Shown: one piece after another, positions 1 to 64,000 of the stretch
Position numbering within the stretch: position 1 is the first letter of the stretch
Layout: every line of letters starts with the position of its first letter
Assembly (NCBI RefSeq): GCF_947497285.1
Contig: NZ_CANMFT010000003.1
Location: 1-64,000, forward strand
Length of the DNA stretch: 64,000 nt
Reading direction: 5' to 3'
DNA from: an uncultured Aliiroseovarius sp.
GTDB lineage: Bacteria; Pseudomonadota; Alphaproteobacteria; Rhodobacterales; Rhodobacteraceae
Translations under genes and position numbers: made by a program
Notes under the pieces: model-generated
Told to the model about the DNA's origin: nothing
Database searches by the model: none
The model's input: only the letters and a program-made list of their open reading frames with translations

Positions 1-2
1 AT

Positions 3-125
3 ACCGTCACTGCAGAAATCAAAGCCGCCGAAAAAGAAGGAACCAAAAGAGCGGAAAATGAGGAAAATATAACGTTTGAGAAACAGCCGGGTCCCCACTT
101 CTTTTCTCTCGATGCCGCCGAATAG
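3..125 (+). CDS. C-terminal end of an unidentified protein (partial)
   Basis: An open frame enters from the left edge of the window and ends at a TAG at 123-125, giving about 40 residues. The visible tail is rich in Lys and Glu (AEKEGTKRAENEEN) and so probably helical or disordered, and ends in HFFSLDAAE. No domain can be recognised from this fragment. It runs in the same direction as the exported-protein genes that follow, 87 bases upstream of the next start, so it may be the preceding member of that group. That it is a real gene is inferred only from the uninterrupted frame and its position. Confidence 0.4.
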   Translation, partial: TVTAEIKAAEKEGTKRAENEENITFEKQPGPHFFSLDAAE

Positions 126-212
126 AGGATCGGCATCGTGCAAGCCTGCGAACCCAATCGGCCGCCCAAGTAATTGCTATGCCCTTGGTCATCAAACAAT
201 TGGAGAAAAGCT

Positions 213-1028
213 ATGACGAACACTCTCAGTAACCTCATCGGCGTCGCCCTTCTTGCGTTCGCTGGCGCAGCCGTGGCCGGCCTCAATCTGCTCAAGGATG
301 ACTTCGCACCGGTTCAGCTTGACCCAGAAACGCTGTGCCCCCTAGATACATCGCCTGTGTCTCACCTTGCGCTTCTGGTTGATCGCACTGATCCTCTGTC
401 TCCAGGGCAGACCGAAGTCGTCACGCGGGAAATTAGGAAAATTGCGAGGAATATGCCCGTTCATGGTCGCTTCACCGTTTACTTGATGACGGACGATCTC
501 AGTGAGGCAGCAAACCCTGTTTTGGACCTATGCAATCCAGGCGACGAATCCACGGTTGATCCGATGTTTGCAAATCCTCGTCGAGCTCAAACCCGGTTTG
601 AGGAGCAGTTCTCGGGTCCTGTGGAGCAACTTGCAAAATCTCTCCTGGTGGGAGCAACTGCACCTCAGAGCCCAATTATCGAAACCATTGCGATGGTAGC
701 CAACAGTTTCGCAAGCACGACAAATAGCCGAACCATTGTTGTCGCTTCCGATCTGCTTCAACACACAGCTGAGCTGTCTCACTATCGTGGCGCGATCCTT
801 GTACAAGCGGCGAAATCCTCCGCTGCAGCGGGTGAACTATCGGATGGTCGCCTAAACGATATACTCGTTGAATTGGTACCTCTCGAGAGTCGCACGTCGT
901 CTCATCGACAGGGGGACCAATTGCTAGAATTTTGGAACCTCCTACTTGTGTCGGCTGGTGCGCATCTGCGGTACGTTTCAGGAAACAGAAACGGAACCGA
1001 CCAAGCTACACAGGAAAAGGCCTTCTAA
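213..1028 (+). CDS. membrane-anchored vWA-like protein, function unknown
   Basis: This 272-residue protein starts with an N-terminal hydrophobic segment (about residues 8-24), followed by an exported part. The ATG at 213 is chosen over an in-frame ATG at 174 because GGAGAA lies just upstream and the shorter start puts the hydrophobic segment at the N terminus. The body resembles a von Willebrand A fold: a first hydrophobic strand running into DRTDPLS where a MIDAS DxSxS would lie, a helix, and a later strand ending VVASDLLQ. The MIDAS is therefore non-canonical (Thr and Asp at key places), and metal binding is uncertain. It opens the low-GC exported-protein set of the island. I do not recognise a named family. 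Confidence 0.6.
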
Positions 1029-1592
1029 AACTACGAGTAAACTTTCCATTGCGTCCGGTGTGCAGACTTCCTAGCACTGAGATTGTTTCCGTTTCATTCT
1101 TTCGCAAACAACAACCTAATCCTCAACGGGTCATTTCGTCAGGCAATATGCATGGACCGGAGTGCGCATTCCCCGCGTGCAAAGAAAGCGCCAAGAAGGG
1201 CCCAAAAGTGCGGGGAGCGTTCATTCGCCGTGCTCTACTGCAAGGTCCGCAACGCGGGACTTTGCTGACATTCGCCCAATGTCCGCTTCCGCGCTGTTTG
1301 TGTTGCAACCTAGTAGAAATGTCACCGGGTTCGCACCGTAGAAACTTTCCAGCTGGACGCTTAGAGGAGCAAAACCTGACGGAGCGGAGACCTCACTCCT
1401 TGGGCAACCCAAAGGGACAGTACCGGGTCCTCGCGCGATGAAAGAATCACGAAAGCATTCTCCGTCGTGAGGCGACTTTCTGCATAGAATTTGACAGTTC
1501 ATGAGATCGTGACCTAGAGTAAGGGATACCTCAGCTGATCATGCCCGTTGGTTTATTTCAGAGACTTTGCTTTCCGGTGAGGATACATTGAT
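1029..1592 (+). other. intergenic region, no gene seen
   Basis: About 560 bases without a convincing coding region. Short frames exist on both strands but show no start signals or recognisable protein. It probably holds the promoter for the 1593-6014 gene run. No tRNA, repeat or clear terminator was seen. Confidence 0.5.
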
Positions 1593-2327
1593 ATGTGTTG
1601 GTACAACTCAGCTATAGGAGTGTTTTTAACACTACTTTTTACCAGCGCGGTTTTAGTATCCCCTGGTATCAGTGAGGCTCAGGCTGCATGCCAAACGACC
1701 GGCGACCTTTCGTGCAGTCTATATAAACAGTGCATTGAAGAGAACTGTGGGTGTGCGAGCACTGACCATCCCTACACAGCAACCTTTGGCCCCAAGTACT
1801 GCCAACGTTTTGGATCAGAGGCTGGATTTAGTAGCTTAGGGAAACAGTGGCGAGACAAAACTTTAATTTGCTTGAAGGATAGAGTCTCGTCCTCCTACAT
1901 ATCCAACAGCGATGCAACTGGCCGGAATTGTAACTGTTCAACGATCCAATCAATGGCAATCGACTCACACAGTGAGTGCTACCTATCTGCCCCTTCCTTT
2001 TGCAAGCTGTCAGAATCGGACATTCGAACCCTTGCGCGCATAGTTGATGCAGCGGATGTTTTTGCTTTGGGTGCCGCAGGCCTAACCGAGATGGGGCATG
2101 TATTGGCTACTTGCTATTGGACAGAGAGCATTTCCAAGGGTGATCTCATCACTAGAGCGTTCGTCTCTGAAACCCTCCAAGAAGGAACGGAAGTTGCTTC
2201 TAAAGTTGTAATCGAGGTGTTCAAGCAAGCTGTACGGTTTGCGGCCTTCCAAGCGCAGGAAGCGGCGGAAGAGGCATTGGAGAGCCTTTATCGTGAGTTC
2301 TTTCCGGAAGGTCCAACACTGCACTAG
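1593..2327 (+). CDS. exported Cys-rich protein with stanniocalcin-like spacing
   Basis: The protein has 244 residues. A hydrophobic signal peptide ends near residue 32 (SEAQA|ACQ). The mature part contains about a dozen cysteines in its first 150 residues, implying disulfides and an extracytoplasmic location. The order of motifs resembles the stanniocalcin family of secreted glycoproteins: a cysteine-bearing helix (LYKQCIEENCGC), an aromatic-rich segment with YCQRF, then GKQWRDKTLICL, a Cys before TIQSMAIDSH, and ECYL followed by FC. This likeness is pattern recognition, not an alignment. The C-terminal 80 residues are helical and cysteine-poor. It is the first gene of a tight run of exported proteins; function unknown. 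Confidence 0.6.
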   Translation: MCWYNSAIGVFLTLLFTSAVLVSPGISEAQAACQTTGDLSCSLYKQCIEENCGCASTDHPYTATFGPKYCQRFGSEAGFSSLGKQWRDKTLICLKDRVSSSYISNSDATGRNCNCSTIQSMAIDSHSECYLSAPSFCKLSESDIRTLARIVDAADVFALGAAGLTEMGHVLATCYWTESISKGDLITRAFVSETLQEGTEVASKVVIEVFKQAVRFAAFQAQEAAEEALESLYREFFPEGPTLH

Positions 2328-2349
2328 TAGATGAAAGAGAGTGACAGAT

Positions 2350-4107
2350 ATGCTTAGGTACGCGCCGTTTCTCGCCCTGCCGTTTCTCCTAGCCACTAAT
2401 CCCGTCCTTGCAGAGGATATGATTTGGTTAGACTACCCTCAAGAGGGCGTTGTGCTTGGACAGGGATACAACCTGCTTCAAGATAAGGTGGCTTATGGCA
2501 ATTGCGTAAACTTCGTACCTGTTCAAGACCCATCACAGCACATTAACTTTCGCTTTGAAGAGGTTAACTCTCATAGTGAGGTTCAGAGTAGAACTAAGAT
2601 TAGTGCGTCAGGTTCTATGAGGATGGCGATACTAAATGCAAGCGCGAGACTTCAGTTTTTGAGTGATGAAAAATTCAAACTAGATACCACCAAGTTCATT
2701 TTGAACGCAGAGGTTACAAATTCGTCGCTTTTTGCCGCGCCGTCGGTTTCCTATAAAAGAGGGGTTAGTTTGCCCGACGCTCCCGTGGAGAACGGGGGAA
2801 AATCAACGAACTGGCGACAGGTTGCTGTCGACAATGATTTTCGAATAAGCACACGAGGCAATGCGCTGCAGAATCATCAAAGATGTGGGCATGGATTTGT
2901 TGCCGCGATAATAAGCGGTGCGGCTGTAGACGCGTTTCTTACTTTTTCAAAGTCTAACGCAGAAGCTCTAGCAGACATAAACGGAGGGCTAAAAGCCGAT
3001 ATCGCCGGGATATTTAAAGTGTCCGGTTCTTTCGAGCAAAGGCAATCTAGTGTCGCGCGTCAGGACAGTACTTCAGTCTCACTTTTTCGATATGGAGGCG
3101 AAAGTGGGTCCATCGCGTATGACCTGGCGGGGCTAAAAGATTCGATCCGTGAGCTTACTCAAGACGCCGCCGAAGCTCCCAAACCAATTCGGATTGGGGT
3201 TTTGCCCTATAGCGCTCTTGATAATCAACCTGACGTTACGCAGCCGATCTCGGCGTTCGACTATTCCCCTGAGATAAACTCATACTTCCTGGCGCGGGAT
3301 GTGTTTGAGAAAACAAGTGATGCAATCGATGCCTTTGCTGAGCAACCGGCAAATCCTCTAAACCGAGATGAAAATACCCCGATTGCCATTGCGCGTGAGA
3401 TACAGAGCTACATTGATCTTAATGATCGTGCAATGCGCCTCGCATCAGAGTTGTCTAATGCTCTGAGGCTCTGTCAGGGAGTGATAACAGACGTCAATAT
3501 CATTAATGCTCAGACGTTGAGTGAGGGCACAGTATCGGGAGAAGAATCCGTTGGGCAAGAAGCTTCGTCTACAACCAGATTGCCATTAATCGCGAATGCC
3601 GCTTCAACGGATTCGGGTAACGATCAACTTAAGACCTTCTCGGACTTGGCAAGCATCGTTGATCCGATTTCAGACTCAACACTTCAAGCGAAGTATGACG
3701 CATGTAGGCCTTCAAGATTTGGGTCAACAATAAATACTCCAAGCTTCTTCTATGATGCGATCTTAACTTCGCTCGATTTGGCTGCAGAAGAGCTCAGTCT
3801 TCGTCCAATATACTGGCAAGACCTAGGCGTTCGTGTCCAAAACGAATTCGTCGAAGCAGCTAAGCTGAAAGAATTACAGGATAATCCTGCGCAAGCGCAA
3901 AGCAAATACATTGAGATTTTTCAGGAGTATACACGGAACTACAGGGCAGATAGTTTCCGGCGAGATATCTGTTCATCGGATTTCACCCACCCAATCTGCA
4001 CTTTACCAGACACCGCTCAATGGAAACTCAAGGCCGTTCTTGATTCAGCGGCCATGAAGGTAGATGTTGTTCAGATTGGACAGGTGACGGGGGTTTCCGA
4101 TGGCTAG
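2350..4107 (+). CDS. large exported protein, possible MACPF/CDC-type pore former
   Basis: About 585 residues with a clean signal peptide (LPFLLATNPVLA|ED). The ATG at 2350 is preferred over the GTG at 2341 because GAAAGAGAG sits about 8 bases before it. Features that recall membrane-attack-complex/perforin proteins are LGQGYN followed by a Cys near the mature N terminus, Ser-rich beta-type sequence with many short polar strands, and a segment RCGHGFVAAIISGAAVDAF near residue 180, which sits where MACPF proteins carry their Y-G-T-H...GG signature. The following stretch (about residues 205-250) is small, polar and alternating, as expected for a membrane-inserting hairpin. The C-terminal half is helical with no recognised domain. 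The assignment is a hypothesis; the gene itself is solid. It overlaps the next gene by 8 bases, indicating translational coupling. Confidence 0.45.
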   Translation: MLRYAPFLALPFLLATNPVLAEDMIWLDYPQEGVVLGQGYNLLQDKVAYGNCVNFVPVQDPSQHINFRFEEVNSHSEVQSRTKISASGSMRMAILNASARLQFLSDEKFKLDTTKFILNAEVTNSSLFAAPSVSYKRGVSLPDAPVENGGKSTNWRQVAVDNDFRISTRGNALQNHQRCGHGFVAAIISGAAVDAFLTFSKSNAEALADINGGLKADIAGIFKVSGSFEQRQSSVARQDSTSVSLFRYGGESGSIAYDLAGLKDSIRELTQDAAEAPKPIRIGVLPYSALDNQPDVTQPISAFDYSPEINSYFLARDVFEKTSDAIDAFAEQPANPLNRDENTPIAIAREIQSYIDLNDRAMRLASELSNALRLCQGVITDVNIINAQTLSEGTVSGEESVGQEASSTTRLPLIANAASTDSGNDQLKTFSDLASIVDPISDSTLQAKYDACRPSRFGSTINTPSFFYDAILTSLDLAAEELSLRPIYWQDLGVRVQNEFVEAAKLKELQDNPAQAQSKYIEIFQEYTRNYRADSFRRDICSSDFTHPICTLPDTAQWKLKAVLDSAAMKVDVVQIGQVTGVSDG

Positions 4108-4876
4108 AGCCAACGTTGCCTCCCTCATTTTCTTTGGCTACCTTGTCAGCACAACAATGCTATTCCCCCAGTCTATCGTGGCTGAGACAACGGAACTATC
4201 GTCAGCACCAAGTGCTGGAGTTATCCCTGAGCTTGCCGAGCCCAAAGTCGAGTGCACAATTGATGCTCCAAAGAATTTTGTGGGCAAACAATCTGGCCAA
4301 TCAACGGATCAATTGCTCACCATTCGATTTGGCAACTGCAATGCTAAAGTTTTGCCGGATGGAACGACAACTCTCTCAGTGGATGTATTGGTAGAGTTGT
4401 CGCAATCTGGAAACGTACAGTTCTGCAATAACTTTGCCGTTGCTATGCTATTTGAGGTTGCTTCAGGTACAGAAAACTTTGCATGGCCTGCGGAGAGAAC
4501 GCTTGTCTCCGACTTAGATGTTGAAAATATCTATGGCGATAGAAGATCCTTGGGATTGTTTGGTTTGCATTCTAAGCCCCCAACCGGTGTAGTTCAATTA
4601 TCAACACTTTTTGGCTCTTTGGGAGACGGTGTGCCTAGATATGATAATATGTTCTGGGGCCGAGCGATTATTCTGCAGGAGAACTCGCAAGGTGAATTTG
4701 CTCGAACCCTGCGCGAACGGCTTCCAATATCTGCAACTGGTGAGACCAAAGCAGATCATACGATAAAACTGAGCGCCAGAGCTTTCGCGCCAAGAGGTCT
4801 TTGCACCTTTAAGGGAACCGATGCGAACAGTCCTGGTGATGAAGCGGCCTTGATATTTAGCGCGGCGGAAAAATAA
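4100..4876 (+). CDS. exported protein of unknown function
   Basis: This 258-residue protein starts inside the end of the preceding gene. A hydrophobic N-terminal segment ends near residue 28 (QSIVA|ET), so it is probably secreted or periplasmic. Four cysteines in the mature part could form two disulfides (CTID, GNCNAK, FCNNF, LCTF). The rest reads as beta-rich sequence (TTLSVDVLVELS, AVAMLFEV). No family is recognised. Its overlap with the pore-former-like gene and the direct abutment of the next start at 4877 suggest all are made together and may act as a secreted complex. Confidence 0.6.
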   Translation: MARANVASLIFFGYLVSTTMLFPQSIVAETTELSSAPSAGVIPELAEPKVECTIDAPKNFVGKQSGQSTDQLLTIRFGNCNAKVLPDGTTTLSVDVLVELSQSGNVQFCNNFAVAMLFEVASGTENFAWPAERTLVSDLDVENIYGDRRSLGLFGLHSKPPTGVVQLSTLFGSLGDGVPRYDNMFWGRAIILQENSQGEFARTLRERLPISATGETKADHTIKLSARAFAPRGLCTFKGTDANSPGDEAALIFSAAEK

Positions 4877-5437
4877 ATGAAATTGAGATTCTTATTTGTA
4901 GCTGTAGCAGTCCTCCCATGTAGCGTGTCTCTAGGTCTGGCTGATGACGTACGACGGGTTCCTGCCAACTTGATTGGTATGCCGGATGTGTTGGCTTTCG
5001 AAGTACTGGATACATTAGGTATTAGTTATCAGGTGTCACACTCTGGTGAAGTTCTATGCCCGGACAAGGCTCAGTTTTCATTCGTTCATGATGCAGTACC
5101 ACCGGTTGGTACTGTTCTGGACAGTGATATGCCGCTTATTGTCTTGTTCACTCGCCCAGGCGAACCAACTATCCCTGCCCCACAAGTTGTTGGATTGAGC
5201 GTAGACGAAGCACGTGGCGTTTTGCAGAGAAGTGGGTTCCAGATGAACTTGCGTAAGCAGGAAGCGTTTCGAGATTTGGGTATGAAGTGCACGTACCTCG
5301 CATCTAGTGGCTATGACGAAGTTATCGATGCGCAAGAGCCGCTACCACTTGCACCGAGTTGCCCCAGGTCAACGATAGCGGCGATAGATAGGGAGAAAAC
5401 TTATGTGGCTAGAGCGACGGATTGCATCGAGTATTAG
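4877..5437 (+). CDS. exported PASTA-type repeat protein 1
   Basis: The protein has 186 residues with an N-terminal signal peptide (about residues 1-22, ending LGLA|DD). Two segments fit PASTA-like repeats: NLIGMPDVLAFEVLDTLGI near residue 32 and PQVVGLSVDEARGVLQRSGF near residue 97, the second with the typical P-x-V-x-G-x-S...A...L...G pattern. PASTA domains usually bind peptidoglycan or muropeptides, most familiarly in Ser/Thr kinases and penicillin-binding proteins; here they are free-standing and exported. The start abuts the previous stop, and the 3' end overlaps the next gene by 35 bases. The downstream gene is a paralogue, so this is a local tandem duplication. Confidence 0.6.
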   Translation: MKLRFLFVAVAVLPCSVSLGLADDVRRVPANLIGMPDVLAFEVLDTLGISYQVSHSGEVLCPDKAQFSFVHDAVPPVGTVLDSDMPLIVLFTRPGEPTIPAPQVVGLSVDEARGVLQRSGFQMNLRKQEAFRDLGMKCTYLASSGYDEVIDAQEPLPLAPSCPRSTIAAIDREKTYVARATDCIEY

Positions 5438-6014
5438 AGGTTTGGTATCGGACAGCGCTTGGGCACTCTGCGCGGTTTTTTTCCTTGGAAGTGTTTGTAC
5501 GGCAAATGCCCAATCTGAAGGCGACGCTTCGATTGCAGTACCAATGGGAATAGTAGGTACTCACCATCTCTTGGTCGCTGAAGTGCTCGAAGAGGCTGGG
5601 ATCGACTTCCAAGTTAGTTTCGACAACGATGTGTGTTCATCAGTCTCGCGAAACGAGGTGTATAAGATCATTCCAGGCGAAGGCGAAGTGCTCTCTGGTG
5701 ATAACCCTCTTGTCGTACTTCGAGTGCTTCGCTCGACAAAACTTGTGACTGTTCCTGACTTGTCGGGTCTCTCTTTGGAGTCGGCACGTGGTGCGGTAGA
5801 AGGAATAGGTCTCCGCTTCCATGATGGAGGCTCCAAGGGACCGAGACGAGGCGATTGGTGTGGCATTTACACAGATCGGCAGACAAGTTCAGACGTTAGA
5901 CAGCAAGAGCCTGAGTCTGGTAACTCGCTGGCTTGTGGGGAGACTGTGACGGCATACAAAGAGTGGTGGGGCACCTGGCAGTCTCAGCGCGCTTCAAATG
6001 GGCAGTGCATGTAG
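5403..6014 (+). CDS. exported PASTA-type repeat protein 2
   Basis: This 203-residue protein is a paralogue of the preceding one, with the same layout: a hydrophobic export signal ending at ANAQ near residue 37, a first repeat (VPMGIVGTHHLLVAEVLEE) and a second, clearer PASTA repeat (VPDLSGLSLESARGAVEGIG). Shared features include the phrase GI-x-(Y/F)-QVS after repeat 1, a single Cys soon after it, and a Cys-containing loop before the C terminus. The start lies 35 bases inside the previous gene. The tail is Trp-rich (EWWGTWQ). The two proteins may form a pair binding cell-wall material or the other exported products. No known operon of this composition comes to mind. Confidence 0.6.
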   Translation: MWLERRIASSIRGLVSDSAWALCAVFFLGSVCTANAQSEGDASIAVPMGIVGTHHLLVAEVLEEAGIDFQVSFDNDVCSSVSRNEVYKIIPGEGEVLSGDNPLVVLRVLRSTKLVTVPDLSGLSLESARGAVEGIGLRFHDGGSKGPRRGDWCGIYTDRQTSSDVRQQEPESGNSLACGETVTAYKEWWGTWQSQRASNGQCM

Positions 6015-6648
6015 GTATGGCAGTATATTTCTCTAAGACGCAGTGTGTGACCGACCCACTCCCACAATTTGCGAATTGAAGCGATACACTATCTTCATTA
6101 TTGTCGTTCTTTAGACAGTCGGTTTTGATGCAGCCTTGGGCTGCCTAGCATCTGAAGAATCCTAGAGGGCTCAAGAACTCATGTGTAAACCTGAATATTT
6201 TTGAGCCTTTTTTAACACGCTGATGGAGGAGCCGTCGTTCGCCGCGGGCTGACTAAGGCACAGGTTGGGCTCAAACCGGCCGTCCGCTGCAGTGTTCGCG
6301 AATGACCGCTTTTGGCTGTTCGCGGCCATCCGCTGTGGCTTCCTCAATTCAATTCTAGCTTTATGCAGTAAAAGGCTCCCACTCCGTTCCGTAGAAAAAC
6401 CGAAAAAGCTTGTGTCCTACCCCTACCTCATCGAATTGAAGGGGGGAGTTAACAACAACAACCCAAATCTCAACACTTGAGAGTCGTTTTATATCCCTGT
6501 GCCACGGGGTGCGAATTACCCCCATGCGGAGGCAGGTCGGAAAGGACCCAAGCTTTCTTCTCACTCGGTGAACTGGGCGAATTCCGGACCTTCGCCGCAA
6601 ACGCGAGTTATTGCTCAATAGTTCACCAAAGCGGACATTGAGATCTGG
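6015..6648 (+). other. intergenic region between exported-protein genes and STAND gene
   Basis: About 630 bases without a convincing gene. It holds a hairpin (6127-6152, GATGCAGCC arm) and a terminator-like structure at 6168-6213. Near 6277-6337 two related stretches (GGCCGTCCGCTG and GGCCATCCGCTG) flank a GCGAATGACCGCTTTTGG phrase, a type of degenerate repeat often left in roseobacter islands. The region separates convergent transcription units. Confidence 0.4.
6168..6213 (+). terminator. terminator-like hairpin after the PASTA genes
   Basis: GGCTCAA at 6168-6174 pairs with TTGAGCC at 6201-6207, followed directly by six Ts (6208-6213). The loop is long (26 bases), which weakens the call. 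Position 150 bases after the last exported-protein gene fits an end of that transcript. Confidence 0.4.
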
Positions 6649-9600
6649 CTAACCATCTATTTGGGCTTGAATGATCGAGATAACTTGTTGGTAGTCGGTA
6701 AACTCGTCTATCGAGGCATAAATCTGAAGTGCTTGAAGAGCGCGGATGGCTCTGTCGTTTTCTCCTTCATTCAAGGCCCGCTGAGCTTCGGTGAAGTACC
6801 GACTAAACGCTCCACTATTCAACATTGTTTGCCTCCAATCCACTGCTTCAGACGATGCTAGAAATCGCGCCATCTGGAGCGCCTCATCGAGAAGCGTATG
6901 CGACCCTTGCACGTATCTAAGGATTGGGGTGTCGACAAACGCGCCAGCATGCAGCTTCTTTGTCACTTCGTGGGGAAATTCATTTGCCGCCTCGATCATC
7001 CTGCGCGCCAAGGACAACTCAGCGCTCGCCCTATCAATGTCGCCTGAATTCAAATGGTTCTGGAATTCACTGCCTAGCTTGTTCAGAGTGATTTTCACTA
7101 GGCCGTGCTGTGGCTCCGGGAACCTACAAGCCAATTCAGCAGCTTCCGTGAATAACTGTTCAGACGACTGTCCAAGATCGTACCGAGTGGCATATCCAGT
7201 CAGGTTGCCCAACATCATTGCAAATGCCTCGGCAATCTGTGGGGTGTTGATCGTTGTGGTGTATTCCCGACAACGCTCTAAAACTTCGCGAATCTGACGT
7301 GCTTGGTCGTCACCTGAGAACCCGCTAGTGATTTGCACCGCAGCCTGTACATAGTGCAGCGTCTTCAACGGATCGTTAGGTTGAATTCCGGCTCCGCGCC
7401 GCCGGATCGCTTCGGTACGTTCGAATTTGTATTGCCAGTCCCTGTTCGGGTCGTGGACCGCCATCACAGTCAGGCCGAGATCAATGCGGTCAAGGTTGGA
7501 CGACTGGAAGACCATCGGTTGGCCATTTCTTTCCAACGTCGAAAGTGAGCCAGCCAAGCCGCGAATCTCTTCCGCCCAATCTCTTGCTGTTCGTGAGTTG
7601 TGTCCATACTGGAACAGCGCGGCGACCACGTTAGCACACAACCCTTGGAACGAAAAAATTGTTGACCCGTATCTTGCGCCCCCAGCAAGATTCAACGAGG
7701 TGGTAAGCTCTGCAAACAGGTCTCGCGCCGGTTCAATGTCGCTTTGTCGAACAGAGAGCAGTCGAAGTAGTTGATGTTGAAAAATTTCGACCAAATGCGG
7801 CCCAAGCAAAGCGGTTTTGTCATCCTCTCCAAGTTGACGCCATGCCTCGATGACAGCGCTGCAGTACTCCGTTGGAAGAAGATTTTGCAGAAAATCTGGA
7901 CTTGCAGAAAGCGGTTCAATCTCGACAGTTGGACGGAGCTGAATTTCGGCAGGCACGATCCGCAGGTCATTGTTCGGGAATAGAGCCAGAATCTTGCCAA
8001 ATATGGCCCTCTCAATAAATACCAAGTCTCCGGAAGGTGCTCGGAGTTCACTCAGGATGTTTTTGTACGTTTCGATCCTCTGCGACTGTGGCATGGGGAT
8101 GGTTTCTAGTGAGTTCGCAAACGTGGCGAGATAGGCCATCCGGGATGGATCGTCGAACGACCAGTCACTGACAGCATAATTCAAGCTAGGATGGTCAGGG
8201 AAGGACTGGCCACAGCGATACAAAAAATTGGTAAACCCAGACGCGTTGAGCTCGTACGCTCTTTGAAAAATTGTCGGGCGTGTCCTCGGAGTCTCATGTC
8301 GTATTGCGTCCAACACATACAACTCGCCAAAGACATCCGGTTGTAGTGGCTCGTAGCTATGCGGGAGATGCACGGCTCCGATCATGCGAGCCACCTCTTC
8401 ACTGCAGTCCATCTGATCGAGATACTCTTGTGTTTCAGGGCGCAGCTGACTCGGCAAATCCTCCATCGAAAAGCCGCCAGTAGCAGTAGCAAGAACTAGG
8501 GCGTCGTGCGCCTCACGCGGCACAACTTGCCATCTTCGCTGGTTCTCTCGCTGCAGCATTTGGCGGATCGCTTCCATGAATTCGCCAGCTGGAAAGTCAT
8601 CTATTGCGTCCAAGGTATTCGGCAGTCGTTCCAGTACCAGACCTTCGTTGCGATATTTGTGGTTTGCTACCCAGTTCCCGATGTTGGGCACATGTTCAAT
8701 TGCGCTTAACCACCCTGAGTATTCTCGTTCGATAAGAATCAGTCGCACCTTATTCACGAAGCGATCAGATTGGCTGGCCGCGAACAGGCGTTGGAACAGC
8801 AATTGGATTTCTGGCTCTCGGCCAAGCGCATAGTCAATGACGATGAATGTGTTTTTATCGGGCAACCAATCTGAAAACGGAAAGGTAAGAAGATCACCTT
8901 CCAACCAACCCCAGTGCCAACCTTCAAGGCTAAGGCAGTGTTCCAGCAGCAAACGTGACTTGCCCGATAATCCAGGTCCAGTGACGTGCCACCAGCTAAA
9001 TGGCTCACCGCTTTCTGTGAATTCCCTTAACTGTGCGAGCTCTCCATCACGACCGACGAACTCACTCAAACGTTCATTGAACCGGAGTTGTCGAAATCCT
9101 TCTGGGTTATCGGTGCAATCCTGTGGATCGAGGAACGGCTGCGGAAGGTTATCGAAAAACGCCTGAGAGGCTCGGACAAGGTTGGGGGTAGTCGCGTCTT
9201 CGAGAATTGTAAGAATGCGGTCTGCGTAGTACCACTCAACCGAAATGCCGGCAGCCTTTAGGTCAGCAACAACACGCCCTTGTTCTGCTGTAAGCGCGGT
9301 AGTCGTGTCCGGCGCAACACCAGAAGAAAAGCAGTAGATTTTGTCCAGTTGGTATTCTCCGTCCTGGACAGGCTTGATGGCCTTTCGAAGTTTTTGGAAT
9401 GCATTTCCATTCTGGCTACCGTTTTGGCTGTGCTTGGCCTGAAAAGCGACCCATTCGCCGCTGGCAGTTTGGATTGGGACATTCTCAATACCTGGATACT
9501 GAGGCGGGCAAGTCAAACTGCCGGGCTCTACTGCAGCCTCGTGGCAAAACAGGCGACGCGCGACGTCCTTCTCAAAAATGATCTCCTGATTGTCTTGGGA

Positions 9601-9657
9601 TCGGAATACATCCCAGCTTGGATTATTCATGTACTTCTCGAAAAGAGGCTTTTGCAC
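6649..9657 (-). CDS. STAND NTPase with N-terminal nuclease-like domain (Avs-like antiviral candidate)
   Basis: The protein has 1002 residues. Residues about 25-150 look like a restriction-endonuclease-type domain: GIENVPI followed by FQAKH at 72-76, matching the core E/D...Q-x-K pattern of Mrr/Cap4-like nucleases. Residues about 198-330 carry a STAND-type NTPase: EFVGRDGELAQL, Walker A GPGLSGKS (227-234) and Walker B FIVIDYA (271-277). The remaining roughly 600 residues are helical and repeat-like, as in sensor regions of STAND proteins. Nuclease-STAND-sensor is the architecture of Avs proteins, which recognise phage proteins and then degrade DNA; that role here is inferred. The listed start is GTG; an ATG at 9630 with GAGAAG upstream is an alternative. 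The gene stands alone in the island. Confidence 0.75.
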   Translation of the reverse strand: MQKPLFEKYMNNPSWDVFRSQDNQEIIFEKDVARRLFCHEAAVEPGSLTCPPQYPGIENVPIQTASGEWVAFQAKHSQNGSQNGNAFQKLRKAIKPVQDGEYQLDKIYCFSSGVAPDTTTALTAEQGRVVADLKAAGISVEWYYADRILTILEDATTPNLVRASQAFFDNLPQPFLDPQDCTDNPEGFRQLRFNERLSEFVGRDGELAQLREFTESGEPFSWWHVTGPGLSGKSRLLLEHCLSLEGWHWGWLEGDLLTFPFSDWLPDKNTFIVIDYALGREPEIQLLFQRLFAASQSDRFVNKVRLILIEREYSGWLSAIEHVPNIGNWVANHKYRNEGLVLERLPNTLDAIDDFPAGEFMEAIRQMLQRENQRRWQVVPREAHDALVLATATGGFSMEDLPSQLRPETQEYLDQMDCSEEVARMIGAVHLPHSYEPLQPDVFGELYVLDAIRHETPRTRPTIFQRAYELNASGFTNFLYRCGQSFPDHPSLNYAVSDWSFDDPSRMAYLATFANSLETIPMPQSQRIETYKNILSELRAPSGDLVFIERAIFGKILALFPNNDLRIVPAEIQLRPTVEIEPLSASPDFLQNLLPTEYCSAVIEAWRQLGEDDKTALLGPHLVEIFQHQLLRLLSVRQSDIEPARDLFAELTTSLNLAGGARYGSTIFSFQGLCANVVAALFQYGHNSRTARDWAEEIRGLAGSLSTLERNGQPMVFQSSNLDRIDLGLTVMAVHDPNRDWQYKFERTEAIRRRGAGIQPNDPLKTLHYVQAAVQITSGFSGDDQARQIREVLERCREYTTTINTPQIAEAFAMMLGNLTGYATRYDLGQSSEQLFTEAAELACRFPEPQHGLVKITLNKLGSEFQNHLNSGDIDRASAELSLARRMIEAANEFPHEVTKKLHAGAFVDTPILRYVQGSHTLLDEALQMARFLASSEAVDWRQTMLNSGAFSRYFTEAQRALNEGENDRAIRALQALQIYASIDEFTDYQQVISIIQAQIDG

Positions 9658-10066
9658 AGCATGGTACGTTTCTGCCAGCCTTTTGCCAATGTCCGTTGTT
9701 CGGGAGCTGCACCGCAGAGTCGAGCTCCGTGCTCAAAGTCCGCAACGGGCAGAAAACTGTCGATAGGGAAAAATGATTTTCAAAACCACGTGAGAGCGCA
9801 TGTCTTACCGTTCTAGAAAAGCTAGAGAGATGCTCCTCACAGAGCATTGAAAATAATATACTTTATTGAACTGAGTTTCGGGCGACGGAGTTGAAGAATT
9901 GGTATTGGCTCACACCCCCGATCTTGCACATATCCACTGAAATTTCGCCATCTGAGGGAAATAAAATCTACGCGTGTTAGGGGGACGGGTCTGCAGGCTG
10001 AAACATCTCAGGTATTTGACCTACCCCCCCACGGGCCAAGGCTATAATTCGTTCAGTGTTGCGAAA
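9658..10066 (-). other. intergenic region upstream of the STAND gene
   Basis: About 410 bases with no gene. It contains a perfect short hairpin ATGCTC/GAGCAT (9830-9847), a TCTAG/CTAGA inverted repeat just before it, and an AT-rich stretch (9848-9870), all upstream of the minus-strand STAND gene. These could be promoter and operator elements, but no consensus promoter is clear. Confidence 0.35.
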
Positions 10067-10774
10067 CTATGCGACTTCCGATCTGTACTTCTTGAGTAAA
10101 CGGCCTACCGCATTTGAGAAAGACAACACACCCTTTGTTATCTCGCCATGGGCCGCCTCAATCTCAGTTGCGGGAAGCGACAACAATCCTTCATAGCCAT
10201 ACCCTTCTCGCTCGAACACTTTAACCACCCGCTTCTCAAACTCCCCCAAATCCATTTCAGTTTTGGACGCAGCTTGCTTTTCAGTGAGCGACCTTGAGGT
10301 CAACGCTGTCTCTCTCTCAGCACTTCTCTTTTTCTTTATTGTTTCCTTTATAGTTTCGGGTGAAGCGCACTTCAGAGTTGAGCGGAAGCGCGCTGCAGGT
10401 CGAGCGGAAGTAGAGTTCATGGATGAAGGGCGCCCTGAGCGTGACCTCAGTTCTGACAAACGCACAATCTGACCAAGTTCTTCTACAGAGTGAATCAAGA
10501 ACTGATTGCGGGAACGCTTGGCGGCACGATATCGTTTCACCGCACCTCGCTCTTCCAGCTCCTTGAAAGCAGAGCGAACACTCCGCTCGGTAAATCCAGT
10601 TTCTTCTGCAAGCCCGATGGCAGACGGATCACAACGCCCGGTTTTAGTGTTCTGACGATCCAGAAGTCTCATCAGCACGGCATAGCTAGAGCGGGTGAGC
10701 GGAGGATTCATCTGAGCCCAATACTGGGCGACGAACCATTTCTGCTTCAGGTCCAGAGGTGTTCTCTTTGACAT
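10067..10774 (-). CDS. helix-turn-helix protein of the island (plasmid/phage replication-type HTH)
   Basis: This 235-residue protein starts at 10774, where GAGG lies 7 bases upstream; an upstream extension to 10846 would overlap the preceding gene. Residues about 25-85 form a winged-HTH: LTRSSYAVLMRLLDR, then PSAIGLAEETGFTERSVRSA and FKELEERGAVKRY, the pattern seen in phage/plasmid replication initiators and HTH_36-type regulators. A Ser/Arg/Lys-rich linker follows (about 105-165), and the tail is helical. It lies 17 bases after the AlpA-like gene, so it is co-transcribed with the integration module. Whether it regulates transcription or replication of the element cannot be told from sequence. 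Confidence 0.6.
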   Translation of the reverse strand: MSKRTPLDLKQKWFVAQYWAQMNPPLTRSSYAVLMRLLDRQNTKTGRCDPSAIGLAEETGFTERSVRSAFKELEERGAVKRYRAAKRSRNQFLIHSVEELGQIVRLSELRSRSGRPSSMNSTSARPAARFRSTLKCASPETIKETIKKKRSAERETALTSRSLTEKQAASKTEMDLGEFEKRVVKVFEREGYGYEGLLSLPATEIEAAHGEITKGVLSFSNAVGRLLKKYRSEVA

Positions 10775-10791
10775 CGCGGCACCTCTATTGA

Positions 10792-11025
10792 TTATATAAT
10801 ATCGCCCATCAATCCATTTGCACGATTGGCGAGCACATCCCCACAAGTCTTAGAAACCATCCAATCATCAAGATCTTTCCGGCGATACCGGATAGCTCTA
10901 AGACCTATACGACAATAAACCGGTCCAACCTGTGGGCCAGTTCCCATCCGGAGTTTGGCGAGGTAGCTTTCGCTGAGGCCTGTGTAGCTGGCTGCCTCTG
11001 CAGCGGTGAGGTACTTCGGTTCCAC
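10792..11025 (-). CDS. AlpA/MerR-type excisionase-like DNA-binding protein
   Basis: This 77-residue protein begins KYLTAAEAASYTGLSESYLAKL, the standard N-terminal helix-turn-helix of AlpA/excisionase-family proteins, followed by a wing containing IRYRRKDLDDWM. Proteins of this kind act as recombination directionality factors or regulators of integrases. The gene lies between the recombinase pair (int and the unknown gene) and the HTH gene, all on the minus strand, which fits a role in excision control. No second domain is present; the length is normal for the family. Confidence 0.7.
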   Translation of the reverse strand: MEPKYLTAAEAASYTGLSESYLAKLRMGTGPQVGPVYCRIGLRAIRYRRKDLDDWMVSKTCGDVLANRANGLMGDII

Positions 11026-11080
11026 TTCATTCTCCTTGGCATACTTGATGACTTTGAGAATGATGGGCTTTCTTCTGGAA

Positions 11081-11809
11081 CTAAATGTCCATCAAATCGT
11101 AGTTTTCCATTTTGCCGTCCACGTGCTTGCGCCAGCTATCGTAAGCCTTCCTAAAACTCGTCTTCTTGATCCCGAAAACATCAAAGACGTCACGTAGGAA
11201 CCGACTCAAATCGCCATAATTATCCAAATCGTCTGGGATATTGATGCTCTTGTTAAATCTCGCGGCTCGAACACTGGCATCAATCAAAGCCCATTCATTG
11301 AACGTCTGTCTGTTGCGAGTGGGAATGCCGTCGGGAAGCTCTCGCTTTGTTATCTCAATCGCGGAAATCAATTCGTCAGAATGTTCGGCCAAAGACTTTA
11401 ATGCTGCATAAGCCTTCGTCGCACCACGTTCGGGCAACATATGTTGGAACAACACATCGTGTGTGGTCTTCTGCAGAAATCGTTCCTTGATCAAACTATC
11501 AACTTGTCCCGTATCCCAGTCCATTCGGTCCGTCACAAGCAACGGCAGATTGTTATACGCCCTAATAGCTTCAGACAGGGACCTTCTAAGCTTGTCCAAG
11601 GTTTTGCTCACATCATCCTTTCTCCAGAAATGAACCATCACATTGTCAAAGTTCGTAATTATGGATGCGGCGAGTTGGCTGGAGGAAAACCCTTTTACTG
11701 GACCGATATGCTCTTCCACCACAGGGATAAGGCGACGGCGAAGGTCGCGATATTCTTCACTGTCTGGATCGTGGTCTTGGAACGGTTTAACGCCCATTTT
11801 ATCATTCAT
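11081..11809 (-). CDS. unknown protein translationally coupled to the integrase
   Basis: This 242-residue soluble protein has no signal or membrane segment. Its start lies inside the 3' end of the recombinase gene (8-base overlap), implying translational coupling; a second in-frame ATG lies at 11797. The sequence is mostly helical and charged (YRDLRRRLIPVVEEHIGPV, TLDKLRRSLSEAIRAYNN, a C-terminal FRKAYDSWRKHVDG). No domain is recognised. Because it directly follows int and precedes the AlpA-like gene, a role in integration or excision, or in element maintenance, is the simplest guess. Confidence 0.5.
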   Translation of the reverse strand: MNDKMGVKPFQDHDPDSEEYRDLRRRLIPVVEEHIGPVKGFSSSQLAASIITNFDNVMVHFWRKDDVSKTLDKLRRSLSEAIRAYNNLPLLVTDRMDWDTGQVDSLIKERFLQKTTHDVLFQHMLPERGATKAYAALKSLAEHSDELISAIEITKRELPDGIPTRNRQTFNEWALIDASVRAARFNKSINIPDDLDNYGDLSRFLRDVFDVFGIKKTSFRKAYDSWRKHVDGKMENYDLMDI

Positions 11810-12893
11810 CGGGGAATGCTCCGTTTTGTCTTCTAGTTAATTCCTCACAGGCCACCTTCATCGCTGGACGCAACGCATCCAGACTGGGCTTCACATACCT
11901 CTGGCCAGTGATCGACAGCGGCGTGTGGTTCAGCAAGCGCCCAACCACTTCCTCGAGCACGCCAGCCTCCATGGCGACAGTCGCAAAGGTGCGACGGTGC
12001 GCGTGCGGACCCCATGCGAGTCTGGCTGGGTTTGTGATATGACCCAACTCCGACTTCGGAGATGGAAATACCCATTGCTCGCTTAAGCCACGTAGCGGCG
12101 CCAGAATCTCATGATGTAGCTGCAAGATGGGAAGATCAAAGCTGCGACCGTTCTTGGTCATGGGGAGGTGGATGTGATCTTCATGAATGTTCTTCCATTC
12201 CAAGGTAAGCGCCTCGCTCTTGCGCAAACCCGTATACAACAAGAGTTCATAGAAGACCTGATGGATGGGATTGGCGAGACCATCGACTTCGTCACGCCAT
12301 ACACCGAGATCCTCAATGACTTGTCCCTTTGGTTGCTCATCAAACCACTCGATCGCCATAGTAGGCGCCTCGGGCAGATCATAGACCCGTCTGGCGTGGT
12401 TCCAAATCGTTCGGAAATACTTGAGCACGTGATTGGCTGCTGATGGTGTCGCGGCCATCGATTGGTGCTTCTCCACCACCATCTTCTTTGAGATCTCATC
12501 CAGAGGCAGCTTGAGCCACTCCTTCAGGTGAAGCTCGAACTGCTTGCGCAGGGAGCGCTTATGCGCATCTGATCTGAGCTTCGGGCGCCCCAAATATCCT
12601 TCCAATGCGGCCTCAAGTGTCGGCGCGCCGATCTGCGCCACTTTCCCTGCGCCGCGCCCCATTTCCAGCGCAAGCTCCATCGCCGTCTGCCGTGCGGCCT
12701 GCGCCGAGATCACCGGGAACCGACCGATCATGATCCGCTTGGTTTGACCGCCAACGTCTTTCTGAAAGTACCAGGTTTTCGAACGCTTCCCGACGAAGAG
12801 GCAGAGCCCTCGCACCTCACTGTCCCAGTGCTTCTCGGTCCCCGTTTTGGACTGGGGCAGCTTGCGGGCAAAAGTTTCGGTTAGTTTTGGCAT
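11802..12893 (-). CDS. tyrosine recombinase / phage-type integrase of the island
   Basis: This 363-residue protein starts at ATG 12893; a longer frame to 13058 runs into the tRNA fragment and is rejected. Residues about 10-75 form the arm-DNA-binding domain usual in island integrases (LCLFVGKRSKTWYFQ...RIMIGRFP). Residues about 90-180 are the core-binding domain and 190-350 the catalytic domain. Visible catalytic residues are Arg224 (YTGLRKSEALTLEW), His297 and Arg300 (HAHRRTF), His323 (LLNHTPLS) and the nucleophile Tyr333 (GQRYVKP). The gene lies about 125 bases from a tRNA-Gly fragment and reads away from it, the standard arrangement for tRNA-integrating elements. All key residues are present, so it is probably active. 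Confidence 0.9.
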   Translation of the reverse strand: MPKLTETFARKLPQSKTGTEKHWDSEVRGLCLFVGKRSKTWYFQKDVGGQTKRIMIGRFPVISAQAARQTAMELALEMGRGAGKVAQIGAPTLEAALEGYLGRPKLRSDAHKRSLRKQFELHLKEWLKLPLDEISKKMVVEKHQSMAATPSAANHVLKYFRTIWNHARRVYDLPEAPTMAIEWFDEQPKGQVIEDLGVWRDEVDGLANPIHQVFYELLLYTGLRKSEALTLEWKNIHEDHIHLPMTKNGRSFDLPILQLHHEILAPLRGLSEQWVFPSPKSELGHITNPARLAWGPHAHRRTFATVAMEAGVLEEVVGRLLNHTPLSITGQRYVKPSLDALRPAMKVACEELTRRQNGAFPDE

Positions 12894-12933
12894 GAATTTC
12901 GTTGTCGGAATTTTGTAGGTATTGAACTGAAAG

Positions 12934-13013
12934 GCAGGGAAACTCAGGGAATGTCCCTGCAACAAATTCTTCCACAAAGTGAATGACTTGGCAACTACAG
13001 GAATGTCAGGGAA
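12934..13013. repeat. CAGGGAA repeats and palindrome between int and the tRNA fragment
   Basis: CAGGGAA occurs three times in the same direction (starting near 12935, 12945 and 13007), and TCCCTG lies in the opposite direction at 12954-12959, so CAGGGA-ATG-TCCCTG (12945-12959) is a perfect inverted repeat. Placed between the integrase start and the crossover-side tRNA fragment, they could be integrase arm-type sites or an operator. This is inference from position. Confidence 0.35.
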
Positions 13014-13018
13014 TGATA

Positions 13019-13065
13019 CATCACGAGCTTGGAAGGCTAAGGTCTTACCACTACACAACGCCCGC
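13019..13065 (-). pseudogene. 5' half of tRNA-Gly(TCC), truncated at the island junction
   Basis: Read on the minus strand from 13065, the sequence gives an acceptor 5' strand GCGGGCG, a D-arm (GTGTAGTGGTA), and an anticodon arm TTAGC-CTTCCAA-GCTCG whose loop holds TCC, as in bacterial tRNA-Gly. After about 47 bases the match stops: there is no T-arm (GGTTCGA) and no acceptor 3' strand. The break lies on the side facing the integrase, so this is most likely an attachment-site remnant. The gene is not functional as it stands. Confidence 0.75.
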
Positions 13066-13220
13066 GCAGTACCAACGGGACATATTTCAATGGCATCTGA
13101 GCGTCAAGAGCAGACCCGGCAGGATCTTGGTCCTACGCAATCAAAATAGCCGGAAAAGTCGCGCGCGCCGCACTGGTTTTCGCCTTGCTTGCCGCGTTGC
13201 CGAATGCACCCAATGATGGG

Positions 13221-14195
13221 TCACTCAACCTCGAAGCTGATCAGGAATGCCGCACCCTGACTGCGGGGCAAGTTCGAAATGTCCGCGCCATGTGCGCGCA
13301 AGGTGTTGCGAACGATGGAAAGACCCATGCCTGTTCCACCTTGTTCGCGCTTTGTGGTGAAGAAGGGGTCGAAAATTCGTGTTGCGTTGCCGGGGGAAAC
13401 CCCACGGCCGTTATCTTCCAACACCACGTCGACCCGCGCGTCCTTCTTCTGGGCTGACAGTTGCACTGTTGTGGCCTCGTGACCCAAAGCGTTGCCCAGC
13501 AAATGGCGCAACACTATTCCAAGGCCCTGTTGCGATATGGGGATCATGACATCACCGCCCTCGATCCGCAGGTCCAGAGAGGGGAAGTCGCCTGACAACG
13601 CGCTGCGCAGTTGCTCTAGGGTGCTGACTCCGTCGTGACGCATTTCACGGGCGCGGGCCGCTTGGCGCATCGCTTCGATCTGTTGCTCCATCTGGGCGCC
13701 CGCTCCTGCGATCTGGTCGACAAGTGCCAAATCCTCGACCGCCAAGGTGCCACCATCGCGAAGCAATTCAGTCGCCGCCTGAAGCGCCGCAACAGGTGTC
13801 TTCAATTCATGCGTTACGTGGTCCGAGTAGCTGCGGATGGTGGTTTCGCGATTGCGCAAGGTGTCCGCCATGTCGATGACGCTTTGTGCCGTGACCTGAA
13901 GCTCGCGGGTGCCAAAATGGGCCGGTGGGGTCAACGGGTCGGCAGGGGTCGCCCGCACTTGCGTCGCGAAGCGCTCCAACTCTGCGATGGGTCGCAACAG
14001 CAAGCGGATCAGCATCCAACCCAGCACCGAGGTCGCCCCGGTGATCAGGATCGACAGCAGTATCGCCGCTTTCTCATACCCGATTGCGGGGCCGAGATAG
14101 CGAAACGCCACCAGCCCGGTCAAAGACAATGCCAACGTGCCGCACAGGGCACCGCCCAAAACGAATGCAAGGCTGGGGCGCCATTTATCTTTCAT
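13221..14195 (-). CDS. sensor histidine kinase (CreC/envelope-type)
   Basis: This 324-residue protein has an ATG start at 14195, overlapping the response regulator gene by 11 bases. Two transmembrane segments (about residues 11-31 and 43-66) are separated by only a short loop, so it has almost no periplasmic sensor. A HAMP-like linker follows, then the phospho-acceptor box SDHVTHELKTPVAALQ with the H-E-x-x-T-P signature, and the ATPase boxes N (LLGNALGHE), G1 (DNGRGVSP) and G2 (GGTGMGLSIV). It is the partner of the adjacent OmpR-type regulator. The cognate signal is unknown; the overall layout resembles CreC. It is the first complete chromosomal gene next to the island junction. Confidence 0.85.
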   Translation of the reverse strand: MKDKWRPSLAFVLGGALCGTLALSLTGLVAFRYLGPAIGYEKAAILLSILITGATSVLGWMLIRLLLRPIAELERFATQVRATPADPLTPPAHFGTRELQVTAQSVIDMADTLRNRETTIRSYSDHVTHELKTPVAALQAATELLRDGGTLAVEDLALVDQIAGAGAQMEQQIEAMRQAARAREMRHDGVSTLEQLRSALSGDFPSLDLRIEGGDVMIPISQQGLGIVLRHLLGNALGHEATTVQLSAQKKDARVDVVLEDNGRGVSPGNATRIFDPFFTTKREQGGTGMGLSIVRNTLRAHGADISNLPRSQGAAFLISFEVE

Positions 14196-14868
14196 GCGGA
14201 AGGTCCTGCATACGCACGCCCACACCGTGGACAGTTTCAATCGCATCCGCCCAACCCGCATGGGTCAATTTGGATCGCAAATTGCGCAGATGACTGTCCA
14301 ACGTCCGGTCAGAAACCTGAGAACGCGCGCCCCAGATCGACCGCACCAGCTGGGCCCGGCTGTGCACTTGGGTTGGGCGGTCCACAAGTGCCGCCAGCAA
14401 CGAGAACTCGGTCGCGGTCAACGGGATGTCGTTGTTCCCGAACCGACAGCGCTGGGCCGTGGTGTCCAGACTGATCCCGCCATGGGTCAAGATACTGGCA
14501 GCGCGCGGTCCCGTCGTGCGTTTCAGAATGGCCCGCACACGCGCCACCAATTCGCGCGGGCTGAAGGGTTTGGTGACATAATCGTCAGCGCCCAGTTCTA
14601 ACCCCAGCACCCGGTCAATCTCATCGTCGCGCGCGGTCAGAAACAGGATCGGCACATCAGATTGGGCGCGTATCCGACGACAAACGTCGAACCCGTCCAG
14701 TTCGGGCAGGCCAATGTCCAGCACGATCAGGTCCGGGGTCTCGCGCTTGGCGTGAACCAAGGCGATCTGCCCATCGCTTGCCGTGACAACTTGGTATCCA
14801 GCGCGCTCTAACGCCAGCCCTACCAGATCGCGCAGCCGGGGATCGTCATCCACCAACAGAATTTTCAT
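14185..14868 (-). CDS. OmpR-family response regulator (CreB-like)
   Basis: The protein has 227 residues. The receiver domain (1-115) shows the acidic pair VDDDPRL, the phospho-Asp in LIVLDIGLPELDGF, the Thr in FLTARDDE and the Lys in YVTKPFSPREL. The C-terminal winged helix (about 130-225) is of OmpR/PhoB type (LTATEFSLLAALV, VSDRTLDSHLRNLRSKL). The gene overlaps both neighbours: 23 bases with the upstream DUF4173 gene and 11 bases with the kinase gene, so all three form one operon in the order DUF4173, regulator, kinase. That association suggests the pair responds to envelope or metabolic state, but targets cannot be read here. Confidence 0.9.
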   Translation of the reverse strand: MKILLVDDDPRLRDLVGLALERAGYQVVTASDGQIALVHAKRETPDLIVLDIGLPELDGFDVCRRIRAQSDVPILFLTARDDEIDRVLGLELGADDYVTKPFSPRELVARVRAILKRTTGPRAASILTHGGISLDTTAQRCRFGNNDIPLTATEFSLLAALVDRPTQVHSRAQLVRSIWGARSQVSDRTLDSHLRNLRSKLTHAGWADAIETVHGVGVRMQDLPHER

Positions 14869-16438
14869 GGCGCGTGGCCTCTAATTCAAGATCTCCTGCA
14901 AAATAGCCATTGATCCGGCCTGTGCGAAAGCCCCATTCGCGCCAGTTTGGGTAAGTGATGTCAGGCTGCAGGCAGGCGCGATAGTGTTGTGGGACCCAAA
15001 GGTCAGGATTGCGGTCCATCCCCTGCGCAATCGCTTTCGACGCCATCGGTCCCAAATTGCACAGATAGTGCCAGTCTGGCGCTGCTGAGCGCCCCAGATT
15101 GGCCCCTCGGTCAAGCATATCCGTGGCAATCACAGCGGCGAAATTGACAAATGCACAGGCATACAGCGTTCCAAAGCCCAGCGCGCAAGCCCGCAGCATC
15201 AACCACAGCGACGACCGACCGCGAAGCACCTGCCACCCCACCAGCAACAATCCAATGGCAACCAACGCCATCCAGATCAACGCATACAGGCGCAGATAGG
15301 TCAGACCGAACGCGTCGATATACAGATCCAGGCGAAGGGCGGCTGACAGGGTCAGGAATACGTTTTGAAGCAGCCACAAAAGCAACAGCGGTTTTAACGC
15401 TTTGTGTTCGCTCAGAAACGGGCGGGCCGCCACCGCGAAGGCGCCGGCCAACATCGCTGTTACCAGCAACGGGTATGCGCCACGATGGGCGTAGGTCGCA
15501 TAGCTCATTCCCTCGGGAAGGGCCGCCCCGCCGAACAGGATCGAGAAATCCATGACGCTTTGCAGAGCCAATAGCAGGTTGAATAGGACCAAAGCCCGCA
15601 GAACCGATCCGGTGTTCAGGCCTTGCGGTGTCCGCCATTCCTGTGTGGTCAGGTTCAGGGGGGCAGTGGGGGTGGGCGCGGTGAGCAACGGCCAGATCAA
15701 CACGCCAAGCCCGCTCCAGAACACCGCGCGCCGGGCCAGCGAAAGCGCATCCAGATCGATCAAAAGAACCTGCGATAGGGTCTGTTCCAGAACCGGGTTC
15801 GCACCGATCAACAAGGCGCCCAGCACCAATGTGCCGCCAATTGGAAAGGCCCAGTTTCGCAGCAGCGATTTCGACGATACGCCGAAAATCAACCCACCTG
15901 ACGCTACGCCGACGCGCAGATTTCGCAGCTGTGAAGCACATGCCAGAACGCCCGAGGTCGGCAAGGTCTTAACCAAACGCATAAAGGCCGTCATGAACCA
16001 GTCCCGCCCGGCGCTTATACTTTCAGCGGCGGGGACCCGCAGCCAGGCCACAGCAGCCAGCAAGCCCGCACCAAGAAGACACACCGACAACAACTGCACG
16101 TGCTCAATTGTGGGCAGCGTCGCCAGAACGAGCAAGATCACCGGGCCCAGAACCCCGCGTTTTGCCGGCCTACCCATGGCGACGACGGCAAATAAGCCCC
16201 ATGCGAAGATGGCCAATGAAAGACCCGGCGCGTATCCCCAAAACAGGAAATCCCCGAGCAAAATGAGCAAGACCATCCCAGCAAATTTCGGCAACCGCCC
16301 TTCCACAGACTGACCCCCGAAAAGGGGCGCTGCGCCAGCGGTTACACTTTCGCCCGATCTGTCCACCTCGGTGTTCAGCCACCAGCCATCTTGGGCAATC
16401 GACGTCGGCAGGCCGCGCACAATGAATTCTCTTGGCAT
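14846..16438 (-). CDS. DUF4173-type multi-pass membrane protein
   Basis: The protein has about 530 residues. The ATG at 16438 is preferred because GGAGAAG lies 5 bases upstream; ATG 16450 and 16465 are upstream alternatives. After a soluble N-terminal 55 residues there are about a dozen hydrophobic segments (for example MVLLILLGDFLFWGYA, VILLVLATLPTI, LLVTAMLAGAFAVAA) and a soluble C-terminal tail with Trp and Tyr (DWHYLCNLGP). This fits the DUF4173 family of inner-membrane proteins of unknown function. It shares an operon with the two-component pair and overlaps the regulator gene, so it may be a sensor accessory or the regulated output. Confidence 0.65.
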   Translation of the reverse strand: MPREFIVRGLPTSIAQDGWWLNTEVDRSGESVTAGAAPLFGGQSVEGRLPKFAGMVLLILLGDFLFWGYAPGLSLAIFAWGLFAVVAMGRPAKRGVLGPVILLVLATLPTIEHVQLLSVCLLGAGLLAAVAWLRVPAAESISAGRDWFMTAFMRLVKTLPTSGVLACASQLRNLRVGVASGGLIFGVSSKSLLRNWAFPIGGTLVLGALLIGANPVLEQTLSQVLLIDLDALSLARRAVFWSGLGVLIWPLLTAPTPTAPLNLTTQEWRTPQGLNTGSVLRALVLFNLLLALQSVMDFSILFGGAALPEGMSYATYAHRGAYPLLVTAMLAGAFAVAARPFLSEHKALKPLLLLWLLQNVFLTLSAALRLDLYIDAFGLTYLRLYALIWMALVAIGLLLVGWQVLRGRSSLWLMLRACALGFGTLYACAFVNFAAVIATDMLDRGANLGRSAAPDWHYLCNLGPMASKAIAQGMDRNPDLWVPQHYRACLQPDITYPNWREWGFRTGRINGYFAGDLELEATRHENSVGG

Positions 16439-16538
16439 CGTCTTCTCCATCTTGTGTTTGGACAAGACTGACCACCTGCTTTGCAGACGGCCCGCAGAAG
16501 ACGTGCAGATTTTGTGCAGAAGCGCTGGATTGTTCGGG

Positions 16539-17585
16539 TCACTCGTAACCCGTCATCTCCAGATATCCCTGTCCGGTGTGGCTGCCGGCTATTTTGACCG
16601 GCCCTTCCCAATAAGGAATTGAAAGCCCCATCCACGCGTTTGGGTTCAGGGCTGTGACGACCACGTCGACCTCGCGATCCGGTAGCGTCACGCGCCACTG
16701 TGTTGGCAGGTCGCGATCAGCGACGGTTGTGTTGGCCAGCGGCGTAGCGGAAAACGCACCGTCGCCATAGGCGGTCGTCGCGCCATCCGGTTCGATCCAG
16801 GTTGAAGAACTGTATTGCGATCCGTCGGTCTGGCGAAGCTGAAACCCCATCAGCTTTGACCCTTGCGCAAAGGAGAGCGAGAACCAGTCCCAGCCGGACT
16901 GCCGCTCTGACAAAGGCTGCGATGACCATTCGCGATCAAGCCAGGCACTGCCTGTGACCGCGACGTTGCCAGTGGGCAGTTTGAGCGTGCCGTCAATCTG
17001 AAGGAACGGCTGGGAATAGTAGTAACTCGCCTGTCCATCAGCGGACTTGACCGAATACCCTTTGTCCCCATGAAAAACCAAAGGTCCATTGGCTTTGAGC
17101 GACATCTCATAGCCAAAATCAGGACCGCTTGCGGAAAGGTTCATGGTGTCAAAATCCGCGCCCTCAAGTTCCCATTCGTCGATCCACGCACGAAAGGGGC
17201 TGGCTGATACGCCGGCCTGACCGATTCCACCACGCGCAAAGCGTTCCGTCGCAAAATGTTGATCCGGCGTTGTGATGGCTGCATGGGCAAACCAGACTTG
17301 CGGAGACTGCCAGCCCTCAGCCTCGCCGGGTGCGAGCGCCGTTCTGAAAAGCGTCCATTGCAAACCGTAAGGCGTCCCGTCCTGCCCGGTCAGGTTCGCG
17401 GTCAAATACCACCATTCAATACGATAGTCCGGGTGCGCGCCGTGATCAGCGGGAAAGCTGAAAGTTGGATTGGGGCGGGGTGCTACAAATCCCTCGGCAT
17501 CACTGCCAAGTCCGGAAAACCCCTGCGCCAGAACACTTGTCGGCCACAGCAGCAAGAAAAGGAGCAGTCTAACGTTCACTTGCAA
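16539..17585 (-). CDS. AttH/CrtC-like lipocalin-fold exported protein
   Basis: This 348-residue protein has a signal peptide ending SVLA|QG near residue 20. It contains YRIEWWYLTANL near residue 53 and WFSLSFAQGSKLMGFQLR near residue 225, both typical of the AttH/hydroxyneurosporene-synthase-like (two lipocalin-like domains) family. Its start overlaps the permease gene by 17 bases. AttH-type proteins occur with an ATPase and FtsX-type permeases in AttEFGH clusters, thought to move lipid-like or hydrophobic substrates; the substrate is unknown. It is not a carotenoid hydratase by context, since no carotenoid genes are near. Confidence 0.7.
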   Translation of the reverse strand: MQVNVRLLLFLLLWPTSVLAQGFSGLGSDAEGFVAPRPNPTFSFPADHGAHPDYRIEWWYLTANLTGQDGTPYGLQWTLFRTALAPGEAEGWQSPQVWFAHAAITTPDQHFATERFARGGIGQAGVSASPFRAWIDEWELEGADFDTMNLSASGPDFGYEMSLKANGPLVFHGDKGYSVKSADGQASYYYSQPFLQIDGTLKLPTGNVAVTGSAWLDREWSSQPLSERQSGWDWFSLSFAQGSKLMGFQLRQTDGSQYSSSTWIEPDGATTAYGDGAFSATPLANTTVADRDLPTQWRVTLPDREVDVVVTALNPNAWMGLSIPYWEGPVKIAGSHTGQGYLEMTGYE

Positions 17586-19956
17586 ACACCTTGAGCAAAG
17601 TCGAGGGCGGCGTGCGCATCAGGCGCAGTGCAGGCCAGGTTGCGGCCAGAAACGCGGCGACCAGCGCGTAGCCACCCAGTTGCAGATAGTCGAGCGGAAA
17701 CAGATACATCGGCAACTTCCACCCAAACGCTTCGACGTTGATAACCGTCAGCAAAGTCCACGCCAGCGCAAGCCCCACCGGGATCGCGCAAAGAAAGACC
17801 AAGCCAGCCAGCAAGACGGCGCGCGACAGCTCTAACCATCCTAAACTGCGACGGGTCAAACCCAAGGCCCAGACCGAGGCAAGTTGCGGCACACGCAGGT
17901 CTGCCAGTGTCAAAAGGCTCATCAAAATTGCAAAGCTGGCAACGCCGAGCGTCAGGATATTCAACGCAGATGTGACGACAAAGGTCCTCTCGAACACCTG
18001 CATAGAAAGTGCCTTGATGGCGACCTGATCAATTATCGCGCTGTCTTCAATGCCAAGCTTTTGCACAATCTGCCGACGCAATGCGGCCTCCGCTTCAGTG
18101 CGTATGCCAAACTGGGCGGGATAGATGCCGGGATGAAGGTCCTGAAAGATATTCTCAGACACGATGACTTGACCTTGCGGGTTTCCGTAATCCCCCACGA
18201 CAGCCGCAACTGGCTTCGTCAGACCCTGTGCCAGAGACACCTGATCCCCAACCCAAAGACCAGCCCGGCGCGCAAGCTGTTCATTGAGGATGACTGCGTC
18301 GCCGTTGTCCACAGCATCCCATGCGCCGGGGGCTTCGTCCAAGAAGTTCCAATTGTTGCGATAGGTTGGGCCGACACGCACGCCGTAAAGATCCACAGGA
18401 AGGCCCGCGACGTTGGCTTGGGCCGTCAGAAGCGGCAAAATCTCGACCCCATTGTCTTGCAAGAAGGATTCCAACGCGGCGCTTTGGCTGGCTGTTTCGA
18501 CACGCACGAATAACTCCGGCGCGAGCCGTTGATCAAGGAATGCGACGAAGGTCAGCCGAAAGCTCGACACCATGGTCGAGACACCGATATTGGCCGTGAC
18601 CGCAAGCAACAGGGCCATCAGTGCAAGGCTGAGGCCCGGCAGTTGTTGTCGTGTGTCGGCCCAGAACCAACGCCACACAGGGGCGATTGTGTGTTTTTCC
18701 AGCGAGGTTAAAATCCTTGCAGCGATTGCAGGCAGAGCCATTGCAGCGCCGATCAAAAGGCACCCCAGCAATGCAAAACCGGCCAATAGCCCATCCCAAA
18801 TCAACGCCAGCGCAGCGGCACTGGCCAGCAGGATAACCGCGCCCATTGATTGCAGCCGAAATCGCGATGCAGTGGCTGTGACCCATGCGCGTGGTCGGAC
18901 GCTTGCCAAAAGCGGCATGCGCGCAATTTGCCAGATCCGGGTTGAAAGGGCGACCGCCGTGCCCGCAACGGCCAGCACGAGTCCGGACACCAACCACGCC
19001 GCGCGCAGCTCTAGCGTGCCCGAGATCTGAGCCCCATAAAGACCGCGCAAGGTCGCCGCGACATCCGGTAACAACAGGGCTGCGATCAGATACCCCAATA
19101 TGATGCCCAAGCCTGCCCCGATCAGGGCAAGCGTCATCATCTCGACGGTGATCAGGGTGATCAGGGTGCGCAGCGGAACACCCAGCGACCGCAACGTGCG
19201 GATCATGCCCCGCCGTTGTTCAAAGGCCAGCCCAATGGTGCTGTGCACGATAAACAGACCCACGGCAAAGCTGAGCAGCCCGAATGCGGTCAGGTTCAGG
19301 TGAAAACTGTCGGTCAACTGCGCGACATCTGCTACTTGCGGCGCGGTCTGAATACGCAGGTCTGGCGCAACGGTGCTGAGGTCTGGTTGATCAAGCGGTT
19401 GATCGGGAAGCAAAATGAGGCGGCTCAGATCGTCGCGCCGCAATATCTGCTGGACGACACCAATGTCCCCGATCGCCATACCGGGTGCGACGCTTTCATC
19501 TGCTGTGACCCGTGTCACCGGCTCAAGAATTCGCGCTGTTTCCTGATTTGCAAACAGGGATTGCCGGCTTTCGAACATCAGCGCAGAGGACGGCGATGCA
19601 GGCGCGTCTGCCACCAGATCAAATGGCGAGGTTGCAGGATCGACGCCAACCAATCGCACGCCTTCCAACCGGCCTTCAACGACAGGCGAGACGAGCCAAC
19701 CGGATCGCCTGAGTGAAACGTATTGCTGTTGCGAAATGCGATCACCCTCTTTCGGGATCAACTGATCGAACTGCCCCCGCCCCAGCGTCGCCGAAGCCGC
19801 GTCATAGCTTGCCCGCGCTTCTGCATTGATCGCCTGCACGCCCGACCAAAGCGCTGTCGCCAAGGCAAGGCCTGCGAGAAAGGCGAACAGCTGGACGGGG
19901 TTGCGGCGCCAATGGGACAGTAGCGCACGCAGGCAATGTCCAGTCATGTCAAACAC
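17569..19956 (-). CDS. FtsX/MacB-type ABC transporter permease
   Basis: This 795-residue permease has the duplicated FtsX/LolC layout. An N-terminal membrane helix (LFAFLAGLALATALWSGV) is followed by a long periplasmic region (about 45-230), three membrane segments, a second membrane set with another periplasmic region (about 480-640) and three final helices with LTLADLRVPQLASVWALG. The size fits the double-permease AttF/G-like type. It overlaps the ATPase gene by 13 bases and the AttH-like gene by 17 bases, so the three products form one exporter system. Such transporters usually act mechanically on envelope lipids, lipoproteins or small hydrophobic molecules; the substrate here is not evident. 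Confidence 0.85.
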   Translation of the reverse strand: MFDMTGHCLRALLSHWRRNPVQLFAFLAGLALATALWSGVQAINAEARASYDAASATLGRGQFDQLIPKEGDRISQQQYVSLRRSGWLVSPVVEGRLEGVRLVGVDPATSPFDLVADAPASPSSALMFESRQSLFANQETARILEPVTRVTADESVAPGMAIGDIGVVQQILRRDDLSRLILLPDQPLDQPDLSTVAPDLRIQTAPQVADVAQLTDSFHLNLTAFGLLSFAVGLFIVHSTIGLAFEQRRGMIRTLRSLGVPLRTLITLITVEMMTLALIGAGLGIILGYLIAALLLPDVAATLRGLYGAQISGTLELRAAWLVSGLVLAVAGTAVALSTRIWQIARMPLLASVRPRAWVTATASRFRLQSMGAVILLASAAALALIWDGLLAGFALLGCLLIGAAMALPAIAARILTSLEKHTIAPVWRWFWADTRQQLPGLSLALMALLLAVTANIGVSTMVSSFRLTFVAFLDQRLAPELFVRVETASQSAALESFLQDNGVEILPLLTAQANVAGLPVDLYGVRVGPTYRNNWNFLDEAPGAWDAVDNGDAVILNEQLARRAGLWVGDQVSLAQGLTKPVAAVVGDYGNPQGQVIVSENIFQDLHPGIYPAQFGIRTEAEAALRRQIVQKLGIEDSAIIDQVAIKALSMQVFERTFVVTSALNILTLGVASFAILMSLLTLADLRVPQLASVWALGLTRRSLGWLELSRAVLLAGLVFLCAIPVGLALAWTLLTVINVEAFGWKLPMYLFPLDYLQLGGYALVAAFLAATWPALRLMRTPPSTLLKVFASER

Positions 19957-20600
19957 CCGCCATGCAGATGCAATTGGCGGTCCATGCGTGCGGCAATGAT
20001 TGGGGAATGTGTGACAACCATCAGCGTGGCACCGGTTTGCGACACCAAGTTCAGCATCTGTGTCAAAACATCTTCGGCTGTTGCCTCATCCAGATTTCCC
20101 GTGGGCTCATCGGCCAGCAACAGCTTTGGTTTCGCGGCAATCGCCCGCGCGATTGCCACGCGTTGCTGCTGTCCCCCGGACAGGGCCTCGGGGTATTTTT
20201 TCAACTGATCTGACAATCCCAGCGCGGCTACGATCCGGTCGATATGCACCGGGTCGACGCGCCCGGACAGCGCGGCCTGAAACTCGATATTTGCCGCAAC
20301 TGTCAGCGATGGGATCAGGTTGAACTGCTGAAAGACAAGTGCGATGTCGGTTCTGCGCAGGACAGCACGTGCGCGGTCGTCAAGCGTGGTCAAATCCTTG
20401 CCAGACACCCACACGTGACCTGCGTCCGCGTCCTCTAACGCACCGGCGATGTGAAGAAGCGTGCTTTTCCCGCTGCCAGATTCTCCTTGAAGCGCGAGTG
20501 TCTGCCCCGCCTCAAGATCAAAACTGACATCCCGCAGAACAGGGACGGACCCCTCGCTGTCGCGGAAGGATTTTTGAACCGCTTCAAACCTAAGAACCAT
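19944..20600 (-). CDS. ABC transporter ATP-binding protein (LolD/MacB family)
   Basis: This 218-residue ATPase has Walker A GESGSGKSTLLH (about residues 39-50), a Q-loop (ALVFQQFNLIPSLT), the signature LSGGQQQRVAIARAIA, Walker B LLLADEPTGNLDEATAE and the switch His in MVVTHSP. The QQFNLIPSLT and NLDEATA phrases are typical of the LolD/MacB/AttE group that pairs with FtsX permeases. It is the first gene of the exporter operon and overlaps the permease start by 13 bases. About 235 bases separate it from the membrane-protein gene upstream, which likely hold its promoter. Confidence 0.9.
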   Translation of the reverse strand: MVLRFEAVQKSFRDSEGSVPVLRDVSFDLEAGQTLALQGESGSGKSTLLHIAGALEDADAGHVWVSGKDLTTLDDRARAVLRRTDIALVFQQFNLIPSLTVAANIEFQAALSGRVDPVHIDRIVAALGLSDQLKKYPEALSGGQQQRVAIARAIAAKPKLLLADEPTGNLDEATAEDVLTQMLNLVSQTGATLMVVTHSPIIAARMDRQLHLHGGCLT

Positions 20601-20835
20601 TGCGCGCCTCCAACGTCAGCTTAGGTCCGCCGGGCGCCGCGAAAAACCTGGCACTACGGCACCCTGAACCAATGACGGCTTGTGGACGGTTTTCAAAGCA
20701 ACTCTGGATGAGGAAGAAAGCCTTGGTCATGCTGCCTTTAAGCTGACCAGCCCCACCCAAGTTGTCCAGTATGAATGTGCGCGCATGTCTGGGCAGGCAA
20801 TCCGCCCCGTCATCTTTGTCTTTCCGCACTGCGCA

Positions 20836-21888
20836 CTAGCCAAAAAAGGACAGATCGGCAAAGGACCCGATGGCGCTGGCCAGTATCGGTGACACGATCG
20901 CCAGAGTGGACTTCAACGCATCCAGACTGGCGATCTGGTTGATGTTGAACCCTTCGATATCGGCGGCAAGCTCTGGCGACCCAGCCTGTTCTACGGCGGA
21001 TTTGAAACGCTCGATCCGAAGCCTCAGGATCAGGCTGACCGGCATATAGTAAGACAGGATCAGCACCGAATACGTCACGCCGCGAAACAGCGATACTGAA
21101 TTGACCAGACCTTCATGCGCAGACCGCACGGTGTCGTCTGCAATCAGCGCGCTGGGCCAGGTCATCCAAGCAAGAACCAGCACCATACCCGTCGTCAGCA
21201 GAATGCCAGAGCAATACAGGTAACGCTGCGCGGTATCTTGAGCCAACTGAAGCGCACGCCCTTCGGCAACCAACCCGTCAGGTGTCGCAAGGTCGGTTGA
21301 AGCGGGAGCCGCAAGCGCCAGAACCATTCCCGTGATGACCGCGCCTGCCGCCAAGGATGTCAGGATGTTCACCCGGTCGAGCAGATACTTCATCGCAAAG
21401 AAGGCACCTTCACCGTTGCAGGCCTGTGCCAATGCAGCCCCCGGCGCGCATCCCGGCAATTCACCAGCCCCCAGCGCGGTGCGGAACAGATTGTCGCCCA
21501 GAAGATAGTGGGATTCGAAACTGTTTGGCATCCACTCCGGTTCAAACGTCGAGAACATGAGCGAGGCGGCAATCACCCCCACAACCCCGCACATCGTGTA
21601 GCAAATCGACCGCATTGTATGGCGCGCATACAATTCAAAGGTGAAGATCGCCGTCAACGTGATCGTGACCGCGCCAAAGAACAAGAGCGCGGCCAGAAAC
21701 TTGTATCTGGCATCCAGTTCGGCCAGCCTTGATGTTTCATCCAGCTGCACACCTGTTACCGACACCGAGGTATCGCCAAACGTGCCCAGCAAGAACTCCG
21801 ACACCGTCAGAACCAGAACCGGCAACACCAGGATCAACAAGTGCTTCGGGGCGATCTGAAGCTTGCTAAAGTCAGACAAGGTTGCCAT
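20836..21888 (-). CDS. multi-pass membrane protein of the protease operon
   Basis: This 350-residue protein has about six or seven hydrophobic segments (HLLILVLPVLVLTVSEF, KFLAALLFFGAVTITLTAIF, CGVVGVIAASLMF, AAGAVITGMVLALAA, ILLTTGMVLVLAWMTW, TYSVLILSYYMPVSLIL and a C-terminal VSPILASAIGSFADLSFF). It has two cysteines in a loop (GCAPGAALAQACNG). No family is recognised. It is the last of three genes on one strand, 48 bases after the SGNH-caspase-M15 gene and so probably co-transcribed. As the only membrane component it could anchor, or be cleaved and activated by, the two protease-type proteins; this is a hypothesis. Confidence 0.65.
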   Translation of the reverse strand: MATLSDFSKLQIAPKHLLILVLPVLVLTVSEFLLGTFGDTSVSVTGVQLDETSRLAELDARYKFLAALLFFGAVTITLTAIFTFELYARHTMRSICYTMCGVVGVIAASLMFSTFEPEWMPNSFESHYLLGDNLFRTALGAGELPGCAPGAALAQACNGEGAFFAMKYLLDRVNILTSLAAGAVITGMVLALAAPASTDLATPDGLVAEGRALQLAQDTAQRYLYCSGILLTTGMVLVLAWMTWPSALIADDTVRSAHEGLVNSVSLFRGVTYSVLILSYYMPVSLILRLRIERFKSAVEQAGSPELAADIEGFNINQIASLDALKSTLAIVSPILASAIGSFADLSFFG

Positions 21889-21936
21889 TGGACCTCTGCC
21901 TCCTCATGCCGAGATCAAGGGGGTGAACAGGACCAT

Positions 21937-24900
21937 TCATCCGATATCGATATCAGCAATCAGGCTTTTTCGCGTGTCTGCCAGCTTGTCGCGAATGATA
22001 TCGCGCACATCGGCATAGATCGTCGGGCTAAGCGCGACCTTCTGTGCCGACAGCCAGTAGTCCAGCTCGTTCTTGCCCCAAGACACGAACAGGATGTTCT
22101 GTTTCTTGTCCTTGTAGCTGAAATTGAATGCACCAAGCGCCATGCTGATCACATCGCCGGAAGCCTCGGCGCTACCGATCTGAAAATTCCCACCGGTCGA
22201 GGTCGAGGTTTCGAAATCGAAAAGTTTGATCTTGCCGTCATCCGACGCCAGCCCGCGCAAAGCCTCGATCGCGCTTTCGACGATCTTGAACTGATTGCCT
22301 GTCGCTACTTGCGCAAGGGTCGCCAAAATCACCTTGTCGAAGCTGCCGCTGCCTTTCATCTTCTGGCTGGATTCAAATGGCGCTGCTTCGCGCGTCCACC
22401 CCATCAGGCTGAGCATCTCCATATAGGTTGCGTGCCACGCGGCTCGCTCGGTGACCGGATCGGCCTTGGCGTCCGCGGCGCGTTGGGCAAACAGCGTCGA
22501 CAGCAACACATCCTCTTTCTGGCTTGGCGTCAGATTCTCAACGAACGAGATTACGCTGGACGCATTGACCGCGGCTTGCATGGTTTGCTGATGCGCGGCG
22601 GATTCAGAGGTCGGGTCAAAGTCTTCACCGGACCGAGCCACCGGATCGGCAAAGGCCGACCTCCGCGATTTGCTGTCAGGCGCTGCGCGTGGCTTTGCCA
22701 ATTTCGTCGCAATCAGGATTGCCAAACGTTCGGCCAAACTGCTTGGCCGGCGCGTCAGCAAGGGCGTCGTGGCAGGCAGGGCTGCGCTGCGAAACGCGGG
22801 TGGCCAAGTGTTGTTGGTGCCGCGCGTATCGACATGGGTGAAGCTGTTGTATCGCCCGATCCCGCCGGTAAAGAAGCCCTCTTTGTCACGCAACCAACGC
22901 AACGCTTGCGCCACGTCCGGTGCCGCCATGCCGGACACTTTGAAATCCAATGCGCAAAACCGCACGTGCTGGCTTCTGGTCGCCCCATTGATGCACGCGT
23001 TATAGGCCGGTGCCCGGTAGGCGTTGGTGATCGCGATGGGTTTGTCCAGCCTGTCACGCAAGTGATCCAACACCTGAGCGGTCTTGGCGATATTGGTCCA
23101 AAGGCTGCGCGGCGGATAGCTGTTCTTACCCTGACAGGCACCGCCCGGCGTGTTGTGACTGCCGCCAAGGATCAAAAACTCGTCGGTGCTGAAATTCTTC
23201 AACCCCAGTGATTTGATGAACCCGTCAAAGTCGGAATAGTCCGGCCATTGCAAGGCGGCCGTTGCGCTGCGGAACCCGGCGCCGCGCGCCTTTGCCGACA
23301 GGATCGCATCAACTTCGGCGTCGGGCAGTTGATCATTCTCATCGCCTTCACCTTCGCCTTCATCATCGACCGCCTTTGTGACAGCCGTCGCGCTGGGCAC
23401 GGTGATGGAACCACCCCCGCACGGGGCGGAACTCTGCGCCACGGGTTGCAACGTGAACGGCCGGTCGGAGACAAAATTCGGCTCTTTGATCAGGCGTTCA
23501 AACAATTGCGGCGTCTGGCTGTCACTGCCTATTTCAACGTCGATCGCGTCCCGAAAGGCGCGATAGCCTTCGTTAAATCGCCCGTTGTCCCAGACCCTCA
23601 GCAGCGCGCCGGTGAAGGCGCCGTTTGCAGGCCCGTCCATCGCAAATTGTTCGTCCTTACACGCCCCAAGGTTCAACACAGACGCTTGAATGGGACTGCT
23701 GAGCGGCGCGGTCATGACGCTTTCCTTCATCGCGCTGTAGGATTTGGAGGCCTCCCGATACGCGGCTTCATTCGCGCGCCAAACGCGGTCTTCGACATGC
23801 AGAGGCATTGCACGCACCCGCGCATCGGGCGTGATGGTGCGGCCAAACAAGGCTGACGGTGCCGTCGGCCCAAACTTCGCCATCGAACCGGAGTGGCAGG
23901 TGTCAGGCACGATTAACACCCGCACCCCGTCCCTGAATTTGGTCCAGAGCATGTAAAGCTCGTCATCGGCGATCTGGAAATCGTAAAGACACAAGGTCTC
24001 GTCCATCTTCTGGTCGCCATCATGGTCTTCATCCTGATTGAAATCAGGCACGCGCCCACCGTGCCCCGAAACCGACAGCAGAAACATGTCACCGGGCTGC
24101 AAGTCCTTGGCGGCGCGTTCGATCTGGTCGACAACATTCTGTCGGGTGGCATCGTGGGTCAGCAGCAATTCCGGTTTGAACCCTTCCGCAAGCGCGATGT
24201 CCTGCATGGCAAGCGCATCCGCCTCGCACGCGGCCAACTGACCATCCCAGCCATCATAATGCGCCGGGTCCACAGTGTTCAGACCAACATGAAGCGACAT
24301 GCCATTCGCGGTTCCACCCGCGATAACAGGCGCGCTTTGCAGGGACCGGGAAATCTGACTGGCAGACCCAAAAGGACCACCTATGATCATCGGCGGACCA
24401 CTGCGTGCATTGGCGATGCGGTTGATTTCGCGCGCGAATTTTCGCGACACATCGCGGTAGCCATCATTGACCGGGTGCAGACCGTCGAACCAACGGTGAT
24501 CCCCCACAACACCGCGGCAGTCGATATAGGTCACATGCGGCATGGAACGGGCCAACCTGCGCAAACGGCGGTTGAACTGATCCATCATTTCGGCCGCAAT
24601 GGCTTTTTGAAGGGTCTTGTCGCGGATCCCGCGCTGTTCCATCGGCTTACCCAGCCAGCGGTCCTTGTTCGGCACCGGATAGTCATATCCGTGGCACAGG
24701 ATAGAGACATGCGGGAAATGCTGATGCACCTGCCGGAACATCCGCCCATAGTGCTTCAGCGCGTCATCCAACAGCGCCTGAAACGAAGGCAGCAGATAGT
24801 CTGCTGGCATCAAGTCAGGGTCGAACTCCTCTAGGTGCGACGCCAAGGCTCCGCTGGCCACCAGATCGTTGCCTCCGCCCGACAGCAGCAGGATCTCGGC

Positions 24901-25338
24901 GCCCGTATCTTTCAGCGCGCCCAGATATTCCTGCTTGTCCGCCATCCGTTTCAAAAGGTCGCCAGCCGCGCCAAGCGAATAGATCGCGTATCGTTTCATC
25001 AGGTGATCAATCGTGTCGATCAGGCGAAGCGGATACTGAAACCAACTGTCGCCTTCGGACACGATGATCGGGCCGTCATAGCCGTCAGAAAGCTTTTTCT
25101 GGAACTTGCCCTTGCGGCTCATTCTGGAAAACCAATTGGCTGAGTTCATCACCGCAGCACTCCGCTGCGCGGCATTCGGCCCGCGCGGGATCTGCACCGT
25201 TGCCGGGTTCAACTTAAATTGCGGCGCGAAGGGGCCGGATTGCTCTTCATCGAGGATGAAGTATTCGGAAAGCTCGGCGTCATCTGTATTCAGATCCGCC
25301 ATCTTGGACATCAATTGTTCCACTGTAATCTTGGCCAT
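21937..25338 (-). CDS. SGNH hydrolase - caspase-like peptidase - M15 peptidase fusion
   Basis: The protein has 1133 residues and no signal peptide. Residues about 88-310 form an SGNH/GDSL-type hydrolase: EGDSWF (Ser98), GGGND (154-158) and a C-terminal DGLHP (Asp285, His288). Residues about 345-620 form a caspase-fold (C14) peptidase with His426 in SVSGHGG and the nucleophile Cys481 in PDTCHSGS, plus the small-subunit phrase GACKDEQ...GAFTGALL. An acidic linker (about 655-675) leads to a M15A/VanY-type peptidase (about 715-850): AYRAPAYN, SQHVRFCALDF (His791, Asp798) and THVD (His835), the three zinc ligands. The last 280 residues are unassigned. All catalytic residues are kept. It is the middle gene of a three-gene operon, 22 bases after the papain-like gene. 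Confidence 0.85.
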   Translation of the reverse strand: MAKITVEQLMSKMADLNTDDAELSEYFILDEEQSGPFAPQFKLNPATVQIPRGPNAAQRSAAVMNSANWFSRMSRKGKFQKKLSDGYDGPIIVSEGDSWFQYPLRLIDTIDHLMKRYAIYSLGAAGDLLKRMADKQEYLGALKDTGAEILLLSGGGNDLVASGALASHLEEFDPDLMPADYLLPSFQALLDDALKHYGRMFRQVHQHFPHVSILCHGYDYPVPNKDRWLGKPMEQRGIRDKTLQKAIAAEMMDQFNRRLRRLARSMPHVTYIDCRGVVGDHRWFDGLHPVNDGYRDVSRKFAREINRIANARSGPPMIIGGPFGSASQISRSLQSAPVIAGGTANGMSLHVGLNTVDPAHYDGWDGQLAACEADALAMQDIALAEGFKPELLLTHDATRQNVVDQIERAAKDLQPGDMFLLSVSGHGGRVPDFNQDEDHDGDQKMDETLCLYDFQIADDELYMLWTKFRDGVRVLIVPDTCHSGSMAKFGPTAPSALFGRTITPDARVRAMPLHVEDRVWRANEAAYREASKSYSAMKESVMTAPLSSPIQASVLNLGACKDEQFAMDGPANGAFTGALLRVWDNGRFNEGYRAFRDAIDVEIGSDSQTPQLFERLIKEPNFVSDRPFTLQPVAQSSAPCGGGSITVPSATAVTKAVDDEGEGEGDENDQLPDAEVDAILSAKARGAGFRSATAALQWPDYSDFDGFIKSLGLKNFSTDEFLILGGSHNTPGGACQGKNSYPPRSLWTNIAKTAQVLDHLRDRLDKPIAITNAYRAPAYNACINGATRSQHVRFCALDFKVSGMAAPDVAQALRWLRDKEGFFTGGIGRYNSFTHVDTRGTNNTWPPAFRSAALPATTPLLTRRPSSLAERLAILIATKLAKPRAAPDSKSRRSAFADPVARSGEDFDPTSESAAHQQTMQAAVNASSVISFVENLTPSQKEDVLLSTLFAQRAADAKADPVTERAAWHATYMEMLSLMGWTREAAPFESSQKMKGSGSFDKVILATLAQVATGNQFKIVESAIEALRGLASDDGKIKLFDFETSTSTGGNFQIGSAEASGDVISMALGAFNFSYKDKKQNILFVSWGKNELDYWLSAQKVALSPTIYADVRDIIRDKLADTRKSLIADIDIG

Positions 25339-25360
25339 CGTCTTTCTCCTTCGCGTTGTC

Positions 25361-27577
25361 TTAATCTCCGGGTTGCTCGTATCCCTTGATGAAATCGAAA
25401 ATGCTGTTGGTGATCGTCGTGTCCTTGTTCAGGGCCGATTGTTCGATCCGATCAAGGTCATGTTTCTGCGCCGCAATTCTGTTCAGCCGAAAGACAGCAC
25501 CAGGTGCGCCAAAGGACGCATCTGCGGCGACCTCTGCCATGCCCATAAAGGGTCTGGGACGCAGCAGGTAAGGTGCGTTCGTGTCGTCGGCGGCTTTGGG
25601 CAGGGGATAGCGATCTTCGAACGCGCGCGAGACCAGATGCAGGATGGATTTACCATAGCTGCCAAAACAGATGCGATCCTCAAGCTCTGGTGTCGGCACA
25701 TAGATCCGCGCCCGCGGTTGGGCCTTTGTTTTCAATAAGGGCTGGACGACAGGCCTGCGGGCTGCGCTTTTGCGTTTCTTCTTGCCAGAGATCTGTCCGT
25801 TCATCACATCGACAAGCGGCATCAACCGCTTGTTGGCACGCGGCATTCCGATCGCCGGGTGGATCAGGTGCAGTGAATCAAAACGGTCCATCCCGCCGGG
25901 GGTAAGCGATGACGGATCGAACCAGCGCGTGTTTTGTTCCAGCAATGACAGCATCTCGTGGACCACCAGCGCGCCCGCGCCTTCCGCCACCACATGCAGT
26001 TCACAGCCGGTGTCCTTCTTCAGCTTCAGAAGGTCCAGAAGGAAGCTGCCGACAAAGCCCGTCTTGATGTGGTCAAGATCCTCGGCTTCGTAGTCTTCAT
26101 AGGGCAATTCTTCTGTGCCGCGCAGTGCCCGACGCGCGCCAAGCTCGATATCGCGCCAGAAGGCCCGCCCGACCCCGCGCACGCGGTTTTCGATCAGCTC
26201 GTCCAAGTGGGCGGCATTCTCGCCCGCCTGTTCTTCGCAACTGTCGAACAGGCTTTGCAGCACCTCCAGAGACTTCTCGACGAAGCTGTTGCACCAGAAA
26301 ACCGTGTAAGGATACAGCCCAAGATCCTTGATCAGTGTCTTGCGCCCGACCGCGGCGGCAAAGGCAGGTTTGATCCCTTCCAGACTGCCCGGTATCCACA
26401 CCAACACGCCACGATACCTGGGCTTTTCTGCAGCCGGCTCGGCGTTCGGATCCAGCCGGTCTTGCAGATAGCTTTTGGTGCGCGACCATCCATCCTTGAA
26501 GGACGGATATGATCCCGTTGTCACGTGATACCCATCATCCAGATGCATGTAGTGACCCACCAGTTCGAAACACGGGGTCGAGCCCGTCTGGATGCGCCCA
26601 ACGACACCTTTTGTGCCCTTCTCGCCAACTGACGCGCCAAACGCAGAAGGCGCGAAGACGCCCAGCCGCAGCACCCAGCTGTCCACGACGTTCTGCGCCC
26701 AATCCGCATAAGACCACAACCCGATCCCCGCCTGACCCTTGTAGCCGCCCCAAGCAGGCCCCCAAGAGTTCATCACGTGAAACCCGTTTTCGTCATAGCC
26801 GGTCAGCACAAAGGCATGCGTGCCGGTTTTGCCCAGCGCTGGCGGCCACGTGATCACGCCACCTGTCTCTGGCGTCGCGTTCAGCCAGCCATCATGGACA
26901 TTGGCAGTCGTCAGCACGGCCTCGGCATCGTTCAGTGCGGCATGAAAGTGGTTCAGGATCGACGCCAGACGGAAATACGCCCCCAGCCCGATTTCCCGCG
27001 CTTTCTTTGCCTGCGCAACCGTGGTGAACTTGCGCGCATGGTCAGGTCCGTTTGCAACATAGCAGTCGCTTTGCCACCGATCTTGGTCCGTCGCAGGCGT
27101 GTCGAACGGCCAGTCTCGGCAAACGCCATGGTGATAAAACCCCTTGATGGCCGACCGCAGCGTCAGAATACCCTCTTCGGCCAGCACGTCGCCGTTTTCA
27201 AGCTCGGGGTAGCGATCGTGGAATGAGGCAATCCGATAGAGCATATCGGCGCTGACAATATCCTTCTGCCGTTCTGACAGATCGCCCGGATATCCGTTGC
27301 CCAATGTGGATGAGCGCCGAAGTTGCTGCAAGTTGCGTTGGATATCGATCAGGTTGGCCAGCGCGAAGCCAACGCACCGCCCACTTGACCCCTGATTTCG
27401 GACACCGAAGATCGGACTGTTCAGCCCTGAATTCGGGTCCGTCTGCATGAGCTTGCGGTCGATCGTAACCGTGTCACGCAGCACTGAAAGATTGGGAACA
27501 TAGTCCTGATCGCGCAGGTCCACCCAGTCGGCGCGCACACCAACGTCGTTGATTAGCCCTGAAGCGAATTCGGTCAT
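25361..27577 (-). CDS. papain-like cysteine peptidase fused to an alpha/beta-hydrolase-like domain
   Basis: The protein has 738 residues and no signal peptide. Residues about 15-310 form a C1-type (papain-fold) peptidase: oxyanion Gln62 and nucleophile Cys68 in NQGSSGRCVGFA, His254 in GTHAFVLTGYD and Asn270 in VMNSWGPAWGG. From about residue 385 a second domain reads like an alpha/beta hydrolase (GVLVWIPGSLEG, then HVVAEGAGALVVHEML near 528-543), but the nucleophile elbow is A-E-G-A-G rather than G-x-S-x-G, so this half may be catalytically dead or a binding module. It is the first gene of the operon with the SGNH-caspase-M15 fusion. The absence of a signal implies a cytoplasmic action. Confidence 0.8.
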   Translation of the reverse strand: MTEFASGLINDVGVRADWVDLRDQDYVPNLSVLRDTVTIDRKLMQTDPNSGLNSPIFGVRNQGSSGRCVGFALANLIDIQRNLQQLRRSSTLGNGYPGDLSERQKDIVSADMLYRIASFHDRYPELENGDVLAEEGILTLRSAIKGFYHHGVCRDWPFDTPATDQDRWQSDCYVANGPDHARKFTTVAQAKKAREIGLGAYFRLASILNHFHAALNDAEAVLTTANVHDGWLNATPETGGVITWPPALGKTGTHAFVLTGYDENGFHVMNSWGPAWGGYKGQAGIGLWSYADWAQNVVDSWVLRLGVFAPSAFGASVGEKGTKGVVGRIQTGSTPCFELVGHYMHLDDGYHVTTGSYPSFKDGWSRTKSYLQDRLDPNAEPAAEKPRYRGVLVWIPGSLEGIKPAFAAAVGRKTLIKDLGLYPYTVFWCNSFVEKSLEVLQSLFDSCEEQAGENAAHLDELIENRVRGVGRAFWRDIELGARRALRGTEELPYEDYEAEDLDHIKTGFVGSFLLDLLKLKKDTGCELHVVAEGAGALVVHEMLSLLEQNTRWFDPSSLTPGGMDRFDSLHLIHPAIGMPRANKRLMPLVDVMNGQISGKKKRKSAARRPVVQPLLKTKAQPRARIYVPTPELEDRICFGSYGKSILHLVSRAFEDRYPLPKAADDTNAPYLLRPRPFMGMAEVAADASFGAPGAVFRLNRIAAQKHDLDRIEQSALNKDTTITNSIFDFIKGYEQPGD

Positions 27578-27670
27578 CGGGTAACCGCCAATAAATTTGC
27601 AAAATCTGGAACTATCTACTCAACGGGGAAAAAATACGTTCGAATTCTACCACAACTTCCCTCAGACTCC

Positions 27671-27694
27671 AAAAAGAGGCCTGACTTGAGCCTC
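27671..27694 (-). terminator. terminator after the sugar dehydrogenase gene
   Basis: On the minus strand GAGGC (27694-27690) pairs with GCCTC (27680-27676), followed by five Ts (27675-27671). It lies about 40 bases downstream of the dehydrogenase stop and upstream of the protease operon, separating the two units. Confidence 0.5.
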
Positions 27695-27731
27695 AAAAGG
27701 GGTGCAAAAGATGTAGATTTTCGATTGCAGC

Positions 27732-28871
27732 TTAGGGGCGCGTCAGCCGCAACAACCGTCCGCCGTTTTTGTCTTCCAGCACCCACAAGGCACCCTGCGG
27801 CCCTTGTTCCACCTCGCGAATTCGCTTGCCCCAGGAAAACCGCTCGACCTCGGTCGCGGTGTTGCCGTCCAGCGTGACGCGGATCAGCGCGCGGCTGACA
27901 AGGCCGCCGATAAAGGCGTTTCCTGTCCAATCCGGGAACTGATCACCCGAATAGATCACCAGACCGGAGGGCGCGATGCTTGGCACCCAAAAAGCGCTGG
28001 GTGCGGCAAATTCCGGGCGCGTGTCGTGGTCGGGAATTTTTGTTCCACTGTAATTGTCGCCGTTGGACACAATCGGCCATCCATAATTCCGGCCGGGCTC
28101 GATCAGGTTCAGCTCGTCCCCGTGGCGTGGTCCCATTTCATGCGCCCAAAGCCGCCCCTTGGCGTCAAAGGCAATGCCCAACGCGTTGCGATGGCCCAGC
28201 GACCATAAGCTTTTCGCCAGATCGCCTTTGTCCTGAAAGGGGTTGTCTGCAGGCAGCGTGCCGTCATCGTTCAAGCGAATGATCTTGCCAAGCGCCATGT
28301 CCCAGTGCTGCGCCGGGGTTTGTTCCTGACGGTCGCCCGAGGTGATGAACAGCTTGCCGTCTTGCGCCGTGCCGCGTGGGCCAAATGCCAAACGGTGCGA
28401 AAAGTGACCGCCACCGGGCCGATGTGGCGATTGCGACCAGATGCGTTGCAGGTTGCGCAGCGCTGGCTTGTCCGACAAATCCAGCACTCCGCGCACCACG
28501 ACCGCACCGCGCGTCGCGCCGTTGTCCTTGGTCTCAACAAAGGACAGATAGGCAAGCGAATTGTTGGCAAAATCCGGGTGCAGTACCACATCGCCCAAGC
28601 CACCCTGACCACCAACCTTCACCCGCGGCACACCCTTAACCGCGCGCTTGGTGCCATCCGTGGACACCACCCAAAGCTTGCCCGGCTTGGTGGTGACAAG
28701 CAGGCGATCCTCATCAATGAATGTCATCGCCCACGGGCTATCAAATGCCGCGATCGAAGTCGCCTCCAGCCGGTTGCCGGCCGTGCCTTCAACCGAGAAG
28801 GCCAAGGCCTGTGTCACCGACATGAACAAGGTGACGAACAGAAAACAGATGGCTTGGATGACGGGTTTCAT
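27732..28871 (-). CDS. PQQ-dependent soluble sugar dehydrogenase (YliI/Asd-like)
   Basis: This 379-residue protein has a signal peptide ([17 protein letters not shown]). The ATG at 28871 has AAAGGTG upstream; an earlier start at 28895 is less likely. Family motifs of the glucose/sorbosone dehydrogenase beta-propeller are present: [20 protein letters not shown] near the N terminus, [50 protein letters not shown] and [13 protein letters not shown]. Such periplasmic enzymes oxidise aldose sugars with PQQ and calcium. The gene stands alone between the protease operon and the SDR gene; no PQQ synthesis genes are in the window. Confidence 0.85.
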
Positions 28872-28991
28872 GGGGCACCTTTGGTCAACGATCATGAATT
28901 AGCATGGCTTTCACGATACTAGATCATCAAGGCCGCTGTTGGGCAATTCACACAACCGCCCTGTCCCATGCGCGACGAGATGCCGATGCCC

Positions 28992-29717
28992 CTACCATGG
29001 CACCGGATCGCCGCGCCAATCGAAGAACTGTCCCGTGTCGCCTTTGGTCAGATTGCCAACAACGCCCAGCAAATGCCCGGCCGCCTGAGCAGGCGTGTGA
29101 ACCTTCAACCCCGTTTTGGCAAAAGGTGCCGACAGATCTGTCGCGACGGTGCCGGGGTGAAGCGCCACGCAAAGCGCGTCGGGTGCGCGCCGGGTTAGCT
29201 CGATTGATGCCGTGCGCACAAACTGGTTCAAGGCCGCTTTCGACGCGCGATACCCATACCAGCCGCCCAGCCGGTTATCGCCGACCGAGCCGACCCGCGC
29301 CGAGAGCGTCGCAAACACCGATTTGCCAGTGCGCGGCAGGTGGGGCAGTAAATGCTTCATCAGCAGCGCCGGACCGATTGCGTTGACGGCGAAGGCGTGC
29401 TCAAGACTGCGCCGGTCAAGCTCTGACCAACTTTTTTCCGGGCGATCATCCCCAATGTGCAGAAAGCCGGTCGCATCAATCGCCAGCCGGATTTCCCCGG
29501 AGGCCGCGGCGAAATCGACCGCCTGTTTCATCTGCGCATCCTCCAGCAAATCAAACCGAGGGTCACTTTTGCGGCCCAAGCCGATCACTGCATCGAAATG
29601 GTCGACGTCGTTCAAAGCCGCAACCAAAGCGGACCCGATCCCACCAGACGCGCCGAAAACGACCGCGATCCCGCTGGGATCGAAGGATTGCAGATCGAAC
29701 ACAGGTGTCTCATCCAT
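28992..29717 (-). CDS. SDR-family oxidoreductase (C-factor/CsgA-like)
   Basis: This 241-residue protein has the Rossmann nucleotide-binding motif VVFGASGGIGSALVAAL (about residues 18-34) and the SDR active site: a Ser in TLSARVG and YGYRASKAALNQF (Tyr-x-x-x-Lys). The cofactor-binding Asn is replaced by IDATGFLH in the strand-4 region, as in CsgA/C-factor-type SDRs. The C-terminal LHPGTVATDLSAPF is also typical of that subgroup. Substrate unknown. It follows the depolymerase-like gene by 28 bases on the same strand and so is likely part of the phaC-hydrolase-SDR transcript, though a role in PHA turnover is only suggested by position. Confidence 0.75.
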   Translation of the reverse strand: MDETPVFDLQSFDPSGIAVVFGASGGIGSALVAALNDVDHFDAVIGLGRKSDPRFDLLEDAQMKQAVDFAAASGEIRLAIDATGFLHIGDDRPEKSWSELDRRSLEHAFAVNAIGPALLMKHLLPHLPRTGKSVFATLSARVGSVGDNRLGGWYGYRASKAALNQFVRTASIELTRRAPDALCVALHPGTVATDLSAPFAKTGLKVHTPAQAAGHLLGVVGNLTKGDTGQFFDWRGDPVPW

Positions 29718-29745
29718 TTCTACGCACCTCGGTTTTCCGGAGCCT

Positions 29746-30582
29746 TCAGGTCTGAACGGTCAGAAATGCCGATATCATAGCGCCCACTTCTTCGCGCTGG
29801 GTGAACATCAAAAGATGCCCCGCCGGAAAGACCTCTAGCCGCGCGTCCGGGATCATGTTCGCCAGAAGGATCTGGTTGGTGACGGGGATCAACCCATCAT
29901 ATTTTCCCGCGATGACCAACACCGGCTGCGAAAGCTGACGCAACCATGTCAGGCTGGTCCAGCTGCACATCGCGCGCACCTGTGAAAAGTAGCCTTCCGG
30001 GCTGGGCGCGATGGCGTGCTTGGAGTATTCGCGGAACGCGGCGGGTGCAAAGATGGCCTCGCCGCCATACATCAGCGGCCCGATGAAGTTGCCGTAGCTC
30101 TTGCTCATATAGCGCATGGGGAACATGATTTCAGACAAGGCAATCGGTGTGCCCCACCAGCTGCCGATCCCACCGGCCGACGTGATCGCAAGCACAAGTT
30201 TGCGCACCCGGTCCGGCGCGTCATAGGCCATCTGCTGCGCCAGTGATCCGCCCCACGAGATGCCCAGAATATCGAAACGGTCTATCTTGAGCTGGTCCAT
30301 GATCTTCATCGCGAAAGCGGCATAATCCGGGATTGTTGAAATACCCTCGATCATAGGAGTGCGCCCAATGCCCGGCATATCGAACGCAATGATTGTGCGG
30401 TCGGCAATCTCGTCGATCAGCGGCAACAGCACCTCAAGCGACTGGCCAAGCCCATTGCAGACCAGCAAAGGCAGCGCGTCACTTGTGCCTTCGCGTCGCA
30501 AATACCGCACGCGGTCATCGCCGACCTTGAGGGATTGGAAGGTGATATCGGGATGCGTGTTCTTGGCGTTCAAATCTTTCAT
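29746..30582 (-). CDS. alpha/beta hydrolase, PHA depolymerase-like (PhaZ type)
   Basis: This 278-residue alpha/beta-hydrolase has the oxyanion region CNGLGQSLEVL, FDMPGIGRT after strand 4, the nucleophile elbow GISWGGS (Ser near residue 119), Asp in GKYDGLIPV and His in PAGHLLMF. This set resembles the intracellular medium-chain PHA depolymerases. It starts only 3 bases after the end of phaC on the same strand, so both are translated from one mRNA; synthesis and mobilisation of polyhydroxyalkanoate would then be paired. Substrate chain length cannot be read from sequence. Confidence 0.75.
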   Translation of the reverse strand: MKDLNAKNTHPDITFQSLKVGDDRVRYLRREGTSDALPLLVCNGLGQSLEVLLPLIDEIADRTIIAFDMPGIGRTPMIEGISTIPDYAAFAMKIMDQLKIDRFDILGISWGGSLAQQMAYDAPDRVRKLVLAITSAGGIGSWWGTPIALSEIMFPMRYMSKSYGNFIGPLMYGGEAIFAPAAFREYSKHAIAPSPEGYFSQVRAMCSWTSLTWLRQLSQPVLVIAGKYDGLIPVTNQILLANMIPDARLEVFPAGHLLMFTQREEVGAMISAFLTVQT

Positions 30583-30585
30583 GAG

Positions 30586-32208
30586 TTACACGCCCTCCAG
30601 CACATAAGTGCCAGGTGCGGGGTCCATCGGTGCATAGGTCTTGTTGCCGAGTGTCTTAGGCTTCGGTCCGCGTTCGGCAGCGTTGTTGGTGTCGAGCCAG
30701 TCCAGCCAATGCGGCCACCAACTGCCATCGGTCAGCGTGGCTGTCTCGTGCCAGTTGTCCGCATCCCCGCCTGTCTTGCCGCCCGTCCAGAACTTGCGGC
30801 GACTTTTGGCGGGGTGGTTGATCACCGTGCCGGACACGTGCCCGCCGGTGGTCAGCACGAACTCGGTCGGGCCGGACACCAGCTTGGTCGCTGTAAAGGA
30901 CGTTTTCCACGGCACGATATGGTCGCCATCTGCGGCAAGGAAATAGCACGGCAGGTCGATGTTATGCGTATCAACCGGGACGCCGCACAAGGTAAGCGCG
31001 CCGGGCTCTTTCAGCTTGTTCGCCATATACATTTCCTCAACGAAATAGCTGTACCATTTCGCCGGCAGGTTCGAGGTATCAGCGTTCCAATACAGCACGT
31101 CGAACGGCGCAGGCGATTTGCCCATCAGGTAGTTCGAGACCACGAAGTTCCAGATCGACTCGTTCACATGCAGCATCGCCATCGCATTGGCGATATCGCG
31201 GCCCGGCGCAACTTTTTCCGCTTTCAGGCGTTGGTTATAGGCTTCGACCTGCGGTTGGTCGATGAACACCTTGATCTGACCCGGATCAGAAAAGTCGATC
31301 AGCGACGACAGGAAAGTCGCGGTGCCCAGCTTGGATTTCAGCGCCTTGGGCATCACCGCAAGGGCCGCCGTCAGCATCGTGCCGCCATTGCACCAGCCCA
31401 GAATGTCGATCGCGTTGGATTTGCTGACCGCGGATGTAACCTTCACTGCCTCGAATATCCCGTCTGCGATGTAATCATCCCAGCTGTGATCACCCATCTC
31501 CGGCCCCGGATTTCGCCATGCGATGGTGTAAACGCTCTGCCCTTGTTCCAGCAGATAGCGGATCATCGACTTCTTTTCGTTCAGGTCGAAGATGTAGAAC
31601 TTGTTGACGCAGGGCGGCACGATCAGGATCGGCGCCTTGCGGGTCTTGGCTGTCATCGGCTCGTACTGGATCAGCTCGATCAATTCGTTTCGGAAGATCA
31701 CCGAACCGGGGGTCGTGGCAAGGTTCTTGCCCACCTCGAACGCCTCTTCGTCGGTGGTCGAGATATAGCCCTTCTCAAGGTCCGCCAGAAGGTTCTGATA
31801 GCCATCAAGCAGGCTCTGCCCACCGGTTTCGCGCGCCAACTTCTGCGCTTCGGGATTGGTCAGCAGGAAATTCGTCGGCGCCATATTGTCAGCGGCGATG
31901 CGAGCATAGAAGCTCAGCTTTTCCTGCTCCTGCTCGGGCAGCCCGGCCTTGTCGGCCATGTCGACCATCGCCTTGGTGGTCAGTTCATAGGAGTGGCGCA
32001 GGATCGGAAAAATTCCTTCGTTCCATGCCTCATCCCCAAAACGACGATCACGGGTCGGCTCTACGCCATCCGTGGCGTGAAGCGCCGTGCCCAACCACAG
32101 CTTCGCCATATCGCTTTGATACCTGAGCATTGTGTTCGCCCAGTCCTCAAAGGCCGCTGTATCGCTTTTCTGCATGGCCTCAAAAAGTTTGAAAAAATCC
32201 TTGGACAT
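30586..32208 (-). CDS. phaC: class I poly(3-hydroxyalkanoate) synthase
   Basis: This 540-residue protein starts at ATG 32208; a longer frame to 32316 is less likely. It polymerises (R)-3-hydroxyacyl-CoA into PHA at granule surfaces. The lipase-like box is GWCNGG with catalytic Cys273, together with PPCVNKFYIFDL and WRNPGPEMGDHSWDDY, both hallmarks of PhaC. The catalytic Asp lies in AADGDHIVPW and His in TTGGHVSGT. Length fits class I (no PhaE partner needed). The hydrolase gene follows immediately. No phaA, phaB, phasin or phaR gene is visible in the window, so the rest of the pathway is elsewhere. Confidence 0.95.
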   Translation of the reverse strand: MSKDFFKLFEAMQKSDTAAFEDWANTMLRYQSDMAKLWLGTALHATDGVEPTRDRRFGDEAWNEGIFPILRHSYELTTKAMVDMADKAGLPEQEQEKLSFYARIAADNMAPTNFLLTNPEAQKLARETGGQSLLDGYQNLLADLEKGYISTTDEEAFEVGKNLATTPGSVIFRNELIELIQYEPMTAKTRKAPILIVPPCVNKFYIFDLNEKKSMIRYLLEQGQSVYTIAWRNPGPEMGDHSWDDYIADGIFEAVKVTSAVSKSNAIDILGWCNGGTMLTAALAVMPKALKSKLGTATFLSSLIDFSDPGQIKVFIDQPQVEAYNQRLKAEKVAPGRDIANAMAMLHVNESIWNFVVSNYLMGKSPAPFDVLYWNADTSNLPAKWYSYFVEEMYMANKLKEPGALTLCGVPVDTHNIDLPCYFLAADGDHIVPWKTSFTATKLVSGPTEFVLTTGGHVSGTVINHPAKSRRKFWTGGKTGGDADNWHETATLTDGSWWPHWLDWLDTNNAAERGPKPKTLGNKTYAPMDPAPGTYVLEGV

Positions 32209-32343
32209 GTGCCGCGCCTTTTCCGTTCTGCTGGTGTTTGCATCGTGTTTTGCACCAAAATGCTTCACGAGTTTTGCAAGCAGTGCCAAGTAAACAGTTT
32301 TTTGGCCGCTTTCCAACCAACGCCTTGGGCGCGTGTTCGGTCG

Positions 32344-32799
32344 TCAGTGGTCGTTTCTTTCGAACTCCGGCGCAAGAGCGCTTAGCCCTTGGATAAGCCC
32401 ATCGGTCAAATCCGCCGGAACTTTGCTTTCGATCTCGGACTTCATCAGGCCGCCATACACGTCCCACATCTTCAGCCGCAACGCCTTGCCCTGCTCTGTG
32501 ATGGTCAGGACCCGACCGCGCCGATCTTGTGGGGCAGGTGATTGGCGCACCAAACCTTCTTCGGCCATGCGTTTAAGGGTGCGAGACAGGTTGGGCTGAT
32601 CAAACAGGCTTTTGCGTTCCAATTCGAACTGACGCAACCCGTCCGGGGACCGCTCGAGCCCCCACAGGATATCATACCAACCCGCCGGCGGCAGACCTGC
32701 GCGCTTCAGCTCGGTCTCGAACTTTTGGGTCACGCGCTTGTGGGCCACGTTCAGCAAGATCCAGATATCGGTGGTCGTGGCGTTCGGCTTCTTGTCCAT
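32344..32799 (-). CDS. MarR-family transcriptional regulator
   Basis: This 151-residue protein has a MarR winged helix: WYDILWGLERSPDGLRQFELERKS, then LFDQPNLSRTLKRMAEEGLVRQ (recognition helix) and the wing DRRGRVLTITEQGKAL. It is a dimeric repressor type that usually binds palindromes and responds to phenolic, oxidative or other small-molecule signals. It is divergent from yceI, and the intergenic region holds a perfect palindrome (32846-32875) that is the obvious operator, so it most likely controls itself and the yceI/cytochrome b561 pair. Inducer unknown. Confidence 0.85.
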   Translation of the reverse strand: MDKKPNATTTDIWILLNVAHKRVTQKFETELKRAGLPPAGWYDILWGLERSPDGLRQFELERKSLFDQPNLSRTLKRMAEEGLVRQSPAPQDRRGRVLTITEQGKALRLKMWDVYGGLMKSEIESKVPADLTDGLIQGLSALAPEFERNDH

Positions 32800-32845
32800 C
32801 TCACATTTCCGTTACGTCAATTTTCCGGTCTTCCCCGAGATTTCA

Positions 32846-32875
32846 ATATTAGATACATGTGTATGTATCTAATAT
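32846..32875. promoter_or_regulatory. perfect palindrome, likely MarR operator
   Basis: ATATTAGATACAT (32846-32858) and its exact reverse complement ATGTATCTAATAT (32863-32875) flank a GTGT spacer. It lies between divergent marR (start 32799) and yceI (start 32921). The AT-rich palindrome with TAGATACA/TGTATCTA arms is typical of MarR-type operators and overlaps the region where both promoters should lie. Confidence 0.8.
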
Positions 32876-32920
32876 GCCCACCCGACAATATGGGCGCAAC
32901 ATGTCAAAGGAGACTTTACA

Positions 32921-33526
32921 ATGAAACACTTCCTTTTCGGAACCGCCGCAACGCTTGGCCTGATGGCAACAGTTACCACGACTGCGCTGGCGGAAACCTA
33001 CAAGTTCGATCCGGGTCACACCGAAATCCGTTTCTATTATAATCATGCCGGTCTGTCCGAACAGTCTGGTCAATGGAAGGTCATCAGCGGCGAAGTCAAC
33101 TTCGACCCGTCAGACATCGCGGCAACATCCGTGACCGTGACCGTTGACCCGGCAAGCATCGACACCGGCGTATCGGCTCTGGACGATCACCTGAAAAGCG
33201 GTGACTTTTTTGATGTGGAAAACTTCCCCGAGATCACCTTCGCTTCGACCGAAGTCACCCAAACTTCGGATACCACAATCACTCTGGTCGGCGACCTGTC
33301 CATCAAGGACAACACCAAGCCGTTTACGATGACCGTGACGCTGAACCATAACGGCCCGCACCCGCTGGGCGAGTTTGCCGACTATTACAAAGGCGAATGG
33401 ATTGGTGTCGAGGCCACAGGCGATTTGCTGCGGTCTGACTACGGTGTGGGCATGTTCGCACCCGTCACCTCGGACGAGGTGCGGCTTGAGATCTCGGCCG
33501 AGATGCGCGCAGGCGGCTGGGAATAA
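32921..33526 (+). CDS. YceI-family periplasmic protein
   Basis: This 201-residue protein has a signal peptide ending TTTALA|ET. The mature part is a YceI-type lipocalin-like barrel: YKFDPGHTEIRFYYNHAGLS at the start, VTVDPASIDTGVSALDDHL, SGDFFDVENFPEITF, FTMTVTLNHNG and GVEATGDLLRSDYGVGMF. YceI proteins bind polyisoprenoid-like ligands. AAGGAGA lies upstream of the start. The cytochrome b561 gene begins 2 bases after its stop, a common pairing; the MarR palindrome upstream points to regulated expression. Confidence 0.9.
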   Translation: MKHFLFGTAATLGLMATVTTTALAETYKFDPGHTEIRFYYNHAGLSEQSGQWKVISGEVNFDPSDIAATSVTVTVDPASIDTGVSALDDHLKSGDFFDVENFPEITFASTEVTQTSDTTITLVGDLSIKDNTKPFTMTVTLNHNGPHPLGEFADYYKGEWIGVEATGDLLRSDYGVGMFAPVTSDEVRLEISAEMRAGGWE

Positions 33527-33527
33527 C

Positions 33528-34100
33528 ATGCGTCTGACAAACACGTCACAAAGTTGGGGGGCGCTTGCGCGCCTCCTGCATTGGGCGGTTGCCGCAGTCA
33601 TCTTGTTCCTGTTGGGGCTTGGTGTCTGGATGACCTATTTCGTGGATGACACGTTGGAACAGTTCCGGCTGGTCCAGACACATAAAAGCTGGGGCTTCAT
33701 ACTGTTCGTCTTGGCGCTGGTGCGGATAGCGTGGCGCGTTGCCAACCGTCGCAGCCCAGCGTTGCCCAAACAGATGCCCGCAGTTGAACGCATGGCCGCG
33801 AAACTTGGCCACCTTGGGCTCTATGTCTTGATGATCGCCATGCCGGTCTCCGGTTGGCTGATGGCAAGCGCATCACCTTTGCAAGATCGGTTTGGCGTCA
33901 AGAACAAGGTCTTTGACTGGTTCGAGATGTATGACCCCTTCGTCCCGGGCAGCGAAGCGCTGACCGATACCTTCGCGCAAATCCATTTCCTGTCTGCCAT
34001 CGCGCTTGGGCTATTGCTGGTTGGTCATGTCGGCGCTGCGCTGTGGCATCACTTTCACCACCGCGATGATGTGCTTAAACGCATGACGTTCGGTAAGTGA
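33528..34100 (+). CDS. cytochrome b561-type membrane protein
   Basis: This 190-residue protein has four transmembrane helices (about residues 14-34, 46-64, 88-106, 144-166) and heme-ligand histidines in the usual places: LLHWAVAAVIL in helix 1, QTHKSWGFILF in helix 2, and IHFLSAIALGLLLVGHVGAALWHHF in helix 4. It belongs to the bacterial cytochrome b561 family (CybB-like), a di-heme quinol-linked electron carrier. The start at 33528 lies 2 bases after yceI. A longer upstream frame overlapping yceI was rejected. Co-expression with YceI under the MarR operator is the simplest reading. Confidence 0.85.
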   Translation: MRLTNTSQSWGALARLLHWAVAAVILFLLGLGVWMTYFVDDTLEQFRLVQTHKSWGFILFVLALVRIAWRVANRRSPALPKQMPAVERMAAKLGHLGLYVLMIAMPVSGWLMASASPLQDRFGVKNKVFDWFEMYDPFVPGSEALTDTFAQIHFLSAIALGLLLVGHVGAALWHHFHHRDDVLKRMTFGK

Positions 34101-34106
34101 CGGGTG

Positions 34107-35162
34107 TCATAGCTCGGCTTGCAAAACCGCCATCAGCGCCGATGTTGACATCCGCCGCGACAGTGGTGCGCCCTGCCCGGCCCAATGCGCGCCATAGCCG
34201 GTTTCTCCGCCGGCCACAGCCGCAGCATTCAGCGCTTTGCCAGCATCATATGTCACCGGATAACTTGGCACGTGTTCGCGCATGACGGTTTCGCCCAGCG
34301 CTGTGAACTTGTTTGACAGGCAGCGCGCAGGCCGCCCCGAAATGATGCGTGTCATCACGGTCTCATGCGCCGCGTCACTGGCAAGCGCATCTTGATAGGC
34401 TTGATTGGCGCTGCTTTCGTCGCAAGCGATAAAAGCGGTGCCCATCTGCACAGCAACCGCCCCAAGGTCCAACGCCGCCCGAATACCCGCCCCATCCATC
34501 ACACCCCCGGCCGCGATAACGGGACAGAACAACGACTGAACCAGAAGGCGTGTCAGGGCAAAGGTGCCCATCTGGCTGTCTGGCGCGTTCTCATCAAAGG
34601 TGCCGCGATGTCCGCCGGCCTCCCACCCTTGTGCGACAACGGCATCAATGCCCAGCGCCTCGATCTGGCGGGCCTCATCAAGGTTGGTTGCTGTCGCCAG
34701 GGTCACGATCCCACGATCCGCAAACGCAGCGATCTGGTCTTTTCGCGGTAACCCAAAATGGAAACTGACCACCTTCGGCGCTTCGTCAAGAAGCATGTCG
34801 AACATGGCCTCAGAGCCGCGAAACGAGTCATAGATTTCCCGAAGCCCCGAAGGAGGTGCCGCGCCAAAGCGCGCGAAATGGGGGCTGAGCTTGGCAAGCC
34901 ATTGCGCCTCTTTACCCTCATCACGCAGGGCAGGCGCGTGGCAAAAGACGTTTGCGTTCAAGGCGCGGTTCGTCAAGCTCGCCGCGTCTTGCAAAGCCTG
35001 ACGCGCGTCTTCAATCGTCGAAGCCCCCAGCCCCAAGGACCCCAACCCGCCAGCGTTCGACACGGCCGCCGCCATTTGTGGCGTGGACACGCCAGCCATC
35101 GGCGCTTGTATGATCGGCACATCCATCCCCAGACGGGACAGGAATGCAGATTGAGTGGTCAT
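34107..35162 (-). CDS. nitronate monooxygenase (2-nitropropane dioxygenase family)
   Basis: This 351-residue FMN-binding TIM barrel begins PIIQAPMAGVSTPQMAAAVSNAGGLGSLG, the family's N-terminal signature. It contains ALGIDAVVAQGWEAGGHRG, the conserved FMN-site phrase of nitronate monooxygenases, and CPVIAAGGVMDGAGIRAALDLGAVAVQMGTAF. The catalytic His is in EAGGHRG. It oxidises alkyl nitronates to carbonyls and nitrite. The gene is convergent with cytochrome b561 (6-base gap) and divergent from rpoE. It is probably transcribed alone. Confidence 0.9.
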   Translation of the reverse strand: MTTQSAFLSRLGMDVPIIQAPMAGVSTPQMAAAVSNAGGLGSLGLGASTIEDARQALQDAASLTNRALNANVFCHAPALRDEGKEAQWLAKLSPHFARFGAAPPSGLREIYDSFRGSEAMFDMLLDEAPKVVSFHFGLPRKDQIAAFADRGIVTLATATNLDEARQIEALGIDAVVAQGWEAGGHRGTFDENAPDSQMGTFALTRLLVQSLFCPVIAAGGVMDGAGIRAALDLGAVAVQMGTAFIACDESSANQAYQDALASDAAHETVMTRIISGRPARCLSNKFTALGETVMREHVPSYPVTYDAGKALNAAAVAGGETGYGAHWAGQGAPLSRRMSTSALMAVLQAEL

Positions 35163-35311
35163 TGAGGTGCCTCTGCTTTCTGCGCCCTAAGTTGGGTTAA
35201 GGCGCGTGCGGTCACTTTGCCAACATCCCAGCCGAAAGGCCAGCCAAGGCATCGGCCCTGCGGCGCGGCGTTGGTGACGTCGGTGGTGTGCAGAAAATAT
35301 TCTCGCAAAAC

Positions 35312-35340
35312 TGATCCATCTTACAAATGCGTTCGTAATG
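35312..35340 (+). promoter_or_regulatory. RpoE(ECF11)-type promoter of rpoE-chrR
   Basis: TGATCC (35312-35317), a 16-base spacer, then CGTAATG (C at 35334). TGATCC-N16-CGTA matches the pattern known for ECF11/RpoE sigma factors, which usually autoregulate. Transcription would start near 35347, which supports the GTG start of rpoE at 35421. Confidence 0.8.
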
Positions 35341-35420
35341 GAGTTATGTTGACACTGACCCTTGATCCCCCACCCACCCGGCGCCCAGCGCCCAAGGTGC
35401 GCCGTTTTGAAGGAAAACCA

Positions 35421-35981
35421 GTGTCGCAGAAAGACCCTGAGATTTCGCAGGAAACCAGATGGATGCTTGCGGTGCGCGATACCCGTGACCGCGATGCGTT
35501 CGGAGCCCTGTTTGATCACTTTGCGCCCCGGCTTAAGGGGTTCATCATGCGCACCGGAAGCTCGGCTCACAATGCGGAAGAGATTGTGCAGGATGTGATG
35601 CTGACGGTGTGGCGCAAGGCTCACATGTTCGACCCGCACCGGGCGCAAGTCTCGGCATGGGTTTATCAAATCGCGCGCAATCGACAGATCGACATTGCGC
35701 GTAAATACAACCGGCCCATTCCTGACGAATTGGCCGAAGATCCGGGCTCTGAACCTGATGCCAGCCAGATATTGGCGGTGGAACAAGAGACCGGGAAACT
35801 AAAACAAGCCCTCTCGACGCTCAAACCTGAGCAGCGCGAGATCATCGAAAAGGCCTATCTTGGCGAGCTGACCCATCAAGAGATCAGCGACCAGACTGGT
35901 CTTCCACTTGGCACAATAAAGTCCCGCATCCGCCTCGGGTTGGATCGGTTAAGGCACGAGTTGAAGGCAATGCGACAATGA
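35421..35981 (+). CDS. rpoE: ECF11 RNA polymerase sigma factor RpoE
   Basis: The protein has 186 residues from the GTG at 35421, which has GAAGGA about 6 bases upstream and gives the family length; an ATG at 35346 lies right at the predicted transcription start and is less likely. Region 2 reads DRDAFGALFDHFAPRLKGFI, AEEIVQDVMLTVWRKAHMFDP and VYQIARNRQIDIARK; region 4 reads LTHQEISDQTGLPLGTIKSRIRLGLDRLRHEL. In Rhodobacter this sigma factor drives the singlet-oxygen response and is held inactive by ChrR. The chrR start overlaps the stop by 4 bases. A matching promoter upstream implies autoregulation. Confidence 0.92.
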   Translation: MSQKDPEISQETRWMLAVRDTRDRDAFGALFDHFAPRLKGFIMRTGSSAHNAEEIVQDVMLTVWRKAHMFDPHRAQVSAWVYQIARNRQIDIARKYNRPIPDELAEDPGSEPDASQILAVEQETGKLKQALSTLKPEQREIIEKAYLGELTHQEISDQTGLPLGTIKSRIRLGLDRLRHELKAMRQ

Positions 35982-36613
35982 ACGCGATCACCCACCATAC
36001 ACCCGACGCGATGCTGGCCGCTTATGCTGCTGGCACACTTCCCCATGCCTTTGCTGTCGTCGTGGCGACCCATGTGTCGCTTTGCGTCCATTGCCGGGCG
36101 GCGCTCGAGGCTCATCAGGCGATTGGCGGGGCGGTGCTGGATGCAACAGACAGCGTGACGGTTTCAGACCACCTGAAATCTGACATTCTTGCCCAACTGG
36201 ACGCCCCTGCCCCGCGCGAAGTGACCTATACGCGCAGCGGGATTTACCCTGGGCCCGTCATGCAGGCGCTTGAGGGCAAGGAACCGAACTGGAAGACCCT
36301 TGGCATGGGTGTGCGGCAGTCGATCCTGTCGTCTAACCAAGAAGGGTCTGTGCGGCTGCTTTACATCCCGCCGGGACAAGCCGTGCCCGACCACGGACAT
36401 AATGGGCTTGAGCTGACCTTGGTTCTTCAGGGCAGTTTCAGCGACGAAACCGGCCGGTTTGGAGTTGGAGATCTGGAGATTGCCGACGAGGACCTGGAGC
36501 ACACGCCAACAGCGAACCAAGGTGACCCCTGCATTTGTCTTGCAGCCACCGATGCGCCATTGCGGTTTCATGCCCTGTTGCCCCGCCTGCTGCAACCGTT
36601 CTTCAAAATCTAA
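35978..36613 (+). CDS. chrR: zinc-binding anti-sigma factor ChrR
   Basis: This 211-residue protein has an N-terminal zinc-binding anti-sigma domain with His6/His7, His32, Cys36 and Cys39 (HVSLCVHC) and a C-terminal cupin with His139, His141, Glu145 and His175 (VPDHGHNGLELTLVLQGS ... LEHTP). These match, with small shifts, the residues that bind zinc in Rhodobacter sphaeroides ChrR. The N-terminal domain binds RpoE; the cupin is needed for release under singlet oxygen. ATGA overlap with rpoE indicates coupled translation and matched stoichiometry. A strong terminator follows. Confidence 0.92.
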   Translation: MNAITHHTPDAMLAAYAAGTLPHAFAVVVATHVSLCVHCRAALEAHQAIGGAVLDATDSVTVSDHLKSDILAQLDAPAPREVTYTRSGIYPGPVMQALEGKEPNWKTLGMGVRQSILSSNQEGSVRLLYIPPGQAVPDHGHNGLELTLVLQGSFSDETGRFGVGDLEIADEDLEHTPTANQGDPCICLAATDAPLRFHALLPRLLQPFFKI

Positions 36614-36635
36614 GCAGCCATCCCCGTCGACACTC

Positions 36636-36669
36636 AAAGAACCAGCAACATTCTTGCTGGTTCTTTTTT
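36636..36669 (+). terminator. terminator of rpoE-chrR
   Basis: A perfect 13-bp stem AAAGAACCAGCAA / TTGCTGGTTCTTT with loop CATTC is followed by further Ts (36664-36669). It lies 23 bases after the chrR stop. Confidence 0.9.
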
Positions 36670-36715
36670 GTTTTCAGTATCTTGCACACCTTTGCCTCAC
36701 ATTCCCGTGAGTCGG

Positions 36716-36744
36716 TGAGCCGGATTATGCTGCCCTGCGTAACC
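36716..36744 (+). promoter_or_regulatory. RpoE-type promoter candidate of the fasciclin gene
   Basis: TGAGCC (36716-36721), 16 bases, then CGTAACC (C at 36738). It differs from the other sites by one base in the -35 element. A fasciclin-domain gene is a reported member of the R. sphaeroides singlet-oxygen response, which fits. Confidence 0.55.
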
Positions 36745-36800
36745 CTTATACGAACACAAATTCACAAGGGCCTTGTGCCTGCCAACTCGGAGATCAAACC

Positions 36801-37316
36801 ATGAAAACCACGCTCAAATCTGCCGCCATTGCACTGGCCCTGACAGTTTCGGCCACCGCCGCAAAAGCCGACAACATCGTTGAGATTGCCGCCGCCGACG
36901 ACCGCTTCTCGACCTTGGTGGCTGCCGTTACCGCAGCGGGTCTTGCGGATACGCTTTCCGGCCCCGGTCCCTTCACAGTCTATGCCCCGGTCAATGACGC
37001 TTTTGCAGCCCTGCCAGACGGCACGGTCGAAACACTTTTGAAGCCCGAAAACAAGGGGAAGCTGACCGATGTGCTTCTGTATCACGTTGACGATCGCAAA
37101 CTGACCGCGGGCATGATCCCGCAGGGCTCCAACTACTTCAAACCCGCCCTGACCAGTGCACGCCTTTGCATCTCGGCGGGCGCAGATGGTGTGAAGATCG
37201 CGGACGGAACCGGCGAGATGGCAAATGTCGTGATTGCAGACATCATGGCAGATAACGGTGTGATCCACGTGATTGACAAGGTTCTTCTGCCCGGCAAGCG
37301 CCCCGCCTGTCACTAA
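36801..37316 (+). CDS. exported fasciclin-domain protein
   Basis: This 171-residue protein has a signal peptide ending ATAAKA|DN. One FAS1 domain fills the mature part: the H1 phrase FTVYAPVNDAFAALPDGTVE near residue 57, LLYHVDDRKLTAG, and the H2-like end VIADIMADNGVIHVIDKVLLP. FAS1 proteins are secreted adhesion-type proteins. GGAGATC precedes the ATG by 6 bases. It sits between two terminators as a single-gene unit directly after rpoE-chrR, with a candidate RpoE promoter, so it may belong to the oxidative stress response. Confidence 0.88.
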   Translation: MKTTLKSAAIALALTVSATAAKADNIVEIAAADDRFSTLVAAVTAAGLADTLSGPGPFTVYAPVNDAFAALPDGTVETLLKPENKGKLTDVLLYHVDDRKLTAGMIPQGSNYFKPALTSARLCISAGADGVKIADGTGEMANVVIADIMADNGVIHVIDKVLLPGKRPACH

Positions 37317-37354
37317 TGAAGGGGCTTTGCGCCCACCACGCTTCCAAAAGAGTT

Positions 37355-37384
37355 ATGCCGACCCCTGTTGGGTCGGCATTTTTT
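37355..37384. terminator. bidirectional terminator after the fasciclin gene
   Basis: ATGCCGACCC (37355-37364) pairs with GGGTCGGCAT (37370-37379), loop CTGTT, followed by Ts. It lies between convergent genes (fasciclin and the minus-strand SDR gene). Confidence 0.85.
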
Positions 37385-37431
37385 GTTTGGCATTCAGGAT
37401 GAAAAAGCTTCGTGGCTGGACGCATCCAACC

Positions 37432-38157
37432 TTAACGGCCGCGATAGACCAGCAGGTCTGGCAAGAAAGTCAGGCTGCGAATAAACCACGAAAACGGCGC
37501 GGGGAAATCGTTTCTGAACCGGCTGTGACGCATCGCTTTCAGCACGTGTTTCGCGGCAACCTCGGGGGTCATAAGCTGCGGCATCTTGAATTCGTTTTTC
37601 TGCGTCAGCCGGGTCTTGATGAAGCCCGGATTGACCAACCGCACCAGAACGCCCGTATCCCTCAGGTCGTGGCGCATGGTTTCTGCCAGGCTGACCATCG
37701 CCGCCTTGCTGGCACCATATCCGATGGACGCTGGCAACCCGCTATAGCCCGCCAAGGACCCAACAAGCGTGATGTCACCTTGGCCCTTGCGGACAAGGTT
37801 TGGCACCACTTCGCCCAATACGCGCATGGCGCCCATGAAGTTGACTTCGCACATGGTCAGGGCGGATTGGCTCTCCCACTCGGTCGCGCGCATCGGGTCA
37901 TAAGCGCCAGCGTTGTAGATGATGCCATCGACATCCCCTGCCGCGTGAACGGCCTGTTGCACCGCGGCCGGGTCTGTCACGTCAAAGGCGACGACACGCG
38001 CGTCTCCGACCTCGTCGCGCAAACTTTGCAAGCGGTCTTCGCTACGCGCCGAGATGACAAGATTTGCGCCCTCTGCGCTCAGGTCTTTGGCCAGGGCACG
38101 GCCCAACCCCTCGCTGGCACCGATCAACCAATAGGTTTTTCCTGCGAAGTCAGTCAT
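37432..38157 (-). CDS. SDR-family oxidoreductase of the RpoE-linked cluster
   Basis: This 241-residue SDR enzyme has the cofactor motif TYWLIGASEGLGRALAKDL at the N terminus, the Asn motif YNAGAYDP, Ser in VGSLAGYSG and the active-site YGASKAAMVSLAETM. The substrate is unknown. Its start overlaps the end of the DUF1365 gene by 4 bases, forming a two-gene minus-strand operon behind an RpoE-type promoter. An SDR gene (RSP1087) is also part of the RpoE-controlled cluster in R. sphaeroides, so a role in lipid or fatty-acid modification with the divergent genes is plausible. Confidence 0.8.
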   Translation of the reverse strand: MTDFAGKTYWLIGASEGLGRALAKDLSAEGANLVISARSEDRLQSLRDEVGDARVVAFDVTDPAAVQQAVHAAGDVDGIIYNAGAYDPMRATEWESQSALTMCEVNFMGAMRVLGEVVPNLVRKGQGDITLVGSLAGYSGLPASIGYGASKAAMVSLAETMRHDLRDTGVLVRLVNPGFIKTRLTQKNEFKMPQLMTPEVAAKHVLKAMRHSRFRNDFPAPFSWFIRSLTFLPDLLVYRGR

Positions 38158-38927
38158 TTCTGATCTCCACGATAGGTCTGACTATCAGACACCAAAGGGG
38201 TGGGTGGCGCAGGCTTTCGCAGAAACGGCGCGCGCTTCAGATAAAGAATAAGCGCCTGCCAATAGATCAACGCGACCACCCTTGCCGCGCCAAGTGGGCG
38301 CCGCACCGCCGCCCAGCCAAGCGATCGGTTGGTCGCCGGTTTGCGCGCGCCTTCCAACGTCGCCAACACGCCCTGGTCTCCATTTTCATACAGGATACGG
38401 ATATCGAACGCGGCATCCGTCATGCCAAAGTTAAAGCGATACTGACCTTCGACCTTCTGAAACGGCGAGACATGCATCAGCTTTTCAGCAATGATCGAGT
38501 AGCGCTTTTCGATAGGCCGCAGATCGTCATGGGCACAGAAATAACAGTGGCGATGGCCGAAGGTGTTGTTCACCTCGGCGATGAAGGCACGCGGCGTGCC
38601 GTCCTTGGTCGCGATCCAAAAGCTGACTGGGTTAAAGTGAAACCAAAGGAAGCTCGGCTGCGTCAACAACACGAGCGAATAGTCGTCAGGTGCAAGCCCG
38701 CGCTGGGACAACTCATCCCTGAACCAGTCAAGACCACGCCCTTTACCACGTGGTCCTCCGTGATGTTTGTCCCACAAGGACCAAAGGTTGAAGCGATTGC
38801 GGGACAGAAGGGCGGGTGGCGTATCCGTCGCGGGATCGCACAGCACGAAATCAACGCCATAGGTGAAAGCGTTTTTCAGGCTGCCACGCCGGGCGTGCAA
38901 GGTTTTGGCTTGGATATGGTCCATCAT
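38154..38927 (-). CDS. DUF1365-family protein
   Basis: The protein has about 257 residues. The start at 38927 (or 38924) matches the family N terminus (HARRGSLKNAFTYGVDFVLCD); a longer frame to 38987 would cover the RpoE-type promoter. Conserved DUF1365 phrases are FNPVSFWIA, AEVNNTFGHRHCYF and KLMHVSPFQKVEGQYRFNF. DUF1365 genes typically sit next to a FAD-dependent amine-oxidase-like gene and a cyclopropane-fatty-acid synthase gene, exactly as here, so it belongs to the lipid-modification group. The biochemical role is unknown. It is the first gene of the operon with the SDR enzyme. Confidence 0.8.
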   Translation of the reverse strand: MMDHIQAKTLHARRGSLKNAFTYGVDFVLCDPATDTPPALLSRNRFNLWSLWDKHHGGPRGKGRGLDWFRDELSQRGLAPDDYSLVLLTQPSFLWFHFNPVSFWIATKDGTPRAFIAEVNNTFGHRHCYFCAHDDLRPIEKRYSIIAEKLMHVSPFQKVEGQYRFNFGMTDAAFDIRILYENGDQGVLATLEGARKPATNRSLGWAAVRRPLGAARVVALIYWQALILYLKRAPFLRKPAPPTPLVSDSQTYRGDQK

Positions 38928-38935
38928 GATAGAGT

Positions 38936-38964
38936 GTATACGCATCGTGGCGGGCTTTGGATCA
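38936..38964 (-). promoter_or_regulatory. RpoE-type promoter of the DUF1365-SDR operon
   Basis: On the minus strand TGATCC (38964-38959), 16 bases, then CGTATAC (C at 38942). Transcription would start within a few bases of the ATG at 38927, so the mRNA would be leaderless or nearly so. It faces away from the matching promoter at 39042. Confidence 0.65.
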
Positions 38965-39041
38965 TGCAAAGTCTGGTCGTTGGGCAATTTTCCGACCGAC
39001 CATCAAACTCAGCCAAGCCTGTTTCTTGATTGGATTTTTTT

Positions 39042-39070
39042 TGATCCAGAGAGGGCGCCGCATCGTAATG
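39042..39070 (+). promoter_or_regulatory. RpoE-type promoter of the FAD oxidase/Cfa operon
   Basis: TGATCC (39042-39047), 16 bases, then CGTAATG (C at 39064), identical in both elements and spacing to the rpoE promoter. It lies about 30 bases upstream of the ATG at 39101. Confidence 0.8.
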
Positions 39071-39100
39071 CCTCTATAGAACTTGAAATAAGAGGCTTGG

Positions 39101-40432
39101 ATGCTCGACCAACAGCGAGGCCCCCGCAAGAAAATTGCCATTGTCGGAGGCGGTATCTCTGGCCTTTCCGCGGCCTATTATCTTTCCCCCAACCATGACG
39201 TGACCCTGTATGAAGCCGCCCCGCGCCTTGGTGGTCACGCACGCACCGTCATTGCCGGCAAGAACGGTGACCAGCCTGTGGATACGGGTTTCATAGTGTT
39301 CAACTATGTCACTTACCCCTATCTGACGCGCCTGTTTCGGGACCTGGACGTGCCAGTCACCAAAAGCGTGATGAGCTTTGGCGCAAGCATCGACAACGGG
39401 CGCATTGAATACGGGCTGAGCAGCCTGAAATGCATCACCGCACAGCGGCGAAACCTACTGCGGCCACAGTTCTACAAGATGGTTGCCGACATCCTGCGGT
39501 TCGGCAAACACGCCGAAGCGACCGCCAAGAATGATGACACGACGATCGGCGAGCTGGTCGACGAGCTGCGCTTGGGGGCATGGTTTCGCAACAACTACCT
39601 GATGCCGATGTGTGGCGCGATCTGGTCCACACCTGTGGCCGAGGTCGACCAGTTCCCGGCGAAATCCCTTGTGCAGTTTTTCCGCAATCACGCCCTGCTT
39701 GCAGGCGCGGGCGAGCATCAATGGTGGACCGTCAAAGGTGGCAGCATCGAATACGTCAAACGGCTTGAGGCTGCCCTGCAGGGCCGTGCAGTGGACATCC
39801 GCAAAAATGCTCCGGTCACCGGTGTGCAGCGCATGCCCTATGGCGTGACCGTTCAGACAGCAACCGCCTGTGACAAGGGCTATGATGACATCATTCTGGC
39901 ATGCCATTCAGATCAGGCACTTGCCATGCTGGGCGACGACGCGACAGACCTTGAAGCCTCGGCGCTTGGCAGCATTCGTTACCAGCCGAACAAGGCCGTG
40001 CTCCATTGCGATCCGGGACAGATGCCCAAGCGCAAAGCCTGTTGGTCAAGCTGGGCGTATCGGTCGCAAGATGGCGCGATTGGGGTGACCTATTGGATGA
40101 ACAAGCTTCAGAACATCCCCGAAGATGACCCGCTTTTCGTGACGCTGAACCCATCCTCGGAAATCCCAGCCGACAAGATCTACGACGAGGTCGAATTTGC
40201 CCACCCCGTGTTCGACAAACCCGCTTTGCAGGCGCAGGCACGCATTCGCGCGATGCAGGGCATGAACCGCACATGGTTTGCCGGGGCCTACAATCGCCAC
40301 GGCTTTCATGAGGACGGCATCGCAAGCGCCATGCGCATCGTCCGGCTGATCAACAAAGACCATCCTTTGAAAGGAACAGAAATTGCGTTTGACCAACAAA
40401 GCCCTGAAGTCGGAATTTCTGTCCACCTGTGA
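39101..40432 (+). CDS. FAD-dependent amine-oxidase-like oxidoreductase
   Basis: This 443-residue flavoprotein has a dinucleotide-binding motif KIAIVGGGISGLSAAYYL (about residues 10-27), the FAD ribose Glu in VTLYEAAPRLGGHARTV, and the C-terminal FAD phrase TWFAGAYNRHGFHEDGIASA. It is of the NAD(P)/FAD 'amine oxidase' type that accompanies cyclopropane-synthase-like methyltransferases. In Rhodobacter related enzymes act on phospholipid acyl chains during the singlet-oxygen response (methylated, desaturated and furan fatty acids). It opens a five-gene operon; the next gene begins 50 bases inside its 3' end. Confidence 0.8.
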   Translation: MLDQQRGPRKKIAIVGGGISGLSAAYYLSPNHDVTLYEAAPRLGGHARTVIAGKNGDQPVDTGFIVFNYVTYPYLTRLFRDLDVPVTKSVMSFGASIDNGRIEYGLSSLKCITAQRRNLLRPQFYKMVADILRFGKHAEATAKNDDTTIGELVDELRLGAWFRNNYLMPMCGAIWSTPVAEVDQFPAKSLVQFFRNHALLAGAGEHQWWTVKGGSIEYVKRLEAALQGRAVDIRKNAPVTGVQRMPYGVTVQTATACDKGYDDIILACHSDQALAMLGDDATDLEASALGSIRYQPNKAVLHCDPGQMPKRKACWSSWAYRSQDGAIGVTYWMNKLQNIPEDDPLFVTLNPSSEIPADKIYDEVEFAHPVFDKPALQAQARIRAMQGMNRTWFAGAYNRHGFHEDGIASAMRIVRLINKDHPLKGTEIAFDQQSPEVGISVHL

Positions 40433-41546
40433 ACGGCTGCGCGAGGGTCAACTGACCCTGCGCACGCCCGAAGGTGACAGCTATCATTTCGGCACGTCCG
40501 GCCCCGAGGCCGAGATGGTGATCCGTGATTGGGCGGCAGTATCTGCCATGGCCGCGCATGGGCAGGTCGGTCTGGGCGAAACCTACGTGCAAGGCATGTG
40601 GGACACGCCGTCGATTGAAACGCTGATGTCGGTCGCCATGCGCAACCGTGATCACCTTGGCAGCTACGATCAGGCGAGCGTACTGAACCGGGCGAAATTC
40701 CGGCTGGTCGACACCATGCTGCGGGCCAATTCCCGCCGTGGGTCGCGCAAGAATATCCGGTCGCATTATGACGTTGGCAACGAATTTTATCATTTGTGGC
40801 TGGATGAGGGCATGACCTATTCATCTGGCATATTCGCCGATGGCAGCGATGACCTGACCGACGCCCAAACCCGCAAGAACGCGCGCGCGCTGTCCCGGCT
40901 TGGGGCGGGCGAACGTGTGCTGGAAATCGGCTGCGGCTGGGGTGGGTTCGCTGAACACGCGACCCATGTTGGCCGTGATGTGACGGGCGTGACAATCTCG
41001 CGCAACCAACACTCCTACGCGGAATGCCGTCTGGACGGGCGCGCCGATATTCAGCTTCGCGACTATCGCGACATCAACGGAAAATACGACAACATCGTCT
41101 CGATCGAGATGATTGAGGCTGTGGGCGCGCGCTATTGGCCCAGCTATTTCTCGGTTCTGAAGGACAATCTTGCAGACGGCGGCCGGGTTCTTTTGCAGGC
41201 GATCACCGTCAAAGACAGCTTTTTTGAAACCTACAAAACCTCGTCCGACTACATCCGTCAGTATGTTTTTCCCGGCGGGATGCTTCTGTCTGACAGCGTG
41301 ATTGACGACCAGGCGCGCAAGGCAGGGTTGCAGGTCCAGGACAATTTTGCCTTCGGTCAGGACTATGCCAAAACCTGCCGCATCTGGGCCGAACGCTTCA
41401 CGGCCCAAAAACGCAAGATCGCCGAGATGGGCTATGGCGAAGCGTTCCAGCGCAATTGGCAATACTATCTTGAGATTTGCGCGGCATCCTTTGCCGTCGG
41501 CCACACAAACGTTGTTCAGGTGGAGCTGGCTCATGCGCGTGCTTAG
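40383..41546 (+). CDS. cyclopropane-fatty-acyl-phospholipid synthase-like methyltransferase
   Basis: This 387-residue S-adenosylmethionine-dependent enzyme has the SAM motif VLEIGCGWGGFAEHA near residue 181, VGNEFYHLWLDEGMTYSSGIF before it (phospholipid-site region), and FFETYKTSSDYIRQYVFPGGMLLS in the C-terminal part, all typical of Cfa. The start appears to be TTG at 40383 with AAGGAA 7 bases upstream, 50 bases inside the previous gene. Such enzymes add a methylene or methyl group to unsaturated acyl chains of membrane phospholipids. A cfa-like gene heads the RpoE-dependent RSP1087-1091 cluster of R. sphaeroides, which matches the promoter found here. Confidence 0.88.
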   Translation: MRLTNKALKSEFLSTCERLREGQLTLRTPEGDSYHFGTSGPEAEMVIRDWAAVSAMAAHGQVGLGETYVQGMWDTPSIETLMSVAMRNRDHLGSYDQASVLNRAKFRLVDTMLRANSRRGSRKNIRSHYDVGNEFYHLWLDEGMTYSSGIFADGSDDLTDAQTRKNARALSRLGAGERVLEIGCGWGGFAEHATHVGRDVTGVTISRNQHSYAECRLDGRADIQLRDYRDINGKYDNIVSIEMIEAVGARYWPSYFSVLKDNLADGGRVLLQAITVKDSFFETYKTSSDYIRQYVFPGGMLLSDSVIDDQARKAGLQVQDNFAFGQDYAKTCRIWAERFTAQKRKIAEMGYGEAFQRNWQYYLEICAASFAVGHTNVVQVELAHARA

Positions 41547-42042
41547 AACTCTGCTGACCTTGGTCTTGCTGGCCACAGCGCCGGCGCCTGCACTGGCGCA
41601 AAGCAACGTGGCCGCCGCAGCACTTCCGGGGGCCGAGGTGCGCGGCACCGCCACACTGCGCTTTCTGGGATTGCCGCTGTATCAGGCGCGGTTGTTCACG
41701 GTTGGCGGCGCTGCATTGGATTGGAACCAAGATTTCGGAATCGAGCTGACCTATCTGCGCAATCTGACACAATACGATCTGGTCGAGGCAACGCTGCGCG
41801 AATTCAAACGCACCGGCAGCGCACTTCCGCTAGAGGCGCAATTGAACACTTGCTTCGATGCGGTCAACAAAGGCGACCGCTATCTGGCCGTGTCAAACGG
41901 CGCGGATAAGGTCGGGTTCTGGCGCAACGGCATACGCACCTGCACCCTGACACACCCCCAGATAAAAACCCGATTCATGGGCATTTTTGTGGGTGAAAAC
42001 ACGCGATCAAGATCCTTCACGCGAAAACTGACGGGGTCGTGA
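41533..42042 (+). CDS. exported chalcone-isomerase-family protein
   Basis: This 169-residue protein has a signal peptide ending PALA|QS. The mature sequence shows the bacterial chalcone-isomerase-like pattern: GTATLRFLGLPLYQARLFTVG, FGIELTYLRNL and a C-terminal FMGIFVGENTRS. Bacterial members are not flavonoid enzymes; they are small periplasmic proteins possibly binding fatty acids. It overlaps the Cfa-like gene by 14 bases and the MFS gene by 4 bases, so it is within the lipid operon. Association with acyl-chain chemistry fits the fatty-acid-binding behaviour of the fold. Confidence 0.75.
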   Translation: MRVLRTLLTLVLLATAPAPALAQSNVAAAALPGAEVRGTATLRFLGLPLYQARLFTVGGAALDWNQDFGIELTYLRNLTQYDLVEATLREFKRTGSALPLEAQLNTCFDAVNKGDRYLAVSNGADKVGFWRNGIRTCTLTHPQIKTRFMGIFVGENTRSRSFTRKLTGS

Positions 42043-43268
42043 TGCTTTATCCACGGGTCAGCTTGTATGCCTTAATGCTGGCTGCGGCGGGAATCCCTCT
42101 CTACATCCACCTTCCGCGCTTTGCGTCGGTCAATCTTGGGATCAGCTTGGGCATGATCGGCACCATCCTTGTGGTGATCCGGCTGATCGATCTTGTTCAG
42201 GACCCAATGTTTGGGTGGGCTATCGACCGCTGGCCACGGGCGCAAGCGACTTTTGCCGTTTCAGCAGCGGTCGGGCTTGCCATCGGGTTTCCGCTTCTTT
42301 TCGCGCTGGAGCCCGGACAGGCCGCGACACCTAAACTGGTGGCGGTGCTTGTGCTTCTGTTTTCCGCCTACAGCCTCGGGATGATCCTGCTTTATGGGCG
42401 CAGCGCGACCCTGGCCAAGCAGCCCGACGCGGACGAATTGATGACCCTTGCCGCCTTTCGCGAGGTCGGCATGCTGGCCGGTGTTGTCATCGCCGCCATT
42501 GCGCCCGGCGTATTCTTCGCGATGGGTGCATCCGGTCGGGGCTACCCGGCGTTTGGGCTTTTTCTGGGCGTGCTTTCGATCGGGGTTGCGATTGCGACAC
42601 GGCCCATCTGGCGGCGTCCCCCCGTTCTTGGTGACACGCTCTCGCTGTCGGGACTAACCAACTCTGGCGCGACACGACTTTTGATCCTTGCCTTGGTCAA
42701 CAGCCTGCCCGTGGCGATCACCTCGACCTTGTTTCTGTTTTTCGTCGAAGACCGCCTTCTTCTGCCCGGCAAAGCCGGTCCGCTGCTGATCCTTTTCTTT
42801 CTGTGTGCTGGTTTGAGCGTGCCGCTTTGGACACGGCTCAGCCATCGTGTCGGGCCAAAACAGACCCTGCTGATCGCAATGCCGTTGTCGATCCTTGGCT
42901 TCGTCGGGGCAGGTTTTCTGGCGCCGGGAAACTTGGCAGGTTTCGCGGCAATCTGCGTGGCATCTGGCGCAGCCCTAGGGGCGGATATGGTGGTTCTGCC
43001 CGTGATGTTTTCAGTCGTCCTGACCAAAGCAGGGCTTAGCGCCTCGACAGCATTTGGCATCTGGTCATTTGCCGGCAAACTGGGTCTTGCCCTTGCAGCC
43101 TTTGCGACCCTTCCCATGCTTGAACAAAGCGGCTTCACCCCCGGAGATGTAAACAGCGCCGAGGCTTTGACCACGCTCAACATCGCCTATGCCATAGTGC
43201 CTTGCATTCTGAAAATATGCGCCCTTGCCCTTGTGCTGGCGCTTCCGACAGAGGAACGAACAAGATGA
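42039..43268 (+). CDS. MFS (sugar/cation symporter-type) transporter
   Basis: This 409-residue membrane protein has about 12 hydrophobic segments. DLVQDPMFGWAIDRW between helices 2 and 3 is the glycoside-pentoside-hexuronide symporter version of the MFS loop motif. The start is GTG 42039 or ATG 42042. It sits within the lipid operon, overlapping the genes on both sides by 4 bases. A transporter of the same kind (RSP1089) lies in the R. sphaeroides RpoE-controlled cluster. Its role there may be lysophospholipid or acyl-product movement rather than sugar uptake, but this is inference. Confidence 0.8.
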   Translation: MMLYPRVSLYALMLAAAGIPLYIHLPRFASVNLGISLGMIGTILVVIRLIDLVQDPMFGWAIDRWPRAQATFAVSAAVGLAIGFPLLFALEPGQAATPKLVAVLVLLFSAYSLGMILLYGRSATLAKQPDADELMTLAAFREVGMLAGVVIAAIAPGVFFAMGASGRGYPAFGLFLGVLSIGVAIATRPIWRRPPVLGDTLSLSGLTNSGATRLLILALVNSLPVAITSTLFLFFVEDRLLLPGKAGPLLILFFLCAGLSVPLWTRLSHRVGPKQTLLIAMPLSILGFVGAGFLAPGNLAGFAAICVASGAALGADMVVLPVMFSVVLTKAGLSASTAFGIWSFAGKLGLALAAFATLPMLEQSGFTPGDVNSAEALTTLNIAYAIVPCILKICALALVLALPTEERTR

Positions 43269-43825
43269 AAACTCTCTCAGTCTTCCTGCTGCTTATTCTC
43301 GCAGCCATCGCCGCCAAAAACATGTTCCTCAGCTTTCGGGGCCAAACACCCGAGGACTATGCCGCAAGCACACCAACCTTTTCGCTCAAGCAGCATCTGT
43401 CAGGGCGGCTTCTGTCCGAGGGCCTGATCTATGGGCCGAACGGCAAGATGACCAACAGCTTTGTCGCCGAGATGGTGGGCGAGTGGGACGGAGACACTGG
43501 CACACTTAGTGAAAGCTTCACCTATTCCAACGGAAAGCAGCAAAACCGCAAATGGTTCCTGAAACTTGGCCCCGACAACACGTTCACCGCGACCGCCGAC
43601 GATATCGTTGGCGAAGCGAAGGGCACGATTTCTGGTTCGACGGTGATGATGCGCTACAAGATCGTGCTGCCAGAAGAGGCTGGCGGTCACACGCTGACCG
43701 CGACCGACTGGCTTTACCTCACGGAAAACGGTGTGATCATGAACAAATCAGAAATGCGCAAATTCGGCCTAAAGGTCGCTGAGTTGATCGCAACCATGCG
43801 ACCCGATCCGGCAGAGCAACCTTGA
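43265..43825 (+). CDS. DUF3833-family protein 1 (membrane-anchored)
   Basis: This 186-residue protein has an N-terminal hydrophobic anchor (LSVFLLLILAAIAAKNMFL) without a lipobox Cys. The body has the DUF3833 pattern: LSGRLLSEGLIYGPNGKM, FVAEMVGEWDGDTGTLSESF, FTYSNGKQQNRKWFL, GTISGSTVMMRYKI and TDWLYLTENGVIMNKSEM, a lipocalin-like fold in the envelope. Function unknown. It is the last gene of the five-gene operon (ATGA overlap with the transporter). A second DUF3833 protein, a lipoprotein, is encoded 850 bases downstream with its own RpoE-type promoter. Confidence 0.8.
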   Translation: MKTLSVFLLLILAAIAAKNMFLSFRGQTPEDYAASTPTFSLKQHLSGRLLSEGLIYGPNGKMTNSFVAEMVGEWDGDTGTLSESFTYSNGKQQNRKWFLKLGPDNTFTATADDIVGEAKGTISGSTVMMRYKIVLPEEAGGHTLTATDWLYLTENGVIMNKSEMRKFGLKVAELIATMRPDPAEQP

Positions 43826-43876
43826 ACCAAGGCATCGGCCTTCACCCCGATCCGCAGTTAAAGAAAGGCAATCGCG

Positions 43877-44590
43877 ATGACACGTGACACCCCGACACTT
43901 GCTATTCTTACATTCATTCTGACCATCGCATTTGCCTTGTCCCCCGCCCTGACACCGGGGTTCGCGGGCTATAGCCCGGACCAGTTTCCCGTGGTGCAGG
44001 ATTTCTGGCCAATCCAGCCTGCAGGCTGGGCGTTCAGTATTTGGGGTGTGATCTACATCTGGCTGATCGCCGGCGCGGGATGGGGCTTGTGGAAGGCCCC
44101 GTTCGATCCAGACTGGCGCGCGATGCGGATGCCGCTTGCGGTCAGCCTTGGCATTGGCGTTTTCTGGGTGGCGGTTGCCAACGCCGCGCCGGTCCTTGCG
44201 ACGGTGATGATCTTCGTGATGGCGGTCACGGCAATCATCGCGATGTTGCGCGCCGGGTCAGCCAACCGCGTCTGGCAGATGCGCCCCGTTGCGCTTTATG
44301 CCGGATGGCTAACGGCTGCGACTGGCGTCGGCACCGGCGTTGTGTTGGGGGGCTATGGGCTTCTGTCTCCACAAACGGCTGCCCTGACGATGCTGGTGGC
44401 TGTGTTGGCGGTGGCGCTTTGGGTGCAATCGCTTCGGCAGGATGAATGGGGCTATCCACTTGCGATCATCTGGGCGCTGGCAGGTGTCATTGCCGCGAAC
44501 GCAAGCAAAGGAAACTGGCTGATTATCGCACTTGCCACGGTTGGAATTGTTGCATTGGGGGCCCGCGTTCTTCAAGCCCAGCGCCGCTGA
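43877..44590 (+). CDS. TspO/MBR-like seven-helix membrane protein
   Basis: This 237-residue protein has about seven hydrophobic segments. PAGWAFSIWGVIYIWLIAGAGW (split over helix 2) resembles the P-x-W-x-F-x-x-x-W-x-x-x-Y region of tryptophan-rich sensory (TspO) proteins, and TSP-like proteins with extra helices are found in bacteria. TspO binds porphyrins and modulates oxidative responses in Rhodobacter, which would fit this neighbourhood, but the similarity is partial. AAAGAAAGGC lies upstream of the ATG. It follows the lipid operon by 51 bases and may be co-transcribed. Confidence 0.6.
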   Translation: MTRDTPTLAILTFILTIAFALSPALTPGFAGYSPDQFPVVQDFWPIQPAGWAFSIWGVIYIWLIAGAGWGLWKAPFDPDWRAMRMPLAVSLGIGVFWVAVANAAPVLATVMIFVMAVTAIIAMLRAGSANRVWQMRPVALYAGWLTAATGVGTGVVLGGYGLLSPQTAALTMLVAVLAVALWVQSLRQDEWGYPLAIIWALAGVIAANASKGNWLIIALATVGIVALGARVLQAQRR

Positions 44591-44615
44591 ACGGAATGGC
44601 TTGCAACCGTCATTT

Positions 44616-44644
44616 TGATCCACCCGCTGCTTTCGACCGTATCC
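44616..44644 (+). promoter_or_regulatory. RpoE-type promoter of the DUF3833 lipoprotein gene
   Basis: TGATCC (44616-44621), 16 bases, then CGTATCC (C at 44638). Transcription would start about 30 bases before the ATG at 44681. Confidence 0.75.
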
Positions 44645-44680
44645 ATTCTAGCCCCGACACAGACGAAAGCGAGATCCGCC

Positions 44681-45205
44681 ATGAAAAAGCTCATTGCCGC
44701 CCTGTCACTTGTCACGCTAGGCGCTTGCGCTGGTGCACCCAGCCTTGACGACGAAACGCTGTCCACACGCGAGTTGAACCTTGAAGAGTTCTTTGAAGGC
44801 ACAACCGTTGCCCATGGCCAGTTCCAGGACCTGTTCGGAACCGTCGCGCGCCGCTTTGACGTGCAGATCAATGGAACTTGGGACGGACAGACCCTGACGC
44901 TTGTCGAAGATTTCACCTATGACGATGGCGCGACCGAACAGCGGGTTTGGACCCTTCGCAAAACCGGCGAAGACACGTGGACGGGGTCCGCCCCCGGCGT
45001 GCTGGGCGAGGCGAAAGGCGTCGAAAAAGGTGACACCTTCAATTGGGCCTACCGGATCGATCTGCCGATCAAAGACGGCACGATGCGGGTCGATTTCGAC
45101 GATTGGATGTGGCTCATGACGGACGACCGCGTTCTGAACCGAGCTTACGTCTCGCGTTATGGCGTCAGGATCGGTGAAGCGATCATCGTTTTCGAAAAGA
45201 CGTAG
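44681..45205 (+). CDS. DUF3833-family lipoprotein
   Basis: This 174-residue protein has a lipoprotein signal with lipobox LGAC (Cys18), so it is probably outer- or inner-membrane anchored. The mature sequence repeats the DUF3833 layout of the 43265 gene: FFEGTTVAHGQFQDLFG, NGTWDGQTLTLVEDFTYDDG, TEQRVWTLRKTGEDTWTG, GEAKGVEKGDTFNWAYRIDL and FDDWMWLMTDDRVLNRAYVSR. Starting at 44681 puts the lipobox at the right distance. An RpoE-type promoter lies immediately upstream, so it is probably an independently transcribed member of the same regulon. Confidence 0.8.
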   Translation: MKKLIAALSLVTLGACAGAPSLDDETLSTRELNLEEFFEGTTVAHGQFQDLFGTVARRFDVQINGTWDGQTLTLVEDFTYDDGATEQRVWTLRKTGEDTWTGSAPGVLGEAKGVEKGDTFNWAYRIDLPIKDGTMRVDFDDWMWLMTDDRVLNRAYVSRYGVRIGEAIIVFEKT

Positions 45206-45323
45206 GCTCGATTGCGCTGCACCTGCGGCTCTGCCTGCATCTGAAGAAACCGTTCAGCCAGTTGAGCGTTTCTTAGTTGAGACACCCGACCAATCTGATC
45301 GCGTTCGATTTGACTTGAAGAAG

Positions 45324-45399
45324 TGGTGCCGCTGAGAGGACTCGAACCTCCGACCCCATCATTACGAATGACGTGCTCTACCAGCTGAGCTACAGCGGC
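45324..45399 (-). tRNA. tRNA-Thr (anticodon CGT)
   Basis: On the minus strand 76 bases fold as a cloverleaf: acceptor GCCGCTG / CAGCGGC, D-arm GCTCAGCTGGTAGAGC, anticodon stem TCATT with loop TTCGTAA (anticodon CGT, codon ACG), T-arm with GGTTCGAGTCC, discriminator A and encoded CCA. All stems pair. There is no other gene in the 45206-45568 interval. Confidence 0.95.
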
Positions 45400-45568
45400 C
45401 CACATGTTGCCGCATCGCTTGGCGAGCTGGCAGCGTGCGGGTTTTTAGACGCGTGCAACCGCCAGCGCAAGTGGAATTCTTGCGCATAGCTGCCGTGGTT
45501 CGCGTGGTGTCGCGGCACGGGTCAACCTGTGCCCCGAGATGCCCGGGCAGGCGCAGAACGCCGCAGAG

Positions 45569-47071
45569 CTATCCGTTTGTCGCGCCCTTGGGCGTGGCTG
45601 AATCCGGCTCGATGATTTCAGCCTCGACCACATCTACGCCGTCCTGATCATCGGCCGCATCTTCGTCCGGTTCAAAGATATCAGGAACGTCGGTGGTTTC
45701 CCCAACGATCAGAGGCAGCATCTCTGCGCCACCTTGCATCGCCCCTTCGGTTTCGGGGGCTGGCTTCCAGGCCAATGTGTCAAACCCATCGCAGCCATCG
45801 CAGACCGGGGACCACGCAGCATGCACATGGTTGCAGTTCTCGCACACCCATTGCGGACCACGTGGGGCCGTGACAGCACGCGCCAGAAGCGCGCGAACCT
45901 TTTGATCCTCTGCGCCTTCGCCTCGTTCGATCGCAGCCAAAAGCGTCAGCGCGCGTTGACTGGGGATCGTGTCAGGCAGGTCGCCCAGCGCAGCGCGTGC
46001 CGTGGTGAAATCCTTGGCGGAAATATTCAGCTCGGTGACCAGCATTCGGGTTTCGGGGTCACCCTCGCGATGTTTGGTCAACGCGCGGAACCGGTTCAGC
46101 CGTTCAACCGGCGTTTCATCCGGTGCGATTTCAGCGAATGCGGCGGCGATATCGGGATGCGGTTGTGCCGTCCATGCCTTGACCAGAACGCGCGAGGCAT
46201 ATCGTGGCTTTCCCTTTTCAAGATAGGACCGCGCGGCCATCACGGCGGCGGGCACCAGATCGGGCGACAACTTGTTCGCTTCAATGGCTGCCTCGCGGGC
46301 TTCGACATCATTGCCTTCGTTCAGCACGCCTTTTGCCTCGGACAGGGCCAGAACAGCATCGCGCCGCTTGTGCACGTCTCGCGGCAGAGCGCCGTATTTC
46401 AGCTTTGCGCCCAACGTCTTGCGCGCCCCCGCCCAATCATTGTGACGGGCCTGCAAACCCAGCAGCACATCCTGAGTCTCAGTGTGGCGCGGTTTCAGAG
46501 CAAACGCTTTTTGCGCAAGCTTCATCGCCGTTTCGGTATCACCCTCTGCAAGCTTTTGTTTCATGATCCCGCGCACACCAACGAACTGGGTGCGTTCATC
46601 TTTCAAAAGTCGCTTGTAGACCTCTGCCGCTTTGCGCTTGTCACCCGCCATTTCAGCGGCCTGCGCTGTTAGCAGGTTCGTCAGTTCGGGGCGGCGCAGA
46701 TATTTTTCGGCCCGCGCAGCCTTGGACACCGCAGCATTCCCTTCGCCAGAAGCCAGCGCCATCAGCCCTTCGGCCAACGCCTCGTAGCCTTTGCGTTCGC
46801 GCGAGCGGTCGAAATAGCGTGAGATCGCGGTTTCATCACCATTCACGAACCGAACGAAGGCAACCAGCAATCCCAACACCACGATGGCAAGCCAAATGGC
46901 CAGCACCAACAAGACCCCGGCAATCACGGCTTGAAGCGGCTCCAGATTGAACTCGGTCGCGCCAATGGCGACCCGAATACCACCGTCGGTTTCCATCAGA
47001 ACCCCGGCGCCCAGCGTCAAAAGCGCGATTGCGGCAACGAAAAGAATAATCTTGAAAAGAGACCAAAGCAT
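45569..47071 (-). CDS. hemY: HemY-type TPR membrane protein with C-terminal zinc ribbon
   Basis: This 500-residue protein has two N-terminal membrane helices (LFKIILFVAAIALLTLG and LLVLAIWLAIVVLGLLVA), then GDETAISRYFDRSRERKGYEALAEGL, the HemY_N signature, and a long helical TPR region (about 110-400). Near residues 415-440 it ends in a zinc-ribbon-like module, VCENCNHVHAAWSPVCDGC, and an acidic tail. HemY is linked genetically to late heme synthesis but is not an enzyme. It follows the Mic60-like gene by 10 bases on the same strand, in the usual hemD - Mic60-like - hemY order of alphaproteobacteria. Confidence 0.88.
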   Translation of the reverse strand: MLWSLFKIILFVAAIALLTLGAGVLMETDGGIRVAIGATEFNLEPLQAVIAGVLLVLAIWLAIVVLGLLVAFVRFVNGDETAISRYFDRSRERKGYEALAEGLMALASGEGNAAVSKAARAEKYLRRPELTNLLTAQAAEMAGDKRKAAEVYKRLLKDERTQFVGVRGIMKQKLAEGDTETAMKLAQKAFALKPRHTETQDVLLGLQARHNDWAGARKTLGAKLKYGALPRDVHKRRDAVLALSEAKGVLNEGNDVEAREAAIEANKLSPDLVPAAVMAARSYLEKGKPRYASRVLVKAWTAQPHPDIAAAFAEIAPDETPVERLNRFRALTKHREGDPETRMLVTELNISAKDFTTARAALGDLPDTIPSQRALTLLAAIERGEGAEDQKVRALLARAVTAPRGPQWVCENCNHVHAAWSPVCDGCDGFDTLAWKPAPETEGAMQGGAEMLPLIVGETTDVPDIFEPDEDAADDQDGVDVVEAEIIEPDSATPKGATNG

Positions 47072-47081
47072 CGGCGCGTCC

Positions 47082-48368
47082 TTAATTGCTGTTCACGTGC
47101 TGGGCGAGCGCTTCGCCAGCCGCAAGTGCGTCCTTGCGGGCTGTCGCCTGCGCGATCCATGGCGCCAATTCAGGTTTTCCTGCATCGGGCATGGCCTCCA
47201 ATTCGGTCAGGGCAACGTCAAGACGCCCCTCTTTCAACGCGGCCTCAGCCCGCGAGAGGATCGCGTCGGGATCATCGCCCTCTTTCGGCTCTAACGAACG
47301 CGCGCCCAATTGGGTGCGCAAAAAGGCCGCAACACGATCCATCGACCCATCCTCCACGGCCGCACGGACCGATGCGTCAAGCGCCGCACGCGCCGCTTCG
47401 GGGAAGGTCGCCTGCAGCGCTGATTGCGTGGGAACACCCTCATCCGCGTGGGCCAGCAAGGCAGGTGGCGCTTCGACGCTGGCATTTTGCGTCACGTCGA
47501 ACAAAGCATCCCCATACGGGCGCCCGGTGGCCAGGGCTGCCATCACACGCGCCATCGCGGCACGGGCTGCGGCGGCTTTTGCCGCTTCTGCCGCGCTAAC
47601 CTCAAGCGTTTGAGCGTTTTCCTGTGCGTCAGAAATGCGGGCCAGTTCGTCATCCAGCATCTGGCGCATTTGCTGCAATTCACGCTCATATGCAGCCGCC
47701 GCCGCAGCCGCCGCTTCCATACCCGACCCTTGGGGGAGTTTTTCGACCGTGTGAATGCGGTTCTCAAGCTCGACCAGCTTGGTGGACAGGCTATCGAACT
47801 GGGTGCGCATCTGAGCCAGCTCACCGCTCAATTCACCACGCATCTGATCCAAAGCGTCATCTGCTTGCAGGGCCGCCAAAGTCTCTGACTGTGCCGCGGT
47901 TGTGCCTTCCAGCGCGCTGACACTGTCGCCAAGTGACGACAGCGCGGCTTGGACAGGATCGACATCGGGTTGCGCGGCAAAGGGCCATTGGTCCGGATAG
48001 CGCGCCGCGGCAAATCCCAACGCGGCGGCCACGGCACCGCCCAACAGCATCGGAAACACCACCGGGCGCGGCTTGGCGGACTGCACAGGGGGGGTGGTGA
48101 CAGGCGCGGTGGGGCTTGGCTCTGGGTCAGGCTGGACATCCTCGGCAACCTCTTCACTCGGTTCGGCTGCTGGATCGTCACCCGCTGCTGGCGCCTGCTT
48201 GGCATGACCTTTGTCAGTGTCTTTTTGATCGTCGGTGGGCGCAGAGCCTTTTTCAGGCTCATCGACTTGCTGCGCGTCATCTGTGACAACGGCCTCTTCG
48301 ACCTTGTCGGTTTTGTCCTTGGCTGTCTTGCGGGATTTGGCCAATTTCGGAACCCTTTCGAATCTCAC
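47082..48368 (-). CDS. Mic60/mitofilin-like inner-membrane protein (COG4223)
   Basis: This 428-residue protein has a long acidic, Pro/Ala-rich disordered N terminus (about 1-105), one membrane helix (VFPMLLGGAVAAALGFAAA), a coiled-coil region (about 140-265, with QLMRGELSG-type heptads such as LSTKLVELENRIHTVEKL) and a C-terminal mitofilin-like helical domain (LFDVTQNASVEAPPALLAHA ... AAFLRTQLGARSLEPKEGDDPDAILSRAE). This is the alphaproteobacterial Mic60 homologue linked to intracytoplasmic membrane shape and outer-membrane contact. Its place between hemD and hemY is conserved in the group. Confidence 0.8.
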   Translation of the reverse strand: MRFERVPKLAKSRKTAKDKTDKVEEAVVTDDAQQVDEPEKGSAPTDDQKDTDKGHAKQAPAAGDDPAAEPSEEVAEDVQPDPEPSPTAPVTTPPVQSAKPRPVVFPMLLGGAVAAALGFAAARYPDQWPFAAQPDVDPVQAALSSLGDSVSALEGTTAAQSETLAALQADDALDQMRGELSGELAQMRTQFDSLSTKLVELENRIHTVEKLPQGSGMEAAAAAAAAYERELQQMRQMLDDELARISDAQENAQTLEVSAAEAAKAAAARAAMARVMAALATGRPYGDALFDVTQNASVEAPPALLAHADEGVPTQSALQATFPEAARAALDASVRAAVEDGSMDRVAAFLRTQLGARSLEPKEGDDPDAILSRAEAALKEGRLDVALTELEAMPDAGKPELAPWIAQATARKDALAAGEALAQHVNSN

Positions 48369-48428
48369 CTAAAAATAACGCACTTGCACAGGTAGCTTAG
48401 CTTGCGACCTTGCTACGCTCAAGCAAGG

Positions 48429-49121
48429 TCAGGCTGTCAAGGCTGCGACAATCCTGCTCACCATTGCGGCCCCGGTCGGGGCTGGGGCGATCTCTGACCC
48501 TGCGCCTGTTTCAGATCGCCACGCATTCGCAGCCGCAGCGCTTATGGATATGACATGAAGCCCCGCACCTGCATGTGAAATGCTTTCCCCAACCAATCGT
48601 GCAGAACGGGGTGAATATAGGGGAAGGATGGCAGGCTTATCCCCTTCAAGCAACCGTCGCGCGTCATCCGTCAAAGGAATCGCTCTCTGGCGATACACCT
48701 GAAACCCTGTGCAAGGAACAGACAGATCGGCCAATTCCCCGGCGATGTCGCTGGCCACATGCGCGCCACGGAGATAGGCCACAGGAGCGTCTGGCACGGC
48801 GGTTTTCATCAACGGCAAAAGCGTCGCCGCGTCTGGTGCGCAAAGACGGAGATCGCCACCCGCCTCGATCACGGCTTGCGCGGTGCGTTCCCCCACGCAA
48901 TAGACTGGTTTGCCCAACAGCGGACCCCGCACAGCGTGGGCCGATGTCACGACAAGCGTCGCGAACGGGGACAGATCCGGCCATGACCCGAGCGGCTCGA
49001 TCGCCATCACGGGCGACATCACGCACGACAATGGTCCACCATATAGCGCCTTGATCTGTGAAACGACGCAACGCGCGCTTTCATCTGGACGTGTCAGGAC
49101 AAGTGTCTTTTGGGTGGACAT
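48429..49121 (-). CDS. hemD: uroporphyrinogen-III synthase
   Basis: This 230-residue protein starts at ATG 49121 ([17 protein letters not shown]); a much longer frame upstream overlaps the tsaD promoter region and is rejected. HemD is poorly conserved, but the N-terminal [32 protein letters not shown] (the usual F-T-S...V..V-G..T) and [18 protein letters not shown] are typical. It cyclises hydroxymethylbilane to uroporphyrinogen III in heme synthesis. It is divergent from tsaD (92-base gap) and precedes the Mic60-like and hemY genes. hemC is not in the window next to it. Confidence 0.85.
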
Positions 49122-49213
49122 GGAAAGCCTGCCGGGATTGTCTCGTGTTCCGTGTGGTGTTACCCCGACCAGACCCCTTGCCGCAACCGACCCTGCACAG
49201 GCAGACCCAGACC

Positions 49214-50311
49214 ATGACCGAAACCTTGACCATCCTTGGCTTGGAAAGCTCTTGCGACGATACGGCTGCGGCGGTGGTGCGTCAGGTCGATGCGCAAGTG
49301 CCCCAGATCCTGTCATCTGTCGTCGCGTCCCAAACCGATCTGCACGCGGATTTCGGCGGCGTTGTGCCTGAGATTGCGGCTCGGGCGCACACCGAAAAGC
49401 TGGATCTTTGCGTAGAACAGGCTCTAACGAAGGCAAATCTGAACCTTTCGGACATGGATGCCATCGCCGTAACCGCTGGCCCCGGCCTGATCGGAGGCGT
49501 TCTGGCTGGCGTCATGTGCGCCAAAGGTCTGGCGGCCGGGTCGGGCCTGCCCCTGATCGGAGTGAACCATCTCGCGGGTCACGCGCTGACCCCGCGCCTG
49601 ACCGACCAGATCGCGTTTCCCTATCTGATGCTGCTCATTTCGGGCGGGCATTGCCAGTTTCTGATCGCCAAAGGCGCACAGGACTTCACCCGGCTTGGCG
49701 GCACAATTGACGACGCACCCGGCGAAGCCTTCGACAAGACGGCCAAGCTTTTGGCTCTTCCGCAACCCGGTGGCCCCTCGGTTGAGGCCGCGGCCCAGTC
49801 GGGCGACCCTTCCCGCTTTCGGTTGCCGCGCCCACTTTTGGACAGACCCGGTTGCGACATGAGCTTTTCCGGTTTGAAAACCGCACTTCTGCGAGAGCGG
49901 GACCGTCTGGTCGCTGAACACGGGGGCCTGCGCCGCGCAGATCGTGCCGACCTTTGCGCGGGCTTCCAAGCCGCGGTCCGCGACGTTCTGGCCGAAAAAT
50001 CTCGTCGCGCGTTGACCGAATACTTGGCGCTTGATCCGGCCAACGCGACCTTCGCCGTGGCAGGTGGCGTTGCAGCAAACCTGGCCATTCGGGCTGAATT
50101 AGAGACTGTTTGCGCAGAATTTGAGACCCGCTTTCTCGCCCCCCCATTGGCGCTTTGCACAGACAACGCCGCAATGATCGCCTGGGCCGGAATGGAACGC
50201 TTTCGTGCTGGCGACTGCGATGGCATGACCCTGCAAGCCAGACCACGATGGCCACTGGACCAACAGGCACCTGCCATGCTTGGATCGGGAAAGAAGGGGG
50301 CAAAGGCATGA
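49214..50311 (+). CDS. tsaD: tRNA N6-adenosine threonylcarbamoyltransferase
   Basis: The protein has 365 residues from ATG 49214 ([20 protein letters not shown]). It transfers the threonylcarbamoyl group to A37 of ANN-decoding tRNAs as part of the TsaBDE complex. Motifs include [10 protein letters not shown], the metal-binding [10 protein letters not shown] (His-x-x-x-His), [26 protein letters not shown] and [11 protein letters not shown], plus a C-terminal Asp in [12 protein letters not shown]. The start of gpsA overlaps its stop by 4 bases. TsaE, its complex partner, is encoded at 63222 in this window. Confidence 0.96.
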
Positions 50312-51255
50312 GCATCTCGGTCATGGGCGCAGGCGCATTCGGCACAGCACTGGGCATTTCCTTGGCGCGCGACGGCCGCCCGATCACGCTTTGGGCGCGC
50401 GATCCATCCGATATGCAAGCGACCCGCCAGAACGAGCGCCGCTTGCCTGGGTTCGCCTTCCCGCAAAGCCTCTCTTTGACCGGGGATTTCTTGGCAGCCG
50501 CCGCAGCCGATGTGATCTTGCTGGCGGTTCCCATGCAACGCCTGTCCGAGTTTCTCGTCGCTCATCAGCATGCGTTGGAGGGCAAGACGCTCGTTGCCTG
50601 CTGTAAAGGAGTTGATCTTGAGACCGGACTTGGCCCGGCCGAGATCATCCGTCGCACCTGCCCAAGCGCGACCCCTGCCATCCTGTCCGGCCCCAGCTTT
50701 GCCGTCGATATCGCGGCCGGGTTGCCCACCGCGCTGACCTTGGCCGTTGCGAAGGACCAATCCCTGCAATCGACACTATCAACCGAGAACCTGCGGCTTT
50801 ATCGCAGCGCTGACCTGATCGGAGTCGAGCTTGGCGGTGCGCTAAAGAATGTAGTGGCCATTGCGTGCGGTATCGCGATCGGAGCAGGGTTGGGCGAAAG
50901 CGCACGGGCTGCGTTGGTGACGCGCGGCTATGCCGAAATGCAGCGGTTTGCACTGGCCCGCGGCGCACGCGCTGAAACGCTTGCCGGATTGTCCGGCTTC
51001 GGAGATCTGGTACTAACCTGCACTTCTGAGAAGTCGCGAAACTTCGCCTTTGGGCTTGCACTCGGGCAAGCACGCGACCTTCCCAAAGGCACCACGGTCG
51101 AAGGCAGAGCCACTGCAAAAGCAGTCTCTAATCAAGCCAAAAAGGATGGTCTGGACATGCCGATTGCCGACATGGTCGTGGCTGTTCTGGACAATCACCT
51201 GACAATCAAAGAGGCGGCAGAGTTGCTTCTGGCCCGCCCGCTCAAGGAGGAATGA
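50308..51255 (+). CDS. gpsA: NAD(P)-dependent glycerol-3-phosphate dehydrogenase
   Basis: This 315-residue protein has the N-terminal motif [19 protein letters not shown], the substrate-site AACKGVD-type phrase [32 protein letters not shown], and [22 protein letters not shown] with the catalytic Lys. Near the C terminus is [22 protein letters not shown]. It makes sn-glycerol-3-phosphate for phospholipid synthesis. Coupled by ATGA overlap to tsaD; the small YciI gene begins one base after its stop. Confidence 0.95.
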
Positions 51256-51256
51256 C

Positions 51257-51529
51257 ATGCTTTTCGCACTGATCTGCACGGACAAACCCGGCGCCATCGA
51301 AACGCGCAAAGCCAATCGCGATGCGCATCTTGCCTATCTCAAGGACACCGGCGTCGTCATGCAAGCTGGTCCCTTTCTGGATGCAGAGGGCATCATGTGC
51401 GGATCGCTTTTGATTTTGGACGTTCCCGATCGACAAGCTGCCAAGGCTTGGGCTGACAACGACCCCTATGCCAAGGCCGGGCTGTTTGACGATGTGCGGA
51501 TCGAAGCTTGGAACAAGGTTGTGGGCTGA
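51257..51529 (+). CDS. YciI-family protein
   Basis: This 90-residue protein has the YciI ferredoxin-like fold: MLFALICTDKPGAIETRKAN, an RDAHLAYLKD helix with the conserved His, GPFLDAEG, and DRQAAKAWADNDPYAKAGLFDDVRIEAW, with the characteristic D-P-Y/F segment. Function unknown; related to chlorodismutase-type or dehalogenase-like small proteins. AAGGAGG lies just before the start. It belongs to the tsaD-gpsA-yciI-EVE gene run, the next start overlapping its stop by one base. Confidence 0.88.
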   Translation: MLFALICTDKPGAIETRKANRDAHLAYLKDTGVVMQAGPFLDAEGIMCGSLLILDVPDRQAAKAWADNDPYAKAGLFDDVRIEAWNKVVG

Positions 51530-51960
51530 TGGCATATTGGCTTTTCAAATCCGAAGTCTCGACCTGGAGCTGGGACCAGCAGGTTGCCAAAGGTGACGCG
51601 GGCGAAGAATGGGACGGCGTGCGCAACTATCAAGCCCGCAACAATATGCGTGCGATGAAAAAAGGTGATCTTGGGTTCTTCTATCACTCCCAGAAGGAAA
51701 AAGAGATCGTGGGCATCGTCGAAGTGATCGCCGAAAGCCACCCGGACAGCACGACCGATGATGATCGCTGGGATTGCGTGGACATCAAAGCCATTCGGCC
51801 GCTTGACCAACCGGTGACGCTTGCAATGTGCAAAGAAGACCCAAGACTTGCGGAAATGGCGCTGGTCAAGAACACGCGCCTGTCGGTTCAACCTGTCACG
51901 CAAGACGAATGGGACATCGTTCTATCCCTGTCCGAGGCGCCGACCGGCGACAAATCATAG
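51529..51960 (+). CDS. EVE-domain protein
   Basis: This 143-residue protein is a single EVE domain: AYWLFKSEVSTWSWDQ, GEEWDGVRNYQARNNMRAMKKGDLGFFYHS, and WDCVDIKAIRPLDQPVTL. EVE domains are PUA-like and bind modified nucleic-acid bases. The start overlaps the YciI stop (TGATG). It ends the tsaD-gpsA-yciI run; DUF1761 follows 48 bases on. The domain is also met in defence or modified-base contexts, but here the setting is housekeeping. Confidence 0.92.
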   Translation: MAYWLFKSEVSTWSWDQQVAKGDAGEEWDGVRNYQARNNMRAMKKGDLGFFYHSQKEKEIVGIVEVIAESHPDSTTDDDRWDCVDIKAIRPLDQPVTLAMCKEDPRLAEMALVKNTRLSVQPVTQDEWDIVLSLSEAPTGDKS

Positions 51961-52008
51961 GGTCCGTGCCATACTATTTGCTGAACGCGCAAATAGGAGG
52001 ATAGGTTC

Positions 52009-52395
52009 ATGCTTCAGGTCTTGGTGGCAGCCATTGGCGGCTATGCTTTCGGAGCGATTTGGTACATGGTGCTTGCTCAACGCTGGGTCAAAGCAACTGG
52101 CATTCAGGTCGACGAAGATGGAAAACCGGTCGACACTTCGCCCCTGCCTTTCATCGTGGCTTTTATCAGCGCGATTGTCGTCGCAGGCATGATGCGGCAC
52201 ATCTTTTTCATGGCCGGGATCGACGGAGTCGGCAAAGGCGCGATTACTGGTTTGGGACTGGGGCTGTTCATCGCTGCGCCGTGGATCGTGAACAACGTAA
52301 TGTTCAGCGACCGAGACAAAAGCCTGATCTGGATAGATGGCGGCTATGCGGCGGGTGGCTGCACAGCGATCGGCCTTGTTCTGGGGCTGTTCTGA
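52009..52395 (+). CDS. DUF1761-family membrane protein
   Basis: This 128-residue protein has four hydrophobic segments: VLVAAIGGYAFGAIWYMVLA, LPFIVAFISAIVVAGMM, AITGLGLGLFIAAPWIVNNVM and AAGGCTAIGLVLGLF. The GAIWYM...RWVKATG phrase near the N terminus is characteristic of DUF1761. Function unknown. AGGAGGATAG precedes the ATG. A terminator follows within 10-50 bases, so it ends the unit. Confidence 0.85.
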   Translation: MLQVLVAAIGGYAFGAIWYMVLAQRWVKATGIQVDEDGKPVDTSPLPFIVAFISAIVVAGMMRHIFFMAGIDGVGKGAITGLGLGLFIAAPWIVNNVMFSDRDKSLIWIDGGYAAGGCTAIGLVLGLF

Positions 52396-52404
52396 TCTGA
52401 AAAC

Positions 52405-52442
52405 AAAAAAGGAGGGGCCGACGTCTCAGACCCCTCCTTTCC
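52405..52442. terminator. bidirectional hairpin terminator
   Basis: AAAGGAGGGG (52408-52417) pairs with CCCCTCCTTT (52431-52440). On the plus strand it ends the DUF1761 gene; on the minus strand the stem is followed by six Ts (52410-52405), so it also stops leftward transcription. Confidence 0.8.
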
Positions 52443-52500
52443 ACCCCACGTGCTCCCCAGCACCACACGTGTCTCTGTAAAAAAGGGTCCGGCCGTCCTA
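52405..52500 (-). ncRNA. candidate small RNA between DUF1761 and DUF2853
   Basis: The minus strand between the two terminators holds no gene, yet ends in a strong terminator of its own (52405-52440) about 150 bases beyond the DUF2853 terminator. TTGCAA and TAGGTT, 17 bases apart, end near 52504 and could be a promoter. The putative transcript of about 95 bases contains a GTGCT-GGGG-AGCAC hairpin. No known RNA family is recognised. Confidence 0.25.
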
Positions 52501-52594
52501 GCCTTCTCAAGCAACCTAGCGGCCAGTGCGTCTGGTTGCAACGATGCTTTGTAAGCAAACTTATTCAAAATCAACGTGTTAACGCTTTTTCAAC

Positions 52595-52623
52595 AAAAAA
52601 GGCGCCGCCAAATTGGCCGCGCC
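52595..52623 (-). terminator. terminator of the DUF2853 gene
   Basis: On the minus strand GGCGCGGCC and GGCGGCGCC pair around AATTT (outer GGCGC/GCGCC), followed by six Ts. It lies about 20 bases beyond the DUF2853 stop. Confidence 0.8.
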
Positions 52624-52643
52624 CTTTGGAACCGTTTCAAAAC

Positions 52644-52985
52644 TTAGCTGTAAACGGACTCTTTCCCGAAATGCTTGACCAGCATGTAATATACGACAGC
52701 GCGATACTTGTTACGTTCGCTGCGGCCATAGGTGTTGATCACGGCGTTGATGGCATCCATCAATTGCGGTCCGTCAGCCAAGCCAAGCTTCTTGACCAGA
52801 AAATTATCTTTGACGGTCTCAAGTTCGCTATCTTGACCCGCTGCGACGGTCGACGCATCGGCGTTGTAAATCGCAGGACCGCAGCCGATGGTAACCTTTG
52901 TCAAAAGGTTCATATCCGGTGTCATGCCACACTTCGTTTTCAGATCGTCAGCATATTTGGCGATCAGTTCGTCACGTTTACCCAT
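52644..52985 (-). CDS. DUF2853-family protein
   Basis: This 113-residue protein matches the DUF2853 pattern: DELIAKYADDLKTKCGMTPD at the N terminus, LLTKVTIGCGPAIYNADAS, and a C-terminal VINTYGRSERNKYRAVVYYM. These are small soluble helical proteins of unknown function, common in alphaproteobacteria. It is a single gene with its own terminator, convergent with DUF1761 and divergent from the LysM gene. Confidence 0.85.
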   Translation of the reverse strand: MGKRDELIAKYADDLKTKCGMTPDMNLLTKVTIGCGPAIYNADASTVAAGQDSELETVKDNFLVKKLGLADGPQLMDAINAVINTYGRSERNKYRAVVYYMLVKHFGKESVYS

Positions 52986-53151
52986 TTCGGTCTCCCATAG
53001 TTACTAACGGGCCAAGCCCAATCCATGCCAAAGACTAGGCTCAAAACGGGCTCTATCAAAGGAAAAGTTTACCTTTGTATTCCCCCTATGTTTCCCCGCG
53101 GTTTTCGCGCAGGATGGTTGCGACACCAATTTTTTAGTCATGGAGGTAACA

Positions 53152-53571
53152 ATGGGTCTATGGAGTTTTGTGAAAGGCGCGGGAAAATCGCTTTTCGGAG
53201 GCGGTGATGAAGGCGCATCCGCTGACACGCTGAACAAGGAAGTGGCCGATCTTGGCATCGACACATCCAGCTTGGACATCAAGGTGGACGGCGAGAAAGT
53301 CACCGTAAAAGGCGGCGAAAACCTAAGCGCGGAAGATCGCGAGAAGGTCATTCTGGCGGTCGGCAACGTCGAAGGCGTCGCCGAGGTCGAAGCCGATCTT
53401 GAGGGCGAGCCGACATTCCACACTGTCGAAAAAGGTGACACACTTTGGGCGATCGCTGAAAAAACCATGGGCAATGGCGCGCACTACAAAAAAATCTTCG
53501 AGGCCAACAAGCCAATGTTGAAAGATCCTGACCTGATTTATCCGGGCCAGAAGCTGCGCATCCCCAGCTGA
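53152..53571 (+). CDS. BON-LysM protein (Kbp/YgaU-like)
   Basis: This 139-residue protein starts at ATG 53152 with GGAGG upstream. Residues about 25-85 are a BON domain (LDIKVDGEKVTVKGGENLSAED, VILAVGNVEGVAEVEADL) and 88-138 a LysM domain (FHTVEKGDTLWAIAEKTMG, NPMLKDPDLIYPGQKLRIP-type ending). Same order and size as the E. coli potassium-binding protein Kbp (YgaU). No signal peptide, in agreement with the cytoplasmic Kbp. A terminator follows. Single-gene unit. Confidence 0.9.
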   Translation: MGLWSFVKGAGKSLFGGGDEGASADTLNKEVADLGIDTSSLDIKVDGEKVTVKGGENLSAEDREKVILAVGNVEGVAEVEADLEGEPTFHTVEKGDTLWAIAEKTMGNGAHYKKIFEANKPMLKDPDLIYPGQKLRIPS

Positions 53572-53589
53572 TCTGCACTGTTCGTATTC

Positions 53590-53623
53590 AAAGCGGTCCG
53601 TCTTGGCACGGGCCGCTTTTTTT
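53590..53623 (+). terminator. terminator after the LysM gene
   Basis: AAAGCGG and CCGCTTT form the outer stem, with inner CCGT/ACGG, followed by a run of Ts. It lies 19 bases after the stop codon. Confidence 0.85.
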
Positions 53624-53717
53624 GTTGCCATATCCCCCTGCGGCAATTTTTGACTTGTGACAAAAGGGAAGTCGCTGTCTGATCCCACGAAACTTGCAAG
53701 CGAGGACATAAGACAAG

Positions 53718-54920
53718 ATGGCATCATATCTAAAATCCACTCCGACCCGTGACGGCATGTTCGGCAATTACGGTGGCGCGATGCTGCCCCCGCCGTTGGA
53801 GCCTCATTTCAAGGAAATTCGCGAGGCGTATGACCGCATCTCGAAATCAGCCGATTTCATTGCCGAGCTGCGCCATATCCGCAAACATTTCCAGGGGCGG
53901 CCCACGCCGATCTCTTACCTCAAGAACCTGTCGAACCTGTCAAATGGTGCACAGATTTACGCCAAGCGCGAAGATCTGAACCACACGGGCGCGCACAAGC
54001 TGAACCACTGTATGGGCGAGGGATTGCTGGCCAAGTTCATGGGCAAGAAAAAGCTGATGGCCGAAACTGGTGCGGGGCAACACGGGGTCGCCTTGGCGAC
54101 CGCTGCCGCCTATTTCGGGCTGGAATGCGAAATTCACATGGGCGAAATCGACATCGCCAAAGAGGCCCCGAACGTTACCCGGATGAAGCTGTTGGGCGCT
54201 GAAGTTGTGCCTGTGGGGTTCGGCGGACGTTCGCTGAAAGAGGCTGTGGACAGCGCCTTTGAGAGCTATATGGGTCAGGCGGACACCGCCCTTTTCGCCA
54301 TCGGGTCGGTCGTCGGCCCCCATCCCTTCCCGCTGATCGTGCGTGATTTTCAGCATATCGTGGGCGTCGAATCCCGTGAACAATTCCTTGAGATGACCGG
54401 CGGTCTGCCGGATATGGTCGCGGCTTGTGTCGGCGGCGGCTCGAACGCGATGGGCCTGTTTTCAGGCTTTATCGACGATGAAGACGTATCGCTGCATGGG
54501 GTGGAGCCGATGGGCACCTCGTCCAAGCTGGGCGATCACGCCGCGACCATCTCGTTCGGTGAAGATGGCGATATCCACGGCTTCCGCACCATGGTTCTGA
54601 AGGACGAAAAGGGTGATCCCGCGCCTGTGCACACGGTCGCCTCGGGTCTGGATTACCCCGGTGTCGGGCCAGAGCACGCGCATCTCTATCGCACTGGCAA
54701 GGCCAACTATACCTCCGCCAATGACAAAGAGGCGCTGGATGCATTCTATGCGCTCAGCCGTCATGAGGGGATCATCCCGGCACTTGAAAGCGCACATGCG
54801 GTGGCCTTCGCGATGCGCGAAGCGCCGAAAAACCCCGGCAAGTCGATCCTGATCAACCTGTCGGGCCGTGGCGATAAAGACATCGACTATGTGACCGAGA
54901 CGTTCGGATTTGGTGACTAA
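53718..54920 (+). CDS. trpB: tryptophan synthase beta subunit, divergent form
   Basis: This 400-residue PLP enzyme makes tryptophan from indole and serine. It has the PLP Lys in [44 protein letters not shown], the phosphate loop [14 protein letters not shown], and [12 protein letters not shown]. The sequence differs from the usual proteobacterial TrpB at normally invariant spots ([12 protein letters not shown] for [22 protein letters not shown]). There is no trpF or trpA beside it; a single-gene unit with its own terminators. It could be the only beta subunit or a stand-alone paralogue of the TrpB family. Confidence 0.85.
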
Positions 54921-54927
54921 TCCAGCT

Positions 54928-54957
54928 TGGCCCTGCACCCGCAATGGTGTGGGGCCA
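54928..54957. terminator. hairpin between convergent trpB and extensin-like gene
   Basis: TGGCCCTGCACC (54928-54939) pairs with GGTGTGGGGCCA (54946-54957) with two G-T pairs. There is no long T run, so termination strength is uncertain; position between convergent genes supports the call. Confidence 0.5.
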
Positions 54958-54959
54958 TT

Positions 54960-55709
54960 CTATCGGCAAAAGCCCCAGCCGGTGTTCTCCAGATGAAAAT
55001 GGTCGGCGTGCAGTTGATTATAGTCTGGCCCAAGCACCAGCCGAAACCAGTCGCATGACCCACGCCAAATGCGTCGCAGAAACGCTGCTTCGGGGCCGTC
55101 GCTATCCCAATCTTCTAGCAATGTCAGACGCCGACCATCGGTCAGCCGCACACCTGTGATGTCGATGGCATTGGCCTTGGCATGGCTGCTCCACCGTCCG
55201 TCTGATCCGCGACTGGTGCGCATCTTACGGCAGTTATAGCTGCCGATCTGTGTGATCGCGGCGACTTCGCTGCCCAGCACTTCGCGTGCAGCGGGTTGAA
55301 CCACGTGCTCCTCCCACATCGCCAGACGCAAAGCCGTGGCGCAGCGCGTTTCGACCCTATTCAACCGCGAATTGGCCAAACCCGACAACTGCCCACGCCC
55401 CGCGATGCCACAGTTTTCGTCCACTTCAAGGTCGCTCATCGGCGCAAACGCGACACCCGCTTGATCCAGAACGGCGCGGCATTCCGCAATATCACCCAGC
55501 GCGCGCATCATCTGAACGCGAGTGACAAACGTGACCGGGGCGGCGACTGTCAGCCGTTTCGTTGGGTTCCAATGATCTGGCAATGGCCCATCGGGTCGTA
55601 GCAACACCCACAGCGCCACAAGACCGAACAGCGCGGCTGAGAAAACCACCGACAAAACAGACAGCGCCGCCCAACGTAGACCGGGGCGGCGCTGTTTTTC
55701 TTCGCTCAT
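54960..55709 (-). CDS. extensin-like C-terminal domain protein
   Basis: This 249-residue protein has one N-terminal membrane anchor (ALSVLSVVFSAALFGLVALWVLL). The rest is an extensin-like domain: ENCGIAGRGQLS, TRCATALRLAMWEEHVVQPAA, QIGSYNCRKMRTSRGSDGRWSSHAKANAIDITGVRL, and HADHFHLENTGWGFCR at the end. The SSHAKANAIDI and HADHFH motifs contain the likely metal-binding His and Asp, reminiscent of M15-type peptidases, so a cell-wall enzyme is possible. It follows ahcY by 9 bases on the same strand. Confidence 0.85.
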   Translation of the reverse strand: MSEEKQRRPGLRWAALSVLSVVFSAALFGLVALWVLLRPDGPLPDHWNPTKRLTVAAPVTFVTRVQMMRALGDIAECRAVLDQAGVAFAPMSDLEVDENCGIAGRGQLSGLANSRLNRVETRCATALRLAMWEEHVVQPAAREVLGSEVAAITQIGSYNCRKMRTSRGSDGRWSSHAKANAIDITGVRLTDGRRLTLLEDWDSDGPEAAFLRRIWRGSCDWFRLVLGPDYNQLHADHFHLENTGWGFCR

Positions 55710-55718
55710 CGCGCAGAA

Positions 55719-57110
55719 TCAGTAACGATAATGCTCGGGCTTATACGGCCCTTCGGGCGTAACGCCGATATAGGAGGCCTGCTCGCTGCTCAGCTTGGAC
55801 AGCTTCACGCCGATCCGGTCCAGATGCAGACGGGCGACTTTTTCGTCCAGATGCTTGGGCAGGATGTAGACATCGTTCTTGTATTCGTCGCCTTTGGTCC
55901 AAAGCTCGATCTGCGCCAGCACCTGGTTGGTGAAGGACGCCGACATCACGAAGGACGGGTGGCCGGTGGCATTGCCGAGGTTCAGAAGACGACCTTCGGA
56001 CAGCAGGATCAGACGGTTGCCTGACGGCATCTCGATCATGTCCACCTGTTCTTTGATGTTGGTCCACTTGTGGTTCTTCAGGCTGGCGACTTGGATCTCG
56101 TTGTCGAAGTGGCCGATATTGCCAACGATCGCCATGTCCTTCATCGCGCGCATATGCTCGATGCGGATCACGTCCTTGTTGCCGGTGGTGGTGATGAAGA
56201 TGTCGGCGTCCGCCACGGCGTCTTCCAGCGTCACGACCTCAAACCCGTCCATCGCGGCTTGCAGCGCACAAATAGGGTCGATTTCGGTGACTTTTACACG
56301 AGCACCAGCACCGGCGAGCGATGCGGCAGAACCCTTGCCGACGTCACCGTAACCACAAACGACAGCGACCTTGCCGGCCATCATCGTGTCGGTGGCGCGG
56401 CGGATACCGTCGACCAGCGATTCCTTACAGCCGTATTTGTTGTCGAATTTCGACTTGGTGACGGAGTCGTTCACGTTGATCGCCGGGAACGGCAGTTGCC
56501 CCTGTTTCACCAGGTCATACAGGCGGTGAACGCCAGTGGTCGTTTCCTCGGATACGCCTTTGATCTGGTCGCGCATCTTGGTGAACCAGCCGGGGCTGGC
56601 CTTCATACGCTTCTTGATCTGCGCGAAAACCGCCACTTCCTCTTCCGAGGTGGGCGTTTCGATCAGGTCCGTTTCACCGTTTTCAACACGTGCGCCCAGC
56701 AGGATGTAAAGCGTCGCATCCCCGCCATCGTCCAGAATCAGGTTCGGCCCGTCAGGGAACATGAACGAGCGGTCCAGATAATCCCAATGTTCTTCCAGCG
56801 ACTGGCCCTTGATCGCGAAGACCGGCGTGCCACCCGCAGCAATCGCCGCAGCGGCGTGGTCTTGGGTCGAGAAGATGTTGCACGACGCCCAGCGCACATC
56901 AGCGCCCAGCGCCACCAGCGTTTCGATCAACACGGCTGTTTGAATGGTCATATGCAGCGACCCAACGATGCGCGATCCCTTCAATGGTTTGCTCTCGCCA
57001 TATTCGTCGCGCAAAGCCATCAGGCCCGGCATTTCAGTTTCGGCAATATCCAGCTCCTTGCGGCCAAATTCAGCAAGGTTGATGTCTTTTACAATATAGT
57101 CTTTGGTCAC
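55719..57110 (-). CDS. ahcY: adenosylhomocysteinase
   Basis: This 463-residue protein with a GTG start at 57110 (GGAGAA upstream) hydrolyses S-adenosylhomocysteine to adenosine and homocysteine. Motifs: [58 protein letters not shown]-binding [29 protein letters not shown] and the C-terminal RYPEHYRY-type tail KPEHYRY. The insert of about 40 residues found in most bacterial forms is present. In Rhodobacter ahcY lies beside regA; here HD and GNAT genes and a small lipoprotein gene lie between. No SAH riboswitch was recognised upstream. Confidence 0.96.
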
Positions 57111-57247
57111 GGTGTTTCTCCGATACAGAACCCAATGCGGTTGGCAGGTGCCGTATCATTCTATTGACGTGCTGGCAATCAAGCCTGATTGACTCGGGGT
57201 TCAAAAACACCAGAGTGCGGCCCTGAATACGCGAGGAGAACACCAAA

Positions 57248-57844
57248 ATGCCCAAACAGCCCCGCGCATGGCAACGAATGCTGTCTGGTCGCCGTCTGGA
57301 CCTGCTGGACCCGACCCCGATGGATATCGAGATCGAGGACATCGCCCACGGGCTGGCCTTTGTTGCGCGTTGGAACGGGCAGACCCATGGCGATTTTCCC
57401 TATTCGGTCGCCGAACATTCGCTGCTGGTCGAGGCGCTTTATTCCCGCATGAACCCCAAAGCGCCCGTCAAATGGCGTCTGGCCGCGCTTCTTCATGACG
57501 CGCCGGAATATGTGATTGGCGACATGATCTCTCCGGTCAAATCGGCCGTTGGCCCGGCGTATGGAGAGCTGGATGACCGGCTGATGGCAGCCATACACAT
57601 CAAGTTCGGCCTACCCGCCAAGCTGCCAGAAGCGATCAAGAAGGCGATCAAGAAAGCCGACCGGATATCTGCGTGGCTTGAGGCCACCCAGATCGCGGGC
57701 TTCACGGTTGAGGAATCCAACAGGTTTTTCGGCACGCCGGACCCCAACCAGATTGCGGGCATGTCCATTACGCTCCGCCCGCCCGCAGAGGTTCGGCGCG
57801 ACTTTACCTCGCGCCACAACGATCTTCTGGGGCAGACGGCATGA
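57248..57844 (+). CDS. HD-domain phosphohydrolase (YfbR-like)
   Basis: This 198-residue protein starts at 57248 with AGGAGA upstream. The HD signature is complete: FPYSVAEHSLLVEAL (His), LLHDAPEYVIGDM (His-Asp) and a later Asp in KADRISAWLEATQ. This resembles the YfbR/YfdR group of 5'-nucleotidase-like HD enzymes, though the exact substrate is unknown. It overlaps the GNAT gene by 4 bases. It is divergent from ahcY. Confidence 0.85.
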   Translation: MPKQPRAWQRMLSGRRLDLLDPTPMDIEIEDIAHGLAFVARWNGQTHGDFPYSVAEHSLLVEALYSRMNPKAPVKWRLAALLHDAPEYVIGDMISPVKSAVGPAYGELDDRLMAAIHIKFGLPAKLPEAIKKAIKKADRISAWLEATQIAGFTVEESNRFFGTPDPNQIAGMSITLRPPAEVRRDFTSRHNDLLGQTA

Positions 57845-58347
57845 TCACCACGCGACAGGCGCGCGCCGCAGACGCGCAAGCCATGTGCGACCTGTTGAAC
57901 CCGATCATCCGCGAAGGGTCCACGACCGCGCACCGATCAGTATTCGACGCAGAGCGGATGCGCGTCACGCATATAGATGAACCACGACTGATCCGCACGA
58001 CGCTGGCGTTTGACGGTGATGATCTGCTGGGATTTCAACTGCTGGAATGGTCAGATCCAGCCTATGACGGTCCCGAGGCCTTGCCCGATGACTGGGCCGT
58101 CATTGCAAGCTTTGTGCGCACGGGACTGCAGGGGCGAGGCGTTGGGCAAGTGTTGTGGCGGGACACGCTGCTGGCCGCCAAGCGGGCGAAGGTGAAGGCC
58201 ATAGATGCCAGCATCCGCACAGATAACCTGTCGGGTTTGGCCTACTACTCGAAGCTCGGATTTAGAGACTATTCCAGCATAAATGGCATGGTTTTGTCGG
58301 ATGGATCCGTGGTCGATAAGACGCGCAAGCGGTTTGATATCGCCTAG
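57841..58347 (+). CDS. GNAT-family acetyltransferase
   Basis: This 168-residue protein is a GNAT fold: TTRQARAADAQAMCDLLNPII at the start, the acetyl-CoA loop VRTGLQGRGVGQVLWRDTLLAA (Q/R-x-x-G-x-G/A type) and DNLSGLAYYSKLGFRDYS. Substrate unknown. Its start overlaps the HD gene by 4 bases (coupled translation). It is convergent with the small lipoprotein gene, whose stop overlaps its own by 4 bases. Confidence 0.88.
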   Translation: MITTRQARAADAQAMCDLLNPIIREGSTTAHRSVFDAERMRVTHIDEPRLIRTTLAFDGDDLLGFQLLEWSDPAYDGPEALPDDWAVIASFVRTGLQGRGVGQVLWRDTLLAAKRAKVKAIDASIRTDNLSGLAYYSKLGFRDYSSINGMVLSDGSVVDKTRKRFDIA

Positions 58348-58685
58348 GCGCAGGTTTGCCCCTGCCGCCCGGTCGCATTGCGCCACCCCACGAACCGTTC
58401 GCGGTTGAAGGTCAGCACCAGATCATCCCATTGCAACTGTTGGGTTACACTGCTCGGGCAGCCTGCCAGCGACAGTGCAACGTGGCGGCCAAGCTCGCGA
58501 TCAAGGGCGGGCAAGACCCCCTTGGGGGAACGTCCGAAGTCGATGCGCTTGCCGATCGGGTCAACCTGAAGCCCTGCAACATCCGGGCGAAAGACTACGT
58601 CGCTGCGCTTTTGTACCGGCGTCCCACCCGGCGACACACACGCCGTCAGGCCGAGTGTCATTGCCAGCACAACACGCAGCCGCAT
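58344..58685 (-). CDS. small hypothetical lipoprotein
   Basis: The protein has 113 residues from the ATG at 58685, which overlaps the regA stop by one base. A short signal with lipobox GLTAC marks a lipoprotein. The mature part has LQVDPIGKRIDFGRSPKGV and a conserved-looking Cys pair (AGCPSS, QTCA). No family recognised. The coupling with regA is notable because the regA-adjacent gene in Rhodobacter is usually hvrA, which is absent here; it may simply share the transcript. Confidence 0.6.
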   Translation of the reverse strand: MRLRVVLAMTLGLTACVSPGGTPVQKRSDVVFRPDVAGLQVDPIGKRIDFGRSPKGVLPALDRELGRHVALSLAGCPSSVTQQLQWDDLVLTFNRERFVGWRNATGRQGQTCA

Positions 58686-59239
58686 CACTTCGGGCTTCGC
58701 TTGGCCAGAATCCGCTGCAAGGTGCGGCGATGCATGTTCAGCCGCCGCGCCGTTTCAGACACATTGCGGTCGCACAGCTCATAGACGCGCTGAATATGTT
58801 CCCACCGCACGCGATCTGCCGACATCGGGTTTTCAGGCGGCGGCGGAAGCTCGTCTGATCTGGCCAGAAGAGCATTGGTGATGTCGTTTGCATCGGCGGG
58901 CTTCGAAAGATAATCCGTCGCACCAAGCTTTACCGCGGACACGGCCGTCGCGATCGCACCATAGCCGGTTAGAATCACAATCCGCGCGTCTGGGCGTTTT
59001 TCTCGAATGGTCTCAACAACATCCAACCCGTTGCCATCGTCCAGCCGGAGGTCCACCACGGCATAAGCAGGGGGGCGGGCTGTGGCAATCGCCTTGCCTG
59101 CCGCGACTGAGCCAGCTGTTTCGGGTGCAAATCCACGTTTTTCCATGGCGCGCGCGAGGCGTCGCAGAAACGGCTCATCGTCGTCTACAAGAAGCAGAGT
59201 GGCGTCTTCACCGATTGCTTCCAGGTCCTGTGCCGTCAT
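58685..59239 (-). CDS. regA: redox response regulator RegA/PrrA/ActR
   Basis: This 184-residue regulator has a receiver domain (LLVDDDEPFLRRLARAM, phospho-Asp in YAVVDLRLDDGNGLDVV, ILTGYGAIATAVSAVKLGA, LSKPAD) and the very conserved Fis-type HTH at the C terminus (NVSETARRLNMHRRTLQRIL). It is the partner of RegB, controlling respiration, photosynthesis or nitrogen genes in response to redox state. The gene lies beyond senC on the minus strand with regB divergent, the known alphaproteobacterial arrangement. The acidic and HTH parts are intact. Confidence 0.96.
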   Translation of the reverse strand: MTAQDLEAIGEDATLLLVDDDEPFLRRLARAMEKRGFAPETAGSVAAGKAIATARPPAYAVVDLRLDDGNGLDVVETIREKRPDARIVILTGYGAIATAVSAVKLGATDYLSKPADANDITNALLARSDELPPPPENPMSADRVRWEHIQRVYELCDRNVSETARRLNMHRRTLQRILAKRSPK

Positions 59240-59323
59240 CAGACTACCCTCCGGTTCGCGTCCATATTCAACTTTACCTATGCATTGCGTGCCTTAAGGT
59301 CAAATCAAACGCGACGTCGTCGG

Positions 59324-59953
59324 CTATTCTTTAGACGCATCAATGAAACATCCGACACGATCCGCCATGCCTTCCGGCGTTTCGTCACGCTTGAAGAATT
59401 CCAAAAAGCCTGTCTGGGGCAGAACCAGATAGGTGAAGGTCGAATGGTCCATCAGGTAGTATTCTTCCTGGCCTTCTTCCGGTTCTTGTTTGCGATAATA
59501 GGTCTTGTAGGCCTGACTGGCGGCTTTGACCTGCTCGGGCGTGCCTGTCAGGCCGATCATGTCATCGTGCATGTAGCTTGTAAAATCGGCCAGTTGCTCG
59601 GGCGTGTCGCGTTCCGGGTCGACCGAGATGAACACAGCCTGCGCGTCATAGCCGCGATCTTGCAACAGACGCAGCGCGGCGGCGTTGCGGGCATTGTCCA
59701 GCGGGCAAACGTCAGGACAGAAGGTATAGCCGAAATACAGCAGTGTGGGCTTGGTGATCACATCCGTGTCGGTAACCTGCTTGCCAGTTTCGTCGATCAG
59801 TTCAAACGGCCCACCGATCGAGGCGACACCTGTCCCCACTGCGCTTGCACGGCATTGCGCGAATTTGTCTCCATCGCCTGATGTGACATACCACGTCGCC
59901 CCCAGAAGTGCGGCGATGGCGATGGCCCCGGTTGCAGCATAAACGCGCAGCAT
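59324..59953 (-). CDS. senC: SCO-family protein SenC/PrrC
   Basis: This 209-residue protein starts at ATG 59953, giving an N-terminal anchor (VYAATGAIAIAALLGATWYV). The thioredoxin-like domain has the copper-binding pair in YTFCPDVCPLDNARNAAAL (C-x-x-x-C) and the His in DHSTFTYLV. SCO proteins deliver copper to cytochrome c oxidase; in Rhodobacter SenC/PrrC links oxidase activity to RegB signalling. It lies between regB (divergent, 66-base gap) and regA (84-base gap). Confidence 0.95.
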   Translation of the reverse strand: MLRVYAATGAIAIAALLGATWYVTSGDGDKFAQCRASAVGTGVASIGGPFELIDETGKQVTDTDVITKPTLLYFGYTFCPDVCPLDNARNAAALRLLQDRGYDAQAVFISVDPERDTPEQLADFTSYMHDDMIGLTGTPEQVKAASQAYKTYYRKQEPEEGQEEYYLMDHSTFTYLVLPQTGFLEFFKRDETPEGMADRVGCFIDASKE

Positions 59954-60019
59954 TGGCTTTCTCCTTGATTTCCTGACAGCATTGATCCGTCTTTTACTCA
60001 GGACTAACAAGGGTCCAGA

Positions 60020-61477
60020 ATGACGCAAGCCGAAACAGCAGGTCGTGGATCACAAATGAATGAAGATCGCCTTGGCGCCCCGCTCAATCTACAGGTTGAC
60101 GGGGCCAATAGTCCGGCAACGGGCCGGTGGGTGCGGTTGCGCACGCTTATCGTGCTGCGCTGGGCGGCAATCATTGGTCAGATCTCGGCTATCATCGTTT
60201 CGATCTATGTGTTTTCGCTGGATATCCAGATCGGGCTTGCCGCGATTGTCATCGGCATGGCGGTGATTGCCAACCTTGTTTCGCTGTCTGTCTATCCAAA
60301 GAACGCGCGCATGAACGAACGGCAAGCCACGCTGATTTTGATCTTTGACACGCTTCAGCTTGCGTCGATGGTGTTTCTTGCCGGCGGGTTGCACAACCCC
60401 TTCATGGTGTTGATCGTGGCGCCTGTCACCGTGGCCGCCACGGCTTTGTCCACGCGGGCCACCGTTATCGTTGGCAGCGTAGCGATTGCGGCCACGACGA
60501 TTGTTGCCGACTTCAACATTCCCTTGCAGACCCAGATGGGCACCACCGTGCGGATGCCGGAACTGTTCGTGTTTGGCTTGTGGGTCGCTGTTGTGACCTC
60601 GATCGTGTTTGTCGGGCTTTACACGCGCCGCATTGCCTCCGAAGTGCAGTCAATGTCCGCAGCGCTTTTGGCCACTCAGATGGCTTTATCGCGGGAACAG
60701 AGCCTAACGGACCTTGGCGGTGTCGTCGCGGCAGCGGCCCACGAGCTTGGCACGCCGCTTGCGACGATCAAACTTGTGGCCTCTGAGCTGTCAGAGGAAC
60801 TTGATGGCCAGAAAGATCAGCAAGACGATGCCATTTTGATCGGCGAACAGGCTGACCGGTGCCGCGACATTCTGCAATCCATGGGCCGCGCGGGCAAAGA
60901 TGACATGCTGGTCAAAAGCATGCCCTTGGTCGCCTTGATCGAAGAGGCGGCCGAACCCCACCGGGACCGTGGCAAGCTGCTTGAGGTTTCTGTCGTTGCC
61001 GAATGCACAGACCCGGCAGACCAACCCGTCATCGCCCGCCAGCCCGAAATCATTCACGGACTGCGCAATCTTATCCAGAACGCCGTCGATTTTGCCGCAA
61101 CGACGGTGTGGATCGAGCTTGGCTGGACTGATGATGAAATCAAGTTGCGCATCATCGATGATGGTCGCGGGTATTCGCCGCAAGTCATCGGCTGGATCGG
61201 AGACCCCTTCATACGCGGCCGCAAAGCAGTGCAGGACCGTGGCCAGCGGCGGGAATACAAGGGAATGGGACTTGGTTTGTTTATTGCAAAAACCCTGCTG
61301 GAACGCACAGGTGCCAGCCTGAGCTTCGCAAATGGCACCGAGCCCTATACAGGCCGGCCCCACCCGCGTGAAAAATCCGGGGCGATCGCTCAGGTTGTTT
61401 GGCCGCGCGATGATGATGGGATCGACTACAAGCCGTTTGGCGGCGGCTTGGGGGAAAATATGCCGTTCAACATCTAA
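60020..61477 (+). CDS. regB: redox sensor histidine kinase RegB/PrrB/ActS
   Basis: This 485-residue protein (or 473 if ATG 60056 is used) has six membrane helices (about 35-195) that include the ubiquinone-linked loop GGLHNPFMVLIVAPV. The H-box is AAAAHELGTPLATIKL; the redox-active Cys in EQADRCRDILQSMG is retained; N, G1 and G2 boxes are LRNLIQNAVDFA, IIDDGRGYSPQVI and YKGMGLGLFIAKTLLER. It is the cytoplasmic-membrane sensor of quinone/redox state. Divergent from senC-regA. Confidence 0.96.
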   Translation: MTQAETAGRGSQMNEDRLGAPLNLQVDGANSPATGRWVRLRTLIVLRWAAIIGQISAIIVSIYVFSLDIQIGLAAIVIGMAVIANLVSLSVYPKNARMNERQATLILIFDTLQLASMVFLAGGLHNPFMVLIVAPVTVAATALSTRATVIVGSVAIAATTIVADFNIPLQTQMGTTVRMPELFVFGLWVAVVTSIVFVGLYTRRIASEVQSMSAALLATQMALSREQSLTDLGGVVAAAAHELGTPLATIKLVASELSEELDGQKDQQDDAILIGEQADRCRDILQSMGRAGKDDMLVKSMPLVALIEEAAEPHRDRGKLLEVSVVAECTDPADQPVIARQPEIIHGLRNLIQNAVDFAATTVWIELGWTDDEIKLRIIDDGRGYSPQVIGWIGDPFIRGRKAVQDRGQRREYKGMGLGLFIAKTLLERTGASLSFANGTEPYTGRPHPREKSGAIAQVVWPRDDDGIDYKPFGGGLGENMPFNI

Positions 61478-61596
61478 AGGCGCGCGTTACCACGTCCGTT
61501 CGACTTTGGTTAAAGCTTAATTAACCATCCCGTTGCTAGGCTGAGACCTGTTCCAGAAACGGGCCATCTGTGCCCGGCATTTCAAACGGGGTTAAA

Positions 61597-63180
61597 ATGT
61601 TCAACACGGTCCTTTCCATCGGTCTTGTCCTGGCTGCATTCTGTGTCGCGTTTACTGCGCTTTTTGCCCTGTCGATCGTCGAAACGCGCCGCAAGAAGAC
61701 GTTGCGCCGCGAAGCGACCCTTACCGACGGCGCGATGGTCTTCATGTTTGACGATGACCGAATGGTCGATGCCACACCTGCCGCCTCGCAGCTTATGGCG
61801 TCAGGTCCACGCTATGAAAAAACATCGGACTGGGGACATCTTGCCAACATGCTCGGCGCGCGGTTTCCAAATCTGACCGAACAAATGGGCGATCTGGCCG
61901 AACTGGGAAAACTGACGCTGACCGCGTCAGATGGTGGAAACAGAATCAAGGCAGAATGGCGCGACGGGCTGGCCCGCATCGAACTTGTCGATCTGGAAGG
62001 TGGCAGCAGCGCTATGCCTATGGACCGCCTTGGTTTCGAGGCGATGCAGCACGAATTGAACTGCCTGCGCGCCACCGCCCAGCATGTGCCCCTGATGGTC
62101 TGGCGCGAAAACCAGCAGGGGGTCATCACTTGGGCAAACCGTGCCTATCTGGATATGGCAACGTCGGCGATGGACCCGGACGACATAGCCGCTTGGCCGC
62201 CGAAGCAAATTTTTGAACACGCGCACCTGACGGATGCGAGCGAGCTGGACCAGCCGCGCCGCGTGGCGGTGCAGCTTCACGACGATGACACACGCCACTG
62301 GTTTGATTTGCATGCCGTCCAAGCTGGTGATGAAACGCTTTTTACCGCTGTTCCGGCAGACAAGGTCGTGCATGCCGAAAGCACCTTGTCCGAATTCGTC
62401 ACCACCCTGACAAAAACCTTTGCACACTTGCCCATCGGGCTGGCGATCTTCGACCGCAAGCGGCAGTTGACACTGTTTAACCCAGCATTGACCGATCTTG
62501 TGACTTTGCCGATTGATTTTCTCGTTGGCAAACCACGACTGTTTGCATTTCTGGACCGCTTGCGGGAAAAGCGCATGATGCCGGAGCCAAAGGACTATAT
62601 GTCATGGCGGCAGCAGATGTCCGACCTCGAAGCCGCGGCGGTAAATGGAACCTATGAAGAAACCTGGGCACTTCCAACAGGGCAAACCTATCGGGTCACG
62701 GGGCGGCCGCACCCAGACGGTGCCGTTGCGTTTCTGTTCGAAGACATCACCGCCGAAATCTCGCTGACGCGCCGTTTCCGTGCAGAGCTTGAGATGGGTC
62801 AATCGGCATTGGACAGCTTCGGCGATGCAGTCGCCATCTTTTCGGCGGGTGGCGTTCTGTCCATGTCTAACAAGGCCTACGATCAGCTTTGGGGCAACGA
62901 TCCTTCGATTTCGCTGGCAGATGTCAATCTGGGCGATGCGATCAGCACTTGGCGCCAGACCAGCATGGAAACACCCGTTTGGAACCAGCTCAAGGAATTT
63001 GTCGCAACAAACGGAAAGCGCACGGAATGGTCCGCCCGCGTAAACCTGCGCGATGGTCGAGTGTTGGAGGCCCAGTTTGTCCCGATGGTGCGTGGTGCAA
63101 CGATGGCGCGGTTCCACCTTCTGGACGCATTGCCTCAATTCGGCGCGCTCGATATCGACAGGCTGCCCGCCGAGGCCTGA
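61597..63180 (+). CDS. PAS-domain membrane protein, DivL-like, no kinase domain
   Basis: The protein has 527 residues from ATG 61597. An N-terminal membrane helix (VLSIGLVLAAFCVAFTALFAL) is followed by several PAS-like units (HVPLMVWRENQQGVITWANRAYLDMA near 170; LPIGLAIFDRKRQLTLFNPALTDL near 285; ALDSFGDAVAIFSAGGVLSMSNKAYDQLWG near 410). The protein ends after the last PAS unit; no HisKA dimerisation or ATPase boxes are seen. This fits the DivL homologue of Rhodobacter, described as a PAS protein without kinase domain that influences CtrA and gene-transfer agents. It lies upstream of tsaE, as in relatives. Confidence 0.7.
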   Translation: MFNTVLSIGLVLAAFCVAFTALFALSIVETRRKKTLRREATLTDGAMVFMFDDDRMVDATPAASQLMASGPRYEKTSDWGHLANMLGARFPNLTEQMGDLAELGKLTLTASDGGNRIKAEWRDGLARIELVDLEGGSSAMPMDRLGFEAMQHELNCLRATAQHVPLMVWRENQQGVITWANRAYLDMATSAMDPDDIAAWPPKQIFEHAHLTDASELDQPRRVAVQLHDDDTRHWFDLHAVQAGDETLFTAVPADKVVHAESTLSEFVTTLTKTFAHLPIGLAIFDRKRQLTLFNPALTDLVTLPIDFLVGKPRLFAFLDRLREKRMMPEPKDYMSWRQQMSDLEAAAVNGTYEETWALPTGQTYRVTGRPHPDGAVAFLFEDITAEISLTRRFRAELEMGQSALDSFGDAVAIFSAGGVLSMSNKAYDQLWGNDPSISLADVNLGDAISTWRQTSMETPVWNQLKEFVATNGKRTEWSARVNLRDGRVLEAQFVPMVRGATMARFHLLDALPQFGALDIDRLPAEA

Positions 63181-63221
63181 ACGGGCTTGCGTCACCGTGA
63201 CAGAGGGCTAAAACTCCTGTT

Positions 63222-63719
63222 ATGTCTCAGGCCTTCCATCAGCAGGTTCAATTCCGCTCCCCCGAAGAAACAGCAGGTTTTGCAGCCCGGTTTTCGCAAT
63301 GCTTGAAGCAGGGCGATGTGATTTTGCTTGAAGGCAGTATCGGCGCTGGAAAAACACATTTCGCGCGCGCCCTGATACAAACGCGACTGGCCGCAGCCAG
63401 TGCGATGGAAGATGTGCCTTCCCCGACCTTCACCTTGGTGCAGACCTACGACGACGGATGCTGCGAGATTTGGCATGCTGACCTGTATCGCCTTACCCAT
63501 CCCGACGAAGTCGAGGAATTGGGCCTGCTGGCTGCCTTTGAAACCGCAATTTGCCTTGTGGAATGGCCCGATCGACTGGGCAACCTTGCCCCGCCAAGCG
63601 CACTGAAACTGACATTTGAAATGGTGCCGGACCCGGTCGAACACGAGCACCGCCTTGTCACGATCAGCAGCGCCAATCTTCAATGGCAATCCCGCGTCGA
63701 AGCGGCCCTGCGCTCATGA
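63222..63719 (+). CDS. tsaE: tRNA threonylcarbamoyladenosine synthesis ATPase TsaE
   Basis: This 165-residue protein has Walker A LEGSIGAGKTHFARALI, the DVPSPTFTLVQTYDDG motif, EIWHADLYRLTHPDEVEELGL and CLVEWPDRLG, all standard for TsaE (YjeE). It is needed for the t6A37 modification together with TsaB and TsaD (tsaD is at 49214). Its stop overlaps the next start by 4 bases (ATGA), coupling it to the AmgK-like kinase gene. The length is normal. Confidence 0.95.
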   Translation: MSQAFHQQVQFRSPEETAGFAARFSQCLKQGDVILLEGSIGAGKTHFARALIQTRLAAASAMEDVPSPTFTLVQTYDDGCCEIWHADLYRLTHPDEVEELGLLAAFETAICLVEWPDRLGNLAPPSALKLTFEMVPDPVEHEHRLVTISSANLQWQSRVEAALRS

Positions 63720-64000
63720 CCTCTCGCGCCACACAACAAGCTCGGTTTCTAATGTGCGTCGGATGGTCAGATGCGGTGAAAGAGCCGATCACAGGCGATG
63801 CCTCGGCGCGGCAGTATCATAGACTAACACAGCCAGAAAGCGGACAGACGGCGATTTTAATGGACGCCCCTCTGGACCTGTGTGGCACGATGCAGCCCTT
63901 TGTCGAGGTCGCCTCTTATTTGTCAAATGTCGGGCTTTCCGCACCCAAAATAATGCATCAGGATATCGAGCAGGGTTTTTTGCTTCTTGAAGACCTTGGC
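63716..64000 (+). CDS. aminoglycoside-phosphotransferase-fold sugar kinase, AmgK-like (partial)
   Basis: Ninety-five residues are visible before the window ends. The N-terminal sequence has GDASARQYHRL, the nucleotide-loop phrase typical of the AmgK/COG3178 family, then TAILMDAPLD with the likely catalytic-lobe strand, FVEVASYLSNVGLSAPKI and GFLLLEDLG. AmgK phosphorylates N-acetylmuramate or related sugars in peptidoglycan recycling, usually next to murU; the downstream gene is not visible. It overlaps tsaE by 4 bases, an arrangement common in alphaproteobacteria. Confidence 0.85.
   Translation, partial: MTSRATQQARFLMCVGWSDAVKEPITGDASARQYHRLTQPESGQTAILMDAPLDLCGTMQPFVEVASYLSNVGLSAPKIMHQDIEQGFLLLEDLG

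What the first reader, a model, noticed from the sequence alone, without database searches (positions are those of the whole stretch)
20836..27577. Three-gene operon of protease fusions plus a membrane protein: candidate undescribed system
Papain-hydrolase, SGNH-caspase-M15 and a 6-7-helix membrane protein are encoded on one strand with gaps of 22 and 48 bases and a terminator upstream. Two cytoplasmic cysteine-protease proteins next to a membrane protein recall proteolytically triggered membrane effectors such as bacterial gasdermin systems, although none of the three is a gasdermin. Alternatives are cell-wall remodelling or secreted-protein processing.
Basis: inference. Interest (0 to 1): 0.85.

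Follow-up and report, generated by a model that had tools for sequence, protein, structure and literature searches.

The report
Caspase fused to endolysin and pore-like domain
A marine bacterium carries a small gene cluster in which one giant protein joins a caspase-type protease to a cell-wall-cutting enzyme and to a domain predicted to fold like pore-forming toxins, next to a papain-type protease; it looks like a protease-triggered lysis device, which would be new, but its action is untested.

Summary
The three genes are real and as described. A: papain-type protease plus hydrolase-like domain without its catalytic serine. B: SGNH esterase + metacaspase + phage-endolysin-type M15 peptidase + a C-terminal domain unknown to Pfam. 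C: membrane protein of six to eight hydrophobic segments. Among the best 80 of 217 relatives of A, an SGNH-type gene lies nearby in 49 (with caspase in 42); C follows in only 11. So A+B is the recurrent unit and the trio a genus-level version, found at several chromosomal sites. It is not obligatory: 5 of 11 SGNH-caspase plasmid records lack an adjacent A. Chromosomal flanks are mostly ordinary genes, though some plasmid copies sit near defence-like genes. The surprise is inside B: the predicted fold of its last 229 residues has 13 significant PDB hits, all of the Cyt/Evf/volvatoxin fold, without sequence support. Linkers around the endolysin and pore-like domains keep an arginine, the kind of residue orthocaspases cut after. 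Best reading: a caspase-gated lysis protein with holin-like and endolysin functions in one chain; trigger and target unknown.

The parts
25361..27577 (-). Gene A, 738 aa: papain-type cysteine protease plus alpha/beta-hydrolase-like domain; no TM segment by a simple hydropathy scan
26618..27577 (-). A residues 1-320, papain-type domain; Q62, C68, H254, N270
   Evidence: H254 and N270 in 81 of 81, Q62 and C68 in 80 of 81 (one gap) aligned A proteins
25364..26617 (-). A residues 321-738, alpha/beta-hydrolase-like domain; the serine of HSAG is replaced (EGAG, position 533)
21937..25338 (-). Gene B, 1133 aa: SGNH - metacaspase - M15 endolysin-type peptidase - Cyt/Evf-like domain
24364..25338 (-). 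B residues 1-325: conserved N-terminal motif plus SGNH esterase domain (S98, N157, D285, H288)
   Evidence: Lipase_GDSL_2 E 4e-11; S, N, H in 50 of 50 and D in 48 of 50; motif seen only in SGNH proteins of the loci searched
23497..24264 (-). B residues 359-614: metacaspase domain (H426, C481)
   Evidence: Peptidase_C14 E 5e-16; closest solved chain 3bij (GSU0716) E 2e-66; H and C in 42 of 42
23269..23271 (-). B Arg690 in the caspase-M15 linker, candidate self-cleavage site
   Evidence: R 26, K 1, A 1 of 28 in a linker of low conservation
22828..23091 (-). B residues 750-837: M15_3 peptidase, endolysin type (H791, D798, H835, D837)
   Evidence: Pfam E 4e-19; phrog_894 endolysin E 6e-24; four residues in 28 of 28
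22633..22635 (-). B Arg902 just before the C-terminal domain, candidate self-cleavage site
   Evidence: R in 21 of 23
21940..22626 (-). B residues 905-1133: domain with Cyt/Evf/volvatoxin-like predicted fold
   Evidence: AlphaFold2 mean pLDDT 71, pTM 0.71; Foldseek PDB top 13 hits all of this fold; relatives annotated as separate genes on Sinorhizobium and Vibrio plasmids
20836..21888 (-). Gene C, 350 aa multi-helix membrane protein with two Cys (C147, C157) invariant in 10 of 10 aligned relatives
   Evidence: model too weak to use, pLDDT 54.7
27676..27694 (-). terminator-like hairpin upstream of A

Best explanation
A and B form a protease-gated, cell-envelope-destroying module. B is stored in the cytoplasm as a one-chain precursor. 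On an unknown signal its metacaspase (helped or restrained by the papain-type A) becomes active and cuts B after the conserved arginines that flank the M15 domain. This frees a Cyt-like domain, which permeabilises the inner membrane, and an endolysin-type peptidase plus SGNH esterase, which then reach and degrade the wall: holin and endolysin logic in one polypeptide under caspase control. C, the membrane protein of the Aliiroseovarius version, would receive, restrain or aid the membrane step. Shown: domains, intact catalytic residues, recurrent A-B linkage, conserved linker arginines. Predicted: the fold. Inferred: cytoplasmic storage, cleavage, pore formation, lysis, the role of A and C, and the direction (own cell more likely than a competitor).
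For: A precedes a caspase-type SGNH protein closely: by my gene of 41 A-B pairs overlap or lie under 50 bases apart, in Rhodobacterales, Hyphomicrobiales and two Granulosicoccus bins. Catalytic residues of papain, caspase and M15 are kept in all scorable relatives, those of SGNH in all but two, which have Asn for Asp. The M15 domain is endolysin-like. Peptidoglycan hydrolases recur in the family in unrelated forms: M15 fused in 27 of 42 caspase-type loci; a gene like an annotated TIGR02594 protein at +2 in 2 loci; a GH19-type gene at -1 in 4 loci, one of them scanned; GH108 plus PG_binding_3 in 6 of 62 same-strand proteins near A in loci without an SGNH gene; CHAP and amidase-caspase neighbours; an SGNH-amidase-M15 protein in S. 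fredii. The C-terminal domain's 13 PDB fold hits at E<0.001 are all Evf, Cyt1A, Cyt2Ba, a delta-endotoxin (1cby; CytB, recalled) or volvatoxin A2; next hit E 0.013, probability 0.10. In S. fredii a relative of this domain is a separate gene directly before the SGNH-amidase-M15 gene, with a serine protease gene after it. Linker Arg/Lys in 27 of 28 and Arg in 21 of 23. Cyt1Aa is a protoxin activated by proteolysis (PMC7052140, passages). Neither A nor B of the window shows a TM segment.
Against: The Cyt-like match is structural only: no match to Pfam Bac_thur_toxin in the genome at E<=10, no Cyt, Evf or volvatoxin chain by profile, TM-scores 0.31-0.48 at rmsd 6.4-8.8, from a 13-sequence alignment, and no second aligner. 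In S. meliloti GR4 relatives of the domain lie among genes annotated as hypothetical, NYN and transposase, with no A or B module found there. Five caspase-M15 loci lack the domain, and many A loci have no caspase. A is not obligatory: of the 11 SGNH-caspase plasmid records, 6 have A adjacent and 5 do not, and two of six class genomes with an SGNH hit have no A hit. The 80 loci were found through A, so they cannot measure how often B lacks A. No sensor domain was recognised. Arginine preference of B's caspase is inferred from orthocaspases (PMC6426788, start of abstract in the listing), not tested.
Confidence: 0.42

Rival explanations
1. An exported antibacterial enzyme kit: A, B and partners (peroxidase, trypsin, endolysins, chitosanase) are released by lysis, vesicles or a secretion system and attack neighbouring cells; C would protect the producer.
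For: The wider family mixes SGNH-trypsin, animal-type haem peroxidase, papain-hydrolase and wall hydrolases; a rhizobial plasmid cluster with an SGNH-caspase gene adds chitosanase, L,D-transpeptidase, C25 peptidase and a Rap1a/Tai-type immunity gene; the domains behind the SGNH part are exchanged as in polymorphic toxins.
Against: No TM segment by hydropathy and no RTX repeat by Pfam in A or B of the window; signal peptides were judged by eye only. The TssB family is absent from the three trio genomes in the 196 searched (G000, G012, G051); 5 of 12 A carriers have it against 50 of 184 others, p 0.32, with the weak A hit G145 counted among the others (6 of 13 if counted as carrier). Other secretion systems were not searched for. 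No immunity-like gene is constant; C is missing from most A-B loci.
Confidence: 0.22
2. An anti-phage abortive-infection system in the narrow sense, with B as death effector and A or C as sensor.
For: Caspase plus pore-like domain recalls gasdermin systems (recalled); a PADLOC caspase model matches B at 5.5e-9; patchy distribution and several genomic sites within a genus; some plasmid copies lie near SIR2/AAA, ABC-three-component, VapBC or TcmP genes.
Against: Only 5 PADLOC families, one member each (three of them mad genes), in 100 flank proteins of species-genome loci; no phage-sensing domain seen.
Confidence: 0.14
3. Housekeeping envelope remodelling or protein processing; the fold match of the C-terminal domain is a lipid- or protein-binding fold without pore activity.
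For: The commonest families in the flanks are metabolic (25 of 110 shown); A's hydrolase domain is degenerate in this lineage; Evf itself is not an established pore-former (recalled).
Against: Accessory distribution: A in 13 of 196 order genomes, one of them a weak hit, and none in the congener G164; the same operon at several sites in one genus.
Confidence: 0.15

Closest known systems
Prokaryotic metacaspases/orthocaspases fused or linked to wall hydrolases (Asplund-Samuelsson 2012, PMC3501461; passages, section 13)
   Same: Caspase domain with intact HC dyad; [quoted passage not shown]
   Different: Here SGNH + caspase + M15 + Cyt-like domain in one chain, with a papain-hydrolase partner; the main text of that paper has 0 occurrences of 'papain' and of 'M15'. 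Its Figure 5 and supplements were not seen, so overlap with the Rhizobium operon is possible.
Bacterial gasdermin systems (recalled)
   Same: Caspase-type protease set to release a membrane-permeabilising effector in the cytoplasm.
   Different: Different effector fold; effector and protease fused in cis; endolysin and esterase in the same chain; no gasdermin seen.
Cyt / Evf / volvatoxin A2 fold proteins
   Same: Predicted fold; protoxin logic for Cyt1Aa (PMC7052140, passages).
   Different: No sequence similarity detected; domain of a multi-enzyme protein, not a stand-alone insecticidal or fungal toxin.
Phage holin-endolysin lysis cassettes (recalled)
   Same: Endolysin-type M15 domain without visible signal peptide (phrog_894) plus a proposed membrane-active function.
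   Different: Chromosomal, caspase in the same chain, no holin family recognised, SGNH esterase added.
NucA/trypsin 'System 3' conflict systems (PMC7159879, passages, section 32)
   Same: Alphaproteobacterial, several peptidases, papain-like and lysozyme effectors, proposed proteolytic cascade.
   Different: No nuclease or NTPase domain found in A, B or C (EAD1 was not tested by itself); 'SGNH' and 'peroxidase' have 0 occurrences in the main text.

Membership tests
Metacaspase/orthocaspase (C14) | C14 p20 fold with His-Cys dyad | tested here: met
   Pfam C14 E 5e-16; H426 and C481 in 42 of 42
Metacaspase/orthocaspase (C14) | Cleavage after Arg/Lys | not testable with these tools
   only conserved linker Arg seen
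M15_3 endolysin-type peptidase | Pfam M15_3 above cut-off with zinc ligands and acid | tested here: met
SGNH esterase | S, N, D, H catalytic set | tested here: met
   50/50, 50/50, 48/50, 50/50; all four in the window B
Papain-type peptidase (C1-like) | Q, C, H, N set | tested here: met
   Pfam C1 itself is sub-threshold
Alpha/beta hydrolase (active) | G-x-S-x-G nucleophile | tested here: not met
   EGAG in the window A; lost in 41 of 41 scorable caspase-partnered A, kept in 36 of 36 others
Cyt/Evf/volvatoxin fold | Fold | tested here: inconclusive
   13 of 13 PDB hits at E<0.001, but TM 0.31-0.48 and a mean pLDDT of 71
Cyt/Evf/volvatoxin fold | Sequence membership in Pfam Bac_thur_toxin | tested here: not met
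   no match at E<=10 in the genome; no Cyt-like chain by profile
Cyt/Evf/volvatoxin fold | Membrane permeabilisation | not testable with these tools
   needs liposome assay
Bacterial gasdermin system | Gasdermin effector | tested here: not met
   no gasdermin hit for A, B or C, nor among the 50 listed fold hits of the C-terminal domain; the fold of C is undetermined
T6SS effector | T6SS in the host genome | tested here: not met
   PF05591 (TssB) absent from the three trio genomes in the set; other T6SS genes not searched
Known anti-phage system | PADLOC model set or defence-island location | tested here: not met
   only a caspase model on B; chromosomal flanks; some plasmid copies near defence-like genes

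The most novel reading that the evidence does not exclude
B is a single-chain, caspase-released lysis machine: a metacaspase that carries its own pore-forming (Cyt-fold) domain, endolysin and esterase, so that one protease activation gives both the membrane hole and the wall cut. It would be a bacterial counterpart of caspase-gasdermin death built on an unrelated pore fold, with papain-type A as initiator or second executioner protease.
Probability: 0.35. Interest if true: 0.93.

Novelty: new variant of a known kind. Interest (0 to 1): 0.8.

Why it matters
Bacterial caspase relatives are common but mostly without a known target (recalled; PMC3501461 leaves 70 of 217 metacaspase operons without a function). 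Here the likely substrate and the likely effectors are in the same chain, so the question whether bacterial metacaspases execute lytic death becomes testable with one protein. If right, it adds a pore fold unrelated to gasdermin to protease-gated cell death and explains the recurrent pairing of caspases with wall hydrolases.

Tried and rejected
Constant trio: rejected, C in 11 of 80 loci. Defence island on chromosomes: rejected for the set sampled (100 of the 141 flank proteins listed were given, and that list already left out nine near-duplicate loci). T6SS cargo: not supported. Prophage: two A-like loci and one relative of the C-terminal domain in the viral collection, six distant SGNH relatives. 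EAD-type adaptor: a conserved motif of about 70 residues precedes the SGNH site, but was found only in SGNH proteins among the loci searched; a genome-wide search for it was not run. Hydrolase loss as a repeated co-evolution: on the tree it is one change in one clade, so it gives one independent pair at most; the long-branch row L121, whose partner is an amidase-caspase protein, also lacks the serine but falls in that clade. SLATT membership of C: E 0.39 only. Fold of C: model too weak to search. Viral fold library for the C-terminal domain: no hit at E<=0.001. VIA-align was not available, so the Cyt-like match has no second structural aligner. Far-gene control for wall hydrolases (103 of the 124 sampled proteins given, short ones dropped) shows only the 25 commonest families of 167, so a single GH108 could be hidden there.

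My gene calls are a home-made codon-score method; starts may be off by tens of residues, one A gene (L075) was missed, and L087 has a 655-base gap between A and B by these calls. Several loci end near A (for example L080), so some partners may be cut off.
Full report
1. Observation. Genes A (25361-27577), B (21937-25338) and C (20836-21888) lie on the minus strand with gaps of 22 and 48 bases. B carries Lipase_GDSL_2, Peptidase_C14 and Peptidase_M15_3 above Pfam cut-offs; its caspase is closest among solved chains to the Geobacter protein GSU0716, 3bij, E 2e-66. A has only sub-threshold papain hits in Pfam but matches the solved bacterial cysteine protease 3ois at E 1e-7. C has no significant family in Pfam, PADLOC, NCBIfam or PHROGs. 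dN/dS is 0.065-0.193 for A and B and 0.141-0.231 for C. A terminator-like hairpin separates A from the upstream glucose/sorbosone dehydrogenase gene.

2. What recurs. A profile of A found 217 relatives in the species-genome collection; the best 80 were kept. An SGNH-type gene is present in 49 of the 80: with caspase 42, with trypsin 6, SGNH alone 1. In 47 it lies in the same-strand run around a called A gene: 40 directly after, 6 two genes before with an animal-type haem peroxidase between, 1 directly before. L075 (A not called) and L087 (gap of 655 bases) are the other two. C follows B in 11 of 80, ten titled Aliiroseovarius and one an unnamed alphaproteobacterial bin. In 12 trio loci, the window included, gene neighbourhoods fall into several groups and the window's own matches none of them. 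In the congeners G012 and G051 the upstream flank gene of the window lies elsewhere than the trio; the ABC-type downstream flank gene was found only in G051, also elsewhere. The congener G164 has no A. In a class sample, A at E<1e-100 occurs in 6 of 289 genomes (16 at E<=0.001) and the SGNH domain in 6 of 289, with 4 in common (p 8e-7; p 9e-4 after leaving out the two genomes whose sequences were in the profiles); in one of the four (G325) the two genes are far apart, and two genomes have the SGNH domain without A.

Against constancy from B's side: of the 11 plasmid records with an SGNH-caspase protein (H1-H11), 6 have A adjacent, and 5 Rhizobium leguminosarum-group records do not; in the two of these whose neighbourhoods I looked at, the SGNH-caspase gene is followed by chitosanase and L,D-transpeptidase genes. 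The 80 loci were found through A and cannot measure this.

3. Catalytic state. Papain His and Asn are present in 81 of 81 aligned A proteins, Gln and Cys in 80 of 81 (one gap); SGNH Ser, Asn, His in 50 of 50 and Asp in 48 of 50; caspase His and Cys in 42 of 42; M15 residues in 28 of 28 (window included in each). A's second domain keeps the hydrolase serine in 36 of 36 scorable proteins without a caspase partner and has lost it in 41 of 41 with one; on the tree this is one change in one clade, so it is not repeated evidence. The caspase-partnered A carries a dead hydrolase domain and has stayed with a caspase partner through deep divergence.

4. The wall-lysis theme. B's M15 domain is of phage-endolysin type (phrog_894 endolysin, E 6e-24; phage endolysin hits). 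Relatives replace or supplement it: a GH19-type gene (one of 4 clustered neighbours scanned), GH108 with a peptidoglycan-binding domain (6 of 62 near proteins in loci without an SGNH gene), CHAP, an amidase-caspase fusion, genes like an annotated TIGR02594 protein, SGNH-amidase-M15.

5. The hidden fourth domain. Residues 905-1133 of B have no Pfam or PHROG family. Relatives occur on plasmids (49 records, 45 Sinorhizobium, 2 Vibrio), as separate genes where I looked at the annotation. In S. fredii one lies directly upstream of an SGNH-amidase-M15 gene and a serine protease gene, which suggests a functional link; in S. meliloti GR4 two copies lie without any A or B module in the 18.6 kb read. 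AlphaFold2 gave mean pLDDT 71 and pTM 0.71 from 13 sequences. Foldseek against the PDB gave 13 hits at E<0.001, all Evf, Cyt1A, Cyt2Ba, delta-endotoxin 1cby or volvatoxin A2, probability 1.00; the next hit has E 0.013 and probability 0.10. Against: TM-scores are 0.31-0.48, and sequence profiles find no Cyt-type protein. I hold the fold as likely (about 0.75) and pore activity as plausible (about 0.5); both figures are judgement.

6. How it may work. In linkers of low conservation (mean commonest-letter frequency 0.52 and 0.60, against 0.75 in the caspase), a basic residue stands out in each: position 690 (R 26, K 1 of 28) between caspase and M15, and position 902 (R 21 of 23) just before the Cyt-like domain; R871 and R884 are also conserved. 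Orthocaspases cleave after positively charged residues (PMC6426788, start of abstract in the listing). Cyt1Aa is a protoxin activated by proteolysis (PMC7052140, passages). The simplest mechanism is self-cleavage that frees a membrane-permeabilising domain and an endolysin. Trigger, order of events, and the parts played by A and C are inferred or unknown.

7. What it is not, as far as tested. Not a constant trio. Not in defence islands in the chromosomal sample, although plasmid copies lie near SIR2/AAA genes (R. ruizarguesonis), ABC-three-component genes (S. fredii) and VapBC/TcmP genes (S. meliloti). The T6SS sheath gene TssB is absent from the three trio genomes searched. No gasdermin was seen. 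C-like proteins at 24-28 per cent identity lie beside FAD-oxidase genes in two loci scanned (L044, L045) and near an ABC-transporter gene in one (L048), so C looks recruited. Some other A-B loci carry unrelated multi-helix proteins: one of 607-610 residues directly after the SGNH-caspase gene in 4 Sinorhizobium/Ensifer loci, and one of 564-581 residues two genes before A in two Paracoccus loci.

8. Known work. PMC3501461 (passages, section 13) is the nearest: it reports caspase-amidase proteins, one with a GDSL lipase, and a protease operon in four Rhizobium strains that may overlap with this family; I did not see its Figure 5 or supplements. PMC7159879 (passages, section 32) describes multi-peptidase conflict systems; SGNH and peroxidase do not occur in its main text. 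PMC8195603 (passages) has one papain mention of another kind. Searches of the held library listed no paper whose title or shown abstract describes this unit; most subscription journals are not held.

Noticed in passing
window 1-13058: A stretch of lower G+C (about 0.48-0.51 over 1-12000, against about 0.58) ends with a tyrosine integrase gene (11802-13058) and holds a 1002-aa gene with a weak AAA hit and several proteins without a Pfam family: probably a separate integrated element.
   Followed up: partly
L037 5609-11676 and relatives L096, L098, L100, L103, L107, L115: Three-gene set SGNH-trypsin, animal-type haem peroxidase, papain-hydrolase on one strand: an assembly that resembles the enzyme kit of neutrophil granules (comparison recalled).
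   Followed up: partly
L052 6290-8212, L088 14319-16148: A multi-helix membrane protein of about 610-640 residues without a Pfam or PHROG family (L052 copy scanned) recurs beside A/SGNH-caspase genes in rhizobia, at times with a solute-binding protein gene.
   Followed up: partly
L053 8872-9648 and Vibrio plasmid locus L153 5857-6687: Separate genes related to the Cyt/Evf-like domain on Sinorhizobium and Vibrio plasmids; 97 places in 49 records, so several records hold two or more copies.
   Followed up: no
L044, L045: C-like membrane proteins lie next to a gene for an FAD-linked oxidase in the two loci scanned: possible clue to the ancestral role of C.
   Followed up: no
L121 7056-9956: A Granulosicoccus bin encodes an Amidase_2-caspase protein of 966 residues directly before an A gene, a separate version of the same theme.
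   Followed up: partly
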